Translations under genes and position numbers: made by a program
Virus record (IMG/VR): IMGVR_UViG_3300046703_000201
Span: 1-52,888 of that record
Length of the DNA: 52,888 bases
Strand: one strand, 5' to 3'
From: a virus
In this document: positions 1-52,888 of the stretch, in pieces
Numbering within the stretch: the first letter of the stretch is position 1
Layout of the letters: each line of letters opens with the position of its first letter
Notes under the pieces: model-generated
Database searches by the model: none
The model's input: only the letters and a program-made list of their open reading frames with translations
Told to the model about the DNA's origin: nothing

Positions 1-96
1 GCGGCACAGGATTTTGTGTTTTTATGGACGATGACCGAGCCGGTAAAGTTTACCGTGGTGGGCGGGTCGGTGAGCGTAAGGCAGCAGGAGAAGTGA
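1..96 (+). CDS. C-terminal end of a late (probably structural) protein, partial
   Basis: Frame 1 is open from the first base to a TGA at 94-96 and gives the last 31 residues of a protein ending ...VRQQEK. There is no domain to name. It lies just before late ejection-type genes, so a tail or virion protein is the likeliest origin. The open gene at the right end of the window does not join this frame, so the start is outside the window. Confidence 0.45.
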   Translation, partial: AAQDFVFLWTMTEPVKFTVVGGSVSVRQQEK

Positions 97-100
97 GACA

Positions 101-144
101 GGATTCAGGATTCAGGATTCAGGATTCAGGATTCGGGATTCGGG
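101..144. repeat. Tandem heptamer array, (GGATTCA)4(GGATTCG)2
   Basis: Six exact consecutive 7-bp units follow the stop codon of the partial gene. The same unit, or its complement, recurs at 3097, 8872, 39781 and 46499. The array is intergenic and in no reading frame. Confidence 0.9.
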
Positions 145-147
145 CGT

Positions 148-170
148 AGGGGCGCGATTCATCGCGCCCT
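148..170. repeat. Perfect hairpin, REP-like variant
   Basis: GGGCGCGAT / ATCGCGCCC form a perfect 9-bp stem with a 2-nt loop, preceded by GTAGG as in the longer REP-like elements. It overlaps the stop codon of the leftward gene at 169-387. There is no T tract, so a classical terminator is unlikely. Confidence 0.7.
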
Positions 171-387
171 ATAACCATGTTTCTACGATTTGCGGTTCGT
201 CGTGTTCATTTCGGGAAAAACAAATCAAACCTACGGGAATAACCGAACGGACATCTTCCAAAAGATCACAAACAATTAAAGGTTCGGCATCCGGGATTGG
301 TCCAGATTTTCCGATAACAAAACGGCGAACTATCCATTTTTTTGGATAGTCGGTAGGATCGAAATAAACGGTGAAGGTTTCAAGCAT
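169..387 (-). CDS. Conserved small protein of unknown function (72 aa)
   Basis: Soluble 72-residue protein opening MLETFTVYFDPTDYPKKW, with no signal peptide or membrane segment. It is the last gene of a leftward five-gene block that opposes the surrounding late genes. Its ATG overlaps the stop of the preceding gene (TAATG), which suggests translational coupling. I do not recognise a function. Confidence 0.65.
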   Translation of the reverse strand: MLETFTVYFDPTDYPKKWIVRRFVIGKSGPIPDAEPLIVCDLLEDVRSVIPVGLICFSRNEHDEPQIVETWL

Positions 388-875
388 TATTGAACATCAT
401 CTGTCACCAACAGATTTGCAAAACGTCCGATTGCCTTATTCGGCTTGGTGAAATCAGGCACCTCGGCAGTTCGTTTTTTATCAATGTCGGTTTTTATTTC
501 GGACATCCCGATCCACATGCCATATTTTGTTTCCAATGTATACATGACGGCATCAACGCGATCAGGATGATGCTCAAGTGATTTACTTTTGTCACGTTTT
601 GTATCTGCCTCTGGATTTGTATTAAGCATCCACGCTTCGGATACGAAAATCAGATATTCGGGGCGGAATTTTTTCGCAATCTGGGAAATCATTATGGATG
701 AAAGAGATTTTGCTCGTTCATCACGAAAATCAAGCATTACTGGTTGTATCTCAGCAGACCGGCATAAAAAAACAATAGGTTGAAGATTCTCGTCCGCTGT
801 AATTAGTTCGTGGCTTATCTTGACGATTGAATTTACAGTTTCTCTGAATTGTTCCGGTATGCAGTCTATTGTCAT
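387..875 (-). CDS. Hypothetical protein (162 aa)
   Basis: Soluble protein with a central stretch giving a plausible alpha/beta fold (EYLIFVSEAWMLN) followed by a charged segment. No catalytic motif is recognised. It sits between the zinc-ribbon gene and the 72-aa gene in one leftward unit, with close spacing upstream and a 1-nt overlap downstream. It is probably accessory cargo rather than a virion protein, given its orientation. Confidence 0.65.
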   Translation of the reverse strand: MTIDCIPEQFRETVNSIVKISHELITADENLQPIVFLCRSAEIQPVMLDFRDERAKSLSSIMISQIAKKFRPEYLIFVSEAWMLNTNPEADTKRDKSKSLEHHPDRVDAVMYTLETKYGMWIGMSEIKTDIDKKRTAEVPDFTKPNKAIGRFANLLVTDDVQ

Positions 876-886
876 TTTTTCATCCT

Positions 887-1162
887 TTAATGTTTATTGG
901 ACTTGGCAAACAGCGGATTAAAATGGATTTTGCGCAATAGTTTCTGGATTGATTCGTCATTAGCAACCATGCTTGTTTCGCCCTCGGTCAATTGCCGCAG
1001 AATCAGATCATCATTGAATGCCATCAAATTGCCGCAATACAGACAAATCGTGATGTCACCCGATTTTGGTTTATCTTCATCGTCAACGCAAGAAGTGCCG
1101 TCAAGAACTTTTTTGCAGCTAGAGCAATACGAAGCTTTGATGCGTTGTGGTTGACCGAGCAT
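887..1162 (-). CDS. Small zinc-ribbon protein (91 aa)
   Basis: Two CxxC knuckles, SSCKK and CLYCG, separated by about 24 residues, make a probable zinc ribbon. The C-terminal half is helical. The start is one base from the stop of the upstream vapD-like gene, so the two are co-transcribed. Partner and substrate are unknown. Confidence 0.7.
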   Translation of the reverse strand: MLGQPQRIKASYCSSCKKVLDGTSCVDDEDKPKSGDITICLYCGNLMAFNDDLILRQLTEGETSMVANDESIQKLLRKIHFNPLFAKSNKH

Positions 1163-1441
1163 TTATTTTTTCACCACTTGAGTAAAGTCTGACCACTGCT
1201 CTACGCGAAATGCGCGTATATCCCGAACGGCCTTGGGAAACCAATCCAAAGTGCGCAATGCCTGAATCGCTTCAAACAGAATCGCCATATCTTCATTCTG
1301 TGTCATATAAAGACTGCCTTGCACTCGAACATAGCTAAACTCAAACAGGATCGCGCCAATGTCAATATAGGCTTGCGACACACCTTTGGGATGGTGTTTT
1401 TCTGTTTCGGAAACAGTCAGGTCAAAGGCGATTGCGTACAT
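1163..1441 (-). CDS. vapD: VapD-family protein (Cas2-like endoribonuclease)
   Basis: The 92-residue protein has the VapD hallmarks: MYAIAFDL at the N terminus, HHPKGVSQAY, a central VQGS-Y segment with NEDMA, and the C-terminal VRDIRAFRVEQWSDFT. Characterised VapD proteins are homologous to Cas2 and cleave RNA. Length is normal for the family. No Cas gene, repeat array or clear antitoxin lies nearby. It sits in a leftward accessory block inside the late region, so a role in host takeover, maintenance or defence is inference. Confidence 0.88.
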   Translation of the reverse strand: MYAIAFDLTVSETEKHHPKGVSQAYIDIGAILFEFSYVRVQGSLYMTQNEDMAILFEAIQALRTLDWFPKAVRDIRAFRVEQWSDFTQVVKK

Positions 1442-1450
1442 TTTTTCCTT

Positions 1451-1732
1451 TCAGACCGGAAAATAGAGTTTGAGCGCAACCATCAACACGCCACCGACGA
1501 CGATACCGAGCATCCATGTGATGAGACGAATGTCGGCTTTTACATCCTTTATTTCATCACTTAGCTGTCGCTCTACCTTGTCCAAATCAGCCTTTGTGGC
1601 AAGTGTATTGTCAATGGAATGGTCAAGTATTTCTTGCTGAACTTTTAGCAATGCTTCGGCCTGCACGGTCGGCATACCTGCCGTTTCAAGTTCCTTGATG
1701 AATTTGTATGTATCAAACGTAATTGTGCTCAT
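1451..1732 (-). CDS. DUF1640-type coiled-coil membrane protein
   Basis: Opens MSTITFDTYKFIKELETAG, followed by a long heptad-rich coiled coil containing ATKADLDKVERQL. It ends with one transmembrane helix (ITWMLGIVVGGVLMVALKLYF), so it is probably tail-anchored in the inner membrane. This is the usual order for DUF1640 proteins, which are frequent in phages and have no settled function. It is the first gene of the leftward block and diverges from the GNAT gene. Confidence 0.8.
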   Translation of the reverse strand: MSTITFDTYKFIKELETAGMPTVQAEALLKVQQEILDHSIDNTLATKADLDKVERQLSDEIKDVKADIRLITWMLGIVVGGVLMVALKLYFPV

Positions 1733-1760
1733 GGCTAAATCATAACACAGGAAAAAACCG

Positions 1761-2216
1761 ATGATCGAATTTTCCCGTTGTGCGTTTCAGTTGGTTGAGG
1801 AGAATTTTCATCTCATCAGGGAACACTGGGAAGAAGTGGTGCGCGATGAAAGACCGCTTGACCCATATTGGGAAATTTACCGCAGCACGGAACAGATCGG
1901 CAACCTGATTTGTTACTGCGCAAAAAAAGAAAATGAAGTGGTGGGCTACACCGTGTTCTTCCTGCAACCGGACATCCACAGTCGCAAGATCATCATCGCT
2001 TCAAACAATACCGTATTCCTGAAAAAAGAATGCCGCGAGGGTGGCGGCGGATTGCGTTTCATCAAATATTGCGACACAGAACTTGAAAAACTCGGCGTAA
2101 ACAGAATTGCCTGGCACATGACGCCCTATGTGGATTTTTCCGGTGCGCTAAAACACATGGGTTACCGGCAGTTTGCCACGATTTATATCAGAGATATTGG
2201 AGCAAAAAATGTGTGA
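1761..2216 (+). CDS. GNAT-fold protein of the ejection cluster
   Basis: The 151-residue protein looks like a GNAT: an ENEVVGYTVFFLQP beta-strand pair, then a glycine-rich acetyl-CoA loop (REGGGGLRFIKYCD), then a C-terminal GALKHMGYRQF strand. GNAT-like proteins often precede internal virion proteins in podophages. The next gene starts inside its last codons (ATGTGA), which supports co-translation with the DNA-transfer protein. Whether it acetylates anything or is structural is unknown. Confidence 0.75.
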   Translation: MIEFSRCAFQLVEENFHLIREHWEEVVRDERPLDPYWEIYRSTEQIGNLICYCAKKENEVVGYTVFFLQPDIHSRKIIIASNNTVFLKKECREGGGGLRFIKYCDTELEKLGVNRIAWHMTPYVDFSGALKHMGYRQFATIYIRDIGAKNV

Positions 2217-3099
2217 TCCGATGACCATCATGGCAGGAGCAAGCGTTGTAAGCGGACTGATCGGTGCAGATGCAGCATCTTCGGCGGCAGCGACCCAGGC
2301 GGCAACCGGACAGCAAGCGATTACCGGACAACAACAGGCACTGGCCGAACAACGCAAACTAATGCAGCCTTACGTGGGCGCGGGCGAAACCGCGTTGCAG
2401 CAACTGGTGGCGGGTACTGCACCCGGTGGCGAGTTTGCCAAGCCTTATGAATTAGGCTCTGCGTTGCCGGAAATGGGCACCTTCAAGGCCGGAGAATCAG
2501 AGGCGCAAACATTTGCCCGCGACCAAGCGCTGAAAGCCATGCAGGAACAAATGCAGCGCGGCGGACAGGGGTTATCCAGCAATGCCATTGTGGGCGCCGG
2601 CCAAACCGCCGCCAAGATCGGCTCGGAATACGAACAACAGGCGTTCAATCAATGGTTGCAGCAGCAGCAGTTGGGCTATGGGCAAGCCTTGACCGGACGG
2701 CAAACCGCCTTGACCGAACAACAAGCCCAACGCCAGGCGCAACTTTCGCCGCTGGAATATCTCACCAATATCGGTCAAGCCGGGGCAGCAGGCACGGCAG
2801 GCGCGGTCGGCACCTCGGCGGGCAACATCGGCAACCTGCAAACCGGCATCGGCAACGTGCAAGCGGCAGGGCAGGTTGGGCAGGCTGGGGCATTGGCCGG
2901 CGGCATCGGCAATGTCGGGCAGATGATGTTTTTGCAGGACTTGCTGAAGCCGACGGCATCGGCAGTAACAACGAATCCGGCATCAAATCAAATCCCCACG
3001 CTGGCGACCGGACTGGGTGGAAGCACCCAAATGGGGACTGGTGGATATACCCAGATGCAATACCCCGGCACTACTTTTACGCTGGGACAGCAATACTGA
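2209..3099 (+). CDS. P22 gp7-like DNA transfer / ejection protein
   Basis: This is a 296-residue, Ala/Gln/Gly-rich protein opening MCDPMTIMAGASVVSGLIG, with a hydrophobic N-terminal helix and long Gln-rich helices containing QQQQLGYGQA. That composition and the upstream GNAT gene are typical of DNA-transfer proteins ejected by P22-like and other podophages. ATG 2209 is chosen because it overlaps the GNAT stop and follows TTGGAG. An in-frame codon at 2173 lacks a comparable ribosome site. Confidence 0.78.
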   Translation: MCDPMTIMAGASVVSGLIGADAASSAAATQAATGQQAITGQQQALAEQRKLMQPYVGAGETALQQLVAGTAPGGEFAKPYELGSALPEMGTFKAGESEAQTFARDQALKAMQEQMQRGGQGLSSNAIVGAGQTAAKIGSEYEQQAFNQWLQQQQLGYGQALTGRQTALTEQQAQRQAQLSPLEYLTNIGQAGAAGTAGAVGTSAGNIGNLQTGIGNVQAAGQVGQAGALAGGIGNVGQMMFLQDLLKPTASAVTTNPASNQIPTLATGLGGSTQMGTGGYTQMQYPGTTFTLGQQY

Positions 3100-3134
3100 A
3101 TCCAAAATCCTGAATCCCGAATCCTGAATCCCGA
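3097..3134. repeat. Tandem heptamer array (complement orientation)
   Basis: Five consecutive 7-bp units of TGAATCC/AAAATCC/CGAATCC run from 3097 to 3131. The TGA stop of the DNA-transfer gene is the first three bases of the first unit. The array ends 9 bp before the next ATG, beside its GAGAG ribosome-binding sequence. Confidence 0.88.
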
Positions 3135-3143
3135 GAGACCATC

Positions 3144-4697
3144 ATGGCACTAGACCCTAACATCCCGCTTTCCATGCCCAAGCAACCTTCTCCTATGGAG
3201 CAGATGGGTCAGGCATACGACCTGGCCGGGGCGATGGAAAAACAGAAGTCCATGCAGGAACAGCGGCAGGATTCGGCCAACCTGCAACAGTACCTTAAGG
3301 AAGGCGGAAATCTGGATACGCCGGAGGGTTTAACCAAAGCAGCGGAATGGGCGAAAGGAACATTGTCGCCCGGCGGTTATCAGACCATCATTAAGGCCGG
3401 TCAGGAAAAAGAGGTAAATCGTCTGAAACAGGTTGAAGCATTGGCGAAACTGGATGAAATTAAATTCGGCAATATGCTAAAAACAACCGAAATTCTTACA
3501 AATACCATAGGGCCTTTGCTCACAGAACACGACCAACGTGCTGGTGCAACAGGCGAGGCAGGCGTTGGCAAGCAACAAGCGGCAGAAGAATTCAAAACCA
3601 AATTGCAACCCGTATTGCAAAATCTGGTACAGAACAAAGTTATCACACCAGAACAAGCCGCGCAACATGCCAATGACACGCCCGAACAGGCGCGAAGAGT
3701 GCTGGAAAGCACAACTTCTGGTCAGAAAATGTTGCAGGATGCCGAAACATTACGCAAAACCCGCGCCGAAGCATCGCAAAAAGAACTCGGCGATGAAGCA
3801 ATCCGGCAAAACTTGGTCAAGCAATTCGGCGAAACCAGCCCGCAGGTTAAACGGTTCGATAATATGCAATCGGCGAAACTGGCGCATGAACAGCGGCTGG
3901 CGAAGGGAGTTGGACTTGGTGGTGTTGGTGGGTCAACAGGTTTACCTGCAAAAGGCTGGAAATTCGTTCAATCATCTGAAGGCATTTATCGCGCCAATCC
4001 AAATGCTGGTATTGTTCAAAAACAGGATGAAGAAACAGGGGAATGGTCGCAAGTTCTTGAAAGCGCAATGCCGGTTGAAGTAGTAGAAAAATTGGGCGGC
4101 GCAAAAGGCGTCAGTGCTATTACTGATCGTTTGAATCGTCGCACCATGACTGCGGCAGGCGAAGTATCGCGCGCTCTTAATATGGTAGCGATGATGCCGG
4201 TAGGTCAATCAGAAGGGATATTCAATTATGATAAACCGAGTGGAATTACAACAGCAATAAAACGTGAGATGACTTCGCAAGAAGCAATTGACTACAACGC
4301 CGCCACATCGGCAATGGCTTTGGAATTGACGACACTGCTGCGAGGCGGTATGCAGTTGAATGAAGCAGAAATAAAGGAAGTCAAGGAAGGTTTGACAGTA
4401 CAACCTGGCATGAATATCGGAAATGCACGATTCAGATTCGCCAATACCGTATCAAAAGTTTTAACTGCTTTGGAAAATTTTGAGCCGACATCATCGCAAC
4501 AAGCAGATCAAAAAGAAAAATACATCAAGGAATTGTCCAAATATCCAAGTCCTGAACAGGTTTATCAGGAAAACCGGACAGGTCAAGTTAAAAAACAAAC
4601 AATGGCTGAGAGTTTGGCTAAAACAAAAGCAAAAGCAAAAGCGGAACCCAAAGAAGATTTTGCTGCCATGCTTAAAAGTCTTGGAGTAAAGAAATGA
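3144..4697 (+). CDS. Probable internal virion / ejection protein (517 aa)
   Basis: Long, Gln/Lys/Ala-rich, largely helical protein (opens MALDPNIPLSMPKQPSPMEQ) with no enzyme motif. It lies between the gp7-like gene and another helical protein, in the place of P22 gp20/gp16-type ejection proteins. Its stop overlaps the next start (AAATGA). The C terminus is a Lys/Ala-rich tail with TKAKAKAEPK. Function is inferred from position and composition. Confidence 0.65.
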   Translation: MALDPNIPLSMPKQPSPMEQMGQAYDLAGAMEKQKSMQEQRQDSANLQQYLKEGGNLDTPEGLTKAAEWAKGTLSPGGYQTIIKAGQEKEVNRLKQVEALAKLDEIKFGNMLKTTEILTNTIGPLLTEHDQRAGATGEAGVGKQQAAEEFKTKLQPVLQNLVQNKVITPEQAAQHANDTPEQARRVLESTTSGQKMLQDAETLRKTRAEASQKELGDEAIRQNLVKQFGETSPQVKRFDNMQSAKLAHEQRLAKGVGLGGVGGSTGLPAKGWKFVQSSEGIYRANPNAGIVQKQDEETGEWSQVLESAMPVEVVEKLGGAKGVSAITDRLNRRTMTAAGEVSRALNMVAMMPVGQSEGIFNYDKPSGITTAIKREMTSQEAIDYNAATSAMALELTTLLRGGMQLNEAEIKEVKEGLTVQPGMNIGNARFRFANTVSKVLTALENFEPTSSQQADQKEKYIKELSKYPSPEQVYQENRTGQVKKQTMAESLAKTKAKAKAEPKEDFAAMLKSLGVKK

Positions 4698-6211
4698 CTG
4701 ATTACACTCTGGACGAATTGGAAGCGGGTGTTCGCGCCGCGATGGGGAAAGGCGATACCGAGACAGCAAAAAAACTGGGAGCCGAATATGTCCGGTTAGA
4801 AGCTGAAGGGAAGCATGACGCGACCGAATACGCGCCAGCCAAGGAATCCATCCTTGAAAAAGGGGTGAAGTTTCTCACGGGAGCCAGTCAGGCAAAGCGC
4901 GAAATAGGTGGAGCAGTAGCCGAGCCGATTTTACAACAGGCGACCGGCATGATTGCCAAGCCGATTTCGGAGATCGCGGGTCTTGCCGCCACGGGATATG
5001 AAATGGCGACCGGCGGCGAAGGTGCGCAAAACATACCCGGCTTCCAAAGAGAACTGCAAGAAAAACTGACTTATCAACCGAAAACAGAGGCTGGCAAGTC
5101 TGCATACAATCCACTGACAGCCATTCCAATGGCGCTCGGAAAAGCGATTGGATTAGTCACGCCGGAAAAAGCTGCGGAGAGCGAAGCTCTTACCCTCGGC
5201 GGGATGGCGCGAAATATTGCAAGCGAGGCAGTGCCTCAAGCAATTGGACTGGCAGGAATGAAGACCGCGCCCAAAGCCGCTATTCCCGCGCAAAAAGCCG
5301 CAGAGTCATTACGTGCTGGCGCCGAGCGTTTAATGAAAAGTTCTTTGAAACCAACGGCGAAAGATTTGCTGAATGGCAAAGCAGCCAAAGCCATAGATAC
5401 CATGCTGGAAAAAGGTATTCCTGCCACTCCGAAAGGAATAGAACAAGTTCGCGCTCAGATTGATGTTCTTAATGAGCAGATTAGAGACGTTATTGCCAAT
5501 TCTCCGGAGCGAGTAGAAACGCAAAAATTAGTGCGTCCAATTGTTGAAAAATTAAAATATTTCAGAGAGCAAGCTAATCCAAATGCGGACATAAGTGCAA
5601 TTAAAAGTTCGTGGAACGAATTCAAAAACCATCTTTTGTTGCAACATGAAACACCAGAAAAAATAATACCTGCAAAAGTTGATCCATATACAGGAGTAAC
5701 CACTCCTGAAAAAGTTATTCCCGCCAGCGGGAAAGAAGATATGTCTATCCAAGTTGCGCAAGCGTTGAAGCAGGGCACCTATAAGCAATTAGCCAAGAAA
5801 TACGGACAACTTGGAAGTGCGGATGTGGAAGCGCAAAAAGCGATTGCGCGTGGACTGAAAGAGCAAGTCGCAAAACAGGCACCAGAAGTTGTACCTCTCA
5901 ATTTGGAAGAATCAAAACTTCTTAATGTTCTGTCAGTAGCGGAACGGCGTATTGTGATGGAGGCAAACAAAAACCCGATGGGATTGGCTTTGCTTACAAA
6001 AGACCCGAAAGCATGGGCCGCATTCATGGCTGATAGATCGGCAACTGCCAAATCACTTCTGGCGCGCATCATGAATAGAGCTTCAAAAAGAATGTCTGGC
6101 GCAGCATCAAGTGGAACAGCACAAAAAGCAATGGAAACCGCATCTGCAATGGCACCATCTCAAACTGACAAAGAACGTCAACCCAAACCCCTCGCGGAAG
6201 CCTTTCAATGA
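4694..6211 (+). CDS. Probable internal virion / ejection protein (505 aa)
   Basis: It starts inside the stop of the preceding gene (ATGA), so the two are coupled. The N terminus is acidic-helical (MTDYTLDELEAGVRAAMG), followed by Gly/Ala-rich stretches such as EIAGLAATGYEMATGG that may be membrane-active, then a helical middle and an Ala/Ser-rich end. No catalytic motif is visible. Position and composition suggest a third ejection protein. Confidence 0.62.
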   Translation: MTDYTLDELEAGVRAAMGKGDTETAKKLGAEYVRLEAEGKHDATEYAPAKESILEKGVKFLTGASQAKREIGGAVAEPILQQATGMIAKPISEIAGLAATGYEMATGGEGAQNIPGFQRELQEKLTYQPKTEAGKSAYNPLTAIPMALGKAIGLVTPEKAAESEALTLGGMARNIASEAVPQAIGLAGMKTAPKAAIPAQKAAESLRAGAERLMKSSLKPTAKDLLNGKAAKAIDTMLEKGIPATPKGIEQVRAQIDVLNEQIRDVIANSPERVETQKLVRPIVEKLKYFREQANPNADISAIKSSWNEFKNHLLLQHETPEKIIPAKVDPYTGVTTPEKVIPASGKEDMSIQVAQALKQGTYKQLAKKYGQLGSADVEAQKAIARGLKEQVAKQAPEVVPLNLEESKLLNVLSVAERRIVMEANKNPMGLALLTKDPKAWAAFMADRSATAKSLLARIMNRASKRMSGAASSGTAQKAMETASAMAPSQTDKERQPKPLAEAFQ

Positions 6212-6232
6212 AACTCTTATTAGGTTATTAGA

Positions 6233-6448
6233 CTATTCAAAAGCACCCATTTGGATGAATTCTCCTGTAGTGGAGTTAAATCGGAACTCGGTATAAAACA
6301 TACCGTAGCCGATAACTTTTGCGCTTCCATCAGAACAATTGATATAAGAATAATTGTTCAAAAAGTTTTTTTCATCTTCATATTTGCCTTCGGTGAATTC
6401 AACGCCGAAATCCGTCAGTAATTGTTTTAATCGTTCATAATCCGTCAT
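6233..6448 (-). CDS. Small hypothetical protein (71 aa)
   Basis: Leftward gene between two rightward late genes. The start at 6448 (MTDYERLKQLLTDFGVEF) follows GGAGTAACAACC. Upstream in-frame codons have no such site and would run into the next gene. The C-terminal half resembles a small beta-sheet (IGYGMFYTEFRFNSTTGEFI). The fold recalls small immunity-type proteins, but no specific family is assigned. Confidence 0.6.
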   Translation of the reverse strand: MTDYERLKQLLTDFGVEFTEGKYEDEKNFLNNYSYINCSDGSAKVIGYGMFYTEFRFNSTTGEFIQMGAFE

Positions 6449-6501
6449 GGTTGTTACTCCTAATTTATTTAACATTGCATTATAGCGGATAGCACAAATA
6501 T

Positions 6502-7830
6502 ATGAAACTCCTAATCCTCGACACCGAAAACTGCGCACTCTCCTGGGCGTGGCGCGCGGCGGAGGCTGGGCATCAGGTGCGCTGGTTTGTGAAGCCGGAG
6601 GCGTTGGATGTGAAGGAAGTGGGGCGCGGGTTCCGAGGAATAGAGCGGGTGGATAACTTTGTGCCTTCGCTCAAGTGGGCGGACTTGATTATCGTGTCCG
6701 GCAATGACAAGTACATCGAGCGGCTGACGGCGCTGAAGAAACAGGGCTATCCGGTATTCGGCCCCACGACCGAATCGGCCAAACTGGAAATCTCGCGCAA
6801 GGCGGGGATGGAGTTGCTGGAAAAAGTGGGGATCGAGGTGGTGCCTTACGAAACCTTCAAGTCGATGGAAGATGCTTACAAACAGGTTGAGCAATCCGGC
6901 GAGCGGTTTGTGTTCAAGACGATGGGGGACAATGAGGATAAGTCGCTCACTTACGTTTCCAAATCCGCCGCCGACATGCTGACCTGGATGGACGGCAAGA
7001 TCAAACAGAAGCAGCAGCCCAAGGGTGAGGTGATGTTGCAGGAGTTTGTGAAGGGTATCGAGATGGGCGTGTCGCGCTTCATGGGCAGCAAGGGGTTTAT
7101 TGGCCCGTGGAACGAGTCGTTCGAGTACAAGAAGATGATGCCGGGAAACTACGGTCCGAATACTGGCGAGATGGGCACGATTGCCTATTTCACGCCGGAT
7201 AGCAAGTTGGGTGATGATACGCTGGGCAAGTTGGAAGAGGAACTGGTGGGCATGGGACATACCGGCGACATCGCGTTGGGCTTTATGATCCCCGAAGACG
7301 GCATTCCGCGCCCGACCGAGTTTACCGCGCGCTGGGGCTGGCCGATAGGCAACATGATGCTGGCCGCTATCGAGGGCGACCCGGTGGTGTGGATGAAGGA
7401 TGCGCTGGACGGCAAGGATACGACTTCATTCAAGCAGGACATCGGTTGCTGCCTGGTGCTGGCGCATGGCGATTTTCCGCGTGCGGAATTGCCGCTGGAA
7501 CAGGTGCAGGATTTGCCGATTTACGGCATTACCCGTGGCAACAAGAAATACCTGCATCCGCAGAGCGTGAAGATTGATGTGATGCCGGACATGGATGGCG
7601 ACAAGGTGACGCGCAGGCCGGTGTGGAATACGACTGAGCGTTATGCGCTGGTGGTGACAGGGTTTGGCAAGGATGTAAAGCAGGCATCGGAGCGCGCCTA
7701 CAAGACGATGGGGCAATTGAACCTGGCGAACTCGATTGTGCGCGATGATGTGGGCGAGGACTTGAAGGAGAAATTGCCGCAATTGCACAAGATGGGGTAT
7801 GCTTTGCATTGTTCTTATTCGGGTGAATAG
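6502..7830 (+). CDS. ATP-grasp protein resembling phosphoribosylamine-glycine ligase (PurD)
   Basis: The 442-residue protein begins MKLLILDTENCALSWAWRAA, the N-terminal fold of GAR synthetase, and continues with an ATP-grasp core: FKTMGDNEDKSLTYVS (phosphate loop and lysine), EVMLQEFVKGIEMGVSRF, then PRPTEFTARWGWP, close to the PurD metal-binding motif. Bacterial PurD condenses 5-phosphoribosylamine with glycine in purine synthesis. It is about normal PurD length. It lies among virion genes, not beside other pur genes. A non-purine ligase role is possible, since the family recurs in phages. Confidence 0.78.
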   Translation: MKLLILDTENCALSWAWRAAEAGHQVRWFVKPEALDVKEVGRGFRGIERVDNFVPSLKWADLIIVSGNDKYIERLTALKKQGYPVFGPTTESAKLEISRKAGMELLEKVGIEVVPYETFKSMEDAYKQVEQSGERFVFKTMGDNEDKSLTYVSKSAADMLTWMDGKIKQKQQPKGEVMLQEFVKGIEMGVSRFMGSKGFIGPWNESFEYKKMMPGNYGPNTGEMGTIAYFTPDSKLGDDTLGKLEEELVGMGHTGDIALGFMIPEDGIPRPTEFTARWGWPIGNMMLAAIEGDPVVWMKDALDGKDTTSFKQDIGCCLVLAHGDFPRAELPLEQVQDLPIYGITRGNKKYLHPQSVKIDVMPDMDGDKVTRRPVWNTTERYALVVTGFGKDVKQASERAYKTMGQLNLANSIVRDDVGEDLKEKLPQLHKMGYALHCSYSGE

Positions 7831-7832
7831 CA

Positions 7833-8102
7833 ATGTCTGATGACCTTCAGCGTGATGAAAACGAAGCACTCAAATATCAACTTGCAAAGCTCAGATTATG
7901 TGTCGCCAGAATCGCTCAAGCAGCTAAATTTCATAACCCGTATTTAGATGAGTTTTTGATGGTTGAAGATAAATTGCATCAAGCCTGTCATGATTACACA
8001 GATGGCTCCAATTCTAGATGGATTTCTTGTTGTTTACAAATCCGGCTTTTCGTAGAGGCTTTGGAACGCGAAGAAAAAAATAATGCAAAACGGGATAATT
8101 GA
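7833..8102 (+). CDS. Hypothetical protein (89 aa)
   Basis: Small charged helical protein (MSDDLQRDENEALKYQLAKL, likely a coiled coil) starting 3 bp after the ATP-grasp stop, so clearly in the same operon. Its last 20 bases overlap the next gene in another frame. No function recognised. Confidence 0.6.
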   Translation: MSDDLQRDENEALKYQLAKLRLCVARIAQAAKFHNPYLDEFLMVEDKLHQACHDYTDGSNSRWISCCLQIRLFVEALEREEKNNAKRDN

Positions 8103-8394
8103 ACCCGGAACTGAACGGGGAATGAATTTCGGATTTAATAATGACCTTTTTCGCGGGTATTTATGGAAAGAAGATAATCGAATTCTGCTTTCCTTGGTAA
8201 TCAGTCTTGACGAAGGAAAAGGCAATCTGTCACGCTTGTTTGACGCCATTGAACATCTCGGATATGAAATTGCCGTGCCTACGCCAATGGGCAAGATGAA
8301 GGAAATTTTGCTGCATAAAAAGTTTGTGTCGTTTATTGAACATGACAATCGAATGGGTGCAGTTGAAGTTTGGATGCGTCAAAAAAGCCAATGA
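8083..8394 (+). CDS. Hypothetical protein (103 aa)
   Basis: Soluble protein containing MNFGFNNDLFRGYLWKEDN and GKMKEILLHKKFVSFIEHDN. The start may be the later ATG at 8122 (MNFGF...), which would remove the overlap with the upstream gene. Its stop overlaps the following ATG (ATGA). Function unknown. Confidence 0.55.
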   Translation: MQNGIIEPGTERGMNFGFNNDLFRGYLWKEDNRILLSLVISLDEGKGNLSRLFDAIEHLGYEIAVPTPMGKMKEILLHKKFVSFIEHDNRMGAVEVWMRQKSQ

Positions 8395-8813
8395 ACATCG
8401 AAATCCAAACCATCCCGCCTGAAAAACAGCGTTACATCACGCTGGGCGACTGGTTTCATGTGGAACAGGAAAAACCGGAAGAGCGTGCGATGATTCGAGT
8501 TACCGAACTGGGCGATGACCGCTACAATTTTCTGATTGCTTTCCACGAACTGATCGAGATGGTGTTGTGCGAACAGCGCGGCATTTCTGCTGATGATGTG
8601 GATAACTTTGATTTGTCATTTGAAGGCAAAGGCGAACCCGGCGATCATCCTGCCGCGCCTTATTTCCGCGAACACCAGTTTGCCATGATGATGGAAAAAA
8701 TCATGGCAAATGAAATGGGTGTGGACTGGACTGTATACAACACTCGTTGCGAATTGCAAAATCAATTGAACATGGATATTCAGGATAATAAGGATAAAAC
8801 CCCCGTATCCTGA
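8391..8813 (+). CDS. Conserved phage protein with HELIE motif (140 aa)
   Basis: The core ITLGDWF ... DDRYNFLIAFHELIEMVLCEQRGI ... EPGDHPAAPYFREHQFA matches, as I recall, a phage-associated family lacking a proven role. HELIE resembles a zinc-peptidase HExxH helix, but the third ligand is Glu, so metallopeptidase activity is only a possibility. ATG 8391 is chosen for its ATGA overlap with the upstream stop. The last codons lie in an inverted repeat that seems to have replaced the original 3' end. Confidence 0.7.
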   Translation: MNIEIQTIPPEKQRYITLGDWFHVEQEKPEERAMIRVTELGDDRYNFLIAFHELIEMVLCEQRGISADDVDNFDLSFEGKGEPGDHPAAPYFREHQFAMMMEKIMANEMGVDWTVYNTRCELQNQLNMDIQDNKDKTPVS

Positions 8814-8832
8814 CCATCCTGTTTATCCATGT
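8769..8832. repeat. Long inverted repeat shared with 23895-23958
   Basis: Imperfect 27-nt arms (left arm begins ACATGGATATTCAGGAT; right arm ends TTTATCCATGT) flank a 10-nt loop. A near-identical element lies at 23895-23958. This copy covers the end of the 140-aa gene, including its stop. Confidence 0.8.
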
Positions 8833-8841
8833 AAGTCATTC

Positions 8842-8870
8842 AAGGCCGCTTTCGCGGCCTTTTTCTTTTT
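8842..8870 (+). terminator. Intrinsic terminator after the ejection operon
   Basis: AAGGCCGC-TTTC-GCGGCCTT stem is followed by TTTCTTTTT. It ends the rightward block before the fibre gene. Confidence 0.88.
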
Positions 8871-8871
8871 C

Positions 8872-8899
8872 TGCATCCCGAATCCTGAATCCTGATTCC
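8872..8899. repeat. Tandem heptamer array before the fibre gene
   Basis: Four 7-bp units (TGCATCC, CGAATCC, TGAATCC, TGATTCC) end directly at the GGAG ribosome-binding sequence of the fibre gene. Confidence 0.82.
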
Positions 8900-8910
8900 T
8901 GGAGAACTCC

Positions 8911-10191
8911 ATGCCTTCATTCCTATCTCCCGTGTTTGGCGCGGGTGCGCAGTTATTTGACAATCAGGGGCGCGTGCTGGCCGGGGGGAAGATTTATACC
9001 TACTTGGGCGGCACCACGACGCCGACTGCTACGTTTACCGATAATACTGATTTTGTCACCAATCCAAATCCGATTATCCTGGATAGTGCCGGGCGTGTGC
9101 CTACCGAAATCTGGCTGGAAGAAGAGCAAACGACCAAGTTCGTGTTGACGGATTCTGTGGGTAATGTGTTGGGCACATGGGACCAGATTTCTGGCGTCAA
9201 CGATATAACGACTTTTTCGACAACTACTGAATGGGCTAATCTCAATGTAACGCCGGCTTATATCAGTGCCACCTCGTTTTCAGTGCCGGGCAATCTGGTT
9301 TCGACATTGATGTTAAACCGCAGGTTGATGATTTCGGTGACTGCCGGCACGATCTATGCCTACATCACTTCTTCCAGTTTTGGCAGTGGCATCACGACGG
9401 TGAATGTTCAACCGGATTCGACCGCACTGGATTCCGGTATTTCGCAAGTAATGGTGGGTTTGCTCAAGGCATCGCCGTGGTCGGTGCCCCAACAATATCT
9501 GGCCTGCAATGCGGCGGTGACAGTTCCATCTGCCACCTCTACGCCGATAGGTGCGGCATTGTCCGCCAATGTGACGGTTTCCGGCGTGGTGACGATTACT
9601 TCATTTGATACGGTGGTGGCCGGCATTGTACGGCTGGTGAAATTCAGCGGCGCGTTGATTTTAACCCATAACGGCACCAGCCTGATTTTGCCGGGGGCGG
9701 CGAATATAACCACGGCAGCGGGGGATCAGGCTATCTTTCGCTCGCTTGGGTCAGGTAATTGGGAATGTATCAATTATCAGCGCAACGCTTATGGACCGGA
9801 TACCATTCCCGCAATTCCCAGCGGCACGCGCATGACGTTCAATCAAACGACCGCACCGACCGGCTGGACCAAGGATACCACGGCGGGTTTGAATGATTCG
9901 ATTATGCGCATTGTGACAGGTGCCGTCAGCAGTGGCGGATCGCAGGCATTTACCACTTGGAACGGATTGACGGCAACCGGGGCACATACACTGATTACCG
10001 CAGAAATGCCGGCGCATACCCATAGTACGGTTGTGACAGTCGCTGGCGGAGCCGGTTATTATGGCGGAAATCTATCCGGAGGCGCATCAAGCTCGAATAC
10101 TTCCACCTCAACAGGTGGAGACGGTTCGCATACCCATCCGCTGACTAACGGCATCAAGTACAACGATTTCATCATCGCCGCGAAGGATTGA
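8911..10191 (+). CDS. Tail fibre with C-terminal collar-type domain (426 aa)
   Basis: The N terminus (FGAGAQLFDNQGRVLAGGKI, then YTYLGGTTTP) is the virion-attachment segment found in many phage fibres and spikes. The C-terminal 130 residues start PSGTRMTFNQTTAPTGWTKD and contain MPAHTH and a later HTHP, the collar/receptor-tip pattern (PF07484-like) whose histidines can bind metal. It lies just upstream of lysis genes. It is probably a receptor-binding fibre tip. Start ATG 8911 follows CTGGAGAACTCC. Confidence 0.82.
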   Translation: MPSFLSPVFGAGAQLFDNQGRVLAGGKIYTYLGGTTTPTATFTDNTDFVTNPNPIILDSAGRVPTEIWLEEEQTTKFVLTDSVGNVLGTWDQISGVNDITTFSTTTEWANLNVTPAYISATSFSVPGNLVSTLMLNRRLMISVTAGTIYAYITSSSFGSGITTVNVQPDSTALDSGISQVMVGLLKASPWSVPQQYLACNAAVTVPSATSTPIGAALSANVTVSGVVTITSFDTVVAGIVRLVKFSGALILTHNGTSLILPGAANITTAAGDQAIFRSLGSGNWECINYQRNAYGPDTIPAIPSGTRMTFNQTTAPTGWTKDTTAGLNDSIMRIVTGAVSSGGSQAFTTWNGLTATGAHTLITAEMPAHTHSTVVTVAGGAGYYGGNLSGGASSSNTSTSTGGDGSHTHPLTNGIKYNDFIIAAKD

Positions 10192-10193
10192 TA

Positions 10194-10556
10194 ATGGCAA
10201 TCGACAAAAAAATCATCTGCCCGATGATGCAAACGCAATGTATCGAAGACGGCGCTTTGGTGAATGGCGAATTGCATTCCTGCCGCTTCTGGATTCATGT
10301 GCTGGGCCGTGACCCACAGACCGGAACCGACAAAGACTTGTGGGATTGCGCCTTTGCCTGGATGCCGGTGTTGCTGATCGAGAATAGTAATCAGCAACGC
10401 GAAACAGGCGCCGAGATAAATAAATTGCGTAATGAGATTGTTCCGCAAGGACAGGCCATTAACGGATTTGTGGCGCAAATGATGGGCGTCATCACACCAT
10501 CACGTTTACTTACCCACACCAAGGAAAACGATGGAACTTACCCCACCACCAATTGA
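10194..10556 (+). CDS. Hypothetical phage protein after the fibre gene (120 aa)
   Basis: MAIDKKIICPMMQTQCIEDG has several cysteines and a WDCAFAWMPVLLIEN segment. It follows the fibre stop by 2 bp and overlaps the next gene by 26 bp. It could be a fibre chaperone or accessory protein by position only. ATG 10194 is preferred over the upstream TTG. Confidence 0.6.
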   Translation: MAIDKKIICPMMQTQCIEDGALVNGELHSCRFWIHVLGRDPQTGTDKDLWDCAFAWMPVLLIENSNQQRETGAEINKLRNEIVPQGQAINGFVAQMMGVITPSRLLTHTKENDGTYPTTN

Positions 10557-10974
10557 ATCCGGCTGGGGGCAAGACGCCAAGCGCGGGCCGGTAATCGTCT
10601 GGGCGTTGTGGTTTGAAAAGGTCTGGAATGCGCTATCGGGAACGATTGCGCCGCTATCTTGGACGCCGGTGGCAACTAGTCTGACGATAGTGACTGGCGC
10701 GACTTATACCGGCAGTTATACGCGCGTGGGCAATCTGGTGCATTTTGTCATCAGCGTTGCCACGACCGGCACCACGGCTTCAACTGCCGGCACGACGTAT
10801 TTTACCCTGCCGGTTACCGCTGCGGAAAACGATGTCTGCACGGCGGTAGAGTTGACCGCGTTTGCCTCGCGCGGGAATGGCGTTATCGCGGCCAATACCA
10901 TGCGAGTGTATCCGCCATCATGGGCGGCAACGGCCAATACGGTGGTGATTTCCGGTACTGTCAGAACAACGTAG
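10531..10974 (+). CDS. Minor fibre-like / receptor-side protein (147 aa)
   Basis: A short N-terminal segment with WALWFEKVWNALSG precedes a Thr/Gly/Ala-rich beta repeat region (SYTRVGNLVHFVISVATTGT), typical of small fibre or adhesin domains in phages. It lies between the fibre and lysis genes. Confidence 0.58.
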   Translation: MELTPPPIESGWGQDAKRGPVIVWALWFEKVWNALSGTIAPLSWTPVATSLTIVTGATYTGSYTRVGNLVHFVISVATTGTTASTAGTTYFTLPVTAAENDVCTAVELTAFASRGNGVIAANTMRVYPPSWAATANTVVISGTVRTT

Positions 10975-11010
10975 AGACGGGTTTAAAACTCGTTCGACGA
11001 AAGGTTCAAC

Positions 11011-11571
11011 ATGAACACACAGCAATTGACCGAGCATTTTTCTCTGGCTGAATTAACCGAATCGGACACGGCAACCCGGCTGGGTATCGACAACACGCCA
11101 CCTGATAGTTTGCTGGACAATTTGAAACAAACGGCGGTGATGGCCGAGGCGGTACGGACGATCCTGGGTGATGAAGCTGGTCATGAAATTTACATGACGG
11201 TGACTTCCGGATTCCGGTGTGAAGCACTCGAAAAAGCGTTATGCCAAAAGGACTATGAATCCTGGTGTAGTAAGCATCAGTTGAGCGTCAATGCCGAATC
11301 ATGGAAACGCTATTTCTCACGCAAGGCGCATCCGCAGGGCAGGGCATTGGATTTTCGCGCACCGGCATTTGGTGTGCCGTATCACATTGTGCGAATTCTT
11401 CAGAAGCATCCCGAATTAATCGCCCAGATCGACCAGATTATCCTGGAAGGTGTAACAGTCAAGAATGAAGGCTGGGTACATATCGGCTGGTCAAATTATC
11501 CGCGTCATCAGGTCATGACGGCGTTGTTTGACGCAAATGGCACGCCTCATTACATGAATGAACTGACATGA
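11011..11571 (+). CDS. Endolysin, M15-type peptidase
   Basis: The 186-residue protein opens with a LTEHFSLAELTES recognition helix. It carries M15 features: TVTSGFRCEALEKAL, then AHPQGRALDF (HxxxxxxxD zinc ligands) and WVHIGWS (catalytic/third-ligand segment). M15_3 phage enzymes cleave peptide cross-links of peptidoglycan. No signal peptide, so release would need the adjacent holin. SD AAAGG upstream of ATG 11011. Confidence 0.88.
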   Translation: MNTQQLTEHFSLAELTESDTATRLGIDNTPPDSLLDNLKQTAVMAEAVRTILGDEAGHEIYMTVTSGFRCEALEKALCQKDYESWCSKHQLSVNAESWKRYFSRKAHPQGRALDFRAPAFGVPYHIVRILQKHPELIAQIDQIILEGVTVKNEGWVHIGWSNYPRHQVMTALFDANGTPHYMNELT

Positions 11572-11750
11572 ATTTCGACTGGCAATTTGTGGAAGTGGCC
11601 GCGTTGCTTAACTTGGCGTTTGCCGGATTATGGAAACTGCGCGAAATCCTGCGGACGATGATTACCAATCTCATCGACATCAAAATTGCCCTGCTCGAAA
11701 TCCACCTGGATGAAAAATTTGCCACCAAAGAAGAAGTGCCAAAACGTTAA
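11568..11750 (+). CDS. Small lysis-cassette protein (60 aa)
   Basis: Starts within the endolysin stop (ATGA). Contains one moderately hydrophobic helix (FVEVAALLNLAFAGLWKL) and a charged helical tail. Possible antiholin or holin partner, judged only from position and hydropathy. Confidence 0.55.
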   Translation: MNFDWQFVEVAALLNLAFAGLWKLREILRTMITNLIDIKIALLEIHLDEKFATKEEVPKR

Positions 11751-11766
11751 CAAGGATCACATTGTG

Positions 11767-11982
11767 ATGCTTTGGCTCAAACAAATGTTTTCTGATGCGA
11801 ACGGCATGGCAGATGATGCGCGGATTGCGGCGTTTCTGCTGGTTTTGGCCTTCATTGTAAACAGCAATCTATCCGTGTATCTATCGCCGGAACACAATTT
11901 TGATGCCGAGAAATTTGGCATCGGTGCCGGCGCATTGGCGGCTGGTATTGGCGTGTGGTTTGGCGCACGAAAGGGTAACTAA
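11767..11982 (+). CDS. Holin (two membrane segments, 71 aa)
   Basis: Two hydrophobic stretches, IAAFLLVLAFIVNSNLSVYL and FGIGAGALAAGIGVWFGA, are separated by a short polar loop, with a basic C-terminal ARKGN. This is the size and topology of a class II holin. It sits between endolysin and spanin genes. A GTG at 11764 is an alternative start with better spacing to AAGGAT. Confidence 0.72.
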   Translation: MLWLKQMFSDANGMADDARIAAFLLVLAFIVNSNLSVYLSPEHNFDAEKFGIGAGALAAGIGVWFGARKGN

Positions 11983-11984
11983 AA

Positions 11985-12464
11985 ATGCTTCCATTTATTC
12001 CGGCACAATATCAATTTCTTGCCAAATTTATCGTTGTTATGGCCGTGGCCGGATCGGGCGCGTTCGGGGCATGGTATGTAACCAGCGATCATTACCAGGC
12101 CATTATCGCGCAGCATGCGCTTAGTGATGCGACAGCGGTAAAGACGGAGTTGCAGCGTCAGAATAAAATCAAAACCGATCAAGCAGAAAAAACCAGACTG
12201 GCGGAGGATCAACATGCGCTCGATCAACTTATTATCAATCGTCTTAGTCATCAGCCTGCAAGCGTGCAAGTCCATACCCCCAAGTGTGGCAGTGCCATGC
12301 CCGGAGCCGGTCAAGCAGCCGTTGATACCAACGGAGCCAGTGGGGTACTTTCAGACCGAGTGGACGCGGCTTTTGCTGAATTACAAAGCCAAACTGGACA
12401 ACTTGTCGAGCGGTGCGACCAACTCAACATCGACGCCATAGCGGCAAATAACAGGAACCACTAA
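11985..12464 (+). CDS. Rz: Inner-membrane spanin (Rz-like)
   Basis: N-terminal transmembrane helix (FLAKFIVVMAVAGSGAFGAW) followed by a periplasmic coiled coil rich in Gln/Lys/Ala, 159 residues in all. It begins 2 bp after the holin stop. It contains the complete outer-spanin gene in the +1 frame. It acts with that lipoprotein to fuse inner and outer membranes at lysis. Confidence 0.82.
   Translation: MLPFIPAQYQFLAKFIVVMAVAGSGAFGAWYVTSDHYQAIIAQHALSDATAVKTELQRQNKIKTDQAEKTRLAEDQHALDQLIINRLSHQPASVQVHTPKCGSAMPGAGQAAVDTNGASGVLSDRVDAAFAELQSQTGQLVERCDQLNIDAIAANNRNH
12214..12441 (+). CDS. Rz1: Outer-membrane spanin lipoprotein (Rz1-like), nested
   Basis: A 75-residue protein wholly inside the Rz-like gene, +1 frame. 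The signal peptide MRSINLLSIVLVISLQAC has an LQAC lipobox, then a Pro-rich mature part (VAVPCPEPVKQPLIPTEP). Nested Rz/Rz1 architecture as in lambda. Start ATG lies after GCGGAGG. Confidence 0.82.
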   Translation: MRSINLLSIVLVISLQACKSIPPSVAVPCPEPVKQPLIPTEPVGYFQTEWTRLLLNYKAKLDNLSSGATNSTSTP

Positions 12465-12673
12465 GTATCAATGGAATCTTTCCGAACCGGCATTCCACGC
12501 GGGTCGACATCCAAAAATTTCACATCGCATCTATAATGCTGTAGCGTTTCAGGAAGATAACAGTCGCCATCTTCAAGCACGTAATAAGTTCCATCGAATA
12601 CGCCGTGCATTATTTCCCCAGACCAGTTCATATTTAACACAGTGCAGAATTTTGGGAAACCTAACTCTTGCAT
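12461..12673 (-). CDS. Small protein, paralogue of the gene at 20268-20483 (70 aa)
   Basis: Contains PKFCTVLNMNWSGEIMHGVF and GDCYLPETLQHY. These are nearly identical in the second copy 7.6 kb away, showing an intragenomic duplication. Start ATG 12673 overlaps the upstream stop (TAATG). Function unknown. Its 3' end differs from the copy, which runs into an attC-like site. Confidence 0.68.
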   Translation of the reverse strand: MQELGFPKFCTVLNMNWSGEIMHGVFDGTYYVLEDGDCYLPETLQHYRCDVKFLDVDPRGMPVRKDSIDT

Positions 12674-12912
12674 TACGCTTCCCCTTTGATAACTTGCTGA
12701 CAAAACAATTTAAGTTCTTCTTCCAATCCCTTTATTATATGCGCGCCCGCTTCATCGCTAAATTTTTTATCGGCGGCATTTAAAACAATAGCCATATACG
12801 CCAATGCACCCGCATAAAAAACTCGCCTTGTTTCTTGCACTTGTGTTTTTCCGGCATCCATTGGGATGAATAATGTTTTGTATTCCTGCCACTTTTCCGC
12901 GATGGTATTCAT
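12673..12912 (-). CDS. Hypothetical protein (79 aa)
   Basis: MNTIAEKWQEYKTLFIPMDA follows AAGGAAG at good spacing, so ATG 12912 is chosen over in-frame codons upstream that overlap the neighbour. Helical. It is coupled to the next gene by TAATG. Unknown function. Confidence 0.65.
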   Translation of the reverse strand: MNTIAEKWQEYKTLFIPMDAGKTQVQETRRVFYAGALAYMAIVLNAADKKFSDEAGAHIIKGLEEELKLFCQQVIKGEA

Positions 12913-12913
12913 T

Positions 12914-13486
12914 TCAAAACTTCCTTTCCCCAAAAAACTCCCTGATGTCGCCAAATTTCGGCTTGTTCCTGAAAAACAGCATCGTCGCAGCCATTTTCAT
13001 ATTTTCAAAATTGAAGTAAGGCACGCTAGCGCCCGGCGAATTCTGGATGTCGCATAATTCAACCTCATCGGCCATGCTGTAATGCAACCGGCAGGCAACT
13101 GGCCGTGCCGGATAAATGGAACAGCCGCCATTAATCAAAAAAGTACAGGGCTTGTTTGTAAACCGCGCCCGCAGTTTTTCCTTACTGTCATGTTTAGGAT
13201 CGTATCCCGAATAATCGGACATTTCCCGTCCGGTAAATCTGGCAATCCGCTTCGCCTCCCAGTTTGAAATCAGCACAGCCTGATAGCAACAATGGCTACA
13301 TCCCTTCCGGCAAACCGCCACCTTCGCCACTTCGCCCGCCATATCATCAATGATCTCAAGCAACCGCTTGATGTCGCCCTCAGAATTTCTTTGCTTGAAG
13401 ATCAACTGCTGGGTTTCCCGATACAAGCGCGGTAATAAACCGGCGCTATTATCCCTTACCAAGTCGCATTTATCCTGCGGCGTCAT
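12914..13486 (-). CDS. YkgJ-family cysteine cluster protein (190 aa)
   Basis: It has the CxxCxxCC signature (CRKGCSHCCYQAVLIS), then CTFLINGGCSIYPARPVACR, matching YkgJ/Fe-S-or-zinc cluster proteins. The family probably binds metal through these cysteines. The biological role is unknown. Start ATG 13486 follows AGGAAAGGATTGAT. Member of a leftward block convergent with lysis. Confidence 0.82.
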   Translation of the reverse strand: MTPQDKCDLVRDNSAGLLPRLYRETQQLIFKQRNSEGDIKRLLEIIDDMAGEVAKVAVCRKGCSHCCYQAVLISNWEAKRIARFTGREMSDYSGYDPKHDSKEKLRARFTNKPCTFLINGGCSIYPARPVACRLHYSMADEVELCDIQNSPGASVPYFNFENMKMAATMLFFRNKPKFGDIREFFGERKF

Positions 13487-13487
13487 A

Positions 13488-13673
13488 TCAATCCTTTCCT
13501 GTAAATTCAACATGTCTTCTGGATGGACAATGACCAAATTGCGCTTCAATTTGTTTTGTCGTCGGCAGATTAAAAATCCGCCCTAGCATAGAAGCCGAAT
13601 CTTCCTGCTTTTCCTTTTCCGCTTTGCGCAACCGTCTGTTCCTGGCCTTGGTGTTTTCCGTTCCTACAATCAT
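13488..13673 (-). CDS. Small basic hypothetical protein (61 aa)
   Basis: ATG 13673 (MIVGTENTKARNRRLRKAEK) has an AAGGAG ribosome site. A longer GTG-initiated version to 13805 is possible, but it would cross the promoter-like TATAAT at 13775 used by the divergent gene. Basic helix in the N-terminal half. Function unknown. Confidence 0.5.
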   Translation of the reverse strand: MIVGTENTKARNRRLRKAEKEKQEDSASMLGRIFNLPTTKQIEAQFGHCPSRRHVEFTGKD

Positions 13674-13822
13674 GCCGGTCTCCTTGTCAAAGAAAATTGC
13701 CTGATACGTTGAACTGCGGGAATGCGTTTTTCGAGAACCGAAAAATATTATGGTATTTGATTTGTGCTGCGAGTTATAATTTTGCCCTATCCGAAAAGTT
13801 TTCACAAGAGAGGGCGAATTGA

Positions 13823-14272
13823 ATGGATCAACCTTGGCTCAATGAACCGGACTTCGCCAAATGGCGCGATCCTGCAACTGGATTGCTGTGCGCGATTGTG
13901 CGGCAGAAGGACATGCAGTTTCTGTGCGGATATGTGCAGATTCCATTTGGCAAGTTGCGAAAAAAAATTCTCCGTATCCGTAGAATTCCTGGACGTTACG
14001 AATATGTATTACTGCGCGGCATCGAGGCGCATGGCGGATTGTCCTTTTTCGGTTTCCATAAGAATTATCGACTTTCGCGCGGATACTGGATCGGTTTCGA
14101 CTGTGCACATGCTTATGATTTCATGCCCGGCATGATGGCATTGCTAAATTCGTTACAAGCACATTCCGGTGATTTTATGCGGCATGATACTTACCGTGAC
14201 TTCGCCTATGTAAAAGCCGAAGTCACCGATCTGGCGCGGCAAGTGGCAAGGATTGAGAAAAAACAAATATGA
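13823..14272 (+). CDS. Conserved phage-associated protein (149 aa)
   Basis: Features WRDPATGLLCAIVRQ, FLCGYVQIPFGK, AHGGLSF and GFDCAHAYD, with a C-terminal FAYVKAEVTDLARQ. As I recall, this set recurs in small phage proteins of unknown role. It is preceded by a TATAAT at 13775-13780, so it may be transcribed separately. It overlaps the next gene by ATGA. Confidence 0.65.
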   Translation: MDQPWLNEPDFAKWRDPATGLLCAIVRQKDMQFLCGYVQIPFGKLRKKILRIRRIPGRYEYVLLRGIEAHGGLSFFGFHKNYRLSRGYWIGFDCAHAYDFMPGMMALLNSLQAHSGDFMRHDTYRDFAYVKAEVTDLARQVARIEKKQI

Positions 14273-14499
14273 AAGAGCAAAAATTGGTAGAAGGCCAACT
14301 TGTCCAACTGAATCCGGAAACAGTTGAAAATCCAATGTTCGCCGCTTGTATCATGGTGGTAACAGAACCAAAACCGTGGGGTGCCCAAGGGTATGTGCAA
14401 AGTCTGGGCGAAAACGGACTTCCCGGCGGACAAGCATATTATCGTGCCAAATGGGAAGAGATGGAGGTAGTTGGTTTTGTTGAATGTTTGCGCGCTTAA
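14269..14499 (+). CDS. Hypothetical protein (76 aa)
   Basis: MKEQKLVEGQLVQLNPETVE and a PWGAQGYVQSLGENG beta segment suggest a small SH3-like barrel. Translationally coupled to the upstream gene (ATGA). It converges with the integrase gene, overlapping its 3' end by 4 bp. Confidence 0.6.
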   Translation: MKEQKLVEGQLVQLNPETVENPMFAACIMVVTEPKPWGAQGYVQSLGENGLPGGQAYYRAKWEEMEVVGFVECLRA

Positions 14500-15611
14500 A
14501 TCCGCGCAAACATAGCATTCGCCTTTGCCAGTTCCTGCCGGTTGTCGTTCGCATCCAGCCAAGTCGAATACACGCGCTGGAACATGACTATCGAGTGCCC
14601 CAGTTGTTTGGCCGCCCAACGGTCCCGCGCGCCTCCCATCAGTAACATGGTGGCGCAGGTATGCCGGGTCTGCCTGGCATCACGATCCCGTATCCCGCAC
14701 CTTGCCAATGCAGGGCGCCAATAATTTTGCACCAGGCAGGAAGTATCCGCATAAGGTCTGCCGGTGTTAGGATGGATAAAAAGATGCTCGCTGGCAGTCA
14801 ATCCCCGCAATCGCTTCAGCAAGGCAATACTTTCATCGGAAATCTCAACCCGTCGCACGCATTCTGTTTTGGTCAGTTTAACGATCCCGCGTACTTTGGC
14901 TGAAGAGATTATCAGCGACTTCCTTTCCCAATCCACATTTTCCCAGCGCAAGTCAATTCCCTCGGAAGGGCGAAATCCTATCCGGAACGCGAGATTGAAA
15001 TAAATGGCAACCGGCTCCGGATAATGCTGCCGCATATCATCCAACACCTTGGACATTTCTTCGATGTTTAGCGGGTCCGGTTCCGGATCGGCTATCTTCG
15101 GGAACTCGATTTTTATGGCATGATTGACTGTTACTGCTCCCGCATCCATGCCAAAACTATAGATGCAGCGCAATACCGAGAGGATGTTATGAAAGGTCTT
15201 GTTGGATATTTCGAGTCTGGACATTAGTTCGTTGAGTTCCAGGAAGCTGATGTCTGCCATGACTCTATCGCCCAGCGATCCGAAGTAAGCCGCTATAGTA
15301 GTGCGGTATTCCCGAATAGTAGTCTCGGCTAAAACTCTTCTTCGTGAATCCAGCCAGGACGAAGCGACCTCTTTAAACAAGAGACCATTTTTTAGCTTCG
15401 CATGTTTTGACTCAGGGAAGAACTCTTTGAAATCGAATGTGCCGGCACCGATACGTTTCAGTATCTCACGACGTATCGAGGCGGCTAGTTTAAGGTTAGC
15501 CGGGGTCGGAGTTAGCTTTAGTGTCGGAAAGTATCGCTGGTCATTCCAAGTGAAGATAATGCGTATGGAAGAGCCGCGCGGCGAAACCCCTTCGTATAGT
15601 TTACTGGTCAT
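14496..15611 (-). CDS. int: Tyrosine recombinase / integrase with arm-binding domain (371 aa)
   Basis: The N-terminal 80 residues (SPRGSSIRIIFTWND) are an arm-site DNA-binding domain of the DUF3596 type. The catalytic domain shows FRPSEGIDL (Arg I), a KLTK lysine turn, ARQTRHTCATMLL (Arg II, with Arg replacing the usual first His), LGHS and the nucleophile region RVYSTWL. It joins attP to attB. Its orientation is opposite the second integrase at 17161. Confidence 0.92.
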   Translation of the reverse strand: MTSKLYEGVSPRGSSIRIIFTWNDQRYFPTLKLTPTPANLKLAASIRREILKRIGAGTFDFKEFFPESKHAKLKNGLLFKEVASSWLDSRRRVLAETTIREYRTTIAAYFGSLGDRVMADISFLELNELMSRLEISNKTFHNILSVLRCIYSFGMDAGAVTVNHAIKIEFPKIADPEPDPLNIEEMSKVLDDMRQHYPEPVAIYFNLAFRIGFRPSEGIDLRWENVDWERKSLIISSAKVRGIVKLTKTECVRRVEISDESIALLKRLRGLTASEHLFIHPNTGRPYADTSCLVQNYWRPALARCGIRDRDARQTRHTCATMLLMGGARDRWAAKQLGHSIVMFQRVYSTWLDANDNRQELAKANAMFARI

Positions 15612-15669
15612 ATTTGAATACCAGAACTAACCAAACCACGAGAACAAGCGAATACCAAAACCATTCCAT
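15601..15669 (-). CDS. Tiny single-span membrane peptide (22 aa)
   Basis: ATG 15669 follows AAGGAGTAGAAAGAA, a strong ribosome site. The peptide MEWFWYSLVLVVWLVLVFKY is almost wholly hydrophobic. Its stop overlaps the integrase start by about 11 bp, so translation may affect integrase initiation. Too short for comparison. Confidence 0.4.
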   Translation of the reverse strand: MEWFWYSLVLVVWLVLVFKYDQ

Positions 15670-15675
15670 TTCTTT

Positions 15676-15750
15676 CTACTCCTTATTGCTTATTTGTCCA
15701 ACAATCACCCAAACGCCGAGACAAATTAAAAACAGCCAAATATCAGTCAT
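15676..15750 (-). CDS. Tiny membrane peptide (24 aa)
   Basis: MTDIWLFLICLGVWVIVGQI preceded by AAAGAGATTGAA. One membrane segment. It ends next to the ribosome site of the 22-aa peptide. The two tiny frames and the integrase look like one unit, but both may be chance. Confidence 0.35.
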   Translation of the reverse strand: MTDIWLFLICLGVWVIVGQISNKE

Positions 15751-15816
15751 TTCAATCTCTTTAAAGTATTCCATGCCGCACTTGATACACTCGTTTAATA
15801 GGCATGTCAATAGCTG

Positions 15817-16698
15817 TCAGCATATCTCATGCTCGATTATTTCCCGCCTCAATGTCATGGCTTTTTGCTGTGAACAATTCAGAAATGATCTGATCGAAGC
15901 GACTGTTGTACGGCATTGGCCTAACTGAATTGCCTCACGTAGTTGAGAAACATCATCAACTATTCGAGTAACCTGAGTAGTAACGGCAGTAGTAACGCTG
16001 GTAGTAACGCGAGGTGCCGCTAATTGGACAGTATTCTCATATTGCGGTTTGTCTCTCAACGCCTCAAACCACAAGAAAGTCCCCGTCAATTCTAGCAAGA
16101 TAGAGAACAGCAACCCGACTCCAATAGTAATCGCCGCCTCGGAAAGACCCGTTACCGCCGCTACTCTGCTCGTTACCGGGTCAGTAGCGTTTGTTATCAG
16201 CGTAGTTGAAGTGACGGCGGATAACCGCATCAACTCATCCCGCAACGCATCGGCTCGTTTAGCCTGCTTCAACTCTTCCCGCAACGCCGTACTTTCCCTC
16301 CAACTGTTCGTCTGCGCAATCTCGGCAGCTACCACTACCACCGGACGCGCACTAATCGCGTCCAAGGCACTTCTAGTCGCTAGAATCTGATTCTGCGTGG
16401 CACTCATCAGAGCGGATTGCTGTACCCGAACCTCACCAGCCCGAATCGTAGAATGCGTCAAAAAAGTAAGGTGCCCAAAAATCGCACAGAGCAGACATCC
16501 AAACCAAAGTATCCAGGATGAAGTTCGTCGTGATATGGCAGGCAGGAAATGAACGGCTAGGACCATTATGATCGAGATCGAGACAAGCAACGCCTGCTCA
16601 ATGAAGGTTCCGCCACGGTTGATGGCGGCAATGGTCGCCATAAGTGTGGCGGTGCCTGTGACAAAAATAGCCAATAATCGAACCATGCTGTATTTCAT
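15817..16698 (-). CDS. Multi-span membrane protein with coiled coil (293 aa)
   Basis: Three N-terminal membrane helices (MVRLLAIFVTGTATLMATIA and two more) are followed by a long coiled coil, a fourth hydrophobic helix (ITIGVGLLFSILLELTGTFL) and a cytoplasmic tail (SIRSFLNCSQQKAMTLRREI) that resembles a small helix-turn-helix. ATG 16698 has GAGG 6 nt upstream. It lies between the two integrases. Function unknown: possibly membrane sensing, or an exclusion protein expressed from the prophage. Confidence 0.65.
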   Translation of the reverse strand: MKYSMVRLLAIFVTGTATLMATIAAINRGGTFIEQALLVSISIIMVLAVHFLPAISRRTSSWILWFGCLLCAIFGHLTFLTHSTIRAGEVRVQQSALMSATQNQILATRSALDAISARPVVVVAAEIAQTNSWRESTALREELKQAKRADALRDELMRLSAVTSTTLITNATDPVTSRVAAVTGLSEAAITIGVGLLFSILLELTGTFLWFEALRDKPQYENTVQLAAPRVTTSVTTAVTTQVTRIVDDVSQLREAIQLGQCRTTVASIRSFLNCSQQKAMTLRREIIEHEIC

Positions 16699-17160
16699 TT
16701 CATTCCTCAATTTTCAAAAACTCGAACCTGAATTTTCATAACATCAAAGTTATGTGTTAAACGTAACATTAAGAAATAGGCCAAAAAATATACAAGTTGT
16801 GTTTTAAACATAACCCAAAAAAAACAATATTACCGATTAAATAAAGAAAAATCACTCATCTGCTCCGAAACCCGCATGTAGACTATGTATTCGATTCTTT
16901 TTTTAAAAAAAGTAAAATCCAAAAATCGCTACTCAAAAATTACTCATCGACCCTGTAAGAAGGCGTTGATGCGTAGTTTTGGTGCCTCTCTCCAGCACCG
17001 ACTGTTATGTATATAACATAACACCAAATAAAAAACACTTAAAAATCAACGACAGCATGTTATGTAACTTACATAATTTGACACGTGAAAAAACATAAAA
17101 TACACTGCCATTACTCACAGATTACTACACGCATTACTCATGCGCAAATAGGAGATAAGT
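16699..17160. promoter_or_regulatory. Integration control region, possible attP
   Basis: AT-rich gap between the divergent membrane-protein gene and the rightward integrase. It holds two 7-5-7 dyads, GTTATGT-ATATA-ACATAAC at 17004-17022 and GTTATGT-AACTT-ACATAAT at 17059-17077. Single half-sites lie at 16749 and 16808. Several direct TTACTCA-like repeats (16852, 16930, 16940, 17111, 17134) could be integrase arm sites. A core site is not identifiable by eye. Confidence 0.6.
17078..17106 (+). promoter_or_regulatory. Promoter of the rightward integrase
   Basis: TTGACA at 17078-17083, a 17-bp spacer, then TACACT at 17101-17106. The -35 directly abuts the operator dyad ending at 17077, so a repressor bound there would block it. 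Confidence 0.6.
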
Positions 17161-18171
17161 ATGGCAACTGTAGAAAGAACCAAAAACGGATGGCGCTGTC
17201 AGGTTTATGTCGATGGTAAGCGGCCATCAAAAACATTTCGCACCAAGCGGGAAGCTGATGCATGGGGATCGACAAAAGAGATTGAATTGCGCACGCAAAA
17301 AACAATGCTGCCCGGAGAAAAGTTCGCTTTTTACGAAGCGATGGATCGGTATATGGAGGAAGTATCTACCACCAAACGCGGAGAACGATGGGAGCGGATT
17401 CGGATTACTGCGCTAAAAGTTGATCCGTTGTTGCGCTGCAATGAACCCATCAGCCACATCAAAACTACTCATCTCGTTGATTGGCGCAATGCCAGGCTAA
17501 AAGTGGTAAAGCCCAATACTGTGTTACGAGAAATTACATTGCTCTCGGATATTTTTGAGACAGCACGCAAAGAATGGCATTGGATTGAGGTAAATCCCAT
17601 TCGGGACATGAGCAAACCATCTAAAGGTAAAAGCCGCGAAGTAGTAATTACTGCAAAGCAAATCCGGCTTATGCTTCAGACAATGAATTACTCATCCGGT
17701 CAATCAGTTCGTACAATGACACATGCCGTTGCGAATTGTTTCTTGTTGGCATTACGCACTGGTATGCGCGCGGGTGAATTGTGTAATTTGACATGGACTA
17801 ATGTGCATGATGGTTGGTGCCATTTGCCGATAACCAAAACGGTCTCGCGTGATGTGCCGATCACTCCCAAGGCAAAAGTTATTATCGAACGGATGCGCGG
17901 ATGGGATTCGCAATCGGTGTTCGGGTTGAAAGCACAAACACTTGATGCGCTATTTCGGAAATATCGGAATAAAGCGGAGTTGGAAGGGTTTACATTCCAT
18001 GATTCGCGGCACACTGCCGCGACATGGATTGTTGGTAATATGCATTCTAACAGTGTCCCGGCGCAACAAGCGGTATTCGATTTGTGCAAGATGTTCGGAT
18101 GGAAGAATACCGATCAAGCACTGGTTTATTACAATCCTCATGCGCGAGATATAGCCAAGCGCATTGGTTGA
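17161..18171 (+). CDS. int: Second tyrosine recombinase / integrase (336 aa)
   Basis: N-terminal arm-type fold (MATVERTKNGWRCQVYVDGK, then SKTFRTKREADAW), a SAM-like core-binding domain, and a catalytic domain with ALRTGMRAGELCNL (Arg I), PITKTVSRDV (Lys), TFHDSRHTAATW (His-x-x-Arg), FGWKN (Trp in place of His) and the nucleophile YYNPH. Complete and apparently active. It is unlike the first integrase in length and N terminus. It lacks a visible IntI-specific extra helix, so it is not an integron integrase. Confidence 0.92.
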   Translation: MATVERTKNGWRCQVYVDGKRPSKTFRTKREADAWGSTKEIELRTQKTMLPGEKFAFYEAMDRYMEEVSTTKRGERWERIRITALKVDPLLRCNEPISHIKTTHLVDWRNARLKVVKPNTVLREITLLSDIFETARKEWHWIEVNPIRDMSKPSKGKSREVVITAKQIRLMLQTMNYSSGQSVRTMTHAVANCFLLALRTGMRAGELCNLTWTNVHDGWCHLPITKTVSRDVPITPKAKVIIERMRGWDSQSVFGLKAQTLDALFRKYRNKAELEGFTFHDSRHTAATWIVGNMHSNSVPAQQAVFDLCKMFGWKNTDQALVYYNPHARDIAKRIG

Positions 18172-18384
18172 TTATTTCAGGATAGCTTCGTCAATCTGCG
18201 TAATGGGAATTAAACCGAAAGCATTGAGTTTGAACGTCCCATTCCGCACGAGTTTGCACATAGTTTGCGGACTGATGTGTAACATTTTTGCTGCCTGCGC
18301 CTGGTTGACATGGGGCGGGCGCGGATGGGTTTCGGCATAACGCTTTACGGCTATGGTCGCAATTTCAATCATTTCGCGGTTCAT
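18172..18384 (-). CDS. Small HTH DNA-binding protein, excisionase-like (70 aa)
   Basis: A helix-turn-helix at NQAQAAKMLHISPQTMCKLV followed by a wing (NGTFKLNAFGLIPIT), as in MerR-like/Xis proteins. ATG 18384 has GGAGAAAAA upstream. It is convergent with integrase 2 and just downstream of a perfect dyad at 18427. It is a candidate excisionase or local regulator. Confidence 0.68.
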   Translation of the reverse strand: MNREMIEIATIAVKRYAETHPRPPHVNQAQAAKMLHISPQTMCKLVRNGTFKLNAFGLIPITQIDEAILK

Positions 18385-18426
18385 TTTTTCTCCCATGTAA
18401 GGTGTAAAACTCGTCTATTGCCAGAT

Positions 18427-18448
18427 TAGACACCTATCAAGGTGTCTA
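18427..18448. promoter_or_regulatory. Perfect operator-like dyad
   Basis: TAGACACCT-ATCA-AGGTGTCTA, with a further AGGTGT half-site at 18402. It overlaps the methyltransferase stop codon and precedes the small HTH gene, so autoregulation is plausible. A hairpin in RNA is an alternative. Confidence 0.6.
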
Positions 18449-19273
18449 TTTTAAGTTATGCCCACCCAGCGCACTGGCTAGGAAGCTCTCTTGTTTATAA
18501 ACTTTCGTCATTTTCGGTGTGCAAAACAATGAGGGTTGGTTAAGTTCGCGTTCAATCCTCGCGCTTGCGGCCTTAAAAAAATCTTTCTTGATCTCAAAAC
18601 CATAGGCGCTACGTTCCGCCCTGATGGCGGCAATTATTGTGGATGCACTGCCAGCGCATGGGTCTATCACAACATCGCCGGGGTCTGTGAATATTGAAAT
18701 CAATCTCTCGATCAACCGAACCGGCTTTTGCGTAGGATGTATCTTCTCGCTGTTGGTATCGCTCTCCCACGGAATTGCATTAAAGATCATCTTGCCGTGA
18801 TTGTTGAATTTTGGGAGCTTGTCGCGGTACAAAATTAGTCCGTATTCGCAGTTGCCTACCACGCGCATATTTGCCTTGAGCACTTGCGCCGATGAGTTCT
18901 TTACAAATACTAGATTGATGTATCTGTTCAGCCCGTGCTTTTTGGCCTCCTCTATCAATTCAAATTGTTGGTCAAACGCACAGAAAACAATCATGCAGGG
19001 TGCTTTACCCGTTTCTTTGGGTTCTGGTATCAACATCTTCGAGCAGAAATGCAAAAATTCAGGTATGCGAAAATCTTTATCTGTGTCGAAGAATTCTTTA
19101 TTTGCAAGCTCGCTTTCGCCGTTTTTATTGTCACCGCCCACGTACCACTCCGGGCTAGACCCATAAGCGTTTTTCCCCACGTTGTAGGGGATGTCAGCAA
19201 TGATGAGTTGCGCTTTTTTAATGGCGTACCGCTTCGAGTTTTGAAAGTGATCGTTAAAAAGTTCGTGCTTCAT
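18446..19273 (-). CDS. DNA methyltransferase, beta-class adenine type (275 aa)
   Basis: Motif IV variant IADIPYNVG lies near residue 30. Motif I (GDVVIDPCAGSASTIIAA) lies after TQKPVRLIERLI, giving the IV-before-I order of beta-class N6-adenine or N4-cytosine enzymes. ATG 19273 follows GGAGACAAC. No restriction enzyme is adjacent, so it is probably an orphan phage methylase protecting phage DNA. Its 5' leader directly touches an attC-like site. Confidence 0.85.
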   Translation of the reverse strand: MKHELFNDHFQNSKRYAIKKAQLIIADIPYNVGKNAYGSSPEWYVGGDNKNGESELANKEFFDTDKDFRIPEFLHFCSKMLIPEPKETGKAPCMIVFCAFDQQFELIEEAKKHGLNRYINLVFVKNSSAQVLKANMRVVGNCEYGLILYRDKLPKFNNHGKMIFNAIPWESDTNSEKIHPTQKPVRLIERLISIFTDPGDVVIDPCAGSASTIIAAIRAERSAYGFEIKKDFFKAASARIERELNQPSLFCTPKMTKVYKQESFLASALGGHNLK

Positions 19274-19297
19274 GTTGTCTCCAAGAAAAACCGCATA

Positions 19298-19377
19298 ACC
19301 TAACGTTCGAGCGGAGCGCCCGAAGCGTGGCTTTTCAATCAAAAATTTATGCGCGCCCGCTCAACTACACGTTGGGC
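19298..19377 (+). other. attC-like integron recombination site (attC-3)
   Basis: The core ACCTAAC at 19298 and GTTGGGC at 19371 match RYYYAAC and GTTRRRY. Inside them, GTTCGAGCGGAGCGC and GCGCGCCCGCTCAAC form imperfect complementary L-type arms around a variable loop. By core conformity the site points rightward, opposite to the neighbouring genes. Confidence 0.65.
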
Positions 19378-19601
19378 GACACAAATAGCGCATCGTATGT
19401 CGCGTCGAACACTGCGCGCATCGTGTGGATGCTCACCTTGTGCAGCGCCTGATCGTTAAATGTTCTTGCGTGGTACAGCGCCCACGCTTTGTCGTGCCAT
19501 TCGGCGCGAGATACCCCGCACGCTGGCGGGTGAAAGTCGCCCAACCCTACAGTCGAGTGGGACTGCGCCGAAGCGGTCTTGTTTGGTTCAGTTGCATTCA
19601 T
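19365..19601 (-). CDS. Cassette-borne hypothetical protein (78 aa)
   Basis: ATG 19601 (MNATEPNKTASAQSHSTVG) follows CGGAGATAAGC. The middle contains SRAEWHDKAWALYHARTF. Its stop codon falls inside the core of attC-3, and its leader lies beside attC-2, so the gene fills one cassette interval. No known family. Confidence 0.6.
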   Translation of the reverse strand: MNATEPNKTASAQSHSTVGLGDFHPPACGVSRAEWHDKAWALYHARTFNDQALHKVSIHTMRAVFDATYDALFVSPNV

Positions 19602-19682
19602 TTTGCTTATCTCCGTTTGATTGCTCTGCGGTGGCGCAGCCCCTCACTTTTACGTTCCACCCCGCGCTTCGCGCGGGGGTGG

Positions 19683-19785
19683 AACGCGCGGATAACCTGT
19701 GAATCATCGCCCACGCCGGCGCGTGGTGGAACAGGCGATGAATCACACTCCACCTTCGGCGGAGGTGGTTATCCGCGCGTTATGC
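19683..19785 (+). other. Long attC-like site (attC-2)
   Basis: Perfect 15-bp arms, AACGCGCGGATAACC (19683-19697) and its complement at 19767-19781, enclose two further nested stems. The right core reads GTTATGC, one base off consensus; the left core is degenerate. The roughly 100-nt multi-branched form recalls long attC sites such as VCRs. A separate hairpin (19653-19686) abuts it. Confidence 0.5.
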
Positions 19786-19786
19786 A

Positions 19787-20245
19787 TCACCCAACCCATC
19801 GCCACTTCCCCCCTACGAGGTCGTCGCCAATAGGTTGCGCGCTGCGCCCTGGGCGGTTGTGCCACATCGCTGCACTTCCGCCCGCATCTTCCTTGTCGAG
19901 CCGAAAACCAGCGGCTCGCAAACTGGCTCCGCCTTCTTCTGGCAGAGTGTAGGTGTAAATCGGATTATGTCCCATTGCTCTTGCTGCCCTGCGTGCCGCC
20001 CCGTACAGTATCGAGCAGGCGTTTCGCGTTCCATCCGTGCAAAGGCGCGTTATTTCAGCGGCCATGCCGTCGTCAAGTCGTGGCGCTACCGGACGCCCAA
20101 CTATGGCAACCCCTCGCAGCGTGTTACTCTCATCAACTACTCCAACCGCGAACTTGTGCCCAATCACTGGGCGGCTGTGTCTATGCAAACGACGTACAAA
20201 ATCGTTCGCCGTTTTCAAGTCGGTTGGTACGATTCGCAGTTTCAT
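19787..20245 (-). CDS. XF1762-family GNAT-like protein (152 aa)
   Basis: Family signature: FVRRLHRHSRP, HKFAVGVVDES, VAIVGRPVAPRLDDG, EITRLCTDGTRNACSILYGA, GASLRAAGFR. The fold resembles GNAT acetyltransferases. XF1762 proteins occur on phages and mobile elements, with no proven substrate. MKLRIVPT at 20245 is preferred, but the in-frame ATG at 20257 lies in the attC core itself. The gene fills the interval between attC-2 and attC-1. Confidence 0.8.
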   Translation of the reverse strand: MKLRIVPTDLKTANDFVRRLHRHSRPVIGHKFAVGVVDESNTLRGVAIVGRPVAPRLDDGMAAEITRLCTDGTRNACSILYGAARRAARAMGHNPIYTYTLPEEGGASLRAAGFRLDKEDAGGSAAMWHNRPGRSAQPIGDDLVGGKWRWVG

Positions 20246-20253
20246 GGGCAAAG

Positions 20254-20313
20254 GCATAACCCGGCGCTCAACCCGGACCCCGCGAAGCGGGGCCGGTTAG
20301 CTCTGCGTTAGAC
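20254..20313 (+). other. Classical 60-bp attC-like site (attC-1)
   Basis: Outer cores are GCATAAC (20254) and GTTAGAC (20307). Arms GCGCTCAACCCGGACC and GGCCGGTTAGCTCTGC flank a CCCCGCGAAGCGGGG hairpin. Length and right-hand end match the classical 59-base element. It forms the 3' end of the leftward gene at 20268. Confidence 0.75.
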
Positions 20314-20483
20314 ATACGAGGGTCGCTATCCAGATATTTAGCGTCATAATGCAATAGCGTTTCAGGCAGGTAGCAATCCCCATCGTCCAGGACATAATGT
20401 ATTCCGTCGAATGTGCCGTGCAATATCTCGCCAGACCAGTTCATATCCAACACAGTGCAAAACTTCGGATAGTATTCAGTCAT
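20268..20483 (-). CDS. Paralogue of the 12461 gene, 3' end replaced by attC (71 aa)
   Basis: Shares YYPKFCTVLDMNWSGEI, GDCYLPETLLHY and DSDPR with the copy at 12461-12673. Similarity stops exactly at DPR, where the reading frame enters attC-1 and picks up 15 unrelated residues (MSNAELTGPASRGPG). This marks a recombination junction. Confidence 0.7.
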   Translation of the reverse strand: MTEYYPKFCTVLDMNWSGEILHGTFDGIHYVLDDGDCYLPETLLHYDAKYLDSDPRMSNAELTGPASRGPG

Positions 20484-20495
20484 TTTTTCTCCCCT

Positions 20496-20756
20496 TCAAA
20501 CTACAACCCGGTTCTCCAAAACCGCACGTCCCGCATCCGTCAGCGCATATCGGTGCCACGGATATGGCTCGTCAAGTTCTACTATAAATTTGTGTTGCTC
20601 AAGGTCTTCTATCGCTGCTCTAAGCCATGAAAGTTCGCTCATGTCCCATGTACTTACAAGCGGATGTTTTGCCAGCACCTGAAGCACATTTTCGCTATTG
20701 CGCTGGCCTTTTGGCAGGTATGCTGCATCACCGCTAAAAACATCAATAAACATCAT
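20496..20756 (-). CDS. Small winged-helix-like protein (86 aa)
   Basis: Opens MMFIDVFSGDAAYLPKGQRN and ends with YALTDAGRAVLENRVVV, the last helix-wing pattern of many small winged-helix proteins. It is in the leftward early operon, 26 bp after the SSB stop. Weak ribosome site. Function unknown. Confidence 0.55.
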   Translation of the reverse strand: MMFIDVFSGDAAYLPKGQRNSENVLQVLAKHPLVSTWDMSELSWLRAAIEDLEQHKFIVELDEPYPWHRYALTDAGRAVLENRVVV

Positions 20757-20782
20757 ATTTACACTATTTACCTAGATATATC

Positions 20783-21229
20783 TCAAAACGGGATGTCGTC
20801 GTCAAAGTGGTCGAACGGCGCAGCCTTTGATTCCGATGCGCTTTCGTTTGGTTGATGATCTTGCGTTTGTGCCGAGCGCGGTTGTTGCGCGCTATCCGGC
20901 TTGCCGCCCAGCATTTTCATTTCGCTGACGATGATTTCTGTCGTATAGCGATCCTGGCCGGTTTCCTTGTCTTGCCATTTGCGGGTTTGCAGTTTGCCTT
21001 CGACATAAATCAGGGAACCTTTCTTCAGGTATTGGCCGGCGATTTCGGCCAATTTGCGGTAGAACGTCAAATTGTGCCACTCGGTTTTTTCCTGCTTGTC
21101 GCCGTTCTTGTCCTTCCAACTTTCCGAGGTCGCCAGCGAGGTGTTGGTTACGGCATCGCCGTTTGGCATGATTTTGGATACCGGGTCTTTGCCCAGATAC
21201 CCGATCAGAATGACTTTGTTCACTGACAT
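20783..21229 (-). CDS. ssb: Single-stranded DNA-binding protein
   Basis: The 148-residue protein starts [16 protein letters not shown] at ATG 21229 after AAGGAGATTGCA. It has the OB-fold strands ([50 protein letters not shown]), a disordered linker, and the acidic tip FDDDIPF used to recruit partner proteins. It coats ssDNA in phage replication and recombination. Confidence 0.95.
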
Positions 21230-21242
21230 TGCAATCTCCTTA

Positions 21243-21467
21243 TCAATAATCCGAACTGGCACCGCCGCCACCATAATCCCCGCCACCGCCGAAAAAACTA
21301 CTGCTCTCCTGCGCCTCTTTGGTTTCCGCAATATCGCTATATCCGGGCGGGGTGGGGTAGATCACGCTTACACCTGCGGTTTGGGCGTCTTGCAAATCAC
21401 AGCGTTCGCAATGAAGCCCTCTTTTAGTTAAAGCCGTTTTGCCGCACCGCTTGCATTTATAGATCAT
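21243..21467 (-). CDS. Zinc-ribbon protein with Gly/Ser tail (74 aa)
   Basis: CKRCG ... HCERCD gives a four-cysteine zinc ribbon. The C terminus is Gly-rich ([17 protein letters not shown]) and probably disordered. ATG 21467 after GAAGGAGCTTTC. It is located between the DUF2325-like gene and ssb, so a nucleic-acid role is plausible. Confidence 0.65.
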
Positions 21468-21488
21468 GAAAGCTCCTTCGCTAGAACG

Positions 21489-22616
21489 TCAATTCGCAGA
21501 ATGTCCATTTCTTCGGTTTAAAATTTCTTTCAAGGATGAGACGCCGCCATTGCAATAGGTGAAGCCGCTGCAACCGCGCATGGCATCCTGTGCCCGATGA
21601 CTGACAAATTTGGTCATCAGGATCGCTCTGTCGCAATGCGGTATGAGGGAGCGGATTTTCTCCGAGGTAACATCAGAGTCAAATATGCGCAGGTCATAGA
21701 TTTTGCTCCATTCGTTTTGTATTTCCTGTGCCTGCTGGCCTAGCAATCCGACAATCAGGACTTTGGGTCTTACGTCTGCTTTGGCCGGCTTGAGTGCTTC
21801 GGCAATGATCGGGTGCGACGTTCCCATCGGTATCGGATTAACATCACGAAATGCGGCAATCAAGGTGTTGGCGAACTGCGGCGAGTTGATGATGTTCAGC
21901 ACGAGGGGCTTAACCGTGCTGACAATAGCCTGAATGAGTGCGGTTTCGAGGCTTTGCATTCCGGCTGCTGGATTATCTTGCGGCAAGTCTGCCGGCGGCT
22001 CTTTGCCGATAAGCGGCATTGCTTCGGAAACAGGCAATTGTTCTATGGCTGGCGTTGAAACAGATTGTCCAAGCGGTTGTATTTCCGGTGACGCACATTC
22101 AGGTTTGCTATTGCGGTCCGCCTCGGTCATTTCGTTAAGCAGATTAAGCAACCAGGGTGCTTGCGCGGGAGAATTTAGCTGCCTTGAAAATTGATTGTTT
22201 GCCGGAAGTCTTTCATTTACCCGTGCAAAAACAGCTTTCCATGTTAATTCGGGATGTTCACGGCGGATTTCATAAATGGTTGTGGCGATTTGCTTTTGAC
22301 GGTTTTGTTTTTCGATACGAGCAGTATTAGATTTCTGGATGACACTCTTTTTTTCTTTTTTTTCGGGGAAAATATTATGTCCGGTTTTTTTGCATAATGC
22401 TTTCAGTTTACGCATCAACCACGGATAACTGCTTGGACCCATAACCTGAACTGGAATAGTCTCCCGTCCCGGAAACGCAGCCCGTCCGGCATACATTGCG
22501 GCGATCCATGAAATAGCCGGATTGTTTTTTCTGGCTTCAAACACTTTTTCCGCAAAAATCTGTTTTTCGGCTTCGGTCATTTTTGGTGTGAATCTTGCCA
22601 TAAAATCTTCCGTCAT
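21489..22616 (-). CDS. Early protein with DUF2325-like C-terminal domain (375 aa)
   Basis: Residues 1-150 look like two helical repeats, each with a (P)xISW/xLTWKAVFARVNE-type segment and a YPWLM/APWLL motif, suggesting duplicated DNA-binding domains. A disordered Pro/Glu linker leads to KVLIVGLLGQQAQEIQNEW ... CDRAILMTKFVSHRAQDAM, which resembles DUF2325. Start ATG after GGGAGAATAAAAA. It may regulate or organise early DNA functions; this is inference. Confidence 0.55.
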   Translation of the reverse strand: MTEDFMARFTPKMTEAEKQIFAEKVFEARKNNPAISWIAAMYAGRAAFPGRETIPVQVMGPSSYPWLMRKLKALCKKTGHNIFPEKKEKKSVIQKSNTARIEKQNRQKQIATTIYEIRREHPELTWKAVFARVNERLPANNQFSRQLNSPAQAPWLLNLLNEMTEADRNSKPECASPEIQPLGQSVSTPAIEQLPVSEAMPLIGKEPPADLPQDNPAAGMQSLETALIQAIVSTVKPLVLNIINSPQFANTLIAAFRDVNPIPMGTSHPIIAEALKPAKADVRPKVLIVGLLGQQAQEIQNEWSKIYDLRIFDSDVTSEKIRSLIPHCDRAILMTKFVSHRAQDAMRGCSGFTYCNGGVSSLKEILNRRNGHSAN

Positions 22617-22722
22617 TTTTTATTCTCCCTGAGTGATTGACTTTAACTTTGCGATCCGATATGCAACCGGCTAATCAGTGTAATTGATTCAAGTAATTCA
22701 GTCATCATATCAAGGGTTATTT

Positions 22723-23337
22723 TTAACCGATTGCGTGGCGGGTTTCTTGTACCAGCGCCAGAAACTCGCCGCGCCGGTCTTGCAGGCGTTTTATTTCATC
22801 CTGACAATCGTCCCGGTAGAGGCGGTAGGTGATGAGTTGTCGGTTGGGGGGAAAGTCGGAACAATAGCTGATAAAATCCACCCAATCGCGCTGCGTGCAA
22901 TCCAGGTGCCCGACCAACTGCCAGCGATAGGCGGGGTCAAAACTGCCCCGGCGCAGGGTGGCATAATGGGTTTTGGCGATGACGGATTTTATTTCTACCA
23001 CACCATCATTCCCGACCAGGCCATCCGGCGAATCGCCGTAGCATGACCAGTCAAAAAAACCGCCATTTTTAACATCGACAAAGCTCATTTCAGCGTAGAG
23101 TTCACGGGCAATCGGTTCCTGCTCATGTCCCCGTTCCATATGGTCATTGGAAAAGCTGAATTCGGCACGCTTGCCGGTGACTTGTTCCAGGGCGAGTTGC
23201 AGCGCATAGTCCTTGGCTGGGTCACCAAATGTCTTGCCTTCGTTCGCCATGATGATGCCGAATTTTGAGGCAGTGGCCTTGCCGAGTCGTAAAGCCATCC
23301 ACTCTTCGGTGTTTTGGGGAATGTCGTGGAAGATCAT
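22723..23337 (-). CDS. YqaJ-type recombination exonuclease
   Basis: N-terminal GDSPDGLVGNDGVVEIKSV holds the D...ExK catalytic set of lambda-exonuclease/YqaJ nucleases, after MERGHEQEPIARELY and before YRWQLVGHLDCT. These enzymes degrade one strand of dsDNA for annealing-based recombination. It starts inside the stop of the upstream gene (ATGA), which is probably its partner. 204 residues, normal for the family. Confidence 0.9.
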   Translation of the reverse strand: MIFHDIPQNTEEWMALRLGKATASKFGIIMANEGKTFGDPAKDYALQLALEQVTGKRAEFSFSNDHMERGHEQEPIARELYAEMSFVDVKNGGFFDWSCYGDSPDGLVGNDGVVEIKSVIAKTHYATLRRGSFDPAYRWQLVGHLDCTQRDWVDFISYCSDFPPNRQLITYRLYRDDCQDEIKRLQDRRGEFLALVQETRHAIG

Positions 23338-23876
23338 GGTTCATCTTCTTCTTCAAGTGCGGGATTCAACTCCGCCCCTACGTAACTCGATTCGATTAAC
23401 AGCATCTGGTGTTCATCCGACATATCCACCCGTTGCAGCACGGAAATCAGGTTACCATCCCGCCGATAAGCGGTTTGAGCGTTTTTCCACATCACCACAT
23501 TGTCCGGGGTCAACTGAATCTTGGTCGTCTTGGCCGGGCGAATGCGCAAGCCTTCCACTGTTTCCTTGCCAAACCGCACATTGGGATCGACAAAAATGGT
23601 CACTTTGACGTTTTGCCAATCCTCGATGAATGGCGAATCTGTGATCGCTTTCATCGTCTTGCTGTTGCCCGCATTGAGGATAAGCGGCTTGAGCTTTTCG
23701 CCGGGGCGAATCTCTTTATCGGCAAAGTGCGCCGTATTGAATACATCCTTGGTCTTTTTGGTGCGGTCCGGTTCGAGCATGACATGCGAGATTGTCAGCA
23801 CAATCGGCTCGACGATGTCAGCCGAGGATAGATAGGGGGAATCGAAGGCTTTGCGGTAATGGGTTTTGGTGGTCAT
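23334..23876 (-). CDS. Exonuclease-associated early protein (180 aa)
   Basis: Opens MTTKTHYRKAFDSPYLSSAD, then KLKPLILNAGNSKTMKAI, FIEDWQNVKVTIFVDPNVRF. Proteins with this KPLILN...SK / EDW..V...DP layout regularly accompany YqaJ exonucleases in phages. A single-strand annealing or DNA-binding role is likely, but I cannot prove it. Coupled to the exonuclease gene by ATGA. Confidence 0.65.
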   Translation of the reverse strand: MTTKTHYRKAFDSPYLSSADIVEPIVLTISHVMLEPDRTKKTKDVFNTAHFADKEIRPGEKLKPLILNAGNSKTMKAITDSPFIEDWQNVKVTIFVDPNVRFGKETVEGLRIRPAKTTKIQLTPDNVVMWKNAQTAYRRDGNLISVLQRVDMSDEHQMLLIESSYVGAELNPALEEEDEP

Positions 23877-23894
23877 TATTACGTTCCTTTATTA

Positions 23895-23958
23895 ACATGG
23901 ATATTCAGGATGAGCAGGATATTGGCTTTTTATCCTGACTATCCTGTCCATCCATGTA
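23895..23958. repeat. Long inverted repeat, second copy
   Basis: Imperfect arms of 27 nt at 23895-23921 and 23932-23958 flank TTGGCTTTTT. The arms begin ACATGGATATTCAGGAT and end CCATCCATGT, almost the same as 8769-8832. Here the element is intergenic in the leftward early operon. Confidence 0.8.
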
Positions 23959-23964
23959 AAAAAA

Positions 23965-24333
23965 TTAATCCCACTTCTTTGCATGTGCTTTTTCGGCATC
24001 CTTGATGGCGATCTGCGCCCAGTAGGTGTCCACCATATATTTGAGCGCGGTCAGGGCCAGATAATTTTTTTTGCCGTTGCACAATTGATGTTCGACCGAA
24101 TCCAGAATGTAACCAAAGGTCAGCAAGCGTGCGGCTTCTGGCGCATTAGCCATCGCTTCTTCAAAATGCGCAAAAGTCCACGGATCATCTTCCTGACCTT
24201 TTTCGAGCAGGCCGGCGGCATATTGGGCGATGGTTTCTACCCGCAAATCATTCGATGCTTCGGCGTCAAGATGATCGCTCAATTCGGCATATAGGGCGTT
24301 GTCGGGATTGGCATCAGGCGGCACGAATGGCAT
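23965..24333 (-). CDS. First leftward early protein (122 aa)
   Basis: Acidic, helical protein (MPFVPPDANPDNALYAELSD) with no motif. It is the first gene downstream of PL, the position of lambda N or small early regulators, but it lacks an Arg-rich N-type motif. Function unknown. Confidence 0.6.
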   Translation of the reverse strand: MPFVPPDANPDNALYAELSDHLDAEASNDLRVETIAQYAAGLLEKGQEDDPWTFAHFEEAMANAPEAARLLTFGYILDSVEHQLCNGKKNYLALTALKYMVDTYWAQIAIKDAEKAHAKKWD

Positions 24334-24369
24334 GTTGTTCTTCCCCGGTGTTGGCGTTGACGATGGGGC

Positions 24370-24408
24370 ATCATATTAGCTGGTTGCATGTTATGTCAAT
24401 AGCACAAC
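24370..24408 (-). promoter_or_regulatory. PL promoter and operator
   Basis: On the minus strand: operator GTTGTGC-TATTG-ACATAAC with TTGACA (-35) inside it, then TATGAT at an 18-bp spacer (24370-24375). It drives the leftward early operon. The surrounding 27 bp (24388-24414) is repeated with one mismatch, inverted, at PR. Confidence 0.72.
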
Positions 24409-24428
24409 AAAAATATTTTTCAGTCAAT

Positions 24429-24455
24429 AAAAAACCCTCCGGAGAGGGCTTTTGT
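24429..24455 (-). terminator. Terminator of the repressor transcript
   Basis: On the minus strand AGCCCTCTCCGGAGGGTTTTTT forms a compact stem with a T6 tract, ending the leftward transcript of the repressor unit just before PL. Confidence 0.75.
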
Positions 24456-24458
24456 TCG

Positions 24459-24534
24459 GTAGGGGCAGGTTTTGAACCTGCCCGTGCGGATGTTATTCAA
24501 CGTGATGCGGACGGGTTTGAAACCCACCCCTACG
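24459..24534. repeat. Twin-hairpin REP-like element
   Basis: GTAGGGGCAGGT...ACCTGCCC and GGACGGGTTT...AAACCCACCCCTACG hairpins in opposed order, separated by a GTGCGGATGTTATTCAACGTG spacer related to that of the late copies. The stop of the 38-aa frame is one base outside it. Confidence 0.85.
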
Positions 24535-24651
24535 TCAATCCGAAGGTTCCTGGTGTTCCGCCAATTCACGCGCTAAATCCAGTAATTCTTTTTTTTCTTC
24601 TTGCGTCATGGAGTAATACAGTGAGAGCAATTCTTCCAGCGAGGTGTCCAA
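24535..24651 (-). CDS. Small TTG-initiated protein (38 aa)
   Basis: TTG 24651 sits 4 nt after GGAGAAG. The peptide is acidic and amphipathic (SLEELLSLYYSMTQEEKKEL). It lies between the repressor gene and its terminator, so it would be co-transcribed with the repressor. It may be a lysogeny accessory peptide, or no gene. Confidence 0.4.
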   Translation of the reverse strand: MDTSLEELLSLYYSMTQEEKKELLDLARELAEHQEPSD

Positions 24652-24729
24652 TTGACTTCTCCTTTCCGATTGTTTGCAGCGGGGATGGAAAGGTAATCCA
24701 TAGCAAGTTACTCGTCAATAGGGTTACTG

Positions 24730-25068
24730 TTATTTTTTCTGGTTTATCATCAATCTGGCATGAGCGAGCAGAATTGCGCGCATTTCTTCGCTCATTTTTT
24801 CGTATAGCTCGGTAAGTTCGTTTTCTTCGGCCTCATCATGGCTCACATCCATCCAGCCCAAAGGCTTGCCGCAACCAGCTTCGAGTTGTCGGGCCAGCGT
24901 GGAACCCATCACGGCCACTTTGCCATTCTTATTTTTGAACTGGGTCGAAATCTGCGACAGGTTATGCCTGGATGTGCCGGCAGCGCGAGCCACCGCCGCA
25001 GCAGATTTAAACTCTGCCACCAGAACTTCGAGGTTGCTGCGGCGTATTTCTTCAATGGTCGATTTCAT
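24730..25068 (-). CDS. Repressor of the lysis-lysogeny switch (112 aa)
   Basis: Starts MKSTIEEIRRSNLEVLVAEF. A helix-turn-helix follows (SAAAVARAAGTSRHNLSQIS), then GSTLARQLEAGCGKPLGWMD, typical of short phage XRE repressors. The acidic C-terminal helices (ENELTELYEKMSEEMRAILL) probably dimerise. No peptidase domain, so induction cannot be by RecA-type autocleavage. It is flanked by PL and PR, each with the same operator. Longer upstream starts would run across PR. Confidence 0.8.
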   Translation of the reverse strand: MKSTIEEIRRSNLEVLVAEFKSAAAVARAAGTSRHNLSQISTQFKNKNGKVAVMGSTLARQLEAGCGKPLGWMDVSHDEAEENELTELYEKMSEEMRAILLAHARLMINQKK

Positions 25069-25119
25069 GCGCGCAATCTTAGCTGGTTGCATAGATTTTG
25101 CAAGCATTTTTTTTATTTT

Positions 25120-25157
25120 GTTGTGCTGTTGACATAACATGCGTTCAGCATAATAAT
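25120..25157 (+). promoter_or_regulatory. PR promoter and operator
   Basis: Operator GTTGTGC-TGTTG-ACATAAC (25120-25138) overlaps TTGACA at 25129-25134. The -10 is TAATAA/AATAAT at 25151-25157. It drives the cro-led rightward operon, 34 bp upstream of that start. Confidence 0.78.
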
Positions 25158-25190
25158 GCGCCATCCATAACAAAACCAAAAAATCACGGC

Positions 25191-25400
25191 ATGGACAAAA
25201 CAATCGAAATCAATGATCTCACGCCCGGCGAACGGCGCGAACTGGCAAAAAATATCGGCAAGAGTGATGTGTTTTTGTGGCAATGCGGGGACGGTATCCG
25301 CACCCCCAGCCTGGCAACCGCCGATGCCCTGATCGACCATGAACCGCGCCTGACGGTAAAAACCCTGCTGGCACCCAAGCGCAGACGCGAAGCAATGTGA
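25191..25400 (+). CDS. Cro-like (YdaS-type) regulator (69 aa)
   Basis: MDKTIEINDLTPGERRELAK, then IGKSDVFLWQCGDGIRTPSL as the recognition-helix region and ATADALIDHEPRLTV, the short YdaS/Cro pattern. It diverges from the repressor gene and is the first PR gene. Its stop overlaps the next start (ATGTGA). Confidence 0.8.
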   Translation: MDKTIEINDLTPGERRELAKNIGKSDVFLWQCGDGIRTPSLATADALIDHEPRLTVKTLLAPKRRREAM

Positions 25401-25654
25401 ATTCTACCCGCACTCTCCTGCGCTTGGAAATCGCGCGAGGTCTTGAGCATTTGCCAAAAGGTGCGGATATGCGGCTGCATATCAAAATGTTGCCGCCGGA
25501 CAGGCGAGGGTTTTTAAGTGCGCTGGCTGATTGGGTTGAGGATTACCAGAAGCACCAGCAATCATTTGATGATGTGCTGATGGCTGCCGTCAAGATCAGC
25601 CGCGAAAGAAAAATTCAGGCGGTACAACCATTGCGGGGGATTCATGGCCGGTGA
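25397..25654 (+). CDS. Early protein before the initiator (85 aa)
   Basis: Contains EIARGLEHLPKGADMRLHI and PPDRRGFLSALADWVEDYQK. All-helical, soluble. It overlaps cro by 4 bp and the initiator gene by 11 bp. A CII-like place in the operon, but no CII-type HTH is evident. Unknown. Confidence 0.6.
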   Translation: MNSTRTLLRLEIARGLEHLPKGADMRLHIKMLPPDRRGFLSALADWVEDYQKHQQSFDDVLMAAVKISRERKIQAVQPLRGIHGR

Positions 25655-26420
25655 CTGGATCAAGATCGAAAATGAATTGCCGGACAAGCCGGAAGTTCAC
25701 GCCATTGCCGCGAAGTTGAATATTGACCCGGATGCGGTGGTCGGCAAGCTGATTCGGGTTTGGCAATGGTTTGATAAACACACGGTTGATGGTAACGCTC
25801 TCGGCGTTAGTTTTGCGTTAGTGGATCGTATAACCGGCGTTATCGGATTTGGCGAAGCGATGATGTTTTCTGCATGGCTGGAGCAAAAAGACAAGATGCT
25901 GGTCATGCCGCATTTTGACCGGCATACCTCGTCAAGTGCCAAAAAACGGGCGTTGACAGCCAAACGGGTCGCAAACTTTGAACAAAAAACTAACGCGAAG
26001 GCTAACGCTACAACTAACGCTGCGAACGTTAGCGGAGCGTTACCTAGAGAAGAGAAGAATATATCTATTACTAACGTAATAGATAAGGGCGCTAATCGCG
26101 CCAAGAAATTGCCGGATGATTTTTTGCCAAACGAATGGCACATCGTCTATGCGCTGCAAAACAAACTGAATCTGGAAGAACAGTTTGCCCAGTTTGCCGA
26201 TTACCACAAGGCGCGGGGCAGCACGATGAAAGACTGGAATGCCGCGCTGCGCACTTGGCTGCGCAACGCCACGCAATACCGCAAGACCAGCCCGTCGGAC
26301 AAACCCGGCAAACCGAATTATTTTGACCACTTGCAGGATGTGAGCAACCAGCTAACGGGGAGAACGACAAATGCCGGTATTACCCTTGACATGGATCAAC
26401 GCATTATTTCAAAAATTTGA
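25644..26420 (+). CDS. O-like replication initiator (258 aa)
   Basis: The N terminus MAGDWIKIENELPDKPEVHA, with VGKLIRVWQWFDKHTVDGNAL, is the wHTH domain of phage O/DnaT-like replisome organisers. The C terminus LPNEWHIVYALQNKLN ... GSTMKDWNAALRTWLRNA is the DnaT-like ssDNA/partner domain. The linker is encoded by repeated CTAACGC units, as the lambda origin lies within O. It overlaps the P-like gene by 50 bp. Confidence 0.82.
   Translation: MAGDWIKIENELPDKPEVHAIAAKLNIDPDAVVGKLIRVWQWFDKHTVDGNALGVSFALVDRITGVIGFGEAMMFSAWLEQKDKMLVMPHFDRHTSSSAKKRALTAKRVANFEQKTNAKANATTNAANVSGALPREEKNISITNVIDKGANRAKKLPDDFLPNEWHIVYALQNKLNLEEQFAQFADYHKARGSTMKDWNAALRTWLRNATQYRKTSPSDKPGKPNYFDHLQDVSNQLTGRTTNAGITLDMDQRIISKI
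25790..26077. other. Candidate replication origin (iterons in the initiator gene)
   Basis: Nine TAACG/CGTTA-type repeats occur at 25792, 25805, 25815, 25990, 26001, 26013, 26025, 26036 and 26070. They are followed by an A/T- and purine-rich stretch (26046-26075). Position and layout mimic lambda ori. The repeats also encode an Asn/Ala-rich linker, so low complexity alone is the alternative. Confidence 0.55.
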
Positions 26421-26724
26421 ACGGTTTTACGGGCAAGACTTCGTGCGCAAATGGGCGGGCACCGATGTGATGGCGGTAAAACAGGAATGGGCCGAAAAGC
26501 TCGGCAAGTTTGACGGTGAAACCTTGCGCCAAGCGGCGGAATATTGCGGTGACAACATCGCCAAACCGCCCAGCCTGCCGGAATTTGTCACCATCTGCAA
26601 AAACATGCGCCCGGCGCCGGTGCATCATGCATTTTTGCCGGAACCGAAATTCGAGAAAACGGAATACGGCATGAAAATGGCGGCTGAACTCAAAAAATTG
26701 CTGGCAAAAAAGGTGGTGTCGTAA
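26371..26724 (+). CDS. P-like replication protein, probable helicase loader partner (117 aa)
   Basis: LPLTWINALFQKFERFYGQD, then VKQEWAEKLGKFDGETLRQA and PPSLPEFVTICKNMRP, the conserved core of lambda P-like proteins, here in a short version. It follows and overlaps the O-like gene. It would deliver host DnaB to the origin. Confidence 0.75.
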   Translation: MPVLPLTWINALFQKFERFYGQDFVRKWAGTDVMAVKQEWAEKLGKFDGETLRQAAEYCGDNIAKPPSLPEFVTICKNMRPAPVHHAFLPEPKFEKTEYGMKMAAELKKLLAKKVVS

Positions 26725-27041
26725 TGGCGAAAACAATTGCCCTGATGAAAATTGAACAAAACCGTGAACAATTCGCGCCGGATTTTTACGACTGGATGAA
26801 ACACAATTATCCGCTGTTTTCCCACTTCGAGGACGAAGCCCTGTCCGCGTATATGGTTGGCTTTGGTCGTTATTCTGCCCGCACCATCTGGGAAGTAATG
26901 CGCCACCGCACCAACCTGCGCGAAATCGGGGACGGCACCTGGAAACTCAACGATCACCGCACGCCGGATTTGGCACGGCTGTATCTGCTGCTGCATCCTG
27001 GGCATAAGGGGTTTTTTGAATTGCGCAGGAGGGCGGCATGA
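26724..27041 (+). CDS. Early hypothetical protein, winged-helix-like (105 aa)
   Basis: Contains FAPDFYDWMKHNYPLFSHFE and GRYSARTIWEVMRHRTNLRE, then DHRTPDLARLYLLLHPGHKG. As I recall, the pattern is common in phage early regions after the helicase loader. Start overlaps the previous stop (TAATGG). Function unknown. Confidence 0.65.
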   Translation: MAKTIALMKIEQNREQFAPDFYDWMKHNYPLFSHFEDEALSAYMVGFGRYSARTIWEVMRHRTNLREIGDGTWKLNDHRTPDLARLYLLLHPGHKGFFELRRRAA

Positions 27042-27250
27042 TAAAACATGATGAAGGCGCTGTGACGGTCAAAAAATTTGACGGGATTGAATTTTCAATC
27101 GGCGGGGTCGTAATTGAACTATCCGATGGTCGTGTGCGCATCTGGAACGGCATAGGCGAAGTCAGCGATACGCCGGATGTCGATTTGCCCATTGAATCGC
27201 TGAAACAGGCATTGAGCACAACTTGGATGCTGGTGAGGAAAGCAGAGTGA
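27038..27250 (+). CDS. Early hypothetical protein (70 aa)
   Basis: Beta-rich (IEFSIGGVVIELSDGRVRIW) small protein, ATGA-coupled to its upstream neighbour. It has a GTGA overlap with the next small gene. Unknown. Confidence 0.6.
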   Translation: MIKHDEGAVTVKKFDGIEFSIGGVVIELSDGRVRIWNGIGEVSDTPDVDLPIESLKQALSTTWMLVRKAE

Positions 27251-27339
27251 GATACATCAGCGTTTGTTCCGGTCCAACTCAGGATGATGAATATAAATAC
27301 AGGGAACACAAAGGAAAGCTTGAGGCGAGACGCAAATGA
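27247..27339 (+). CDS. Small basic early protein (30 aa)
   Basis: GTG 27247 overlaps the preceding stop. The peptide contains CSGPTQDDEYKYREHKGKLE. It is followed by an ATGA overlap with the next gene. Tight coupling on both sides supports it despite the size. Confidence 0.45.
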   Translation: MRYISVCSGPTQDDEYKYREHKGKLEARRK

Positions 27340-27455
27340 ACATTTTTGAACCCATCAAAACCATCGTAACCACGGCCATCGCCGTCTATCTGGCTCTGAT
27401 CGCAATGGCGTATACCTTGCCGCTATTTGATGAACTACTGGGAATCATGCCATGA
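27336..27455 (+). CDS. Small single-span membrane protein (39 aa)
   Basis: MNIFEPIKTIVTTAIAVYLA continues into a hydrophobic helix ending ALIAMAYTLPLF. ATGA overlaps at both ends place it firmly in the operon. Unknown role. Confidence 0.5.
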   Translation: MNIFEPIKTIVTTAIAVYLALIAMAYTLPLFDELLGIMP

Positions 27456-27700
27456 ACGTACTCAATGCTATTGCAACTTTGACAAAATACAACGAATGGC
27501 GGCGTGGCGCGAACATTCCGCAACCGGCACCGGCATCCATAGGCCGCGCGATCGAGTCTGTTTGCGAGGCGGCGGCACGGTATGAGGCGCTGCGTCTGTT
27601 GAATGTTCGTCAATTCGTTGAACTGAAAGAGCGCAATTTGTCCGGCGAGAACTTCGACACGATGGTTGATGAACTGGTTAAGGCGCGGGCGGAAGAATGA
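27452..27700 (+). CDS. Early hypothetical protein (82 aa)
   Basis: Helical; contains YNEWRRGANIPQPAPASIGR and RAIESVCEAAARYEALR. Short proteins of this look lie near ninB in other phages. Coupled to the next gene by ATGA. Confidence 0.6.
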   Translation: MNVLNAIATLTKYNEWRRGANIPQPAPASIGRAIESVCEAAARYEALRLLNVRQFVELKERNLSGENFDTMVDELVKARAEE

Positions 27701-28146
27701 GCGACAAGCGCGTTTTCATCTTCACCCATCCCAACTCGCGCCGCCTGGCTCATGCCCAATGTGATCTGGCGCCGGAGGGCGCGAGGGTGGTGTTTGATTA
27801 CGAGCCGCCCAAAACCAATCCGCAGGAACGTAAGTATCACGCGATGATTAAAGATATTTCGCAACATTGCCTGTTTTTAAATCAGTCATGGGATGCCGAA
27901 GAGTGGAAACGCCTGTTGATCGACGCCTTTGTCCGCGTGATGCGCGAACAAGCCAAGGCGGAAAACAAACCTGACCCGTTTGGCGATCAAGGCCGCGTGG
28001 TGCCGGCACTGGATGGCCAGGGCATTGTGCAGCTCGGCATCCAGTCGCGCAAATTCAGCAAGCCGGTTGCCGCGCAGTTTATCGAGTATCTGTACAGCTA
28101 CGGCGCCGAAAACAATGTCAACTGGTCCGACGAGGTGAACTGGTGA
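27697..28146 (+). CDS. ninB: NinB/Orf-type recombination mediator
   Basis: The 149-residue protein matches NinB: KTNPQERKYHAMIKDISQHC, WDAEEWKRLLIDAFVRVMRE, QSRKFSKPVAAQFIEYLYSY. Lambda Orf/NinB binds ssDNA and replaces RecFOR in recombination. It lies in the nin-like segment with DUF1364 and RuvC-like genes. Start ATGA-coupled. Confidence 0.9.
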   Translation: MSDKRVFIFTHPNSRRLAHAQCDLAPEGARVVFDYEPPKTNPQERKYHAMIKDISQHCLFLNQSWDAEEWKRLLIDAFVRVMREQAKAENKPDPFGDQGRVVPALDGQGIVQLGIQSRKFSKPVAAQFIEYLYSYGAENNVNWSDEVNW

Positions 28147-28445
28147 GCAAAATTACCGAATCCGCAAACGGTGAGGATTGCCAGGTAAGGTTGCCCGGCG
28201 TATGCAGTTTTAATCCCCAGCAAACCGTCTGGGCGCACGCTAACGGGCTTGCCGCCGGCAAGGGCAAGGGTATCAAGTCACCCGACGCGCTGGGCGCGTA
28301 TGCGTGCTATAGCTGCCATATGGTGATCGACGGCCAACTGCCCGCGCCGCCGGATATGACGCGGCAGGATGTGTTGCTGGCGTTTCACGAAGGACACCAG
28401 CGCAGTTTTATCAAGTTGCTGGAAAAAGGTTTGGTGACATGCTGA
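28143..28445 (+). CDS. DUF1364 protein, putative HNH-like nuclease (100 aa)
   Basis: CQVRLPGVCSFNPQQTVWAH and GAYACYSCHMVIDGQ match DUF1364, with paired Cys/His metal ligands as in treble-clef nucleases. It sits next to ninB, as often seen, suggesting a recombination role. ATG overlaps the ninB stop region. Confidence 0.8.
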   Translation: MSKITESANGEDCQVRLPGVCSFNPQQTVWAHANGLAAGKGKGIKSPDALGAYACYSCHMVIDGQLPAPPDMTRQDVLLAFHEGHQRSFIKLLEKGLVTC

Positions 28446-28446
28446 C

Positions 28447-28647
28447 ATGCCGTTATGCAAACAGTGCGCGCATCTCAGATTGAAGCAAGAACACCCGAAC
28501 CAGGCATGGTGGGCATTGTGGGTGTGTGACAAGCGAAAATTCTGCTTCGGTCTGGATAGCGACGTAAGCGCGGGCAAGGGCGATAAACAGCGCGGCCTGG
28601 ATGCCATGCCGGACAAATGCAAATCATTTGACAAGAGGTGCGCATGA
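28447..28647 (+). CDS. Small cysteine-rich (zinc) protein (66 aa)
   Basis: CKQCAHLRLKQEHPNQAWWA, then CDKRKFCFGLD and CKSFDKRC give several metal-binding cysteines. It resembles NinF/NinH-region zinc proteins in position. Coupled to the RuvC-like gene by ATGA. Confidence 0.65.
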   Translation: MPLCKQCAHLRLKQEHPNQAWWALWVCDKRKFCFGLDSDVSAGKGDKQRGLDAMPDKCKSFDKRCA

Positions 28648-29105
28648 TATTGGCGATTGATCCGGGCAATACGCAAAGTGGCTGGTGTTTGTTCGGCGGT
28701 AAAAGCGTGCTGGATTCCGGTGTTTTGGATAATCACGCCATGCTCGAATTGATTTACCAGTATCGGAATTATGACTTGGCAATTGAGATGATTGCGAGCT
28801 ATGGCATGGCAGTAGGCCGGGAAGTATTCGAGACCTGCGTATGGATCGGGCGTTTTCAACAGTGGCATAACAGGCCGGATGCGGTGCGGCTGGTGTATCG
28901 CAAAGATGTAAAACTGCACCTGTGCGGCAATACCAAGGCCAAGGATACCAACATTCGACAAGCAATTATTGATCTTTTCCCGCCCAAAGGAGACGGGAAA
29001 ATCCCGCAGATAGGCACCAAGAAACAACCCGGACCGCTGTATGGCATCAGTAGTCATGCCTGGGCGGCTTTGGCCGTGGCGTTGACAGTAAGCGACATCA
29101 ACTAA
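28644..29105 (+). CDS. RuvC-like Holliday junction resolvase (153 aa)
   Basis: MILAIDPGNTQSGWCLF supplies the first acidic residue of the RNase H fold. YDLAIEMIASYG gives the second, and the terminal SSHAWAALAVALTV segment the last helix, though its acidic residue is replaced by H/S. It functionally replaces Rap/RusA seen in other nin regions. ATG 28644 preferred over GTG 28638. Confidence 0.82.
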   Translation: MILAIDPGNTQSGWCLFGGKSVLDSGVLDNHAMLELIYQYRNYDLAIEMIASYGMAVGREVFETCVWIGRFQQWHNRPDAVRLVYRKDVKLHLCGNTKAKDTNIRQAIIDLFPPKGDGKIPQIGTKKQPGPLYGISSHAWAALAVALTVSDIN

Positions 29106-29116
29106 CAGGGGGCTAT

Positions 29117-29614
29117 ATGGGATTCGAGCGATTGATTAAATCTGTTGAAGCGCATTCGCTAGGCTGGAAATCAACCGAAGAATGCGCGGTGGATCGGGTA
29201 ACGGCTATCGGCCTAGCCGCCGGCGGGAACGAAACCGGCGAAGCCATGCTGCGGGTAAACGCGCTCGATGCCAGCGCCTTGCGCAAAGTCATTTACCTGG
29301 TCGCGCGCCGGCTGAACCAGCGCCTGAACATCACGCGCGGATATGGTGAACGACTAGCAATCGCCGCCCTGCATGAATATTTGCGCCCCCACTGCTATTA
29401 TTGCGGCGGCAAAGGCCAGCATTTCCAGAAAAACACGGCAGTCCGCGCCTGCCCCTATTGCCAGGGCAGTGGCCTGCATCGCTATTCGGACACCGACCGC
29501 GCCATGCTGATCGGTGCATCGTACAATCAGCGCGCCTATGAAGAAGCCTTGGCTTATTTGCGCGATTCAGTCCGGACATTGGTAATTAATGCGGATCGGC
29601 GGCTTGATGCCTGA
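29117..29614 (+). CDS. Q-like late antiterminator with DnaJ-type zinc motif (165 aa)
   Basis: Helical N-terminal half (ALRKVIYLVARRLNQRL), then CYYCGGKGQHF ... CPYCQGSGLHRY, two CxxCxGxG motifs as in Q-type proteins of some lambdoid phages. It is the last gene of the rightward early operon and 730 bp upstream of a promoter-terminator unit. Action on late transcription is inferred from family and place. Confidence 0.72.
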   Translation: MGFERLIKSVEAHSLGWKSTEECAVDRVTAIGLAAGGNETGEAMLRVNALDASALRKVIYLVARRLNQRLNITRGYGERLAIAALHEYLRPHCYYCGGKGQHFQKNTAVRACPYCQGSGLHRYSDTDRAMLIGASYNQRAYEEALAYLRDSVRTLVINADRRLDA

Positions 29615-29712
29615 AAGAATTATCCCAGCATCTTGCAGATGTGCCGATAATAAATGCCGGTTAGCTGTCCCCGGCATTACAACCCAATAACCCACGCCGG
29701 AGGGTTAATCTG

Positions 29713-29967
29713 CTAATCCGGCACCATCGAATTACGCTTTTTCTTGCCTTTCAATTTTGCCGCCTTGATCTGGAACAGTTCCCAAAACGCCGGATGCATC
29801 GAACTGTTTCGCGTCCGGTCTTTGACATCGTAATGCTCCCACTTGACCCATGTCATCATATGGCAAAACAACAAACCCGCCGCTTCAGTCTGGCTTAACC
29901 CAGCCTCAAGCCGGGCTTCCCTGATCTGTTCCGGGGTGGGCGAGATACTCTTGCTCGGCTTTGGCAT
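29713..29967 (-). CDS. XRE-type HTH regulator (84 aa)
   Basis: PEQIREARLEAGLSQTEAAG is an HTH_XRE helix pair, followed by a less typical LLFCHMMTWVKWEHYD turn. Basic C-terminal tail. Leftward, opposite to the early operon, so it may be expressed in the lysogen. Confidence 0.7.
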   Translation of the reverse strand: MPKPSKSISPTPEQIREARLEAGLSQTEAAGLLFCHMMTWVKWEHYDVKDRTRNSSMHPAFWELFQIKAAKLKGKKKRNSMVPD

Positions 29968-29976
29968 ATTTTCCTT

Positions 29977-30174
29977 TCAATAAACTTCGATGCTTGACGG
30001 ACAAGTTCCACGGAACGCGCGCCAAAAATAATTGCCCGCATATTGATATTGGCAATTCCATACCGTTTGATAGGTGACGGATTGCGCCATAATCATTTGC
30101 CCAGTCCACATTGCCGTTGCGGCTTGGACGTTGAATGATACGGCCAGTAGGCCGATTAAAAACAATTTTTTCAT
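29977..30174 (-). CDS. Small secreted protein (65 aa)
   Basis: Sec signal peptide MKKLFLIGLLAVSFNVQAATA with an AQA|A-like cleavage site, then a short mature part with two cysteines (WNCQYQY ... GTCPSS) that may form a disulfide in the periplasm. Candidate lysogenic-conversion or exclusion factor. Start after AATTCCC is weak. Confidence 0.6.
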   Translation of the reverse strand: MKKLFLIGLLAVSFNVQAATAMWTGQMIMAQSVTYQTVWNCQYQYAGNYFWRAFRGTCPSSIEVY

Positions 30175-30190
30175 GATAATTCCCTTAAAT

Positions 30191-30325
30191 TTAAAAATCG
30201 CCTAGACGCATCCAGGCATAAAGTACCGCAATGCCAAACGCGAACCAAAAACCGATAGTCGCAAGTCCGTAAACAATGCCGCCCAAAATAAGCAGCGTAA
30301 CAGTCCAGTCAATAAAATCCTGCAT
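30191..30325 (-). CDS. Small membrane protein (44 aa)
   Basis: ATG 30325 follows AAAGGAAATTATT. The hydrophobic stretches VTLLILGGIVYGLATIGFW and FAFGIAVLYAW give one or two membrane spans. It is directly upstream of the secreted-protein gene in the same leftward unit. Confidence 0.55.
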   Translation of the reverse strand: MQDFIDWTVTLLILGGIVYGLATIGFWFAFGIAVLYAWMRLGDF

Positions 30326-30346
30326 AATAATTTCCTTTAAAAATAC

Positions 30347-30376
30347 TTGACACATTTGATGCTTTTATGATTAAAT
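30347..30376 (+). promoter_or_regulatory. Rightward promoter, possible late pR'
   Basis: TTGACA at 30347-30352 and an extended TG-A-TTAAAT -10 at 30368-30376 (18-bp spacer). A terminator begins only 47 bp later. This matches the lambda pR' arrangement that Q acts on. Confidence 0.6.
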
Positions 30377-30422
30377 CGCACCAGCTAATTAGGTTCTGCC
30401 GCATGGTGGAACACATAACGAT

Positions 30423-30453
30423 AAGGCGCCCGCGAACAGTAGGGCGTCTTTTT
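30423..30453 (+). terminator. Promoter-proximal intrinsic terminator, possible tR'
   Basis: GGCGCCC / GGGCGTC stem (7 bp, one G-T), 10-nt loop and T5. Transcripts from the 30347 promoter would be about 75 nt unless antiterminated. It could alternatively be a small RNA gene. Confidence 0.7.
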
Positions 30454-30468
30454 GCTTTAAAAACTCCG

Positions 30469-30693
30469 TCATGGCGGTTTAACCAATTTCATTTGCTCAA
30501 TAATCATGTTCGCCAGCTTCCAAACCGGCGCCGGCATGATCGTGCCATTTTCCCAAGCAAGCCAGGATTTACGGCTAACGCTGCATAAGTCAGCCATAAC
30601 CGCAACCGATAATCCCGCACCTTCGCGTAATGCGCGGATCGCTTCAGGCGCGGGCGGGGTGTGCTTGCGCGGGAATTGCGGGCGGGTTTTCAT
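30469..30693 (-). CDS. HTH regulator (74 aa)
   Basis: ALREGAGLSVAVMADLCSVS and RKSWLAWENGTIMP form an XRE-like HTH. Its start overlaps the stop of the upstream gene (ATGA). It closes a leftward accessory operon. Confidence 0.68.
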   Translation of the reverse strand: MKTRPQFPRKHTPPAPEAIRALREGAGLSVAVMADLCSVSRKSWLAWENGTIMPAPVWKLANMIIEQMKLVKPP

Positions 30694-30995
30694 TGCTCAA
30701 GGCCTTTCGCTTTCCTGATCGCTTTAAGCGCGCCGGCGTGAGCATTGAGAAGAGAAAAGTCTTTCCTTACGTTTAACTTACTTAATTCAATGTTTTCGCA
30801 AAAATAAATCAGTGATTCGAGCAATTCAGGCGCGGCGGCAATCAGGCGGGCATTAGCATCTTGCACAACTGCATATTGTTCGCCGTTGTGCTGTATCTGC
30901 ATCAGCCAATTGGCTTGACTGTCGGCAATCGTAAAATAGTTAGATTCGCCACTGTTTTTTACTACCCAAGGCCCCGGTGTGTGTTTAGTGTTCAT
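30690..30995 (-). CDS. Phage accessory protein of the HTPGPW type (101 aa)
   Basis: MNTKHTPGPWVVKNSGESNY and DANARLIAAAPELLESLIYF are hallmark segments of a very common phage accessory family of unknown function (Ead/Ea22-like in some annotations). Complete. Confidence 0.75.
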   Translation of the reverse strand: MNTKHTPGPWVVKNSGESNYFTIADSQANWLMQIQHNGEQYAVVQDANARLIAAAPELLESLIYFCENIELSKLNVRKDFSLLNAHAGALKAIRKAKGLEQ

Positions 30996-30998
30996 GCT

Positions 30999-31193
30999 CT
31001 AACCCCTCTCAAGTGTTGTTTCAATAAGTTGCAATTGCCGGTAGATTTCCGCAGCCTTGCCGATTTCAGGCAATACCAGCAAATGAAACATTGGATTAGG
31101 GTCAGTATTCAGTAAACGCAGATTATCCAGCAATACACCGGCAATCCGGACAGTTTCGGCAAGTTGGGCTTGCGTATCCTTTTGATTGCTCAT
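30999..31193 (-). CDS. Hypothetical helical protein (64 aa)
   Basis: Single amphipathic helical protein (QAQLAETVRIAGVLLDNLRL). ATGA-coupled with the upstream gene. Unknown. Confidence 0.55.
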   Translation of the reverse strand: MSNQKDTQAQLAETVRIAGVLLDNLRLLNTDPNPMFHLLVLPEIGKAAEIYRQLQLIETTLERG

Positions 31194-31477
31194 GCTCTAA
31201 CCCCTTTCAATTCATTAAATTCTGCAACCGTCATATAGCGCGCTTCAAACCCACCGCCCTGAATGTGCTTGAAACAAGCATAGACCGCGCGGCCTTCGCT
31301 GTTGTGGTGATCGGCTTCGCCTGCCAGGAAACAGCCATTGCCCATTGCGCGCGGCGGCAAGCAATTGAGCATATCGTCATACATCGCTTCAGTGGTCAAT
31401 ACCCACGGGTGCGGCTCGGGCCGCATCGCAGCCCAAAGCGCGGCCCATTCGAGGGGTGTTTCTGTTGTGGTGTTCAT
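31190..31477 (-). CDS. Conserved hypothetical protein (95 aa)
   Basis: MYDDMLNCLPPRAMGNGCFL, then CFKHIQGGGFEARYMTVAEF. It resembles small plasmid/phage proteins with a LPP...G..F layout, but no function is known. Coupled on both sides by ATGA overlaps. Confidence 0.6.
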   Translation of the reverse strand: MNTTTETPLEWAALWAAMRPEPHPWVLTTEAMYDDMLNCLPPRAMGNGCFLAGEADHHNSEGRAVYACFKHIQGGGFEARYMTVAEFNELKGVRA

Positions 31478-31629
31478 GGCTGCACTTCGGCAATGGAAAC
31501 GAGCTGATAAATCTGTTCTATTTGCGCAGCGATAGCCAAACCTTCAGCATGGTTCGCGTCATCGGCTAGACCTTGCCACATAACGACATGCTTTGATTCT
31601 AATTGAAGAACAACGGCAAAATGTTTCAT
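31474..31629 (-). CDS. Small hypothetical protein (51 aa)
   Basis: MKHFAVVLQLESKHVVMWQG after AAGGAATATTGAAC. Ends with ATGA overlapping the 95-aa gene. Its content (DDANHAEGLAIAAQIEQIYQ) is protein-like. Confidence 0.5.
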   Translation of the reverse strand: MKHFAVVLQLESKHVVMWQGLADDANHAEGLAIAAQIEQIYQLVSIAEVQP

Positions 31630-31677
31630 GTTCAATATTCCTTTTGTTAATGCCCAGCTTGCGCTGGGCTTTGTTAA

Positions 31678-32529
31678 TTAAGCGGCCAGCTTCCGCATTT
31701 CTTCCGCCAGAATCCAAAGGCTGCGATTAAGCTGGACATTCTGGTCAATCCCCTTAACTTCGCGTGTGGAAGTGCGGCGAATCCGCCCGTTTTCATCCAG
31801 CTTGCGGCCATGCAAACCGCCCTTGATGACGTTTTCCTGAACGCGATTAAACGTAGTCCACAAATCGGCTGGCTTGTCTTCAGTCCGGCGCACGCGCAAC
31901 AATTGCGCGGCTTGGATACCTGAGTTTTCCGGATCGTCAAACCGCAATGCGAGTGCCGCAGTGGCAAAGGCTTGCTGATAGTCCGGATTTAAAGAAATCG
32001 CCTTCATGCCTTCGATACGCTCAGACACTTGGTCAAATTCTTTAACCACTGAGTAAGCACCCTCGATTACCTTGTCGAGTGCATCGCCGGAATGCCTAAC
32101 CCTGACTTCCTGGTCAAAATTACCAACTACCAAGCCGTTAGAGCAAACCAAGCGAAAAATGCCGGCCATAAGCTTGAAACCGCTTGAGCCGTCATGCGAA
32201 TTTAACAGCACTACTTCGCGCGCCTCTTCGGATGACAATTGATCCTGACGGCGGAACCGGATCAAGTGCTTGCCGAATCCTTTTTTATCTTCAGTGCGCA
32301 CATTCGCCTGAGTAACCTTGACCGGCAAAAAACCTTCTGCACGCATTCCCTGCACCAAGTCAAGGGTAGGAATGTAAGTGTAACGCTCCGACCGGCTTTC
32401 ATGCGCGGATGGTGCAAAAATCGCTGGAGCCATGCGGACAAGTTCAGCGTCATCCAATGGGCGCGAATAGCCAAGGCCAGCGCGTTGAATGTGGTGGGCG
32501 GATGGTGCAAATGTTGAAATGATGTTCAT
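31678..32529 (-). CDS. DUF932 phage/plasmid protein (283 aa)
   Basis: Family segments LDLVQGMRAEGFLPVKVTQA, LIRFRRQ, VVLLNSHDGSSGFKLMAGIF and RLVCSNGLVVG. DUF932 proteins are frequent on plasmids and phages, with no settled biochemical function. First gene of the leftward accessory operon. A perfect dyad (32614) lies upstream. Confidence 0.88.
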   Translation of the reverse strand: MNIISTFAPSAHHIQRAGLGYSRPLDDAELVRMAPAIFAPSAHESRSERYTYIPTLDLVQGMRAEGFLPVKVTQANVRTEDKKGFGKHLIRFRRQDQLSSEEAREVVLLNSHDGSSGFKLMAGIFRLVCSNGLVVGNFDQEVRVRHSGDALDKVIEGAYSVVKEFDQVSERIEGMKAISLNPDYQQAFATAALALRFDDPENSGIQAAQLLRVRRTEDKPADLWTTFNRVQENVIKGGLHGRKLDENGRIRRTSTREVKGIDQNVQLNRSLWILAEEMRKLAA

Positions 32530-32613
32530 TTTTAAAACTCCTTGAATCCAGGCTACTCGCTGCCTGGTAAGCGGTATCGGCTATCCGATGTAGTGCATCA
32601 TACTTACATATCG

Positions 32614-32635
32614 TATAACTTAACAATAAGTTATA
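32614..32635. promoter_or_regulatory. Operator-like dyad between divergent genes
   Basis: TATAACTTA-ACAA-TAAGTTATA, perfect 9-bp arms. The left part ATATCGTATAACTTAA is almost repeated at 33834-33852. It controls the DUF932 gene, the small rightward gene, or both. Confidence 0.6.
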
Positions 32636-32657
32636 TCAATACTCGAAAGGTTCTATC

Positions 32658-32888
32658 ATGAGATACCCAAAAGGAGCGCCTACTCACGGAAAAATGGGAT
32701 GCTGTCCGAATGACTGGAACAGAACGCCGGAAATAAGCGGCCTATACACTTTAGACGAAGTGATCCGCCGTAACCCTAACAAGAATATCCCGGATCGGCT
32801 AAAGCTTTATTGTGATCTAGGCCGTGAAAACGCATACGGCGGATTGACTGGGTATGACGGCTATCATGGATACCACGGCGACAACTGA
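32658..32888 (+). CDS. Small Gly/Tyr-rich-ended protein (76 aa)
   Basis: MRYPKGAPTHGKMGCCPNDW; the C terminus is a GYDGYHGYHG low-complexity tail. AAAGG ribosome site upstream. Rightward, diverging from DUF932. Unknown. Confidence 0.5.
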   Translation: MRYPKGAPTHGKMGCCPNDWNRTPEISGLYTLDEVIRRNPNKNIPDRLKLYCDLGRENAYGGLTGYDGYHGYHGDN

Positions 32889-32958
32889 TCGCAAACAAGC
32901 GCATTACATCACTGGCGAAGCAGTGCCAGACTTTCGCAACCCACAAAAGGACACAATC

Positions 32959-33075
32959 ATGACAATCATGACAAGCATGGCAAAGAGCAAAAAACCTGTA
33001 CCTTATGGCGATGTGCCCGCAGGCAAGGGACCAATGGGTAAAGGCAAGGGAAAAGGGAAGGGCGGCAAGTGTTAA
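32959..33075 (+). CDS. Small Lys/Gly-rich protein (38 aa)
   Basis: MTIMTSMAKSKKPVPYGDVP followed by a GKGKGKGKGG tail. AAAGGA precedes ATG 32959. Basic, possibly nucleic-acid binding. Modest support. Confidence 0.4.
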   Translation: MTIMTSMAKSKKPVPYGDVPAGKGPMGKGKGKGKGGKC

Positions 33076-33095
33076 GCCGTATTCTGTGCGGTCGT

Positions 33096-33648
33096 TTAAA
33101 CTTGGCTCCAACCCTCACCTACGTATAATCCTAAAACCTTGCAAAGATTTTTAAGATCATCATGTGCCTCGTTTGAGGTGCGACATGCGACCATAAAACG
33201 TTCGCGGCGCATTTCTTGAGTTACCACTTTAGGTGGCAGACCAAAAACTTCCGAAAAGTCTTCATCGTCCATTTCAGGGGTAAGAAATTTTTCGTTATTT
33301 TTGCTGATGCGATCCAGTTCGTTATAGAGAGCATCCATGTCGGCTTGTGTTACGGCATAGCTTGGTGATCCCATTGCGGGAATACCTAGTACACGATTTG
33401 CTGTAGCTAATAAATGACCGTTTTTTGTCCGGCATTGCGCCATTGTAATCGCGCCCACCAAAGTTTTGAATGAGTGCATCCAATAATGCGCCATCACAAA
33501 AACCGCCGTATTCATTCGCGTCAACATAGTCATGCAGTTGGCTAACACTGGATACTGAAGCATTGACTTTGCCGGATCGAACGTCAGCCAATACTTCGCT
33601 TTGCATTCTGGCGATAGTATGCTCAAGGGTAGGAATAGGGTTATTCAT
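33096..33648 (-). pseudogene. Two frames at a probable homopolymer frameshift
   Basis: The 5' frame starts at ATG 33648 (MNNPIPTLEHTIARMQSEVL, HDYVDANEYGGFCDGALLDA) and looks real to about MPDKK. It then continues as nonsense-like sequence to 33322. The other frame becomes protein-like after the same point (MDALYNELDRISKNNEKF, GLPPKVVTQEMRRERFMVAC) and ends at 33096. The switch is a +1 step at the T6/A6 run 33421-33426. It may be one gene broken by an indel, two overlapping genes, or programmed shifting. Confidence 0.5.
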
Positions 33649-33679
33649 TTTTACAACTCCTTTCAAAATTCAAAAGTAA

Positions 33680-33793
33680 TCATGCCTTCGTCTTCTGTCG
33701 AAGTCTTGGCAACATCAACATAACCACATGAGTGTTGAACTCTTTGACTATTTTTTCCTGTTCGCCACATACATCCTCTACAACGTAATACAT
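33680..33793 (-). CDS. Small hypothetical protein (37 aa)
   Basis: ATG 33793 with GGAG 7 nt upstream; MYYVVEDVCGEQEKIVKEFN. It leads the leftward unit whose promoter region contains the ATATCGTATAA motif at 33834. Confidence 0.42.
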   Translation of the reverse strand: MYYVVEDVCGEQEKIVKEFNTHVVMLMLPRLRQKTKA

Positions 33794-33833
33794 GATAAGA
33801 CTCCTTAAAGTTAATTGCTATAGTCGCAATATT

Positions 33834-33852
33834 ATATATCGTATAAAGTTAA
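33834..33852. promoter_or_regulatory. Second copy of the ATATCGTATAA motif
   Basis: TATATCGTATAAAGTTAAG resembles the left half of the dyad at 32614 and lies upstream of the leftward 33.8-kb gene. Possible shared operator or promoter element. Confidence 0.45.
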
Positions 33853-33955
33853 GTCAATCTGTATTTTGAGATATTTTTAACTATTTTTGACCATTTAAAA
33901 ACTTGTCTAATAAAAACAGTTAGTTAAGCATAAACAAATAATTGGGATTTTAATC

Positions 33956-34309
33956 ATGGCTGAGAATGTGCAACCAACGAAGAGAGGGCGCGGACGGCCA
34001 AAAGGTCAGGGTAAAACAATACGGGCACGGACTATGGCACTGGCACAAGCTGAAGTGAAGCCGCTTGATGTCCTGCTTCAGACAATGGCGAAGCGGTGGA
34101 AGGATTCACAGTCTGCACTTGATCCAGATGAGCGCGCAAAGCTTGAACAAGAAGCCTGTGCTGTGGCTGAAAAGGTTGCGCCATATCTTCATCCCAAGTT
34201 GCAAGCCACTACCATCAAGGGTGATGCAGACGCGCCTTTATTTTCTATCAGCCTGCCTGCGTCTGATGCACTGCGCGCGATGGTGCGCGGTATCAAGGAT
34301 AAAGGCTAG
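33956..34309 (+). CDS. terS: Terminase small subunit (117 aa)
   Basis: Basic N-terminal AT-hook-like segment (TKRGRGRPKGQGKTIRARTM), helical core PLDVLLQTMAKRWKDSQSAL, and EKVAPYLHPKLQATTIKG, as in a phage small-terminase family. It directly precedes the large terminase by 79 bp. It would recognise the pac/cos site. Confidence 0.72.
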   Translation: MAENVQPTKRGRGRPKGQGKTIRARTMALAQAEVKPLDVLLQTMAKRWKDSQSALDPDERAKLEQEACAVAEKVAPYLHPKLQATTIKGDADAPLFSISLPASDALRAMVRGIKDKG

Positions 34310-34388
34310 TTTGTGCCGTTATCTGTGCCAATGCGTTCTAACATATTGATTGCATTAGATACACTACAGGTTATTACCCTGTAACCCT

Positions 34389-36239
34389 ATGTCAAAGCCT
34401 GTAATCACAAAGGCAAAACCGATAGAGCAAGGCAATACAACAGCGCACGATCCAGCACAGCCATGCGCAGCAGACGCACCACGCAAGCGCGGCAGACCAC
34501 AGCAACCAGGCAGCGCGAAAAAAAGTAAGGTTCCATCCAGCCCGGCGAAAACGGAAACGGTAGAGAAAAAAAATAAAAATGCCATTCCCCCCTCTCCAGT
34601 ATCGCCGCAAAAATTTTTAGACGGTCGTGCAGTTAGCACGAATTATTCGGCTTATCTCGCCAAATTCCAGTCCAATCTCGACGTACCGTTCCGCGACATC
34701 TTCGCGTGGTGGGAGATGAAGACGGAGAATTACAAGAACGTGACGGCGGTACGGGCGTTGTGTTTGTGGGACAGGTACTTTCTTCTCGTCCAAATCTTCG
34801 GGCGGCAGGACATGCTGCATCCGTGGTTGTACGAGCGGTGCCGGGAAGTCGAAAGAGAGCCGGATAATTGCCTCGACCTATGGAGTCGTTTCCACTACAA
34901 GAGTACGATCATCACTTATGGCGGTGTGATACAGGAAATTCTGAGAGAGCCGGAAGTGACGGTGGGGATTTTCTCCCACGTCAAGCCGATTGCGAAAGGG
35001 TTTTTGGCGCAGATCAAGCGCGAACTTGAGTCGAATGTGCAGTTGAAGGGATTATTCCCCGATATTCTTTACGACAATCCGGAGCGTCAATCCCCGTCGT
35101 GGTCGATAGATAACGGGCTGATCGTAAAACGGCGGTCTAACCCGAAAGAGCCAACGGTCTCTGCCTGGGGTTTGGTGGACGGACAGCCGGTTTCGGCCCA
35201 CTTCAAGTTGCGGGTTTACGACGACGTGGTGACGCAAGCCTCGGTCTCCACGCCGGAACAGGTCTCGAAGACCACGGAAGCGTTTGACGTATCCGCGAAC
35301 CTTGGGACTGAGAACGGACGCAAATGGATGGTGGGGACGCGGTGGTCGTATGCCGACACTTACGCCGAACTCATCAAGCGGCAGATTTGCAAGGTAAGGC
35401 TGTACCCATCGACGGACGACGGGACGTTTACCGGGAAACCTGTGCTGTGGGGGGAAGCCTTCAACGAACAGATGAAGCTGGAACAGGGCGAGGCGACCTA
35501 CGCCGTCCAGTGCCTTCAGAACCCCCTGGCCGGCTCCCAGAAGATGTTCGATGTGTCTGACCTTCAGACGTATGAGGTGAGGCCGGATACGCTGGCGGTT
35601 TACATCCTGATCGACCCGGCACGGTCGAAGAAGACCGAGTCGGACAATACCGCGATGGTAGTGATCGGTTTGGACTATGCCTCGAACAAGTATTTGCTGG
35701 ATGGGTTTAATCACAAGATGGACTTGCAGGAACGGTGGCAGCGCACGTCGCAGTTGTACCAGCGATGGAGACGGGCGGCGGGGGTGCAGGCGATTTATGT
35801 CGGGTACGAGTCATTCGCAGCACAGGCTGACCTGGATTACTTCAAGGAACAGCAGAACCTGCAAAAACTCTTCTTCCCGATTGTGGAACTTTCGTGGCCG
35901 CGCGAAGGTGGCGGGTCGAAGATAGACCGGGTGCAACGGCTGGGACCGGACATGCGGTCGCACAAGATATTCCTGCCCTATCCGACCGACGACAAGAACC
36001 TCACGGCGAACCAGCGCAAGATGATTCAAGGGTATGAGTATCGTATTGCACGGCAAATCAAGCGCAAGGACTCGAACGACGAAGCGTATGACCTGACCGA
36101 GCAGTTGAAGACGCAGATTTTCTACTTCCCTTTCGGGGGCAAGAAAGATTTGGTGGATGCGCTGTCCCGAATCTACGACATGGAACCCAGGCCGCCGACT
36201 TATCGGGAGCAAAGGTATTCCGAACCGGAGTTTGTTTAG
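34389..36239 (+). CDS. terL: Terminase large subunit (616 aa)
   Basis: The ATPase part has a deviant Walker A (WSRFHYKSTIITYGG) and LRVYDDVVT as Walker B. The nuclease part has YILIDPARSKKTESDNTAMV (first Asp), GYESFAAQADLDYF and KKDLVDALSRIYDM. The enzyme pumps DNA into the prohead and cuts it. The first ~75 residues are Pro/Lys/Ala-rich and lack a clear ribosome site, so the true start may be internal. Confidence 0.93.
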   Translation: MSKPVITKAKPIEQGNTTAHDPAQPCAADAPRKRGRPQQPGSAKKSKVPSSPAKTETVEKKNKNAIPPSPVSPQKFLDGRAVSTNYSAYLAKFQSNLDVPFRDIFAWWEMKTENYKNVTAVRALCLWDRYFLLVQIFGRQDMLHPWLYERCREVEREPDNCLDLWSRFHYKSTIITYGGVIQEILREPEVTVGIFSHVKPIAKGFLAQIKRELESNVQLKGLFPDILYDNPERQSPSWSIDNGLIVKRRSNPKEPTVSAWGLVDGQPVSAHFKLRVYDDVVTQASVSTPEQVSKTTEAFDVSANLGTENGRKWMVGTRWSYADTYAELIKRQICKVRLYPSTDDGTFTGKPVLWGEAFNEQMKLEQGEATYAVQCLQNPLAGSQKMFDVSDLQTYEVRPDTLAVYILIDPARSKKTESDNTAMVVIGLDYASNKYLLDGFNHKMDLQERWQRTSQLYQRWRRAAGVQAIYVGYESFAAQADLDYFKEQQNLQKLFFPIVELSWPREGGGSKIDRVQRLGPDMRSHKIFLPYPTDDKNLTANQRKMIQGYEYRIARQIKRKDSNDEAYDLTEQLKTQIFYFPFGGKKDLVDALSRIYDMEPRPPTYREQRYSEPEFV

Positions 36240-36315
36240 GTGAGTGTAGCTCAGAGGTAGAGCAGAGTCCCTTATAAGGCTTTGGTCAATGGTTCGAATC
36301 CATTTGCTCACACCA
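36240..36315 (+). tRNA. tRNA, probably Ile (anticodon UAU)
   Basis: Acceptor stem GTGAGTG/TGCTCAC, D arm GCTC-AGAGGTA-GAGC, perfect T arm AATGG-TTCGAAT-CCATT and encoded CCA. The anticodon loop CTTATAA gives UAU (36273-36275). The anticodon stem has one mismatch and there is one extra base before it, so identity is tentative. It lies 1 bp from the TerL stop. Confidence 0.75.
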
Positions 36316-36328
36316 AACAGGAATTCGT

Positions 36329-36556
36329 ATGGATATACAAAATTTCGTGGAATTTTTATTCAACGAAGTTCCGCCCTGCGAAAAATTCCGGTGTGAAAAT
36401 CTGGTCGCTTGCCAAAACAATATGCTGGCCTGTGAAGCGTTTTATCACTGGGTACAGTCGGGTCATTCTCATTCACCGCGCAAGAGCCGGTATAGCTTCA
36501 CCAGCGGCAAGATTTTTGCGTCGAAAGCGATTTTTCAGCAGATTTATCAGGAATAA
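36329..36556 (+). CDS. Hypothetical protein (75 aa)
   Basis: MDIQNFVEFLFNEVPPCEKF with four Cys in the first half, then a basic HSHSPRKSRYSF segment. Follows the tRNA by 13 bp. Unknown. Confidence 0.55.
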   Translation: MDIQNFVEFLFNEVPPCEKFRCENLVACQNNMLACEAFYHWVQSGHSHSPRKSRYSFTSGKIFASKAIFQQIYQE

Positions 36557-36559
36557 ATT

Positions 36560-36778
36560 ATGCGCTGGTTCCACAAACTCTACGCCAAAGCCTTCGGTTA
36601 CTTCTGGTTGCCCTGTCCGGTCTGCGGCGAACATTTTGGTGGACATGAAATTCTGAACAAGAAAACCGCGCACGTCATGATTGACGGCAAGACTTGGAAT
36701 GTCTGCACCAAAGAAACGTGCAACTCCGAAGCAACCAGCCAGAGCATCAAAAAATGGTTTCGACCATCGGCCCAATAA
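36560..36778 (+). CDS. Small zinc-binding-like protein (72 aa)
   Basis: CPVCGEHFGGHE and a C-terminal CTKETCNSEA make a likely zinc site. Starts 3 bp after the previous stop. Function unknown. Confidence 0.6.
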   Translation: MRWFHKLYAKAFGYFWLPCPVCGEHFGGHEILNKKTAHVMIDGKTWNVCTKETCNSEATSQSIKKWFRPSAQ

Positions 36779-36909
36779 TCGGACCGGGCATTCTGTTGAA
36801 GACTATCTGCGAAATCTGCGGCAAGAACAAGAATGACAAAACGCACAATAGTGCGCGCTGCTCCAGGATAAAGCAGCAGCGGTACAGGAGAAAATCATGG
36901 CAGCCTTAA
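36754..36909 (+). CDS. Small CxxC basic protein (51 aa)
   Basis: MVSTIGPIIGPGILLKTICE followed by CGKNKNDKTHNSARCS and a KQQRYRRK basic tail. It overlaps both neighbours. As I recall, small phage proteins with a CExCG...TH..CS layout occur before portal genes. Confidence 0.5.
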   Translation: MVSTIGPIIGPGILLKTICEICGKNKNDKTHNSARCSRIKQQRYRRKSWQP

Positions 36910-37106
36910 AAAACAACCTCGGCTACAAAGTCCGCACCCAGACACTCGACTGGAACCAGATGGTTCGTGCGTCTTGGGGGTCGGAGTTTGCCGCGCCGGA
37001 TCATGGCGTGTATGAATTTTCCAACGGGCGCATGTTCGATTCGACCGACCGTTCCAAATCGGGCATCTACGGGATACCGGGCATCAACTACCTGATGGTG
37101 GGATGA
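36897..37106 (+). CDS. Hypothetical protein (69 aa)
   Basis: MAALKNNLGYKVRTQTLDWN, then APDHGVYEFSNGRMFDSTDR. Good ribosome site (ACAGGAGAAAATC). Beta-rich. Unknown. Between 37107 and 37178 I see only an 18-codon frame that I do not call. Confidence 0.58.
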   Translation: MAALKNNLGYKVRTQTLDWNQMVRASWGSEFAAPDHGVYEFSNGRMFDSTDRSKSGIYGIPGINYLMVG

Positions 37107-37178
37107 CGGTAAATATCCAGATATGCCGTCGAACGACCACATGCTGCAAGAAAGTCTGTTCAGAATCGAGCTTGAATA

Positions 37179-38918
37179 ATGGCTGACTCAACCATATCGC
37201 AACTGCCCGCCGCGATTACGATTGGCGGAACAGACCTGATTCCGATTGACCAGGGCGGGGTGACCAAAAAAGCGCCAGTATCCCTGCTGGGTTTGCTCAC
37301 GCTGAACATTGCCACGGGCAAGACGCTAACGGTACTCAACAGTTTAACGCTGGCCGGCACGGACGGCACCAGCATGATCTTCCCGTCCACCACGGCCACT
37401 ATCGCCAGGACGGATGCAGCGCAGACGTTTGCCGGCACGCAGACATTTATCGACACGATCAATGGCAGCATCAACGGTAATGCGGCATCGGCAAGCACTC
37501 TTGCCAATACCGATGATACTACCACCAGCGCCGCGATGTACCCGTTGTGGACTGCGACGGTAGGTGGAAACTATGCCGCAAAAGTATCCTCGACCAAACT
37601 GACGTTCAATCCAAGCAGCGGAGTTTTAACGGCGACAGGATTCTCCGGTCCGCTGACGGGGAACGTAGCCGGGAATTGTTCTGGAACATCCGGCTCCACT
37701 ACCGGCAATGCGGCGACGGCCACGGCATTGCAGACCGGACGCACCATCGACGGCACCACATTTGATGGCACCGTGAACATTTTGGTGGTTGCGCCAGCGA
37801 TCCATGCCGCCACCAACAAAACCACGCCAGTGGATGCCGATGAATTCGGTATCTGGGATAGTGTCTCAACCCTGCTAAACCATGTCACCTGGGCAAATAT
37901 AAAAGCCACGTTACTCGGCGTGATTGCCGGAAAGGCGGTACAGGTTGACCAAGTTGTAACGGCCTGGACGCGCGCTGCGACGACGACCCTGGGCACCTCG
38001 CTGAACGGCACAATTTCCAATACCAGCACCACCATCACCGCATTCAATGGTGTCGCCGGCGTAACGTACCATGTCAGGGCCTTGGGTGGCGGGCAAATCA
38101 CGCATAACGCCACCGACCTCATCATCACGCAGGGCGAAGTAGACCGAATCACGGCGGCAGGCGATACGTTCGATGTGGAAATGCTTACGGCGACCACTTG
38201 CCGGGTCAAGAATTACATAACATCTGCGGGTTTATCTGCTGATATAGGCGCGGCGATTCATGCCGCGACTAACAAGACTACTCCGGTAGACGCGGACGAA
38301 ATTGGTATCTGGGATAGCGTATCGGGATTATTGAACTATGTCACTTGGGCGAATCTCAAGACCACATTGGGCGGCACGTTTGCTGCGTTGGCGGGATTGA
38401 GCACACAAGTATTCAGTGTAGCCACGGCGACCAGTGCCGCCCACGCAGTCCGGCTGGATCAGCGTTCCGACCCATATATTTTAATAAGAGACGAAAAAGC
38501 CGACACTACAATTGGGGGTACATTTACATCCGGCGCATGGAAAACCCGCACGCTGAATACAATAGTGGCAGACACAAGTTCATTGGCATCTTTGGCTTCC
38601 AATCAAATAACGCTAACAGCCGGAACATATCGTTTTAAGGCTAATGCCCCGGCGTGGCTGGTAGATAGAAACTTGTTGCGATTACAAAACATCACGGCAG
38701 GAACAACAATTCTAGTGGGTGGTAATTCTGATTCCGGTGCGACATCCAGTGCAATGGTCAGAGCAACGATTGAAGGCGAATTTACCATTGCGGCTTCCCA
38801 GGCACTTGAATTACAGCATCGTTGTCAAAGCACCACGGCAAACGAAGGTTTTGGTCTTGCCATGTCATTTGGCGTAACAGAAGTTTATGCGGTAATTGAA
38901 TTCTGGAAGAAAAATTAA
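37179..38918 (+). CDS. Fibre-like structural protein with internal duplication (579 aa)
   Basis: N terminus MADSTISQLPAAITIGGTDL, then LIPIDQGGVTKKAPV, the attachment-type start of many phage fibres. Then Thr/Ala/Asn-rich repeats. A ~38-residue unit (IHAATNKTTPVDADE.GIWD and following) occurs twice, about 145 residues apart. The C terminus is a jelly-roll-like sandwich (ITLTAGTYRFKANAPAWLVD). Its place between terminase and portal is unusual for a fibre. Confidence 0.7.
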   Translation: MADSTISQLPAAITIGGTDLIPIDQGGVTKKAPVSLLGLLTLNIATGKTLTVLNSLTLAGTDGTSMIFPSTTATIARTDAAQTFAGTQTFIDTINGSINGNAASASTLANTDDTTTSAAMYPLWTATVGGNYAAKVSSTKLTFNPSSGVLTATGFSGPLTGNVAGNCSGTSGSTTGNAATATALQTGRTIDGTTFDGTVNILVVAPAIHAATNKTTPVDADEFGIWDSVSTLLNHVTWANIKATLLGVIAGKAVQVDQVVTAWTRAATTTLGTSLNGTISNTSTTITAFNGVAGVTYHVRALGGGQITHNATDLIITQGEVDRITAAGDTFDVEMLTATTCRVKNYITSAGLSADIGAAIHAATNKTTPVDADEIGIWDSVSGLLNYVTWANLKTTLGGTFAALAGLSTQVFSVATATSAAHAVRLDQRSDPYILIRDEKADTTIGGTFTSGAWKTRTLNTIVADTSSLASLASNQITLTAGTYRFKANAPAWLVDRNLLRLQNITAGTTILVGGNSDSGATSSAMVRATIEGEFTIAASQALELQHRCQSTTANEGFGLAMSFGVTEVYAVIEFWKKN

Positions 38919-38934
38919 CCTGAAAGGACAAAAC

Positions 38935-39102
38935 ATGCCCCTGAAAAAAGGTAAAAGCCAAAAAGTCATCAGCGAAAACATCAGCGAATTCCACAAAGGC
39001 GGGACTTACGCCAAGACCAAGGCGAAGCACGGCAAGAGCACTGCCGACCAGCAGGCGATTGCCGCCGCGATGGAAACTGCACGCAGGACCAAGCGCAAAT
39101 GA
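38935..39102 (+). CDS. Small basic protein, DUF6496-like (55 aa)
   Basis: MPLKKGKSQKVISENISEFH and QQAIAAAMETARRTKRK. Short Lys-rich phage proteins of this type sit near head genes. ATG 38935 has AAAGGAC upstream. Coupled to the next gene by ATGA. Confidence 0.6.
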   Translation: MPLKKGKSQKVISENISEFHKGGTYAKTKAKHGKSTADQQAIAAAMETARRTKRK

Positions 39103-39455
39103 ACCTGCACGAACTTGACCCGAAGTTTTTCGCAGATGAAGAAATTCATCTTAATCTTGCCGCCATCTACAGCGAACATGAGCGTCATACGCACCAGCGC
39201 GGACTGGAAGCAGTGTTCATCGAGGGCTATCACTATGCGCTCGACTATCCAATGCCGAAGCCTGAATTGCAACAGGAATTGGATAACCTGCGCGACGAGT
39301 TCAACGCATTGCAGCAAAAATACGATGCGCTGAACGCGAAATTTAACATCAACCAGCCAGCCGTTGACCCAATACTGGCAGACGAAATGCAGACCAAGGT
39401 GATTTCTCAAGTGCTGGGCATGGGCGATGTGTTCCGGTGCGGGAGAACGGTATGA
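39099..39455 (+). CDS. Coiled-coil hypothetical protein (118 aa)
   Basis: Helical N terminus (AAIYSEHERHTHQRGLEAVF) followed by a heptad-rich LQQELDNLRDEFNALQQKYD coiled coil. Stop overlaps the next ATG. Virion assembly role possible by location only. Confidence 0.6.
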   Translation: MNLHELDPKFFADEEIHLNLAAIYSEHERHTHQRGLEAVFIEGYHYALDYPMPKPELQQELDNLRDEFNALQQKYDALNAKFNINQPAVDPILADEMQTKVISQVLGMGDVFRCGRTV

Positions 39456-39781
39456 CAGACATCCAGACCGTCGAATCAACTCCCGATGCGGAAAACACGC
39501 AGATGGAGATGATCGCCAAACTCGCCGCCCAGATTCTCTCCAACCACTATCCCGCGCACGTATGGATGGTCGGTTGGGCGCCGGGCATGACACTGGTCAT
39601 CAAAAATATGGCATTGGATGCCAGATATGGCTACACCGTGGACGCCGGACGCGCGGCCAGTGTTTCCCAACTTGAACACGCCGTGATGATGGGCGGCGGC
39701 GAGTTGCTGGAACGCATGGGCATGAAGCGGGGGGCGTGGGATGGGGAGTTTGCGGGACAAGCGGAAGGAATACCGTTATGA
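39452..39781 (+). CDS. Hypothetical protein (109 aa)
   Basis: ATG 39452 overlaps the previous stop. Contains HVWMVGWAPGMTLVIKNMAL and SQLEHAVMMGGGELLERMGM. Compact alpha/beta. It ends where the heptamer inverted repeat begins. Unknown. Confidence 0.58.
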   Translation: MTDIQTVESTPDAENTQMEMIAKLAAQILSNHYPAHVWMVGWAPGMTLVIKNMALDARYGYTVDAGRAASVSQLEHAVMMGGGELLERMGMKRGAWDGEFAGQAEGIPL

Positions 39782-39870
39782 GGATTCAGGATACGGGATA
39801 CAGGATTCAGGGGGTGCTGTGCGTGCTATGCACGCGGTTTTTTTTCTGCATCCTACATCCTGCATCCTGA
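39781..39870. repeat. Heptamer inverted repeat with central hairpin
   Basis: Four GGATTCA-type units (39781-39810) and about three complementary units (39846-39870) flank GCGTGC-TAT-GCACGC followed by T8. The central part could act as a terminator. The right arm ends at the next gene's start. Confidence 0.8.
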
Positions 39871-39871
39871 C

Positions 39872-40258
39872 ATGGACCCGCGCCAAGAAAATGAAGGCTG
39901 GATCGGCGTAGACCTGGACGGCACGCTGGCCTATTACGACGGCTTCAAGGGCGACGATGTGGTGGGTGAACCAATCGAGCCGATGGTCAGGCAAGTCCGA
40001 AAATGGCTGGCAGACGGGCGTGATGTACGTATCTTCACTGCCCGATCACCCCATCCGGTCATTCGCAAGTTTTGCAAAGACAATCTGGGCAAAATACTGC
40101 CGATCACCAACCTCAAAGACCACAAAATGCAGGCGCTGTATGACGACAGGGCGGTCGGGATCAAGCGCAACGAAGGCATTCCATTTGATGACGATAATGT
40201 CGAACAGGTGTTTGGCGAAACAGACGACGAAGAATCGGACGACGAAGAGAAAGATTGA
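39872..40258 (+). CDS. HAD-like phosphatase / kinase-associated hydrolase (128 aa)
   Basis: Motif I WIGVDLDGTLA (DxDGT), motif II VRIFTARSP, a Lys (TNLKDHKMQ) and YDDRAVGIKRNEG as motif IV. HAD superfamily nucleotide or polynucleotide phosphatase scale. Acidic C-terminal tail (ETDDEESDDEEKD). It sits in the head operon; substrate unknown. Confidence 0.82.
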   Translation: MDPRQENEGWIGVDLDGTLAYYDGFKGDDVVGEPIEPMVRQVRKWLADGRDVRIFTARSPHPVIRKFCKDNLGKILPITNLKDHKMQALYDDRAVGIKRNEGIPFDDDNVEQVFGETDDEESDDEEKD

Positions 40259-40260
40259 AC

Positions 40261-40509
40261 ATGCTGCCAGCGCGCGACTATTTGGGTGACGAAGTTTGGA
40301 AGGAATGGAAGCAGGATTTTGACCAACTCATGGCTTATCGCAAGACCATCAAAGGCAAACCCGATGCCTACCAGCGCGCCATGCTGGAACTCAACCAGCC
40401 TTGGATAGATTTTTACAAGACCGCATTATTCCATGATGCCGGAAAACCGGATTGCAACTGCCGCAGATGTGCCCAATCATTGAAAAGGATGAAAAATAAT
40501 GTTCAATAA
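40261..40509 (+). CDS. Hypothetical protein (82 aa)
   Basis: MLPARDYLGDEVWKEWKQDF with a C-terminal CNCRRCAQSL cysteine cluster. Starts 2 bp after the HAD stop. Unknown. Confidence 0.58.
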   Translation: MLPARDYLGDEVWKEWKQDFDQLMAYRKTIKGKPDAYQRAMLELNQPWIDFYKTALFHDAGKPDCNCRRCAQSLKRMKNNVQ

Positions 40510-40720
40510 ATTTCGCCGTTATTGGAAAGCATTTTTCATCCTGGTTCGTTACAACGAATATGTTTTCTATATTATTGAACAAGAGTGTTTTAATCAATCT
40601 GAACTCAAAGAAAGAGTAAAAGATAATGAGCAATATGTGGAAAACTGTAAATTAAAAAAATTCGCTCAGCAGAATTATGCGGATGTTCAGGCCGGACTAT
40701 GGAGAGAAGGTACTAATTAA
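40499..40720 (+). CDS. Hypothetical protein (73 aa)
   Basis: MFNKFRRYWKAFFILVRYNE gives a basic-hydrophobic N terminus; the rest is a charged helix. AAAAGGATG precedes ATG. It overlaps its upstream neighbour, and its stop overlaps the portal start by one base (TAATG). Confidence 0.55.
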   Translation: MFNKFRRYWKAFFILVRYNEYVFYIIEQECFNQSELKERVKDNEQYVENCKLKKFAQQNYADVQAGLWREGTN

Positions 40721-42993
40721 TGGCATCTTTGCTTCCCGACCGTAAAAACACTGCTCCTACCGCCCAGACCGGCGGCAGGAATGGTGCCATCAGCACGCCG
40801 CGCGGCGACACACCCGACTGGCTCTCGCGCGCCCAGCGTGCCTATAGCTCATCCACCACCTATGTGGACGCGAACTATCGCAAACAGTGGGAAGACTCGA
40901 TCCGCTCATTCAACAACCAGCACGCCACCGACTCGAAATATAACGCCCCCGCCTACGACAAGCGCAGCAAACTGTTCCGGCCAAAAACGCGGTCCATCAT
41001 CCGCAAGAACGAAGCCGCCGCCGCAGCGGCTTTTTTCTCCAACCTGGATGTGACCAGCATTTTACCTTCCGACCCGAACAACAAGGCCGAAGTCGCAAGT
41101 GCCGCGATCATGAAAGAACTGATGCAATACCGCCTGACCAAAACCATCCCGTGGTTTATGGTCGTGCTGGGCGGTTTGCAGGATGCGCAAGTGGCCGGCG
41201 TGGTGTGCGCGCACGTCTACTGGAAATACGAAGAACGTAACCCTGAAAATGTGGCGGAGCGGACGGGTTTGAAACCCGCCCCTACGGAGGAAACGTCTGA
41301 TCTGCCGGAAGACGCCATGCTGCGCCAAGTTCCGCCCGAAGTCATGATGGGCACCACCGGCATGTCGCGTGATGAAATGATGGGTAGGGGCGGGTTTGAA
41401 ACCCGCCCTTCGCAAGACGAAGAATACCCCGCCCAAACACAACTGCCTGACAATGCGATGCAGGCCACCCCCGAAGGTTTGAGCAAAGAAACCGCACCGC
41501 CCATTGAAGGCGAAATCGTAGTAGAACAAGAAGCAGTCGTCATCCTGAAAGACGAACCCGCCATAGACCTCATCCCGGTGGAAAACCTGCGCATCGACCC
41601 ATCAGCAAGTTGGATCGACCCGGTAAACACCTCGCCCTACCTCATCCACCTCATCCCGATGTATGCGATGGATGTCAAGGCCAAGATGAAAACCGGCGAG
41701 TGGAAAAACATGTCCGAGTCCGAGATTGCGGCAGCGACCGAAATCACCCCCGACTCCACCCGCATCACCCGCAACAAAAACAAGGACGACCCCTATACCG
41801 GCGCATCGAGAGACGTATCCGACTACGAAATCATCTGGATACAGCGCCACATCCATAAGTCCAATGGCGACGACTGGGAGTTTTACACCTTGGGCGACAT
41901 CGCCCTGCTGACTGAAGCCCGCCTGTTAAAAGACAGCGTATTCACCGGCAAGCGTCCCTATGTCATTGGCAATTGCAATATCGAAACCCACAAGGTCATG
42001 CCGTCCCCCATCACCCTGCTAGCAAAGGGCTTGCAGGACGAAACCAACGAAATCGCCAACCAGCGCATCGACAACGTAAAGTTTGTGCTAAACAAAAAAT
42101 GGTTCGTAAAGCGCGGCAAGGAAGCCGATGTAACCGGCCTGCTGCGCAATGTGCCCGGCGGCGTGGTCATGCTGGACGACCCCGAAACCGACGTGCGTGA
42201 AGTGACCTGGCAGGATGTCACAGCCAGCTCGTTTCAGGAACACCAGACCCTCTCGCTGGAAATGGACGAACTGCTCGGCAGTTTCAACCCTGCCGCCCTG
42301 ATGATCGCCGGGGCGAACAACTCCCCGGCCAAGAACATGCAGATGGTATCGAACAGTTCCGGCACGCTGACGGAATACCTGATCCGCACCTATGTTGAAA
42401 CCTTCGTGCAGCCGGTGTTGCGTATGCTCATGCTGCTCGAACAAAAGTACGAAACCGACCAAGTCGTGCTGGCCTTTGCCGGCAAGCGGGCAGAGCTGTT
42501 CCAGCGGTTCGGCATCGACAAAGTAACCGATGAATTACTGGAAAAAGAACTCACCCTCACCGTGAACGTCGGCATGGGCGCCACCGACCCGAACGCCAAG
42601 CTGAACCGCTTCATCGCGGGTATTACCGCTTACACCGCTGTGATCTCTCGTCCCGTCCCCGGACTCAATGTAGCCGAAGTAGGCAAGGAAATCTTCGCGC
42701 ACCTGGGCTATTCTGACGGGGCGAGGTTCACGACCGTGGACAACCCGCAAGTGCTGCAACTGCAACAACAACTGCAACAGGCACAAGGCATCATCCAGCA
42801 ACTTCAGCAAAAGACCAAGGAAAAACAAACCGGCCATATGGTATCCTTGCAGAAAGCACGGGAAGGCAACCAGACCAAGCTGACGGCGGTACAAATACAG
42901 GAAGAAAACGAGAATAAACGTGCCGTGGCGACCCATATGCGCGCGCTGATGGAAGCGCAGCAGATGCTTGGGAAGACAGGAAAGGTAGTTTAA
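40720..42993 (+). CDS. Portal protein, P22-like podovirus type (757 aa)
   Basis: Head-tail connector through which DNA passes. Segments include KQWEDSIRSFNNQHATDSKY, KLFRPKTRSIIRKNEAAAAA, LIPVENLRIDPSASWIDPVN and SLEMDELLGSFNPAALMIAG. A helical Gln-rich C-terminal barrel follows (LQLQQQLQQAQGIIQQLQQK). About residues 180-230 are encoded by two REP-like hairpin halves (TGLKPAPTEE, GRGGFETRPS), likely a surface loop. Length is typical. Confidence 0.9.
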   Translation: MASLLPDRKNTAPTAQTGGRNGAISTPRGDTPDWLSRAQRAYSSSTTYVDANYRKQWEDSIRSFNNQHATDSKYNAPAYDKRSKLFRPKTRSIIRKNEAAAAAAFFSNLDVTSILPSDPNNKAEVASAAIMKELMQYRLTKTIPWFMVVLGGLQDAQVAGVVCAHVYWKYEERNPENVAERTGLKPAPTEETSDLPEDAMLRQVPPEVMMGTTGMSRDEMMGRGGFETRPSQDEEYPAQTQLPDNAMQATPEGLSKETAPPIEGEIVVEQEAVVILKDEPAIDLIPVENLRIDPSASWIDPVNTSPYLIHLIPMYAMDVKAKMKTGEWKNMSESEIAAATEITPDSTRITRNKNKDDPYTGASRDVSDYEIIWIQRHIHKSNGDDWEFYTLGDIALLTEARLLKDSVFTGKRPYVIGNCNIETHKVMPSPITLLAKGLQDETNEIANQRIDNVKFVLNKKWFVKRGKEADVTGLLRNVPGGVVMLDDPETDVREVTWQDVTASSFQEHQTLSLEMDELLGSFNPAALMIAGANNSPAKNMQMVSNSSGTLTEYLIRTYVETFVQPVLRMLMLLEQKYETDQVVLAFAGKRAELFQRFGIDKVTDELLEKELTLTVNVGMGATDPNAKLNRFIAGITAYTAVISRPVPGLNVAEVGKEIFAHLGYSDGARFTTVDNPQVLQLQQQLQQAQGIIQQLQQKTKEKQTGHMVSLQKAREGNQTKLTAVQIQEENENKRAVATHMRALMEAQQMLGKTGKVV
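41259..41412. repeat. Two REP-like hairpin halves inside the portal gene
   Basis: 41259-41286 is the right half (ends CCCCTACG) and 41384-41412 the left half (starts GTAGGGG), with 97 bp of coding sequence between them. The order is the reverse of the intergenic elements. Both are translated in frame. Confidence 0.85.
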
Positions 42994-43275
42994 ATGAACC
43001 CCACCGAAACCGAAGTATTAGTCGATGTCGCCGTGCTGGGCGAACAGGTAGACCAGTTCCTCAAGAGCCATATTGGCAGATACATGGTAGCAAAGGCCGA
43101 AGCGGAATACGATGCCGGTATCGAATCGCTCAAAAACTGCGACCCCTACGACCCGATAGGTATTAGCGCGGCGATGAACGTGGTAAAACGCGCCGAAAGT
43201 ATCAAGGAATGGCTGGTAGAAGCGGTGGGGGCAGGGTTGCGCGCGCAGATGATTCTGGAGGATCGGGAAGAATGA
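42994..43275 (+). CDS. Hypothetical protein after portal (93 aa)
   Basis: MNPTETEVLVDVAVLGEQVD; helical and acidic, ending MILEDREE. The start abuts the portal stop. Similar small proteins follow portals in podophages. Role unknown. Confidence 0.62.
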   Translation: MNPTETEVLVDVAVLGEQVDQFLKSHIGRYMVAKAEAEYDAGIESLKNCDPYDPIGISAAMNVVKRAESIKEWLVEAVGAGLRAQMILEDREE

Positions 43276-43321
43276 GTTATAACTGATTTCAGGTATAGTT
43301 TGGTATAAAGCATCAAAACGC

Positions 43322-43556
43322 ATGGCGATTGTCCCCGGTGAAAGCAGAAGTCTTTAAAAAGATGTAACTGAAAGGGGTTGGTCCGTCCCCGAACTATTTT
43401 GGGGATGATTCCGCAAAGACAGTCGCCATCCGTGTTGGTGCGAACGCATGAAAATGCACAGGGCAGTGAATAAGAGTAGGTAGCAATGCAGAACCAAGCA
43501 ATTGCAAGCCGAAGTCGCCGCTAGAGCTTGGGTGAAACGGCCACCAACAACCAATC
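43322..43556 (+). ncRNA. Candidate structured non-coding RNA
   Basis: No convincing gene in 43276-43714. An 11-bp stem (ATGGCGATTGT, 43322-43332, with ACAGTCGCCAT, 43409-43419) encloses two CCCC/GGGG hairpins, making a three-way junction. Downstream are GCAT-GAAA-ATGC, GCAAT...ATTGC and GGTG-AAACGGC-CACC hairpins. Next come a REP-like element and two terminators. Not a tRNA, tmRNA or known intron core as far as I can see. Confidence 0.5.
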
Positions 43557-43633
43557 GTAGGGGCGGGTTTCAAACCCGCCCTTGGCACGCTGCATAACAA
43601 CCCACACGGGCAGGTTTGAAACCTGTCCCTACG
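43557..43633. repeat. Twin-hairpin REP-like element
   Basis: GTAGGGGCGGGTTTCAAACC... and ...GGTTTGAAACCTGTCCCTACG outer hairpins, 77 bp, between the structured region and the scaffold gene. The spacer differs from the other copies. Confidence 0.88.
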
Positions 43634-43642
43634 CATTTATAT

Positions 43643-43666
43643 AAGACCGCCTTTGCGGTCTTTTTT
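43643..43666 (+). terminator. Intrinsic terminator 1 before scaffold
   Basis: AAGACCGC-CTTT-GCGGTCTT then T4-6. Confidence 0.85.
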
Positions 43667-43672
43667 CATTTC

Positions 43673-43697
43673 CAAGCCCCTCTTTCGGGGCTTTTTT
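43673..43697 (+). terminator. Intrinsic terminator 2 before scaffold
   Basis: AAGCCCC-TCTTTC-GGGGCTTTTTT. With terminator 1 it would separate portal from scaffold/coat transcription, unless late antitermination acts. No obvious promoter lies between here and the scaffold ATG at 43715. Confidence 0.82.
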
Positions 43698-43714
43698 CAT
43701 TTTCGGAGAAAAAA

Positions 43715-44704
43715 ATGCCCATAGAGAATACCGACCAGACCAAAATCAATATCCCCGATGAAGGCGAAACAATCGGCAGCGCGAATGATGCACGTCTGAA
43801 AATGTATTCGCAGATCAACGACCAGAACGACAAATCGCTGGCCGACAATGGCGACTTGGCGGACATAAATGACGATGGCACCACCACCGCATTCAGGGCC
43901 GAAGAAAACCTTACCGATGAAGAAATCACCGAACGCGAATTGCAACGCGCGCAGGACGAAGCGAACCAAACAGACACGGACGAAACTGCCCCCGTGGATG
44001 CGCCGGTAAAACACAAACTCAAGGTCAACGGCAAAGAACTTGAACTCACCACCGAAGAATTGATCGAGCGCGCACAGAAAGTCGAATCCGCCGATGAATA
44101 CCTTAAAGAAGCCGCGCGCTTAAAGCGCGAAACGCAACCCCAAATTACCCAGCCGCAACCATCTGTAGCAGACGATGCGGCTGTACTCAGCGAAGAGCGG
44201 AGGGCGCTGGTCCGCGCCATACAAATGGGCACAGAAGAAGAAGCAATGGCAGCTATCGAAAAATTGCAGGCCAGGACGACTCCATCCGTGAATACGGACG
44301 ACATATCCAGGGCTGTCGATGAGCGCATTACTTTCAACGATGCCGTAACGTGGTTTCAATCCGAGTACAAGGACTTGGTCAGCGACCCCACCCTGCTGAA
44401 CGTCACCCTGCAACGCGACAAGGAATTGCTCGCACGGGGCGACACCCGCAGTTACCGGGAACGCTACGAAGAAATCGGCAAGGAAGTCAGGACATGGCGA
44501 GACCAACTCGTCAAGGCCGCGACCCCTGCCGCACCTCCACCTCCGGATAAGCAAGCCCGCAAGGCAGCGGCGCCGGTCGTACCTGTCGGAGCCAGCACCA
44601 AGGCGCCGCAAGTGGCCGACGATGAAGAAAATGAGGAATCCGTTGGAGAGATCATATCCGCGATGGCAAAAGCACGCGGCGGTCCCCAATGGCTTCGCGG
44701 TTAA
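43715..44704 (+). CDS. Scaffolding protein (329 aa)
   Basis: Acidic, helical, Pro-rich tail: MPIENTDQTKINIPDEGETI, then KLKVNGKELELTTEELIERA (a motif common in phage scaffolds), EERRALVRAIQMGTEEEAMA and a charged C terminus. It precedes the coat gene by 22 bp, the normal order. ATG 43715 has CGGAGAA upstream. Confidence 0.82.
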   Translation: MPIENTDQTKINIPDEGETIGSANDARLKMYSQINDQNDKSLADNGDLADINDDGTTTAFRAEENLTDEEITERELQRAQDEANQTDTDETAPVDAPVKHKLKVNGKELELTTEELIERAQKVESADEYLKEAARLKRETQPQITQPQPSVADDAAVLSEERRALVRAIQMGTEEEAMAAIEKLQARTTPSVNTDDISRAVDERITFNDAVTWFQSEYKDLVSDPTLLNVTLQRDKELLARGDTRSYRERYEEIGKEVRTWRDQLVKAATPAAPPPPDKQARKAAAPVVPVGASTKAPQVADDEENEESVGEIISAMAKARGGPQWLRG

Positions 44705-44726
44705 TCGACAATCAAGGAGAATTATC

Positions 44727-46498
44727 ATGGCCGGTCAGGTTGACGGACATCTTGCATAAAATGGCAGGATAGTCTATACTTCATTTCATCTTCGTATGGA
44801 GGATGATATGGACCTTACCAAGGACGAGATAGACAGATTTAAGCAGAAATACACTGAAACAAATCAGGAAGATTGCTGGGAATGGCAAGGAGCGAAATAC
44901 CAGAATGGTTATGGAATGATTTCGCTTCGGAGAGGGAAGAGAAAAACCTTCTCCGCTCACAGAATATCGTGGATGATTGCAAACAATAGCAATATTTCTG
45001 ATGGAATGATGATATGCCACAAGTGTGACAATCGCTTATGTGTAAACCCGAATCATTTGTATGCGGGAACAGGTAGTGATAACAACACAGACACATTGAT
45101 TCGCAAACGCGGAAACAGGAAGATCGGTGAAAATTGCTCATGGGCAAAGCTGACTGATGCTGATGTTTTGTATATCCTGAATAGCAATGAAAAACAATGC
45201 GAACTGGCAAAAAAATATCATTTAGACCCGTCAACAGTGTGTCAAATTAAATCGGGCAAGCGGTGGAAACACCTGTCTCGTAATAAAGCTTGACATTAAA
45301 ACTAGGTGAATTGCTGGAAACCCCTACCGTGTGGTGACGAGGGCAATCAGCAGCGAAGCTCCGCAAGGAGAACGTTCAACGACTATCCCTTCGGGGAGTA
45401 CGCTCAAGTGAGCGGAAGCGCCTGGCATCGAAAGATGAAGATATAGTCTGGTCTGCATGGAAACATGCAGCGGCTCGCAAGAGCGGCATGAAAATAACGA
45501 CTTCATGTGAACATAAACGATGGGCAGTAAATTCATTGGGCGGATACATGTATTCGCGCCAACTGAGCAACGTCCTGCGTATGGCAGTGCAACCGCTCGT
45601 CAAATTCCGCCAGTTTGCGGACGTGCGCGATGCGAGCCAGCAGGGCAAGAAAAAGGGCGACATCTTTACCTGGGATGTCTTTTCCGATGTAGCCAATCCC
45701 GGCGGAGTGTTGACCGAAACCAACACCATGCCGGAAACGAACTTCACGATTGCTCAGGGCACTCTGACCATCACCGAAGCCGGCAATAGCGTTCCGTACA
45801 GCGGCAAGCTGGACAACCTGTCCAAATTCCCGGTGATGGAACTGATCCAGAAGGTGTTGAAAAACGACTCGGTCAAGACGTTTGACCGGCTGGCCTGGAC
45901 GCAATTCAACCAGACCCCGCTGCGCGTCATCCCGACCGGGGGCACCGATACCGCCGCCATCACGCTCTACACCAACGGCACGGTAACCGGCACCAACACC
46001 ATCGCGTACAACAACGGCCACGCCAAGAGCATCGTGGATACCATGAAAGAGCGCAACATCCCCGCTTATCTGGGGGATGACTACTACGCCCTCGCCTGGC
46101 CCACCACACTGCGCTCGTTCAAGAACAACCTGGAAACCATCCACCAGTATTCGGAAACCGGCTTCAAGTTGATTATGAACGGCGAAATCGGGCGTTACGA
46201 AAACGTGCGCTATGTCGAGCAGACCAACATTGCCAAGGGACTCGGCACCACCGGCATCGCCTCCACCGCAACAGGTGGCGACATGGTGGAATGGAGCCAA
46301 GGCAAGTCGGACTGGATTTTCTTCTTCGGCAACGACACCGTGGCGGAAGCCGTGGCCGTGCCGGAAGAAATGCGCGGCAAGATTCCGACCGACTTTGGCC
46401 GTTCCAAGGGCGTCGCCTGGTACTACCTGGGCGGCTTCGGCATCGTTCACACCCTGGCAGCCAACGCCCGGATCGTGAAGTGGGATAGTCTGGTCTAG
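44727..46498 (+). CDS. Major capsid protein, split by a group I intron
   Basis: Exon 1 begins at ATG 44727 (after CAAGGAGAATTATC) and codes MAGQ. Exon 2 runs from about 45520 to 46498 (WAVNSLGGYMYSRQLSNVLR onward). Joining 44727-44740 to 45520-46498 gives GT|A (Val) and an uninterrupted 330-residue protein. It has NTMPETNFTIAQGTLTITEA and NSVPYSGKLDNLSKFPV, typical of a podophage N4gp56/P22-like coat family. An unspliced reading would start wrongly at 45488. Confidence 0.85.
44741..45519 (+). ncRNA. Group I intron in the coat gene
   Basis: Core elements are in order: P (GAATTGCTGGAAACCC, 45308), Q (AATCAGCAGCGAAGC, 45345), R (GTTCAACGACTATCC, 45374), S (AAGATATAGTC, 45438). P7 GACTAT/ATAGTC pairs perfectly. 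A GAAA-capped P9 hairpin is at 45453-45470. The 3' end is set by a G before the exon at 45520. The 5' splice site after T44740 is inferred from frame and the U rule; P1 was not resolved. Confidence 0.85.
44808..45293 (+). CDS. Intron-encoded HNH homing endonuclease (161 aa)
   Basis: ATG 44808 follows GGAGGATGAT. The nuclease core is CWEWQGAKYQNGYGMISLRR, AHRISWMIAN, then ICHKCDNRLCVNPNHLYAGT, an HNH_3-type site with Cys zinc ligands. The C terminus NEKQCELAKKYHLDPSTVCQ is an HTH DNA-binding tail. It spreads the intron into intronless coat genes. Confidence 0.9.
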   Translation: MDLTKDEIDRFKQKYTETNQEDCWEWQGAKYQNGYGMISLRRGKRKTFSAHRISWMIANNSNISDGMMICHKCDNRLCVNPNHLYAGTGSDNNTDTLIRKRGNRKIGENCSWAKLTDADVLYILNSNEKQCELAKKYHLDPSTVCQIKSGKRWKHLSRNKA

Positions 46499-46590
46499 GA
46501 TGCAGGATACAGGATGCAGGATTCAGGAAAAGCGCGGGCTTTGCCCGCACAACACCCCTGACACCTGAATCCTGAATCCCGAATCCTGAA
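46499..46590. repeat. Heptamer inverted repeat with central hairpin
   Basis: Four GGATNCA units (46499-46528), a GCGGGC-TTT-GCCCGC hairpin, then complementary CTGAATCC units (46564-46590), all between the coat gene and the next gene. Same architecture as 39781-39870. Confidence 0.82.
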
Positions 46591-46608
46591 AAATTTAGGA
46601 GAAAAATC

Positions 46609-47079
46609 ATGAGTCAAAAAAGTATGGCTTACGACCATCCCGCGTATATCGTCCGCGACAGTTTTTCGTTCGGCGCGAATGCAGCGGGCGCGTCTTCGGC
46701 TACGGCCAAATTTGTTGCGTTCACTGCCATGCACGTATTCTCGATCGGCGCGACCACATTTGTGGCCGGCAGTTCGACCTATACCGCATGGAACGGCACC
46801 GCAACGGTCACCACCACCGGCACTGGCGATTCGATTTCCGGCATCAAGGTATCGGGCACCACCACCAGCACCTACGGGCCTTATGCCCTCAGTGCGATTG
46901 CGGGCGGATTCTCGCGCATCCAGATCAGCGGCACGGGTGTGGGTTCGTCTACAGCCAATGGCGGTGTGGCACTGGCGGCGGGTGACACTTTCCATCTGGT
47001 GCGGGGCACGGACGCGACAGCGGTGGAAATCCCCGTAATCGAATACGCCATCGACCCCGAAGCATCGGTCAGCGCGTAA
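46609..47079 (+). CDS. Capsid-associated / decoration-like protein (156 aa)
   Basis: Thr/Gly/Ala-rich beta protein (MSQKSMAYDHPAYIVRDSFS, then FTAMHVFSIGATTFVAGSST). It follows the coat gene. Capsid decoration or head-fibre role is likely from place and composition only. Ribosome site AGGAGAAAAATC. Confidence 0.6.
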   Translation: MSQKSMAYDHPAYIVRDSFSFGANAAGASSATAKFVAFTAMHVFSIGATTFVAGSSTYTAWNGTATVTTTGTGDSISGIKVSGTTTSTYGPYALSAIAGGFSRIQISGTGVGSSTANGGVALAAGDTFHLVRGTDATAVEIPVIEYAIDPEASVSA

Positions 47080-47080
47080 C

Positions 47081-47157
47081 GTAGGGGCGGGTTTCAAACC
47101 CGCCCGCTGCGGATGTAATTAAATGCGCTGCGGGCAGGTTTAAAACCTGCCCCTACG
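47081..47157. repeat. Twin-hairpin REP-like element
   Basis: 77 bp, GTAGGGGCGGGTTTCAAACC ... CCTGCCCCTACG. Spacer GCGGATGTAATTAAATGCGC is shared almost exactly with 49843-49918. It begins immediately after the preceding stop. Confidence 0.9.
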
Positions 47158-47178
47158 CCTTTTACAAGGAGAATTATC

Positions 47179-47436
47179 ATGGCAAACAACGAAAAAATCA
47201 CCGGCATGTCGGGCACCTACAACGACATTGGTGAAAAGAGCGGTTTCATCACCGACGGTTACCTGGACAAGAAAGGCACGCCGCAAGGCGAAGGCGCAAT
47301 GTTCAATCGTATGCCGCCCGGACAAGAAATCGAAAACCAGGTCGTGGCAGAAATCAACGCAATGCCGTATCGCAAGGTAGTAGAAGAAAGCTATCCCGAA
47401 GATGGCTGGTCGCCAAAGCCCAAAATCGTGGTGTAA
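47179..47436 (+). CDS. Small head-region protein (85 aa)
   Basis: MANNEKITGMSGTYNDIGEK, MFNRMPPGQEIENQVVAEIN. AAGGAGAATTATC ribosome site, identical in style to the coat gene. Unknown, but probably structural. Confidence 0.6.
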   Translation: MANNEKITGMSGTYNDIGEKSGFITDGYLDKKGTPQGEGAMFNRMPPGQEIENQVVAEINAMPYRKVVEESYPEDGWSPKPKIVV

Positions 47437-47441
47437 AAAGG

Positions 47442-47528
47442 CAGTCGTAAGACGTTAGTCGTTAGACGTTAGTTAAAGGCCGCGCAGCGCCAACCTTAAC
47501 TAGCGACTAGCGACTAATAACTAGCAAC
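47442..47528. repeat. Heptamer (TTAGTCG-type) inverted array
   Basis: Units of GTTAGTC/GTTAGAC on the left and GACTAGC/AACTAGC on the right form a second heptamer family, in inverted arms around GGCCGCGCAGCGCC. Confidence 0.75.
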
Positions 47529-47529
47529 T

Positions 47530-47555
47530 AAAAAGCCGCTTTTAGCGGCTTTTTA
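47530..47555 (+). terminator. Intrinsic terminator
   Basis: AAAAAGCCGC-TTTT-GCGGCTTTTT, directly followed by the AAAGGAG ribosome site of the next gene. Confidence 0.82.
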
Positions 47556-47567
47556 AAGGAGAACATC

Positions 47568-48329
47568 ATGACATTCGGACAACAAGTAGACTGGTATATC
47601 GACGAACACGACGACATCCGGCCAAAAATTCAGGGCACGCCGCTGGCTTCTCCCGCCTTTGCCGCCGGTAATGTGCTGGGCGGAGATCAGGCGCAGGGCA
47701 ATCAGGTCAATCTCGCGGTATTGGCCGGCAAGGGCGTGCGGCAGGGCGCCATCAACGTGCAGATTATCCGCGCCTTGGGGCAAGACTTCACCTGGGATGG
47801 CAACCCGGACTGCGGCATCAAGATCATTGCGCGCAACTACGCCGCCAATGCCGCCAATCAGGGCGCAGAACGCGGCATAGACGTGCAGGCGCGCAACAGT
47901 GGCACCAATGCATCATGGTGCAACGCCGGTAACTTTAATGCCCGTAACGACAGCGGCAAGACCGCCTACCAGTTGCAGGGAATCACCATCCGCTGCGAAA
48001 ACTACGGCACGCTCGAAACCGAAGCCGTCGGCCTCGATGTCAACATGAGCATCGAAAATGACACCGGCGCACCCGTAAAGGATGCCATCCGCGTGCGCAA
48101 TACTGATGCCTCCGGCATGACCGCCTGCAATTCGGTCATTTCGGTGAGCAACACCAGCACCAACGGCTTTACCTCCCTGCTGGATTTAACCGGCCTGACC
48201 GCCGCCAATGCCACCCTGATTTCAACCAGCGGCTCGGCGGCCACCACCTGGGCGGGACGCATCAAGATACTGGATGCATCGGGCACCGCAGCGTGGATCA
48301 ACATCTACTCGACCAGCGGTGAGGCATGA
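47568..48329 (+). CDS. Structural protein, head fibre/decoration-like (253 aa)
   Basis: MTFGQQVDWYIDEHDDIRPK, Gly/Ala/Asn-rich, with GIDVQARNSGTNASWCNAGN and repeated beta turns. No enzyme motif. It sits in the coat operon. Virion protein by context. Stop overlaps the next start (ATGATGATG run). Confidence 0.6.
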   Translation: MTFGQQVDWYIDEHDDIRPKIQGTPLASPAFAAGNVLGGDQAQGNQVNLAVLAGKGVRQGAINVQIIRALGQDFTWDGNPDCGIKIIARNYAANAANQGAERGIDVQARNSGTNASWCNAGNFNARNDSGKTAYQLQGITIRCENYGTLETEAVGLDVNMSIENDTGAPVKDAIRVRNTDASGMTACNSVISVSNTSTNGFTSLLDLTGLTAANATLISTSGSAATTWAGRIKILDASGTAAWINIYSTSGEA

Positions 48330-48520
48330 TGATGACCATCGAAGCCATCAAAACACGGCTTGCAGAGCTTGAGCAACAGCGCAAACAACTGCAAGCCAAC
48401 CTGTTTGCGATTGATGGCGCGTTGCAGGATTGCGAATACTGGCTGGCACAGTTTCAAGAGCCACCGGCAAACGAAATAGCAAGCCATTTGCGTTCAAGAC
48501 AAGAAGGAGACGAATCATGA
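48326..48520 (+). CDS. Small coiled-coil protein (64 aa)
   Basis: TIEAIKTRLAELEQQRKQLQ is a clear coiled coil. Coupled to both neighbours by overlaps (ATGA). Unknown. Confidence 0.6.
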   Translation: MMMTIEAIKTRLAELEQQRKQLQANLFAIDGALQDCEYWLAQFQEPPANEIASHLRSRQEGDES

Positions 48521-48876
48521 GCGGACTTCAAGAGAAATTCCAGGTCATCCTGCCGCCGCAGCCCAATGAAGACGACGGCACCGAATGGGTTACATTCGAG
48601 TCAGTACGCGACCCAAGCCGTAACAATCCATCCGTCGAAATGCCGAAACTGGATTTGCAGAACAAAAACCGGATGGAACGGCATATCGCGGGCAGCACCG
48701 ACTTTTCATATGACACCAACCCAAAAGCGTTGGAAACCGGCTACACCCGCCAAGAAATGAAAGGCGCAGACGACCAGTACACCGGCGAACATGTCGAGCA
48801 TTTTTATGGCGAAGTAGTGGATGAGTTGGGTAATGCGGGATTTGTGGAGCGCAATAACTATTTAGATCGCGCGTAG
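48517..48876 (+). CDS. Hypothetical head-region protein (119 aa)
   Basis: ATG 48517 (MSGLQEKFQVILPPQPNEDD) has AAGGAGACGAATC. Charged, with ADDQYTGEHVEHFYGEVVDE. Possible head-completion protein by position only. Confidence 0.58.
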   Translation: MSGLQEKFQVILPPQPNEDDGTEWVTFESVRDPSRNNPSVEMPKLDLQNKNRMERHIAGSTDFSYDTNPKALETGYTRQEMKGADDQYTGEHVEHFYGEVVDELGNAGFVERNNYLDRA

Positions 48877-48928
48877 TGTTGTAATTATTACTCTTTGTGA
48901 TACCATATAATCTCTCACAGGAGGCTAT

Positions 48929-49474
48929 ATGGAAATTGAAATTATCAGGGAATACAAAAGTAGAATTTGTTCAATTGAAGGATGTGGACGACCAATAAAA
49001 GGTAGAGGAAAATGTAGCAAACATTTTCAGGAAGAAAAAAGACGCGAAGAAGGTATTCCAGAACGAAATAAAAGAGGCACTTGCAAATTGGAAGGCTGCA
49101 CACATCCTCAACATGCTCGTGGTTTTTGTAGTAATCACTATCAAATAGAAAAAAGAAACGGAAATATAAAATTCCGCAAACGAGCGCCAAATGGAACAGG
49201 AACGATTGATCCGATTCATGGATACAGAGCAATAAGCATCAATGGTAAGCAAATTATGGAACATAGGCACGTGATGGAAATACATCTTGGCCGAAAACTA
49301 TATGCTCATGAAAATGTTCATCATAAAAATGGCTTAAAAACGGACAATCGCATTAAAAATTTGGAACTTTGGTCTAAAAGTCAACCTTGGGGTCAGCGAG
49401 TCGAAGACAAGATTGCATGGGCAAAAGAACTTCTGATGTTATATGAACCAGATGCTTTGAAAGAAAAGGAATAA
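48929..49474 (+). CDS. Free-standing HNH homing endonuclease with two zinc fingers (181 aa)
   Basis: Two N-terminal Cys/His repeats, [20 protein letters not shown] and [20 protein letters not shown], are followed by an HNH domain: [20 protein letters not shown], then [20 protein letters not shown]-rich compared with its neighbours, consistent with recent entry between two structural genes. No intron core is seen around it. Confidence 0.88.
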
Positions 49475-49477
49475 ACA

Positions 49478-49846
49478 ATGCACTTTGACCCCACCAAACC
49501 CCACGGCGTGGTATCCAACCATTCCCAAATCCGCTACGAACAAAACGGCAGGTCTTATGACCGCCAGTTTCGCTTGATTGGCGGCGTGCCGGATGCGGAA
49601 GAAGAAATTGATACCGTGGTAGCTCCCAAGCCGCTCGAACCCGGTGAACGCGATTTTGAGCTGGAACAGGCGCGTGCATTCCTGCTTACCGTATTGGCCG
49701 AAGGCCCGATCCGCCGCGCGGAACTCTACAAGGTGGCCGAGACCAACAACCAGTCATGGGACAAGGTAAAAACCGCCTTCGCCGCTATGGAAGGACAAAT
49801 AACCAAGCGCAACAACTCGGTTTTCTGGCAGTTAAAAGCCGCGTAG
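49478..49846 (+). CDS. Hypothetical protein with winged-helix-like C terminus (122 aa)
   Basis: N-terminal HGVVSNHSQIRYEQNGRSYD; C-terminal FLLTVLAEGPIRRAELYKVA ... WDKVKTAFAAME looks like a small winged helix. The TAG stop is donated by the REP-like element that follows. Confidence 0.58.
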   Translation: MHFDPTKPHGVVSNHSQIRYEQNGRSYDRQFRLIGGVPDAEEEIDTVVAPKPLEPGERDFELEQARAFLLTVLAEGPIRRAELYKVAETNNQSWDKVKTAFAAMEGQITKRNNSVFWQLKAA

Positions 49847-49918
49847 GGGCGGGTTTAAAACCCGCCCGTGCGGATGTAATCAAATGCGCTGCGGGCAGGT
49901 TTAAAACCTGCCCCTACG
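49843..49918. repeat. Twin-hairpin REP-like element
   Basis: 76 bp, nearly identical to 47081-47157. Its first bases GTAG provide the stop codon of the upstream gene. Confidence 0.9.
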
Positions 49919-49931
49919 ATGAGGTTTAACT

Positions 49932-50648
49932 ATGCCAAATAAGATTCAAGACCTCTTTGGCGACTGGATACAGTTTGATTGCCCGACCGACGGTGTTCAC
50001 TATGCCATAGCAGTTGCAAATCGGGTTTGGGACCCTATCTCGCTGATGTGGGTGAGCGAGACGCAGCCGGGCGGTGGCGGGGGTGGCGGTCCGGCGACGA
50101 TTGCGGATGGCGCAGACGTGGCAGAAGGTGCCACCACGGATGCGGCGATCATCACCGATACCACCGGCACCGTGTCGGGCAAACTGCGCGGATTGGTGAA
50201 GATATTTGCCAGCATGTGGGATTCGGTAAACGGCAGACTGCGGGTTGATGGTTCGGAAGTGACACAACCCGTATCAGGAACGGTAAGTGTCAGCAATTTT
50301 CCTGCATCGCAGCCGGTCAGCGGGTCAGTCAGCGTATCCAACTTCCCCGTTACCCAACCTGTATCCGGTTCAGTAAGCGTCAGTAACTTTCCTGCTACTC
50401 AACCCGTATCGGGATCAGTCAGCGTTACCGGCACCGTTACTGTAACGGACGTGGCAACCGAAGCAACCCTTGCCAAAATACCCGGACTCGCGATACCGAT
50501 TTTCGACTATTGCGCGCTGGCGCAGAACGCTACACAGGACATCTGGACCTTCAAGACCGGCGGGGCGGGCGGGACTCTGGTCGCCACGGTGACCATCACT
50601 TATACCGATGCGACCAAAGTAACCATTTCCACCGTCGCCAAGACCTGA
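49932..50648 (+). CDS. Repeat-containing structural protein (238 aa)
   Basis: A Gly7 linker after MWVSETQP, then SVNGRLRVDGSEVTQPVSG and four copies of a QPVSGSVSVSNFPAT-type unit, about 15 residues each, at residues ~115-170. Short beta-solenoid or fibre-shaft appearance. Virion adhesin or head fibre likely. Confidence 0.65.
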   Translation: MPNKIQDLFGDWIQFDCPTDGVHYAIAVANRVWDPISLMWVSETQPGGGGGGGPATIADGADVAEGATTDAAIITDTTGTVSGKLRGLVKIFASMWDSVNGRLRVDGSEVTQPVSGTVSVSNFPASQPVSGSVSVSNFPVTQPVSGSVSVSNFPATQPVSGSVSVTGTVTVTDVATEATLAKIPGLAIPIFDYCALAQNATQDIWTFKTGGAGGTLVATVTITYTDATKVTISTVAKT

Positions 50649-50649
50649 C

Positions 50650-50853
50650 ATGGCTTTTACCTTCAATCCCTTCACCGGCAAGCTCGATTATTACCAGCCT
50701 GCGGCGGCAGCGGGAGCGGCACAGTTCGGGGGGATTTATAAGGTTGCCAACGGCGAGACCTTGACCATAGATGTGGGCAGGGTGTTGTATGAATACCATC
50801 TATGCACGGTTGACGGGATTTTAATAATTAACGGAATTCTGCAACCGCTATGA
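50650..50853 (+). CDS. Small structural-type protein (67 aa)
   Basis: MAFTFNPFTGKLDYYQPAAA opens many phage fibre-associated proteins. The C-terminal half continues as GETLTIDVGRVLYEYH. One base after the previous stop and ATGA-coupled to the next. Confidence 0.6.
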   Translation: MAFTFNPFTGKLDYYQPAAAAGAAQFGGIYKVANGETLTIDVGRVLYEYHLCTVDGILIINGILQPL

Positions 50854-51320
50854 CAATTACAACAGTTCAAGTCCAGACCGTAGCCACCAGCCCGGTTACG
50901 CTGTCAGGCGAACAAACGATAAATGGCATCGTGCTGGTGGACGGGAACAATGTGCTGCTGATTGCCCAGGCGGACACACTGGAAAATGATGTGTGGATTG
51001 TCAGGACGGGCGCGTGGGAGCGGAATGCCGCGACCCTGGTCTCCGGCGCGATTGTGATGGTGCTGCACGGGGGCGTGTACATCCTGATGAACACCGGCAC
51101 TATCATCAAAGGTACGACAGTTTTAACCTTTGACGAACTCAACAATACCAAGGTGCAGAACATATTAGCTGAAATAATCGCTACAGGAATACCGGGAATG
51201 GTTTATCTGGTGCATAGCGGTGATTCTTACACGATACCGGACGGGGTGGTCATGCAGTATTCGACCGTCACCAAGACGGACGGGAATTTAACGATAGATG
51301 GCATTGTTTCCGCAAAATAA
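50850..51320 (+). CDS. Fibre-associated protein (156 aa)
   Basis: LSGEQTINGIVLVDGNNVLL, then GAWERNAATLVSGAIVMVLH is a recognisable phage fibre module. The end (NLTIDGIVSAK) resembles the tip of related proteins. Probable minor tail/fibre component. Confidence 0.62.
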   Translation: MTITTVQVQTVATSPVTLSGEQTINGIVLVDGNNVLLIAQADTLENDVWIVRTGAWERNAATLVSGAIVMVLHGGVYILMNTGTIIKGTTVLTFDELNNTKVQNILAEIIATGIPGMVYLVHSGDSYTIPDGVVMQYSTVTKTDGNLTIDGIVSAK

Positions 51321-51337
51321 TAGGAAGGAATTGCTTT

Positions 51338-52474
51338 ATGGCACAGTTTAATTTAAAAAATACCGCACAAGCTGATGCAGTGACGCCAGATGCGGGATAC
51401 ATCGCAATCTTTTCCGACAGTGCTGACAGCATCCCGAAATACAAGGATTCGAGCAATGTAGTGCATACGTTCCCGACCTCATCATTGAGTTCGGCTACCC
51501 CGCTGCCGGTAGGCACGACGGGCGATCCCGGCACAGGTTCTACAGGTTCAAAAAACGACCACGTTCACGCGCATGGCGCACAGACTGACCCGACCCTTCA
51601 CGCGGCAGCCACAACGGCCACGGCAGGGTTTACGACATATGCCAGCGACGCGGAAACCATTACGGGAACAGAAACGGCAAAGACCGTCACGCCGTCCAAC
51701 ATCACCGCCAAGATTGACACTGACGGTACGCTCGCAGGCGACTTGGACACGCGCATTCCTTCGCAGAAAGCCGTAAAAACCTACGCCGATACAAAAATCC
51801 CATTAACGCAAAAAGCGGCAGCATCCGGCGTGGCCTCTCTTGATGCGGGATCACTGGTGGTGCAAAACCCGGCCAATGCAACTGCCACCCCGACCGCCTC
51901 CAAAATAGTGATTGCGGATGCGGGCGGATTAGTCAATGGCTGGGTTTCCCCCGCTACAACATCCGTTGCGGGCTTGATGCCGGCGACAGACCGGCTTTAC
52001 CTGTCGCAGCATATCGTCTCTACCTCATTGACTGCGGCGGTTGTATCTTCCGGCACGACCGAGAAAGTTCTGCTTCAGATGCTGGTGCCGGCCAATGCGG
52101 CGAAAGTTGGGGATGCCTTCAAGATACGATTGATTGGTAATTCGTCTTCCACCGGCACGCTTATCTTCCGGGTCAGAGTGGGAGCAGCCGGGACGATAAC
52201 TGATACACAGACCTGGATTTCAACCACCTCGGCGATGCAGGCAGCCAATGCCCGTGCGGGCGTTGATCTTGTGCTTACGGTGCGTTCAACAGGTATTGGT
52301 ACGGTTTACACCGATGGCAATGCCCATGCCGGGGCCGCCATGCTGCCCACGCTTATCGGCGCACCGGCGACAGCATCCGTGACCACGACGGCCAACTGGT
52401 ACATCAACGTGGATGTCACCTGTTCATCGGGCACCTTCTCCGCGCAAGCAGGCGTAATCGAGGCGTTGCAGTAA
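51338..52474 (+). CDS. Fibre-like structural protein (378 aa)
   Basis: MAQFNLKNTAQADAVTPDAG and YIAIFSDSADSIPKYKDSSN start, then DLDTRIPSQKAVKTYADTKI, a common phage fibre shaft motif. The C-terminal sandwich (LLQMLVPANAAKVGDAFKIR) is related in type to the end of the 579-aa protein. Probable tail or head fibre. Confidence 0.68.
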   Translation: MAQFNLKNTAQADAVTPDAGYIAIFSDSADSIPKYKDSSNVVHTFPTSSLSSATPLPVGTTGDPGTGSTGSKNDHVHAHGAQTDPTLHAAATTATAGFTTYASDAETITGTETAKTVTPSNITAKIDTDGTLAGDLDTRIPSQKAVKTYADTKIPLTQKAAASGVASLDAGSLVVQNPANATATPTASKIVIADAGGLVNGWVSPATTSVAGLMPATDRLYLSQHIVSTSLTAAVVSSGTTEKVLLQMLVPANAAKVGDAFKIRLIGNSSSTGTLIFRVRVGAAGTITDTQTWISTTSAMQAANARAGVDLVLTVRSTGIGTVYTDGNAHAGAAMLPTLIGAPATASVTTTANWYINVDVTCSSGTFSAQAGVIEALQ

Positions 52475-52488
52475 TCGGGTAAATTGCC

Positions 52489-52888
52489 ATGACCGTATAC
52501 GATACACAATATTTGTTTGACTTGATCAGCAGCAAGATGGGCGCCGACATCACGCTCAACGGGGAAATCCGAGAACTGGACGTGCCTTTTTTGATAAACG
52601 AGGCGCACAACGCTCTGGTGATCTATACCGTCGAACTGGCGGCAACGGCACCGTTGGCGGAAGAGGAATATGCGCAAGTAGACCTGCTATGCGACCAGTA
52701 TGAAACGCCCAGCACGCTAATAACCAGCGCCTATCTGAAAGGTCAACAGTTGCTTGGGCTAGTCGGAATAGGTCTGACAACAACGGAAAGACAAGTGTTG
52801 ATAGGTTACGTGCCAATGGGTCAATACGTTTGCCTGGCAACAGCCGGCACCGGAACGAAAACCTTGATTTATTCTTTTGAACTTATGT
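52489..52888 (+). CDS. Late structural protein, truncated by the window end
   Basis: MTVYDTQYLFDLISSKMGAD ... EEYAQVDLLCDQYETPSTLI; 133 residues seen, still open at the last base. Beta-rich. Probably a tail-adaptor or fibre-related protein. It does not continue in frame into position 1. Confidence 0.5.
   Translation, partial: MTVYDTQYLFDLISSKMGADITLNGEIRELDVPFLINEAHNALVIYTVELAATAPLAEEEYAQVDLLCDQYETPSTLITSAYLKGQQLLGLVGIGLTTTERQVLIGYVPMGQYVCLATAGTGTKTLIYSFELM

Follow-up and report, generated by a model that had tools for sequence, protein, structure and literature searches.

The 52,888-nt stretch of DNA analysed here, hereafter the window, covers positions 1–52,888 of the IMG/VR virus record IMGVR_UViG_3300046703_000201, and very probably contains a short integron cassette array that forms part of a temperate phage's early operon and belongs to a phage-adapted class whose cassette genes are inverted relative to their attC recombination sites. 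We further consider it likely that this class is a dedicated viral one, made up of a phage integrase clade, inverted cassettes and a phage operon ending in the integrase gene intI, in which the recombinogenic attC strand is the coding strand, so that phage transcription and replication favour exchange within a shared anti-restriction cassette market set apart from the bacterial pool. Both proposals draw on observed features, namely the structure of the sites, their polarity, the phage context and operon placement of the arrays, an integrase clade with intact catalytic residues, and the sharing of single cassettes between contigs.

The window encodes terminase and head–tail genes, as identified by a PHROG search, and a phage early gene for a single-strand DNA binding protein (20783–21229, minus strand; phrog_44, E 2.6e-56) lies upstream of the array on the strand of the cassette genes. 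From its promoter-proximal end, the array comprises attC site 3 (20254–20313, plus strand), the gene of a 156-residue Mom-like DNA modification protein (19787–20257, minus), site 2 (19679–19785, plus), a gene for a 78-residue protein (19365–19601, minus), attC site 1 (19293–19377, plus) and an N6/N4 DNA methyltransferase gene (18446–19273, minus). Within the last codons of the latter, a further core, G|TTATGC (18455–18461, plus), would mark the promoter-distal boundary, as judged from the letters alone. All genes of the array are thus on the minus strand and all attCs on the plus strand, the reverse of a canonical cassette, in which the gene follows the attC direction. As in the inverted class, each attC stands as a 5′ leader and each stop codon lies near the neighbouring core; the stops in the window fall beside or slightly beyond the cores, never exactly on G|TT. 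The earlier note had proposed integrase-less integron cassettes with inverted genes in a phage early operon, and this holds apart from the middle one of its three attC sites, which is degenerate.

Sites 1 and 3 lie 876 bp apart on one strand without intI, which is the CALIN arrangement (at least two attCs, no intI). As the earlier note had also stated, the record contains no integron integrase, and no protein matches TIGR02249 above the cut-off; an integrase of the viral clade described below, present in some class members only, is likewise absent from the window, and intI is missing from many other array-bearing phage records too. The window does encode two different tyrosine recombinases of ordinary type on opposite strands (14496–15611 and 17161–18171), which were rejected as cassette recombinases, both scoring below the integron-integrase cut-off. 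Immediately outside the distal core, a hairpin followed by TTTT (18421–18455) is a possible terminator for the converging integrase gene.

The identity of sites 1 and 3 as attCs was assessed in several ways. A structural scanner, whose criteria are cores, spacers, arms and an extrahelical base on one side, was calibrated on a class 1 array, in which it found six attCs, all in the gene direction, and on reversed sequence, where scores of 13 or more occurred three times per 1.33 Mb. Near the claimed locus it reports two sites, both on the plus strand, at 19293–19377 (score 13.0) and 20254–20313 (score 11.0). From 49 attCs of other phages, with no window sequence included, a covariance model was built that gives exactly two matches over the whole 52.9-kb window, which are site 1 (40.4 bits, E 3e-8) and site 3 (35.7 bits, E 5e-7), both above the level of shuffled sequence. 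A second model, trained on 38 bacterial attCs only, detects site 3 over the whole window (33.1 bits, E 1.9e-5) and does not report site 1; once filters are off, this 85-bp site is missed by the covariance models, probably owing to a limit on hit length. Both sites display RYYYAAC and GTTRRRY cores, paired arms, unpaired spacers and an extrahelical base on one arm, site 1 reading GCATAAC CTAAC GTT-C-GAGCGG ... CCGCTC AAC TACAC GTTGGGC; the left cores, GCATAAC, agree with RYYYAAC at six of seven positions. The 60-bp site 3 is as first described, and site 1, which had been placed at 19298–19377, keeps its right end and gains a left core 5 bp further out, at 19293.

That these sites are unrelated hairpins or terminators with a chance resemblance to attCs has a negligible probability. 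G+C-rich hairpins are indeed common, and the left arm of site 2 is a perfect palindrome, but the E-values in the window range from 2e-5 to 3e-8, the same architecture surrounds homologous genes in 13 loci, and shared cassettes stop at the predicted crossovers. An Rfam search of the window, Rfam having no attC family, returned only an intron and a tRNA. The former is a group I intron (45212–45470, E 1e-21) located right before an open reading frame at 45488–46498 and preceded by a possible homing-endonuclease reading frame (44796–45293); the latter is a tRNA-Ile with anticodon TAT (36240–36315) that starts one base past the end of the terminase large subunit gene.

Site 2 differs between its two halves. 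Its right half, GGTT-ATC-CGCGC-GTTATGC (ending at 19785), is a proper attC half, and the left half shows, on folding, a perfect 15-bp pairing with neither an extrahelical base nor an unpaired spacer. It is scored by no covariance model. Site 2 is best read as a degenerate attC that, judged by its predicted structure, is not functional; if so, the genes for the 78-residue and Mom-like proteins may now move only jointly or never, and the decay of the middle site suggests that the array has become partly fixed.

The outer core at 18455–18461 was not part of the earlier description and adds the methyltransferase as a probable third cassette. Since GTTATGC occurs 12 times in the window, both strands counted, the argument for this core is its location rather than its motif: it directly adjoins the stop codon of the methyltransferase gene, whose start codon has site 1 about 20 bp upstream of it and a GGAG ribosome site in between. 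The array thus probably holds three genes, those of the methyltransferase, the 78-residue protein and the Mom-like protein.

The 275-residue methyltransferase matches PF01555 (E 2.9e-24) and phrog_67 (E 1e-51). Two genes had been described between the three sites, one for a 78-residue protein and one for an XF1762 protein, and both descriptions are confirmed. The 78-residue protein has no Pfam or PHROG match and one viral relative (82% over 45 residues), and its structural model is of low confidence (pLDDT 65) with two helices. The 156-residue protein matches NF045478 (XF1762; 174.7 bits against a cut-off of 50) and phrog_1384 (Mom-like DNA modification; E 4.6e-33), and scores below the Pfam Mom cut-off (21.6 versus 27.1). 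The closest solved structure to its predicted model (mean pLDDT 72) is that of phage Mu Mom (PF25680; 8bv8, E 1.5e-5). Family profile and predicted fold together identify it as a Mom-like protein of the XF1762 family; it differs from Mu Mom in showing 19% identity over the structural match and in being cassette-borne and known from sequence and model. The first ATG of its gene sits, on the gene strand, in the GTTATGC core of site 3. The N6 methyltransferase and the Mom-like protein most likely protect phage DNA from restriction.

Relatives of the Mom-like gene in viral and bacterial loci fall into two groups, some without attCs and 13 flanked by them. In these 13 viral or prophage loci the attCs around the gene are all on the strand opposite to it, with up to ten attCs in a row. 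The bacterial-trained covariance model likewise places them on the opposite strand, whereas in class 1 and chromosomal controls it places attCs on the gene strand. Polaribacter phage P12002L, a published phage with attCs, carries at 37305–38816 a Mom-like gene adjoining a DNA methyltransferase gene, a pairing of functions also seen in the window. The cultured Burkholderiales strain Ideonella livida has a prophage with an inverted array, together with a separate integron integrase on another contig, and may therefore serve as a laboratory host for tests.

The opposite orientation of genes and attCs is the rule in viral arrays and not a peculiarity of the window. Viral contigs were scanned with a gene-blind attC DNA pattern, giving at least 120 loci, in which the cassette bodies between neighbouring attCs of the same strand are inverted in 198 cases, canonical in 5 and ambiguous in 54. 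When similar loci are clustered, 71 inverted stand against 5 canonical clusters among the at least 120 loci listed. An identical analysis of 36 integron-integrase loci from Pseudomonadota chromosomes gives 43 canonical cassettes and 1 inverted; the difference between these controls and the at least 120 viral loci has a Fisher p value of 3e-41 calculated over bodies and 1.5e-11 over loci. A longest-ORF test that dispenses with the gene caller yields inverted-to-canonical ratios of 129:29 for the viral loci (at least 120) and 1:45 for the bacterial ones. Among the viral loci listed, 47 have at least three attCs, and in 43 of these every attC is on one and the same strand; the genes immediately flanking the arrays follow the direction of the cassette genes in 157 cases, as opposed to 24. 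Of the 186 single-gene inverted cassettes in the same loci, 69 have a stop codon that finishes precisely at the G|TT crossover, and the median distance from the start codon to the gene's own attC is 27 nt (186 cassettes). The attC thus forms a 5′ leader and the crossover often provides the stop codon, in a mirror image of bacterial cassettes. In viral cassette arrays, inverted polarity is general.

These counts bear on two other readings. In the first, the window holds a passively captured fragment of an ordinary bacterial chromosomal integron, as in phage CALINs, and the inversion is accidental. Canonical phage CALINs do exist, as in TJE1, in which three plus-strand attCs accompany plus-strand genes (PMC9892861), and five loci of the viral survey (at least 120) are canonical. 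Nevertheless, the orientation of a gene relative to its attC is fixed within the cassette, so that a captured bacterial cassette would remain canonical, and the chromosomal controls are canonical by 43 to 1 whereas viral arrays are inverted by 198 to 5 (at least 120 loci); taking into account that viral intI genes also form a separate clade, we regard capture as quite unlikely. Less likely still is that the wider viral class is an artefact of bacterial integrons misclassified in IMG/VR or of genes called on the wrong strand of G+C-rich DNA. Many of the contigs are short, 54 bodies (at least 120 loci) are ambiguous, and one gene caller, trained locus by locus, did flip strands in G+C-rich loci. 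However, bacterial integrons come out as canonical with the same tools, the caller-free test agrees, and stops fall exactly on the crossover in 69 of the 186 single-gene cassettes among the loci listed. Phage structural genes on array contigs, including the terminase and head–tail genes of the window, also argue against misclassification: two array contigs together carry portal, terminase, major head, tail and Mu-type transposase genes, and the gene content of array-bearing contigs identifies them as phages. Members of the inverted class are nearly all uncultivated metagenome contigs. One 40-kb phage contig (L172, G010 20001–40000, with sites at 5100–9815, and L171, at 3593–4388) bears operons with attC arrays on either strand, each of the arrays being inverted with respect to the genes that it contains.

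A true integron integrase accompanies the Mom-like arrays of G011 and arrays of G013 and G015. A search seeded with these integrases identified 225 viral contig stretches encoding relatives, and 80 of the 225 loci were examined. In these 80 loci the attCs keep the layout usual for integrons, being found on the 5′ side of intI and directed away from it, but the cassette bodies are inverted in 58 cases and canonical in 2, so that genes run toward intI. The neighbouring gene on the 5′ side shares the direction of intI in 60 of 62 cases, at a median distance of 64 bp, indicating that intI is the last part of the cassette operon and not divergent from it. The R-H-R-H-Y catalytic residues are intact in all 77 full-length viral integrases, and all seven that were tested pass the integron-integrase cut-off. 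In a maximum-likelihood tree, a clade of 67 members (support 97/94) holds 30 of the 31 integrases associated with inverted arrays and none from canonical chromosomal arrays; since the search was seeded from clade members, what the tree establishes is their separateness from the sampled bacterial integrases, and not the full diversity of these enzymes. Also present at viral intI loci are tail fibre, endolysin, ParB and DNA methyltransferase families. INPHARED yielded no close cultured relatives of the viral integrase, the best matches being class 1, Shewanella and Vibrio integrases and virus Rctr41k at 47%; the lack of cultured phages of the clade in that collection may explain why it has been overlooked. 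Rctr41k itself (KX853513), which comes from a methane-oxidising enrichment, carries under the annotation xerD an integron-integrase-like gene (4680–5678), together with two attC-like sites (8415–8813) opposite to its genes.

Movement of individual cassettes is suggested by comparisons among contigs. Ten non-redundant cassettes are common to otherwise unrelated contigs, at 69–100% nucleotide identity, and in each the similarity stops within about 10 nt of both predicted G|TT crossovers, the flanks being at the level of shuffled sequence. Examples include a 428-bp cassette at 100% identity (L286 and L215), an 840-bp methyltransferase cassette at 97.5% (L293 and L447) and a 624-bp Mom-like cassette at 86% (L025 and L068). 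Such a pattern reads as the signature of site-specific movement, one cassette per event. The cargo, surveyed over 105 viral cassette proteins, includes N6/N4 methyltransferases (8), Mom-like proteins (3), Lar restriction-alleviation proteins (2) and PAPS reductases (2), most of the 105 having no assignment, and the window carries the two commonest known kinds, a methyltransferase and a Mom-like protein. Phages appear to trade anti-restriction genes cassette by cassette.

For the exact locus of the window, no empty or otherwise filled version was found. When phage and plasmid collections were searched with its nucleotide sequence, most matches were to methyltransferase and single-strand DNA binding protein genes, and a 375-residue protein of the window had no relatives for a synteny comparison, hence no empty site is shown. 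The empty site is predicted to read ...TATTTTAAG|TTAGACATACGAGGG....

One further reading, which is compatible with the explanation preferred for the class and differs for the window only, is that real inverted cassettes arrived here earlier and that their sites are now dead, the genes being kept as ordinary early genes. The missing intI and the degenerate site 2 would fit such a history, as would several close relatives that have the Mom-like gene without attCs. On the other hand, sites 1 and 3 retain cores, spacers and the extrahelical base, and an integrase could be supplied in trans. We hold this reading to be possible, if on balance improbable.

In the explanation that we favour, a cassette array of the inverted class in a phage early operon, each attC is the 5′ leader of its gene, and each gene stops on or next to the G|TT crossover of the attC that follows, so that a phage early transcript from the minus strand, started at the phage early promoter, would cover all the cassettes as one operon. 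In full members of the class, this operon also includes a viral intI, located promoter-distally and with the attCs directed away from it, and new cassettes would enter next to intI at that end. The window has lost, or never had, this gene, and its cassettes would then move only with an integrase in trans, which a co-resident phage or a host integron might supply, through attC × attC or attC × core recombination. The viral or host integrase would cut and join cassettes on the folded bottom strand of the attC. Inversion puts this recombinogenic strand on the coding strand, which is displaced in transcription and, if the genes are co-directional with replication, is the lagging-strand template; a gain in recombination would be a possible reason for the inverted arrangement. 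Recombination has been reported to rise when the attC bottom strand is the lagging-strand template (PMC5371416).

Integrons have been viewed as devices by which bacteria capture genes, and those reported from phages as rare fragments picked up by capture. If a separate viral lineage exists, equipped with an integrase clade and a pool of inverted cassettes of its own, phages would be operating the same device on their own behalf. Part of phage mosaicism would then have a mechanism, down to the single gene, and methyltransferase, Mom-like and Lar-like genes could be exchanged rapidly in response to host restriction; the reason for the inversion is a sharp question that existing attC assays can address. 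No report of inverted viral integrons was found in an open-access library, outside which most subscription papers and preprints lie, and the class, a large one, is apparently undescribed.

The closest known systems are the CALINs and integrons of phage genomes, including those of TJE1, P12002L and H101, described by Qi et al. (2023, PMC9892861), who also found that IntI1 was able to recombine five out of six attCs taken from virulent phages. Like the window, phage CALINs are integrase-less attC arrays with methyltransferase cargo. Unlike the viral class, the complete integrons of that study are bacterial-type; neither a viral integrase clade nor systematic inversion is reported there, and divergent attCs are noted solely for P12002L (PMC9892861). 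In our scan, the three attCs of TJE1 follow the gene direction, which makes this case canonical. Sedentary chromosomal and class 1 integrons share with the viral class the IntI family, the attC structure, attCs that point away from intI, one small gene per cassette and a TAA stop codon in the core site. In those integrons, however, cassette genes run along the attC direction from a promoter at intI/attI, and intI is divergent, whereas in the viral class genes run toward intI within the same operon. The Treponema integron, in which intI has an atypical direction (PMC3607928), resembles the viral class in that intI and cassette genes are co-directional. It reaches this arrangement the other way round: in Treponema, intI is flipped toward attI and the genes run normally, away from attI, whereas in the viral class intI is normal and the genes are flipped with respect to their attCs.
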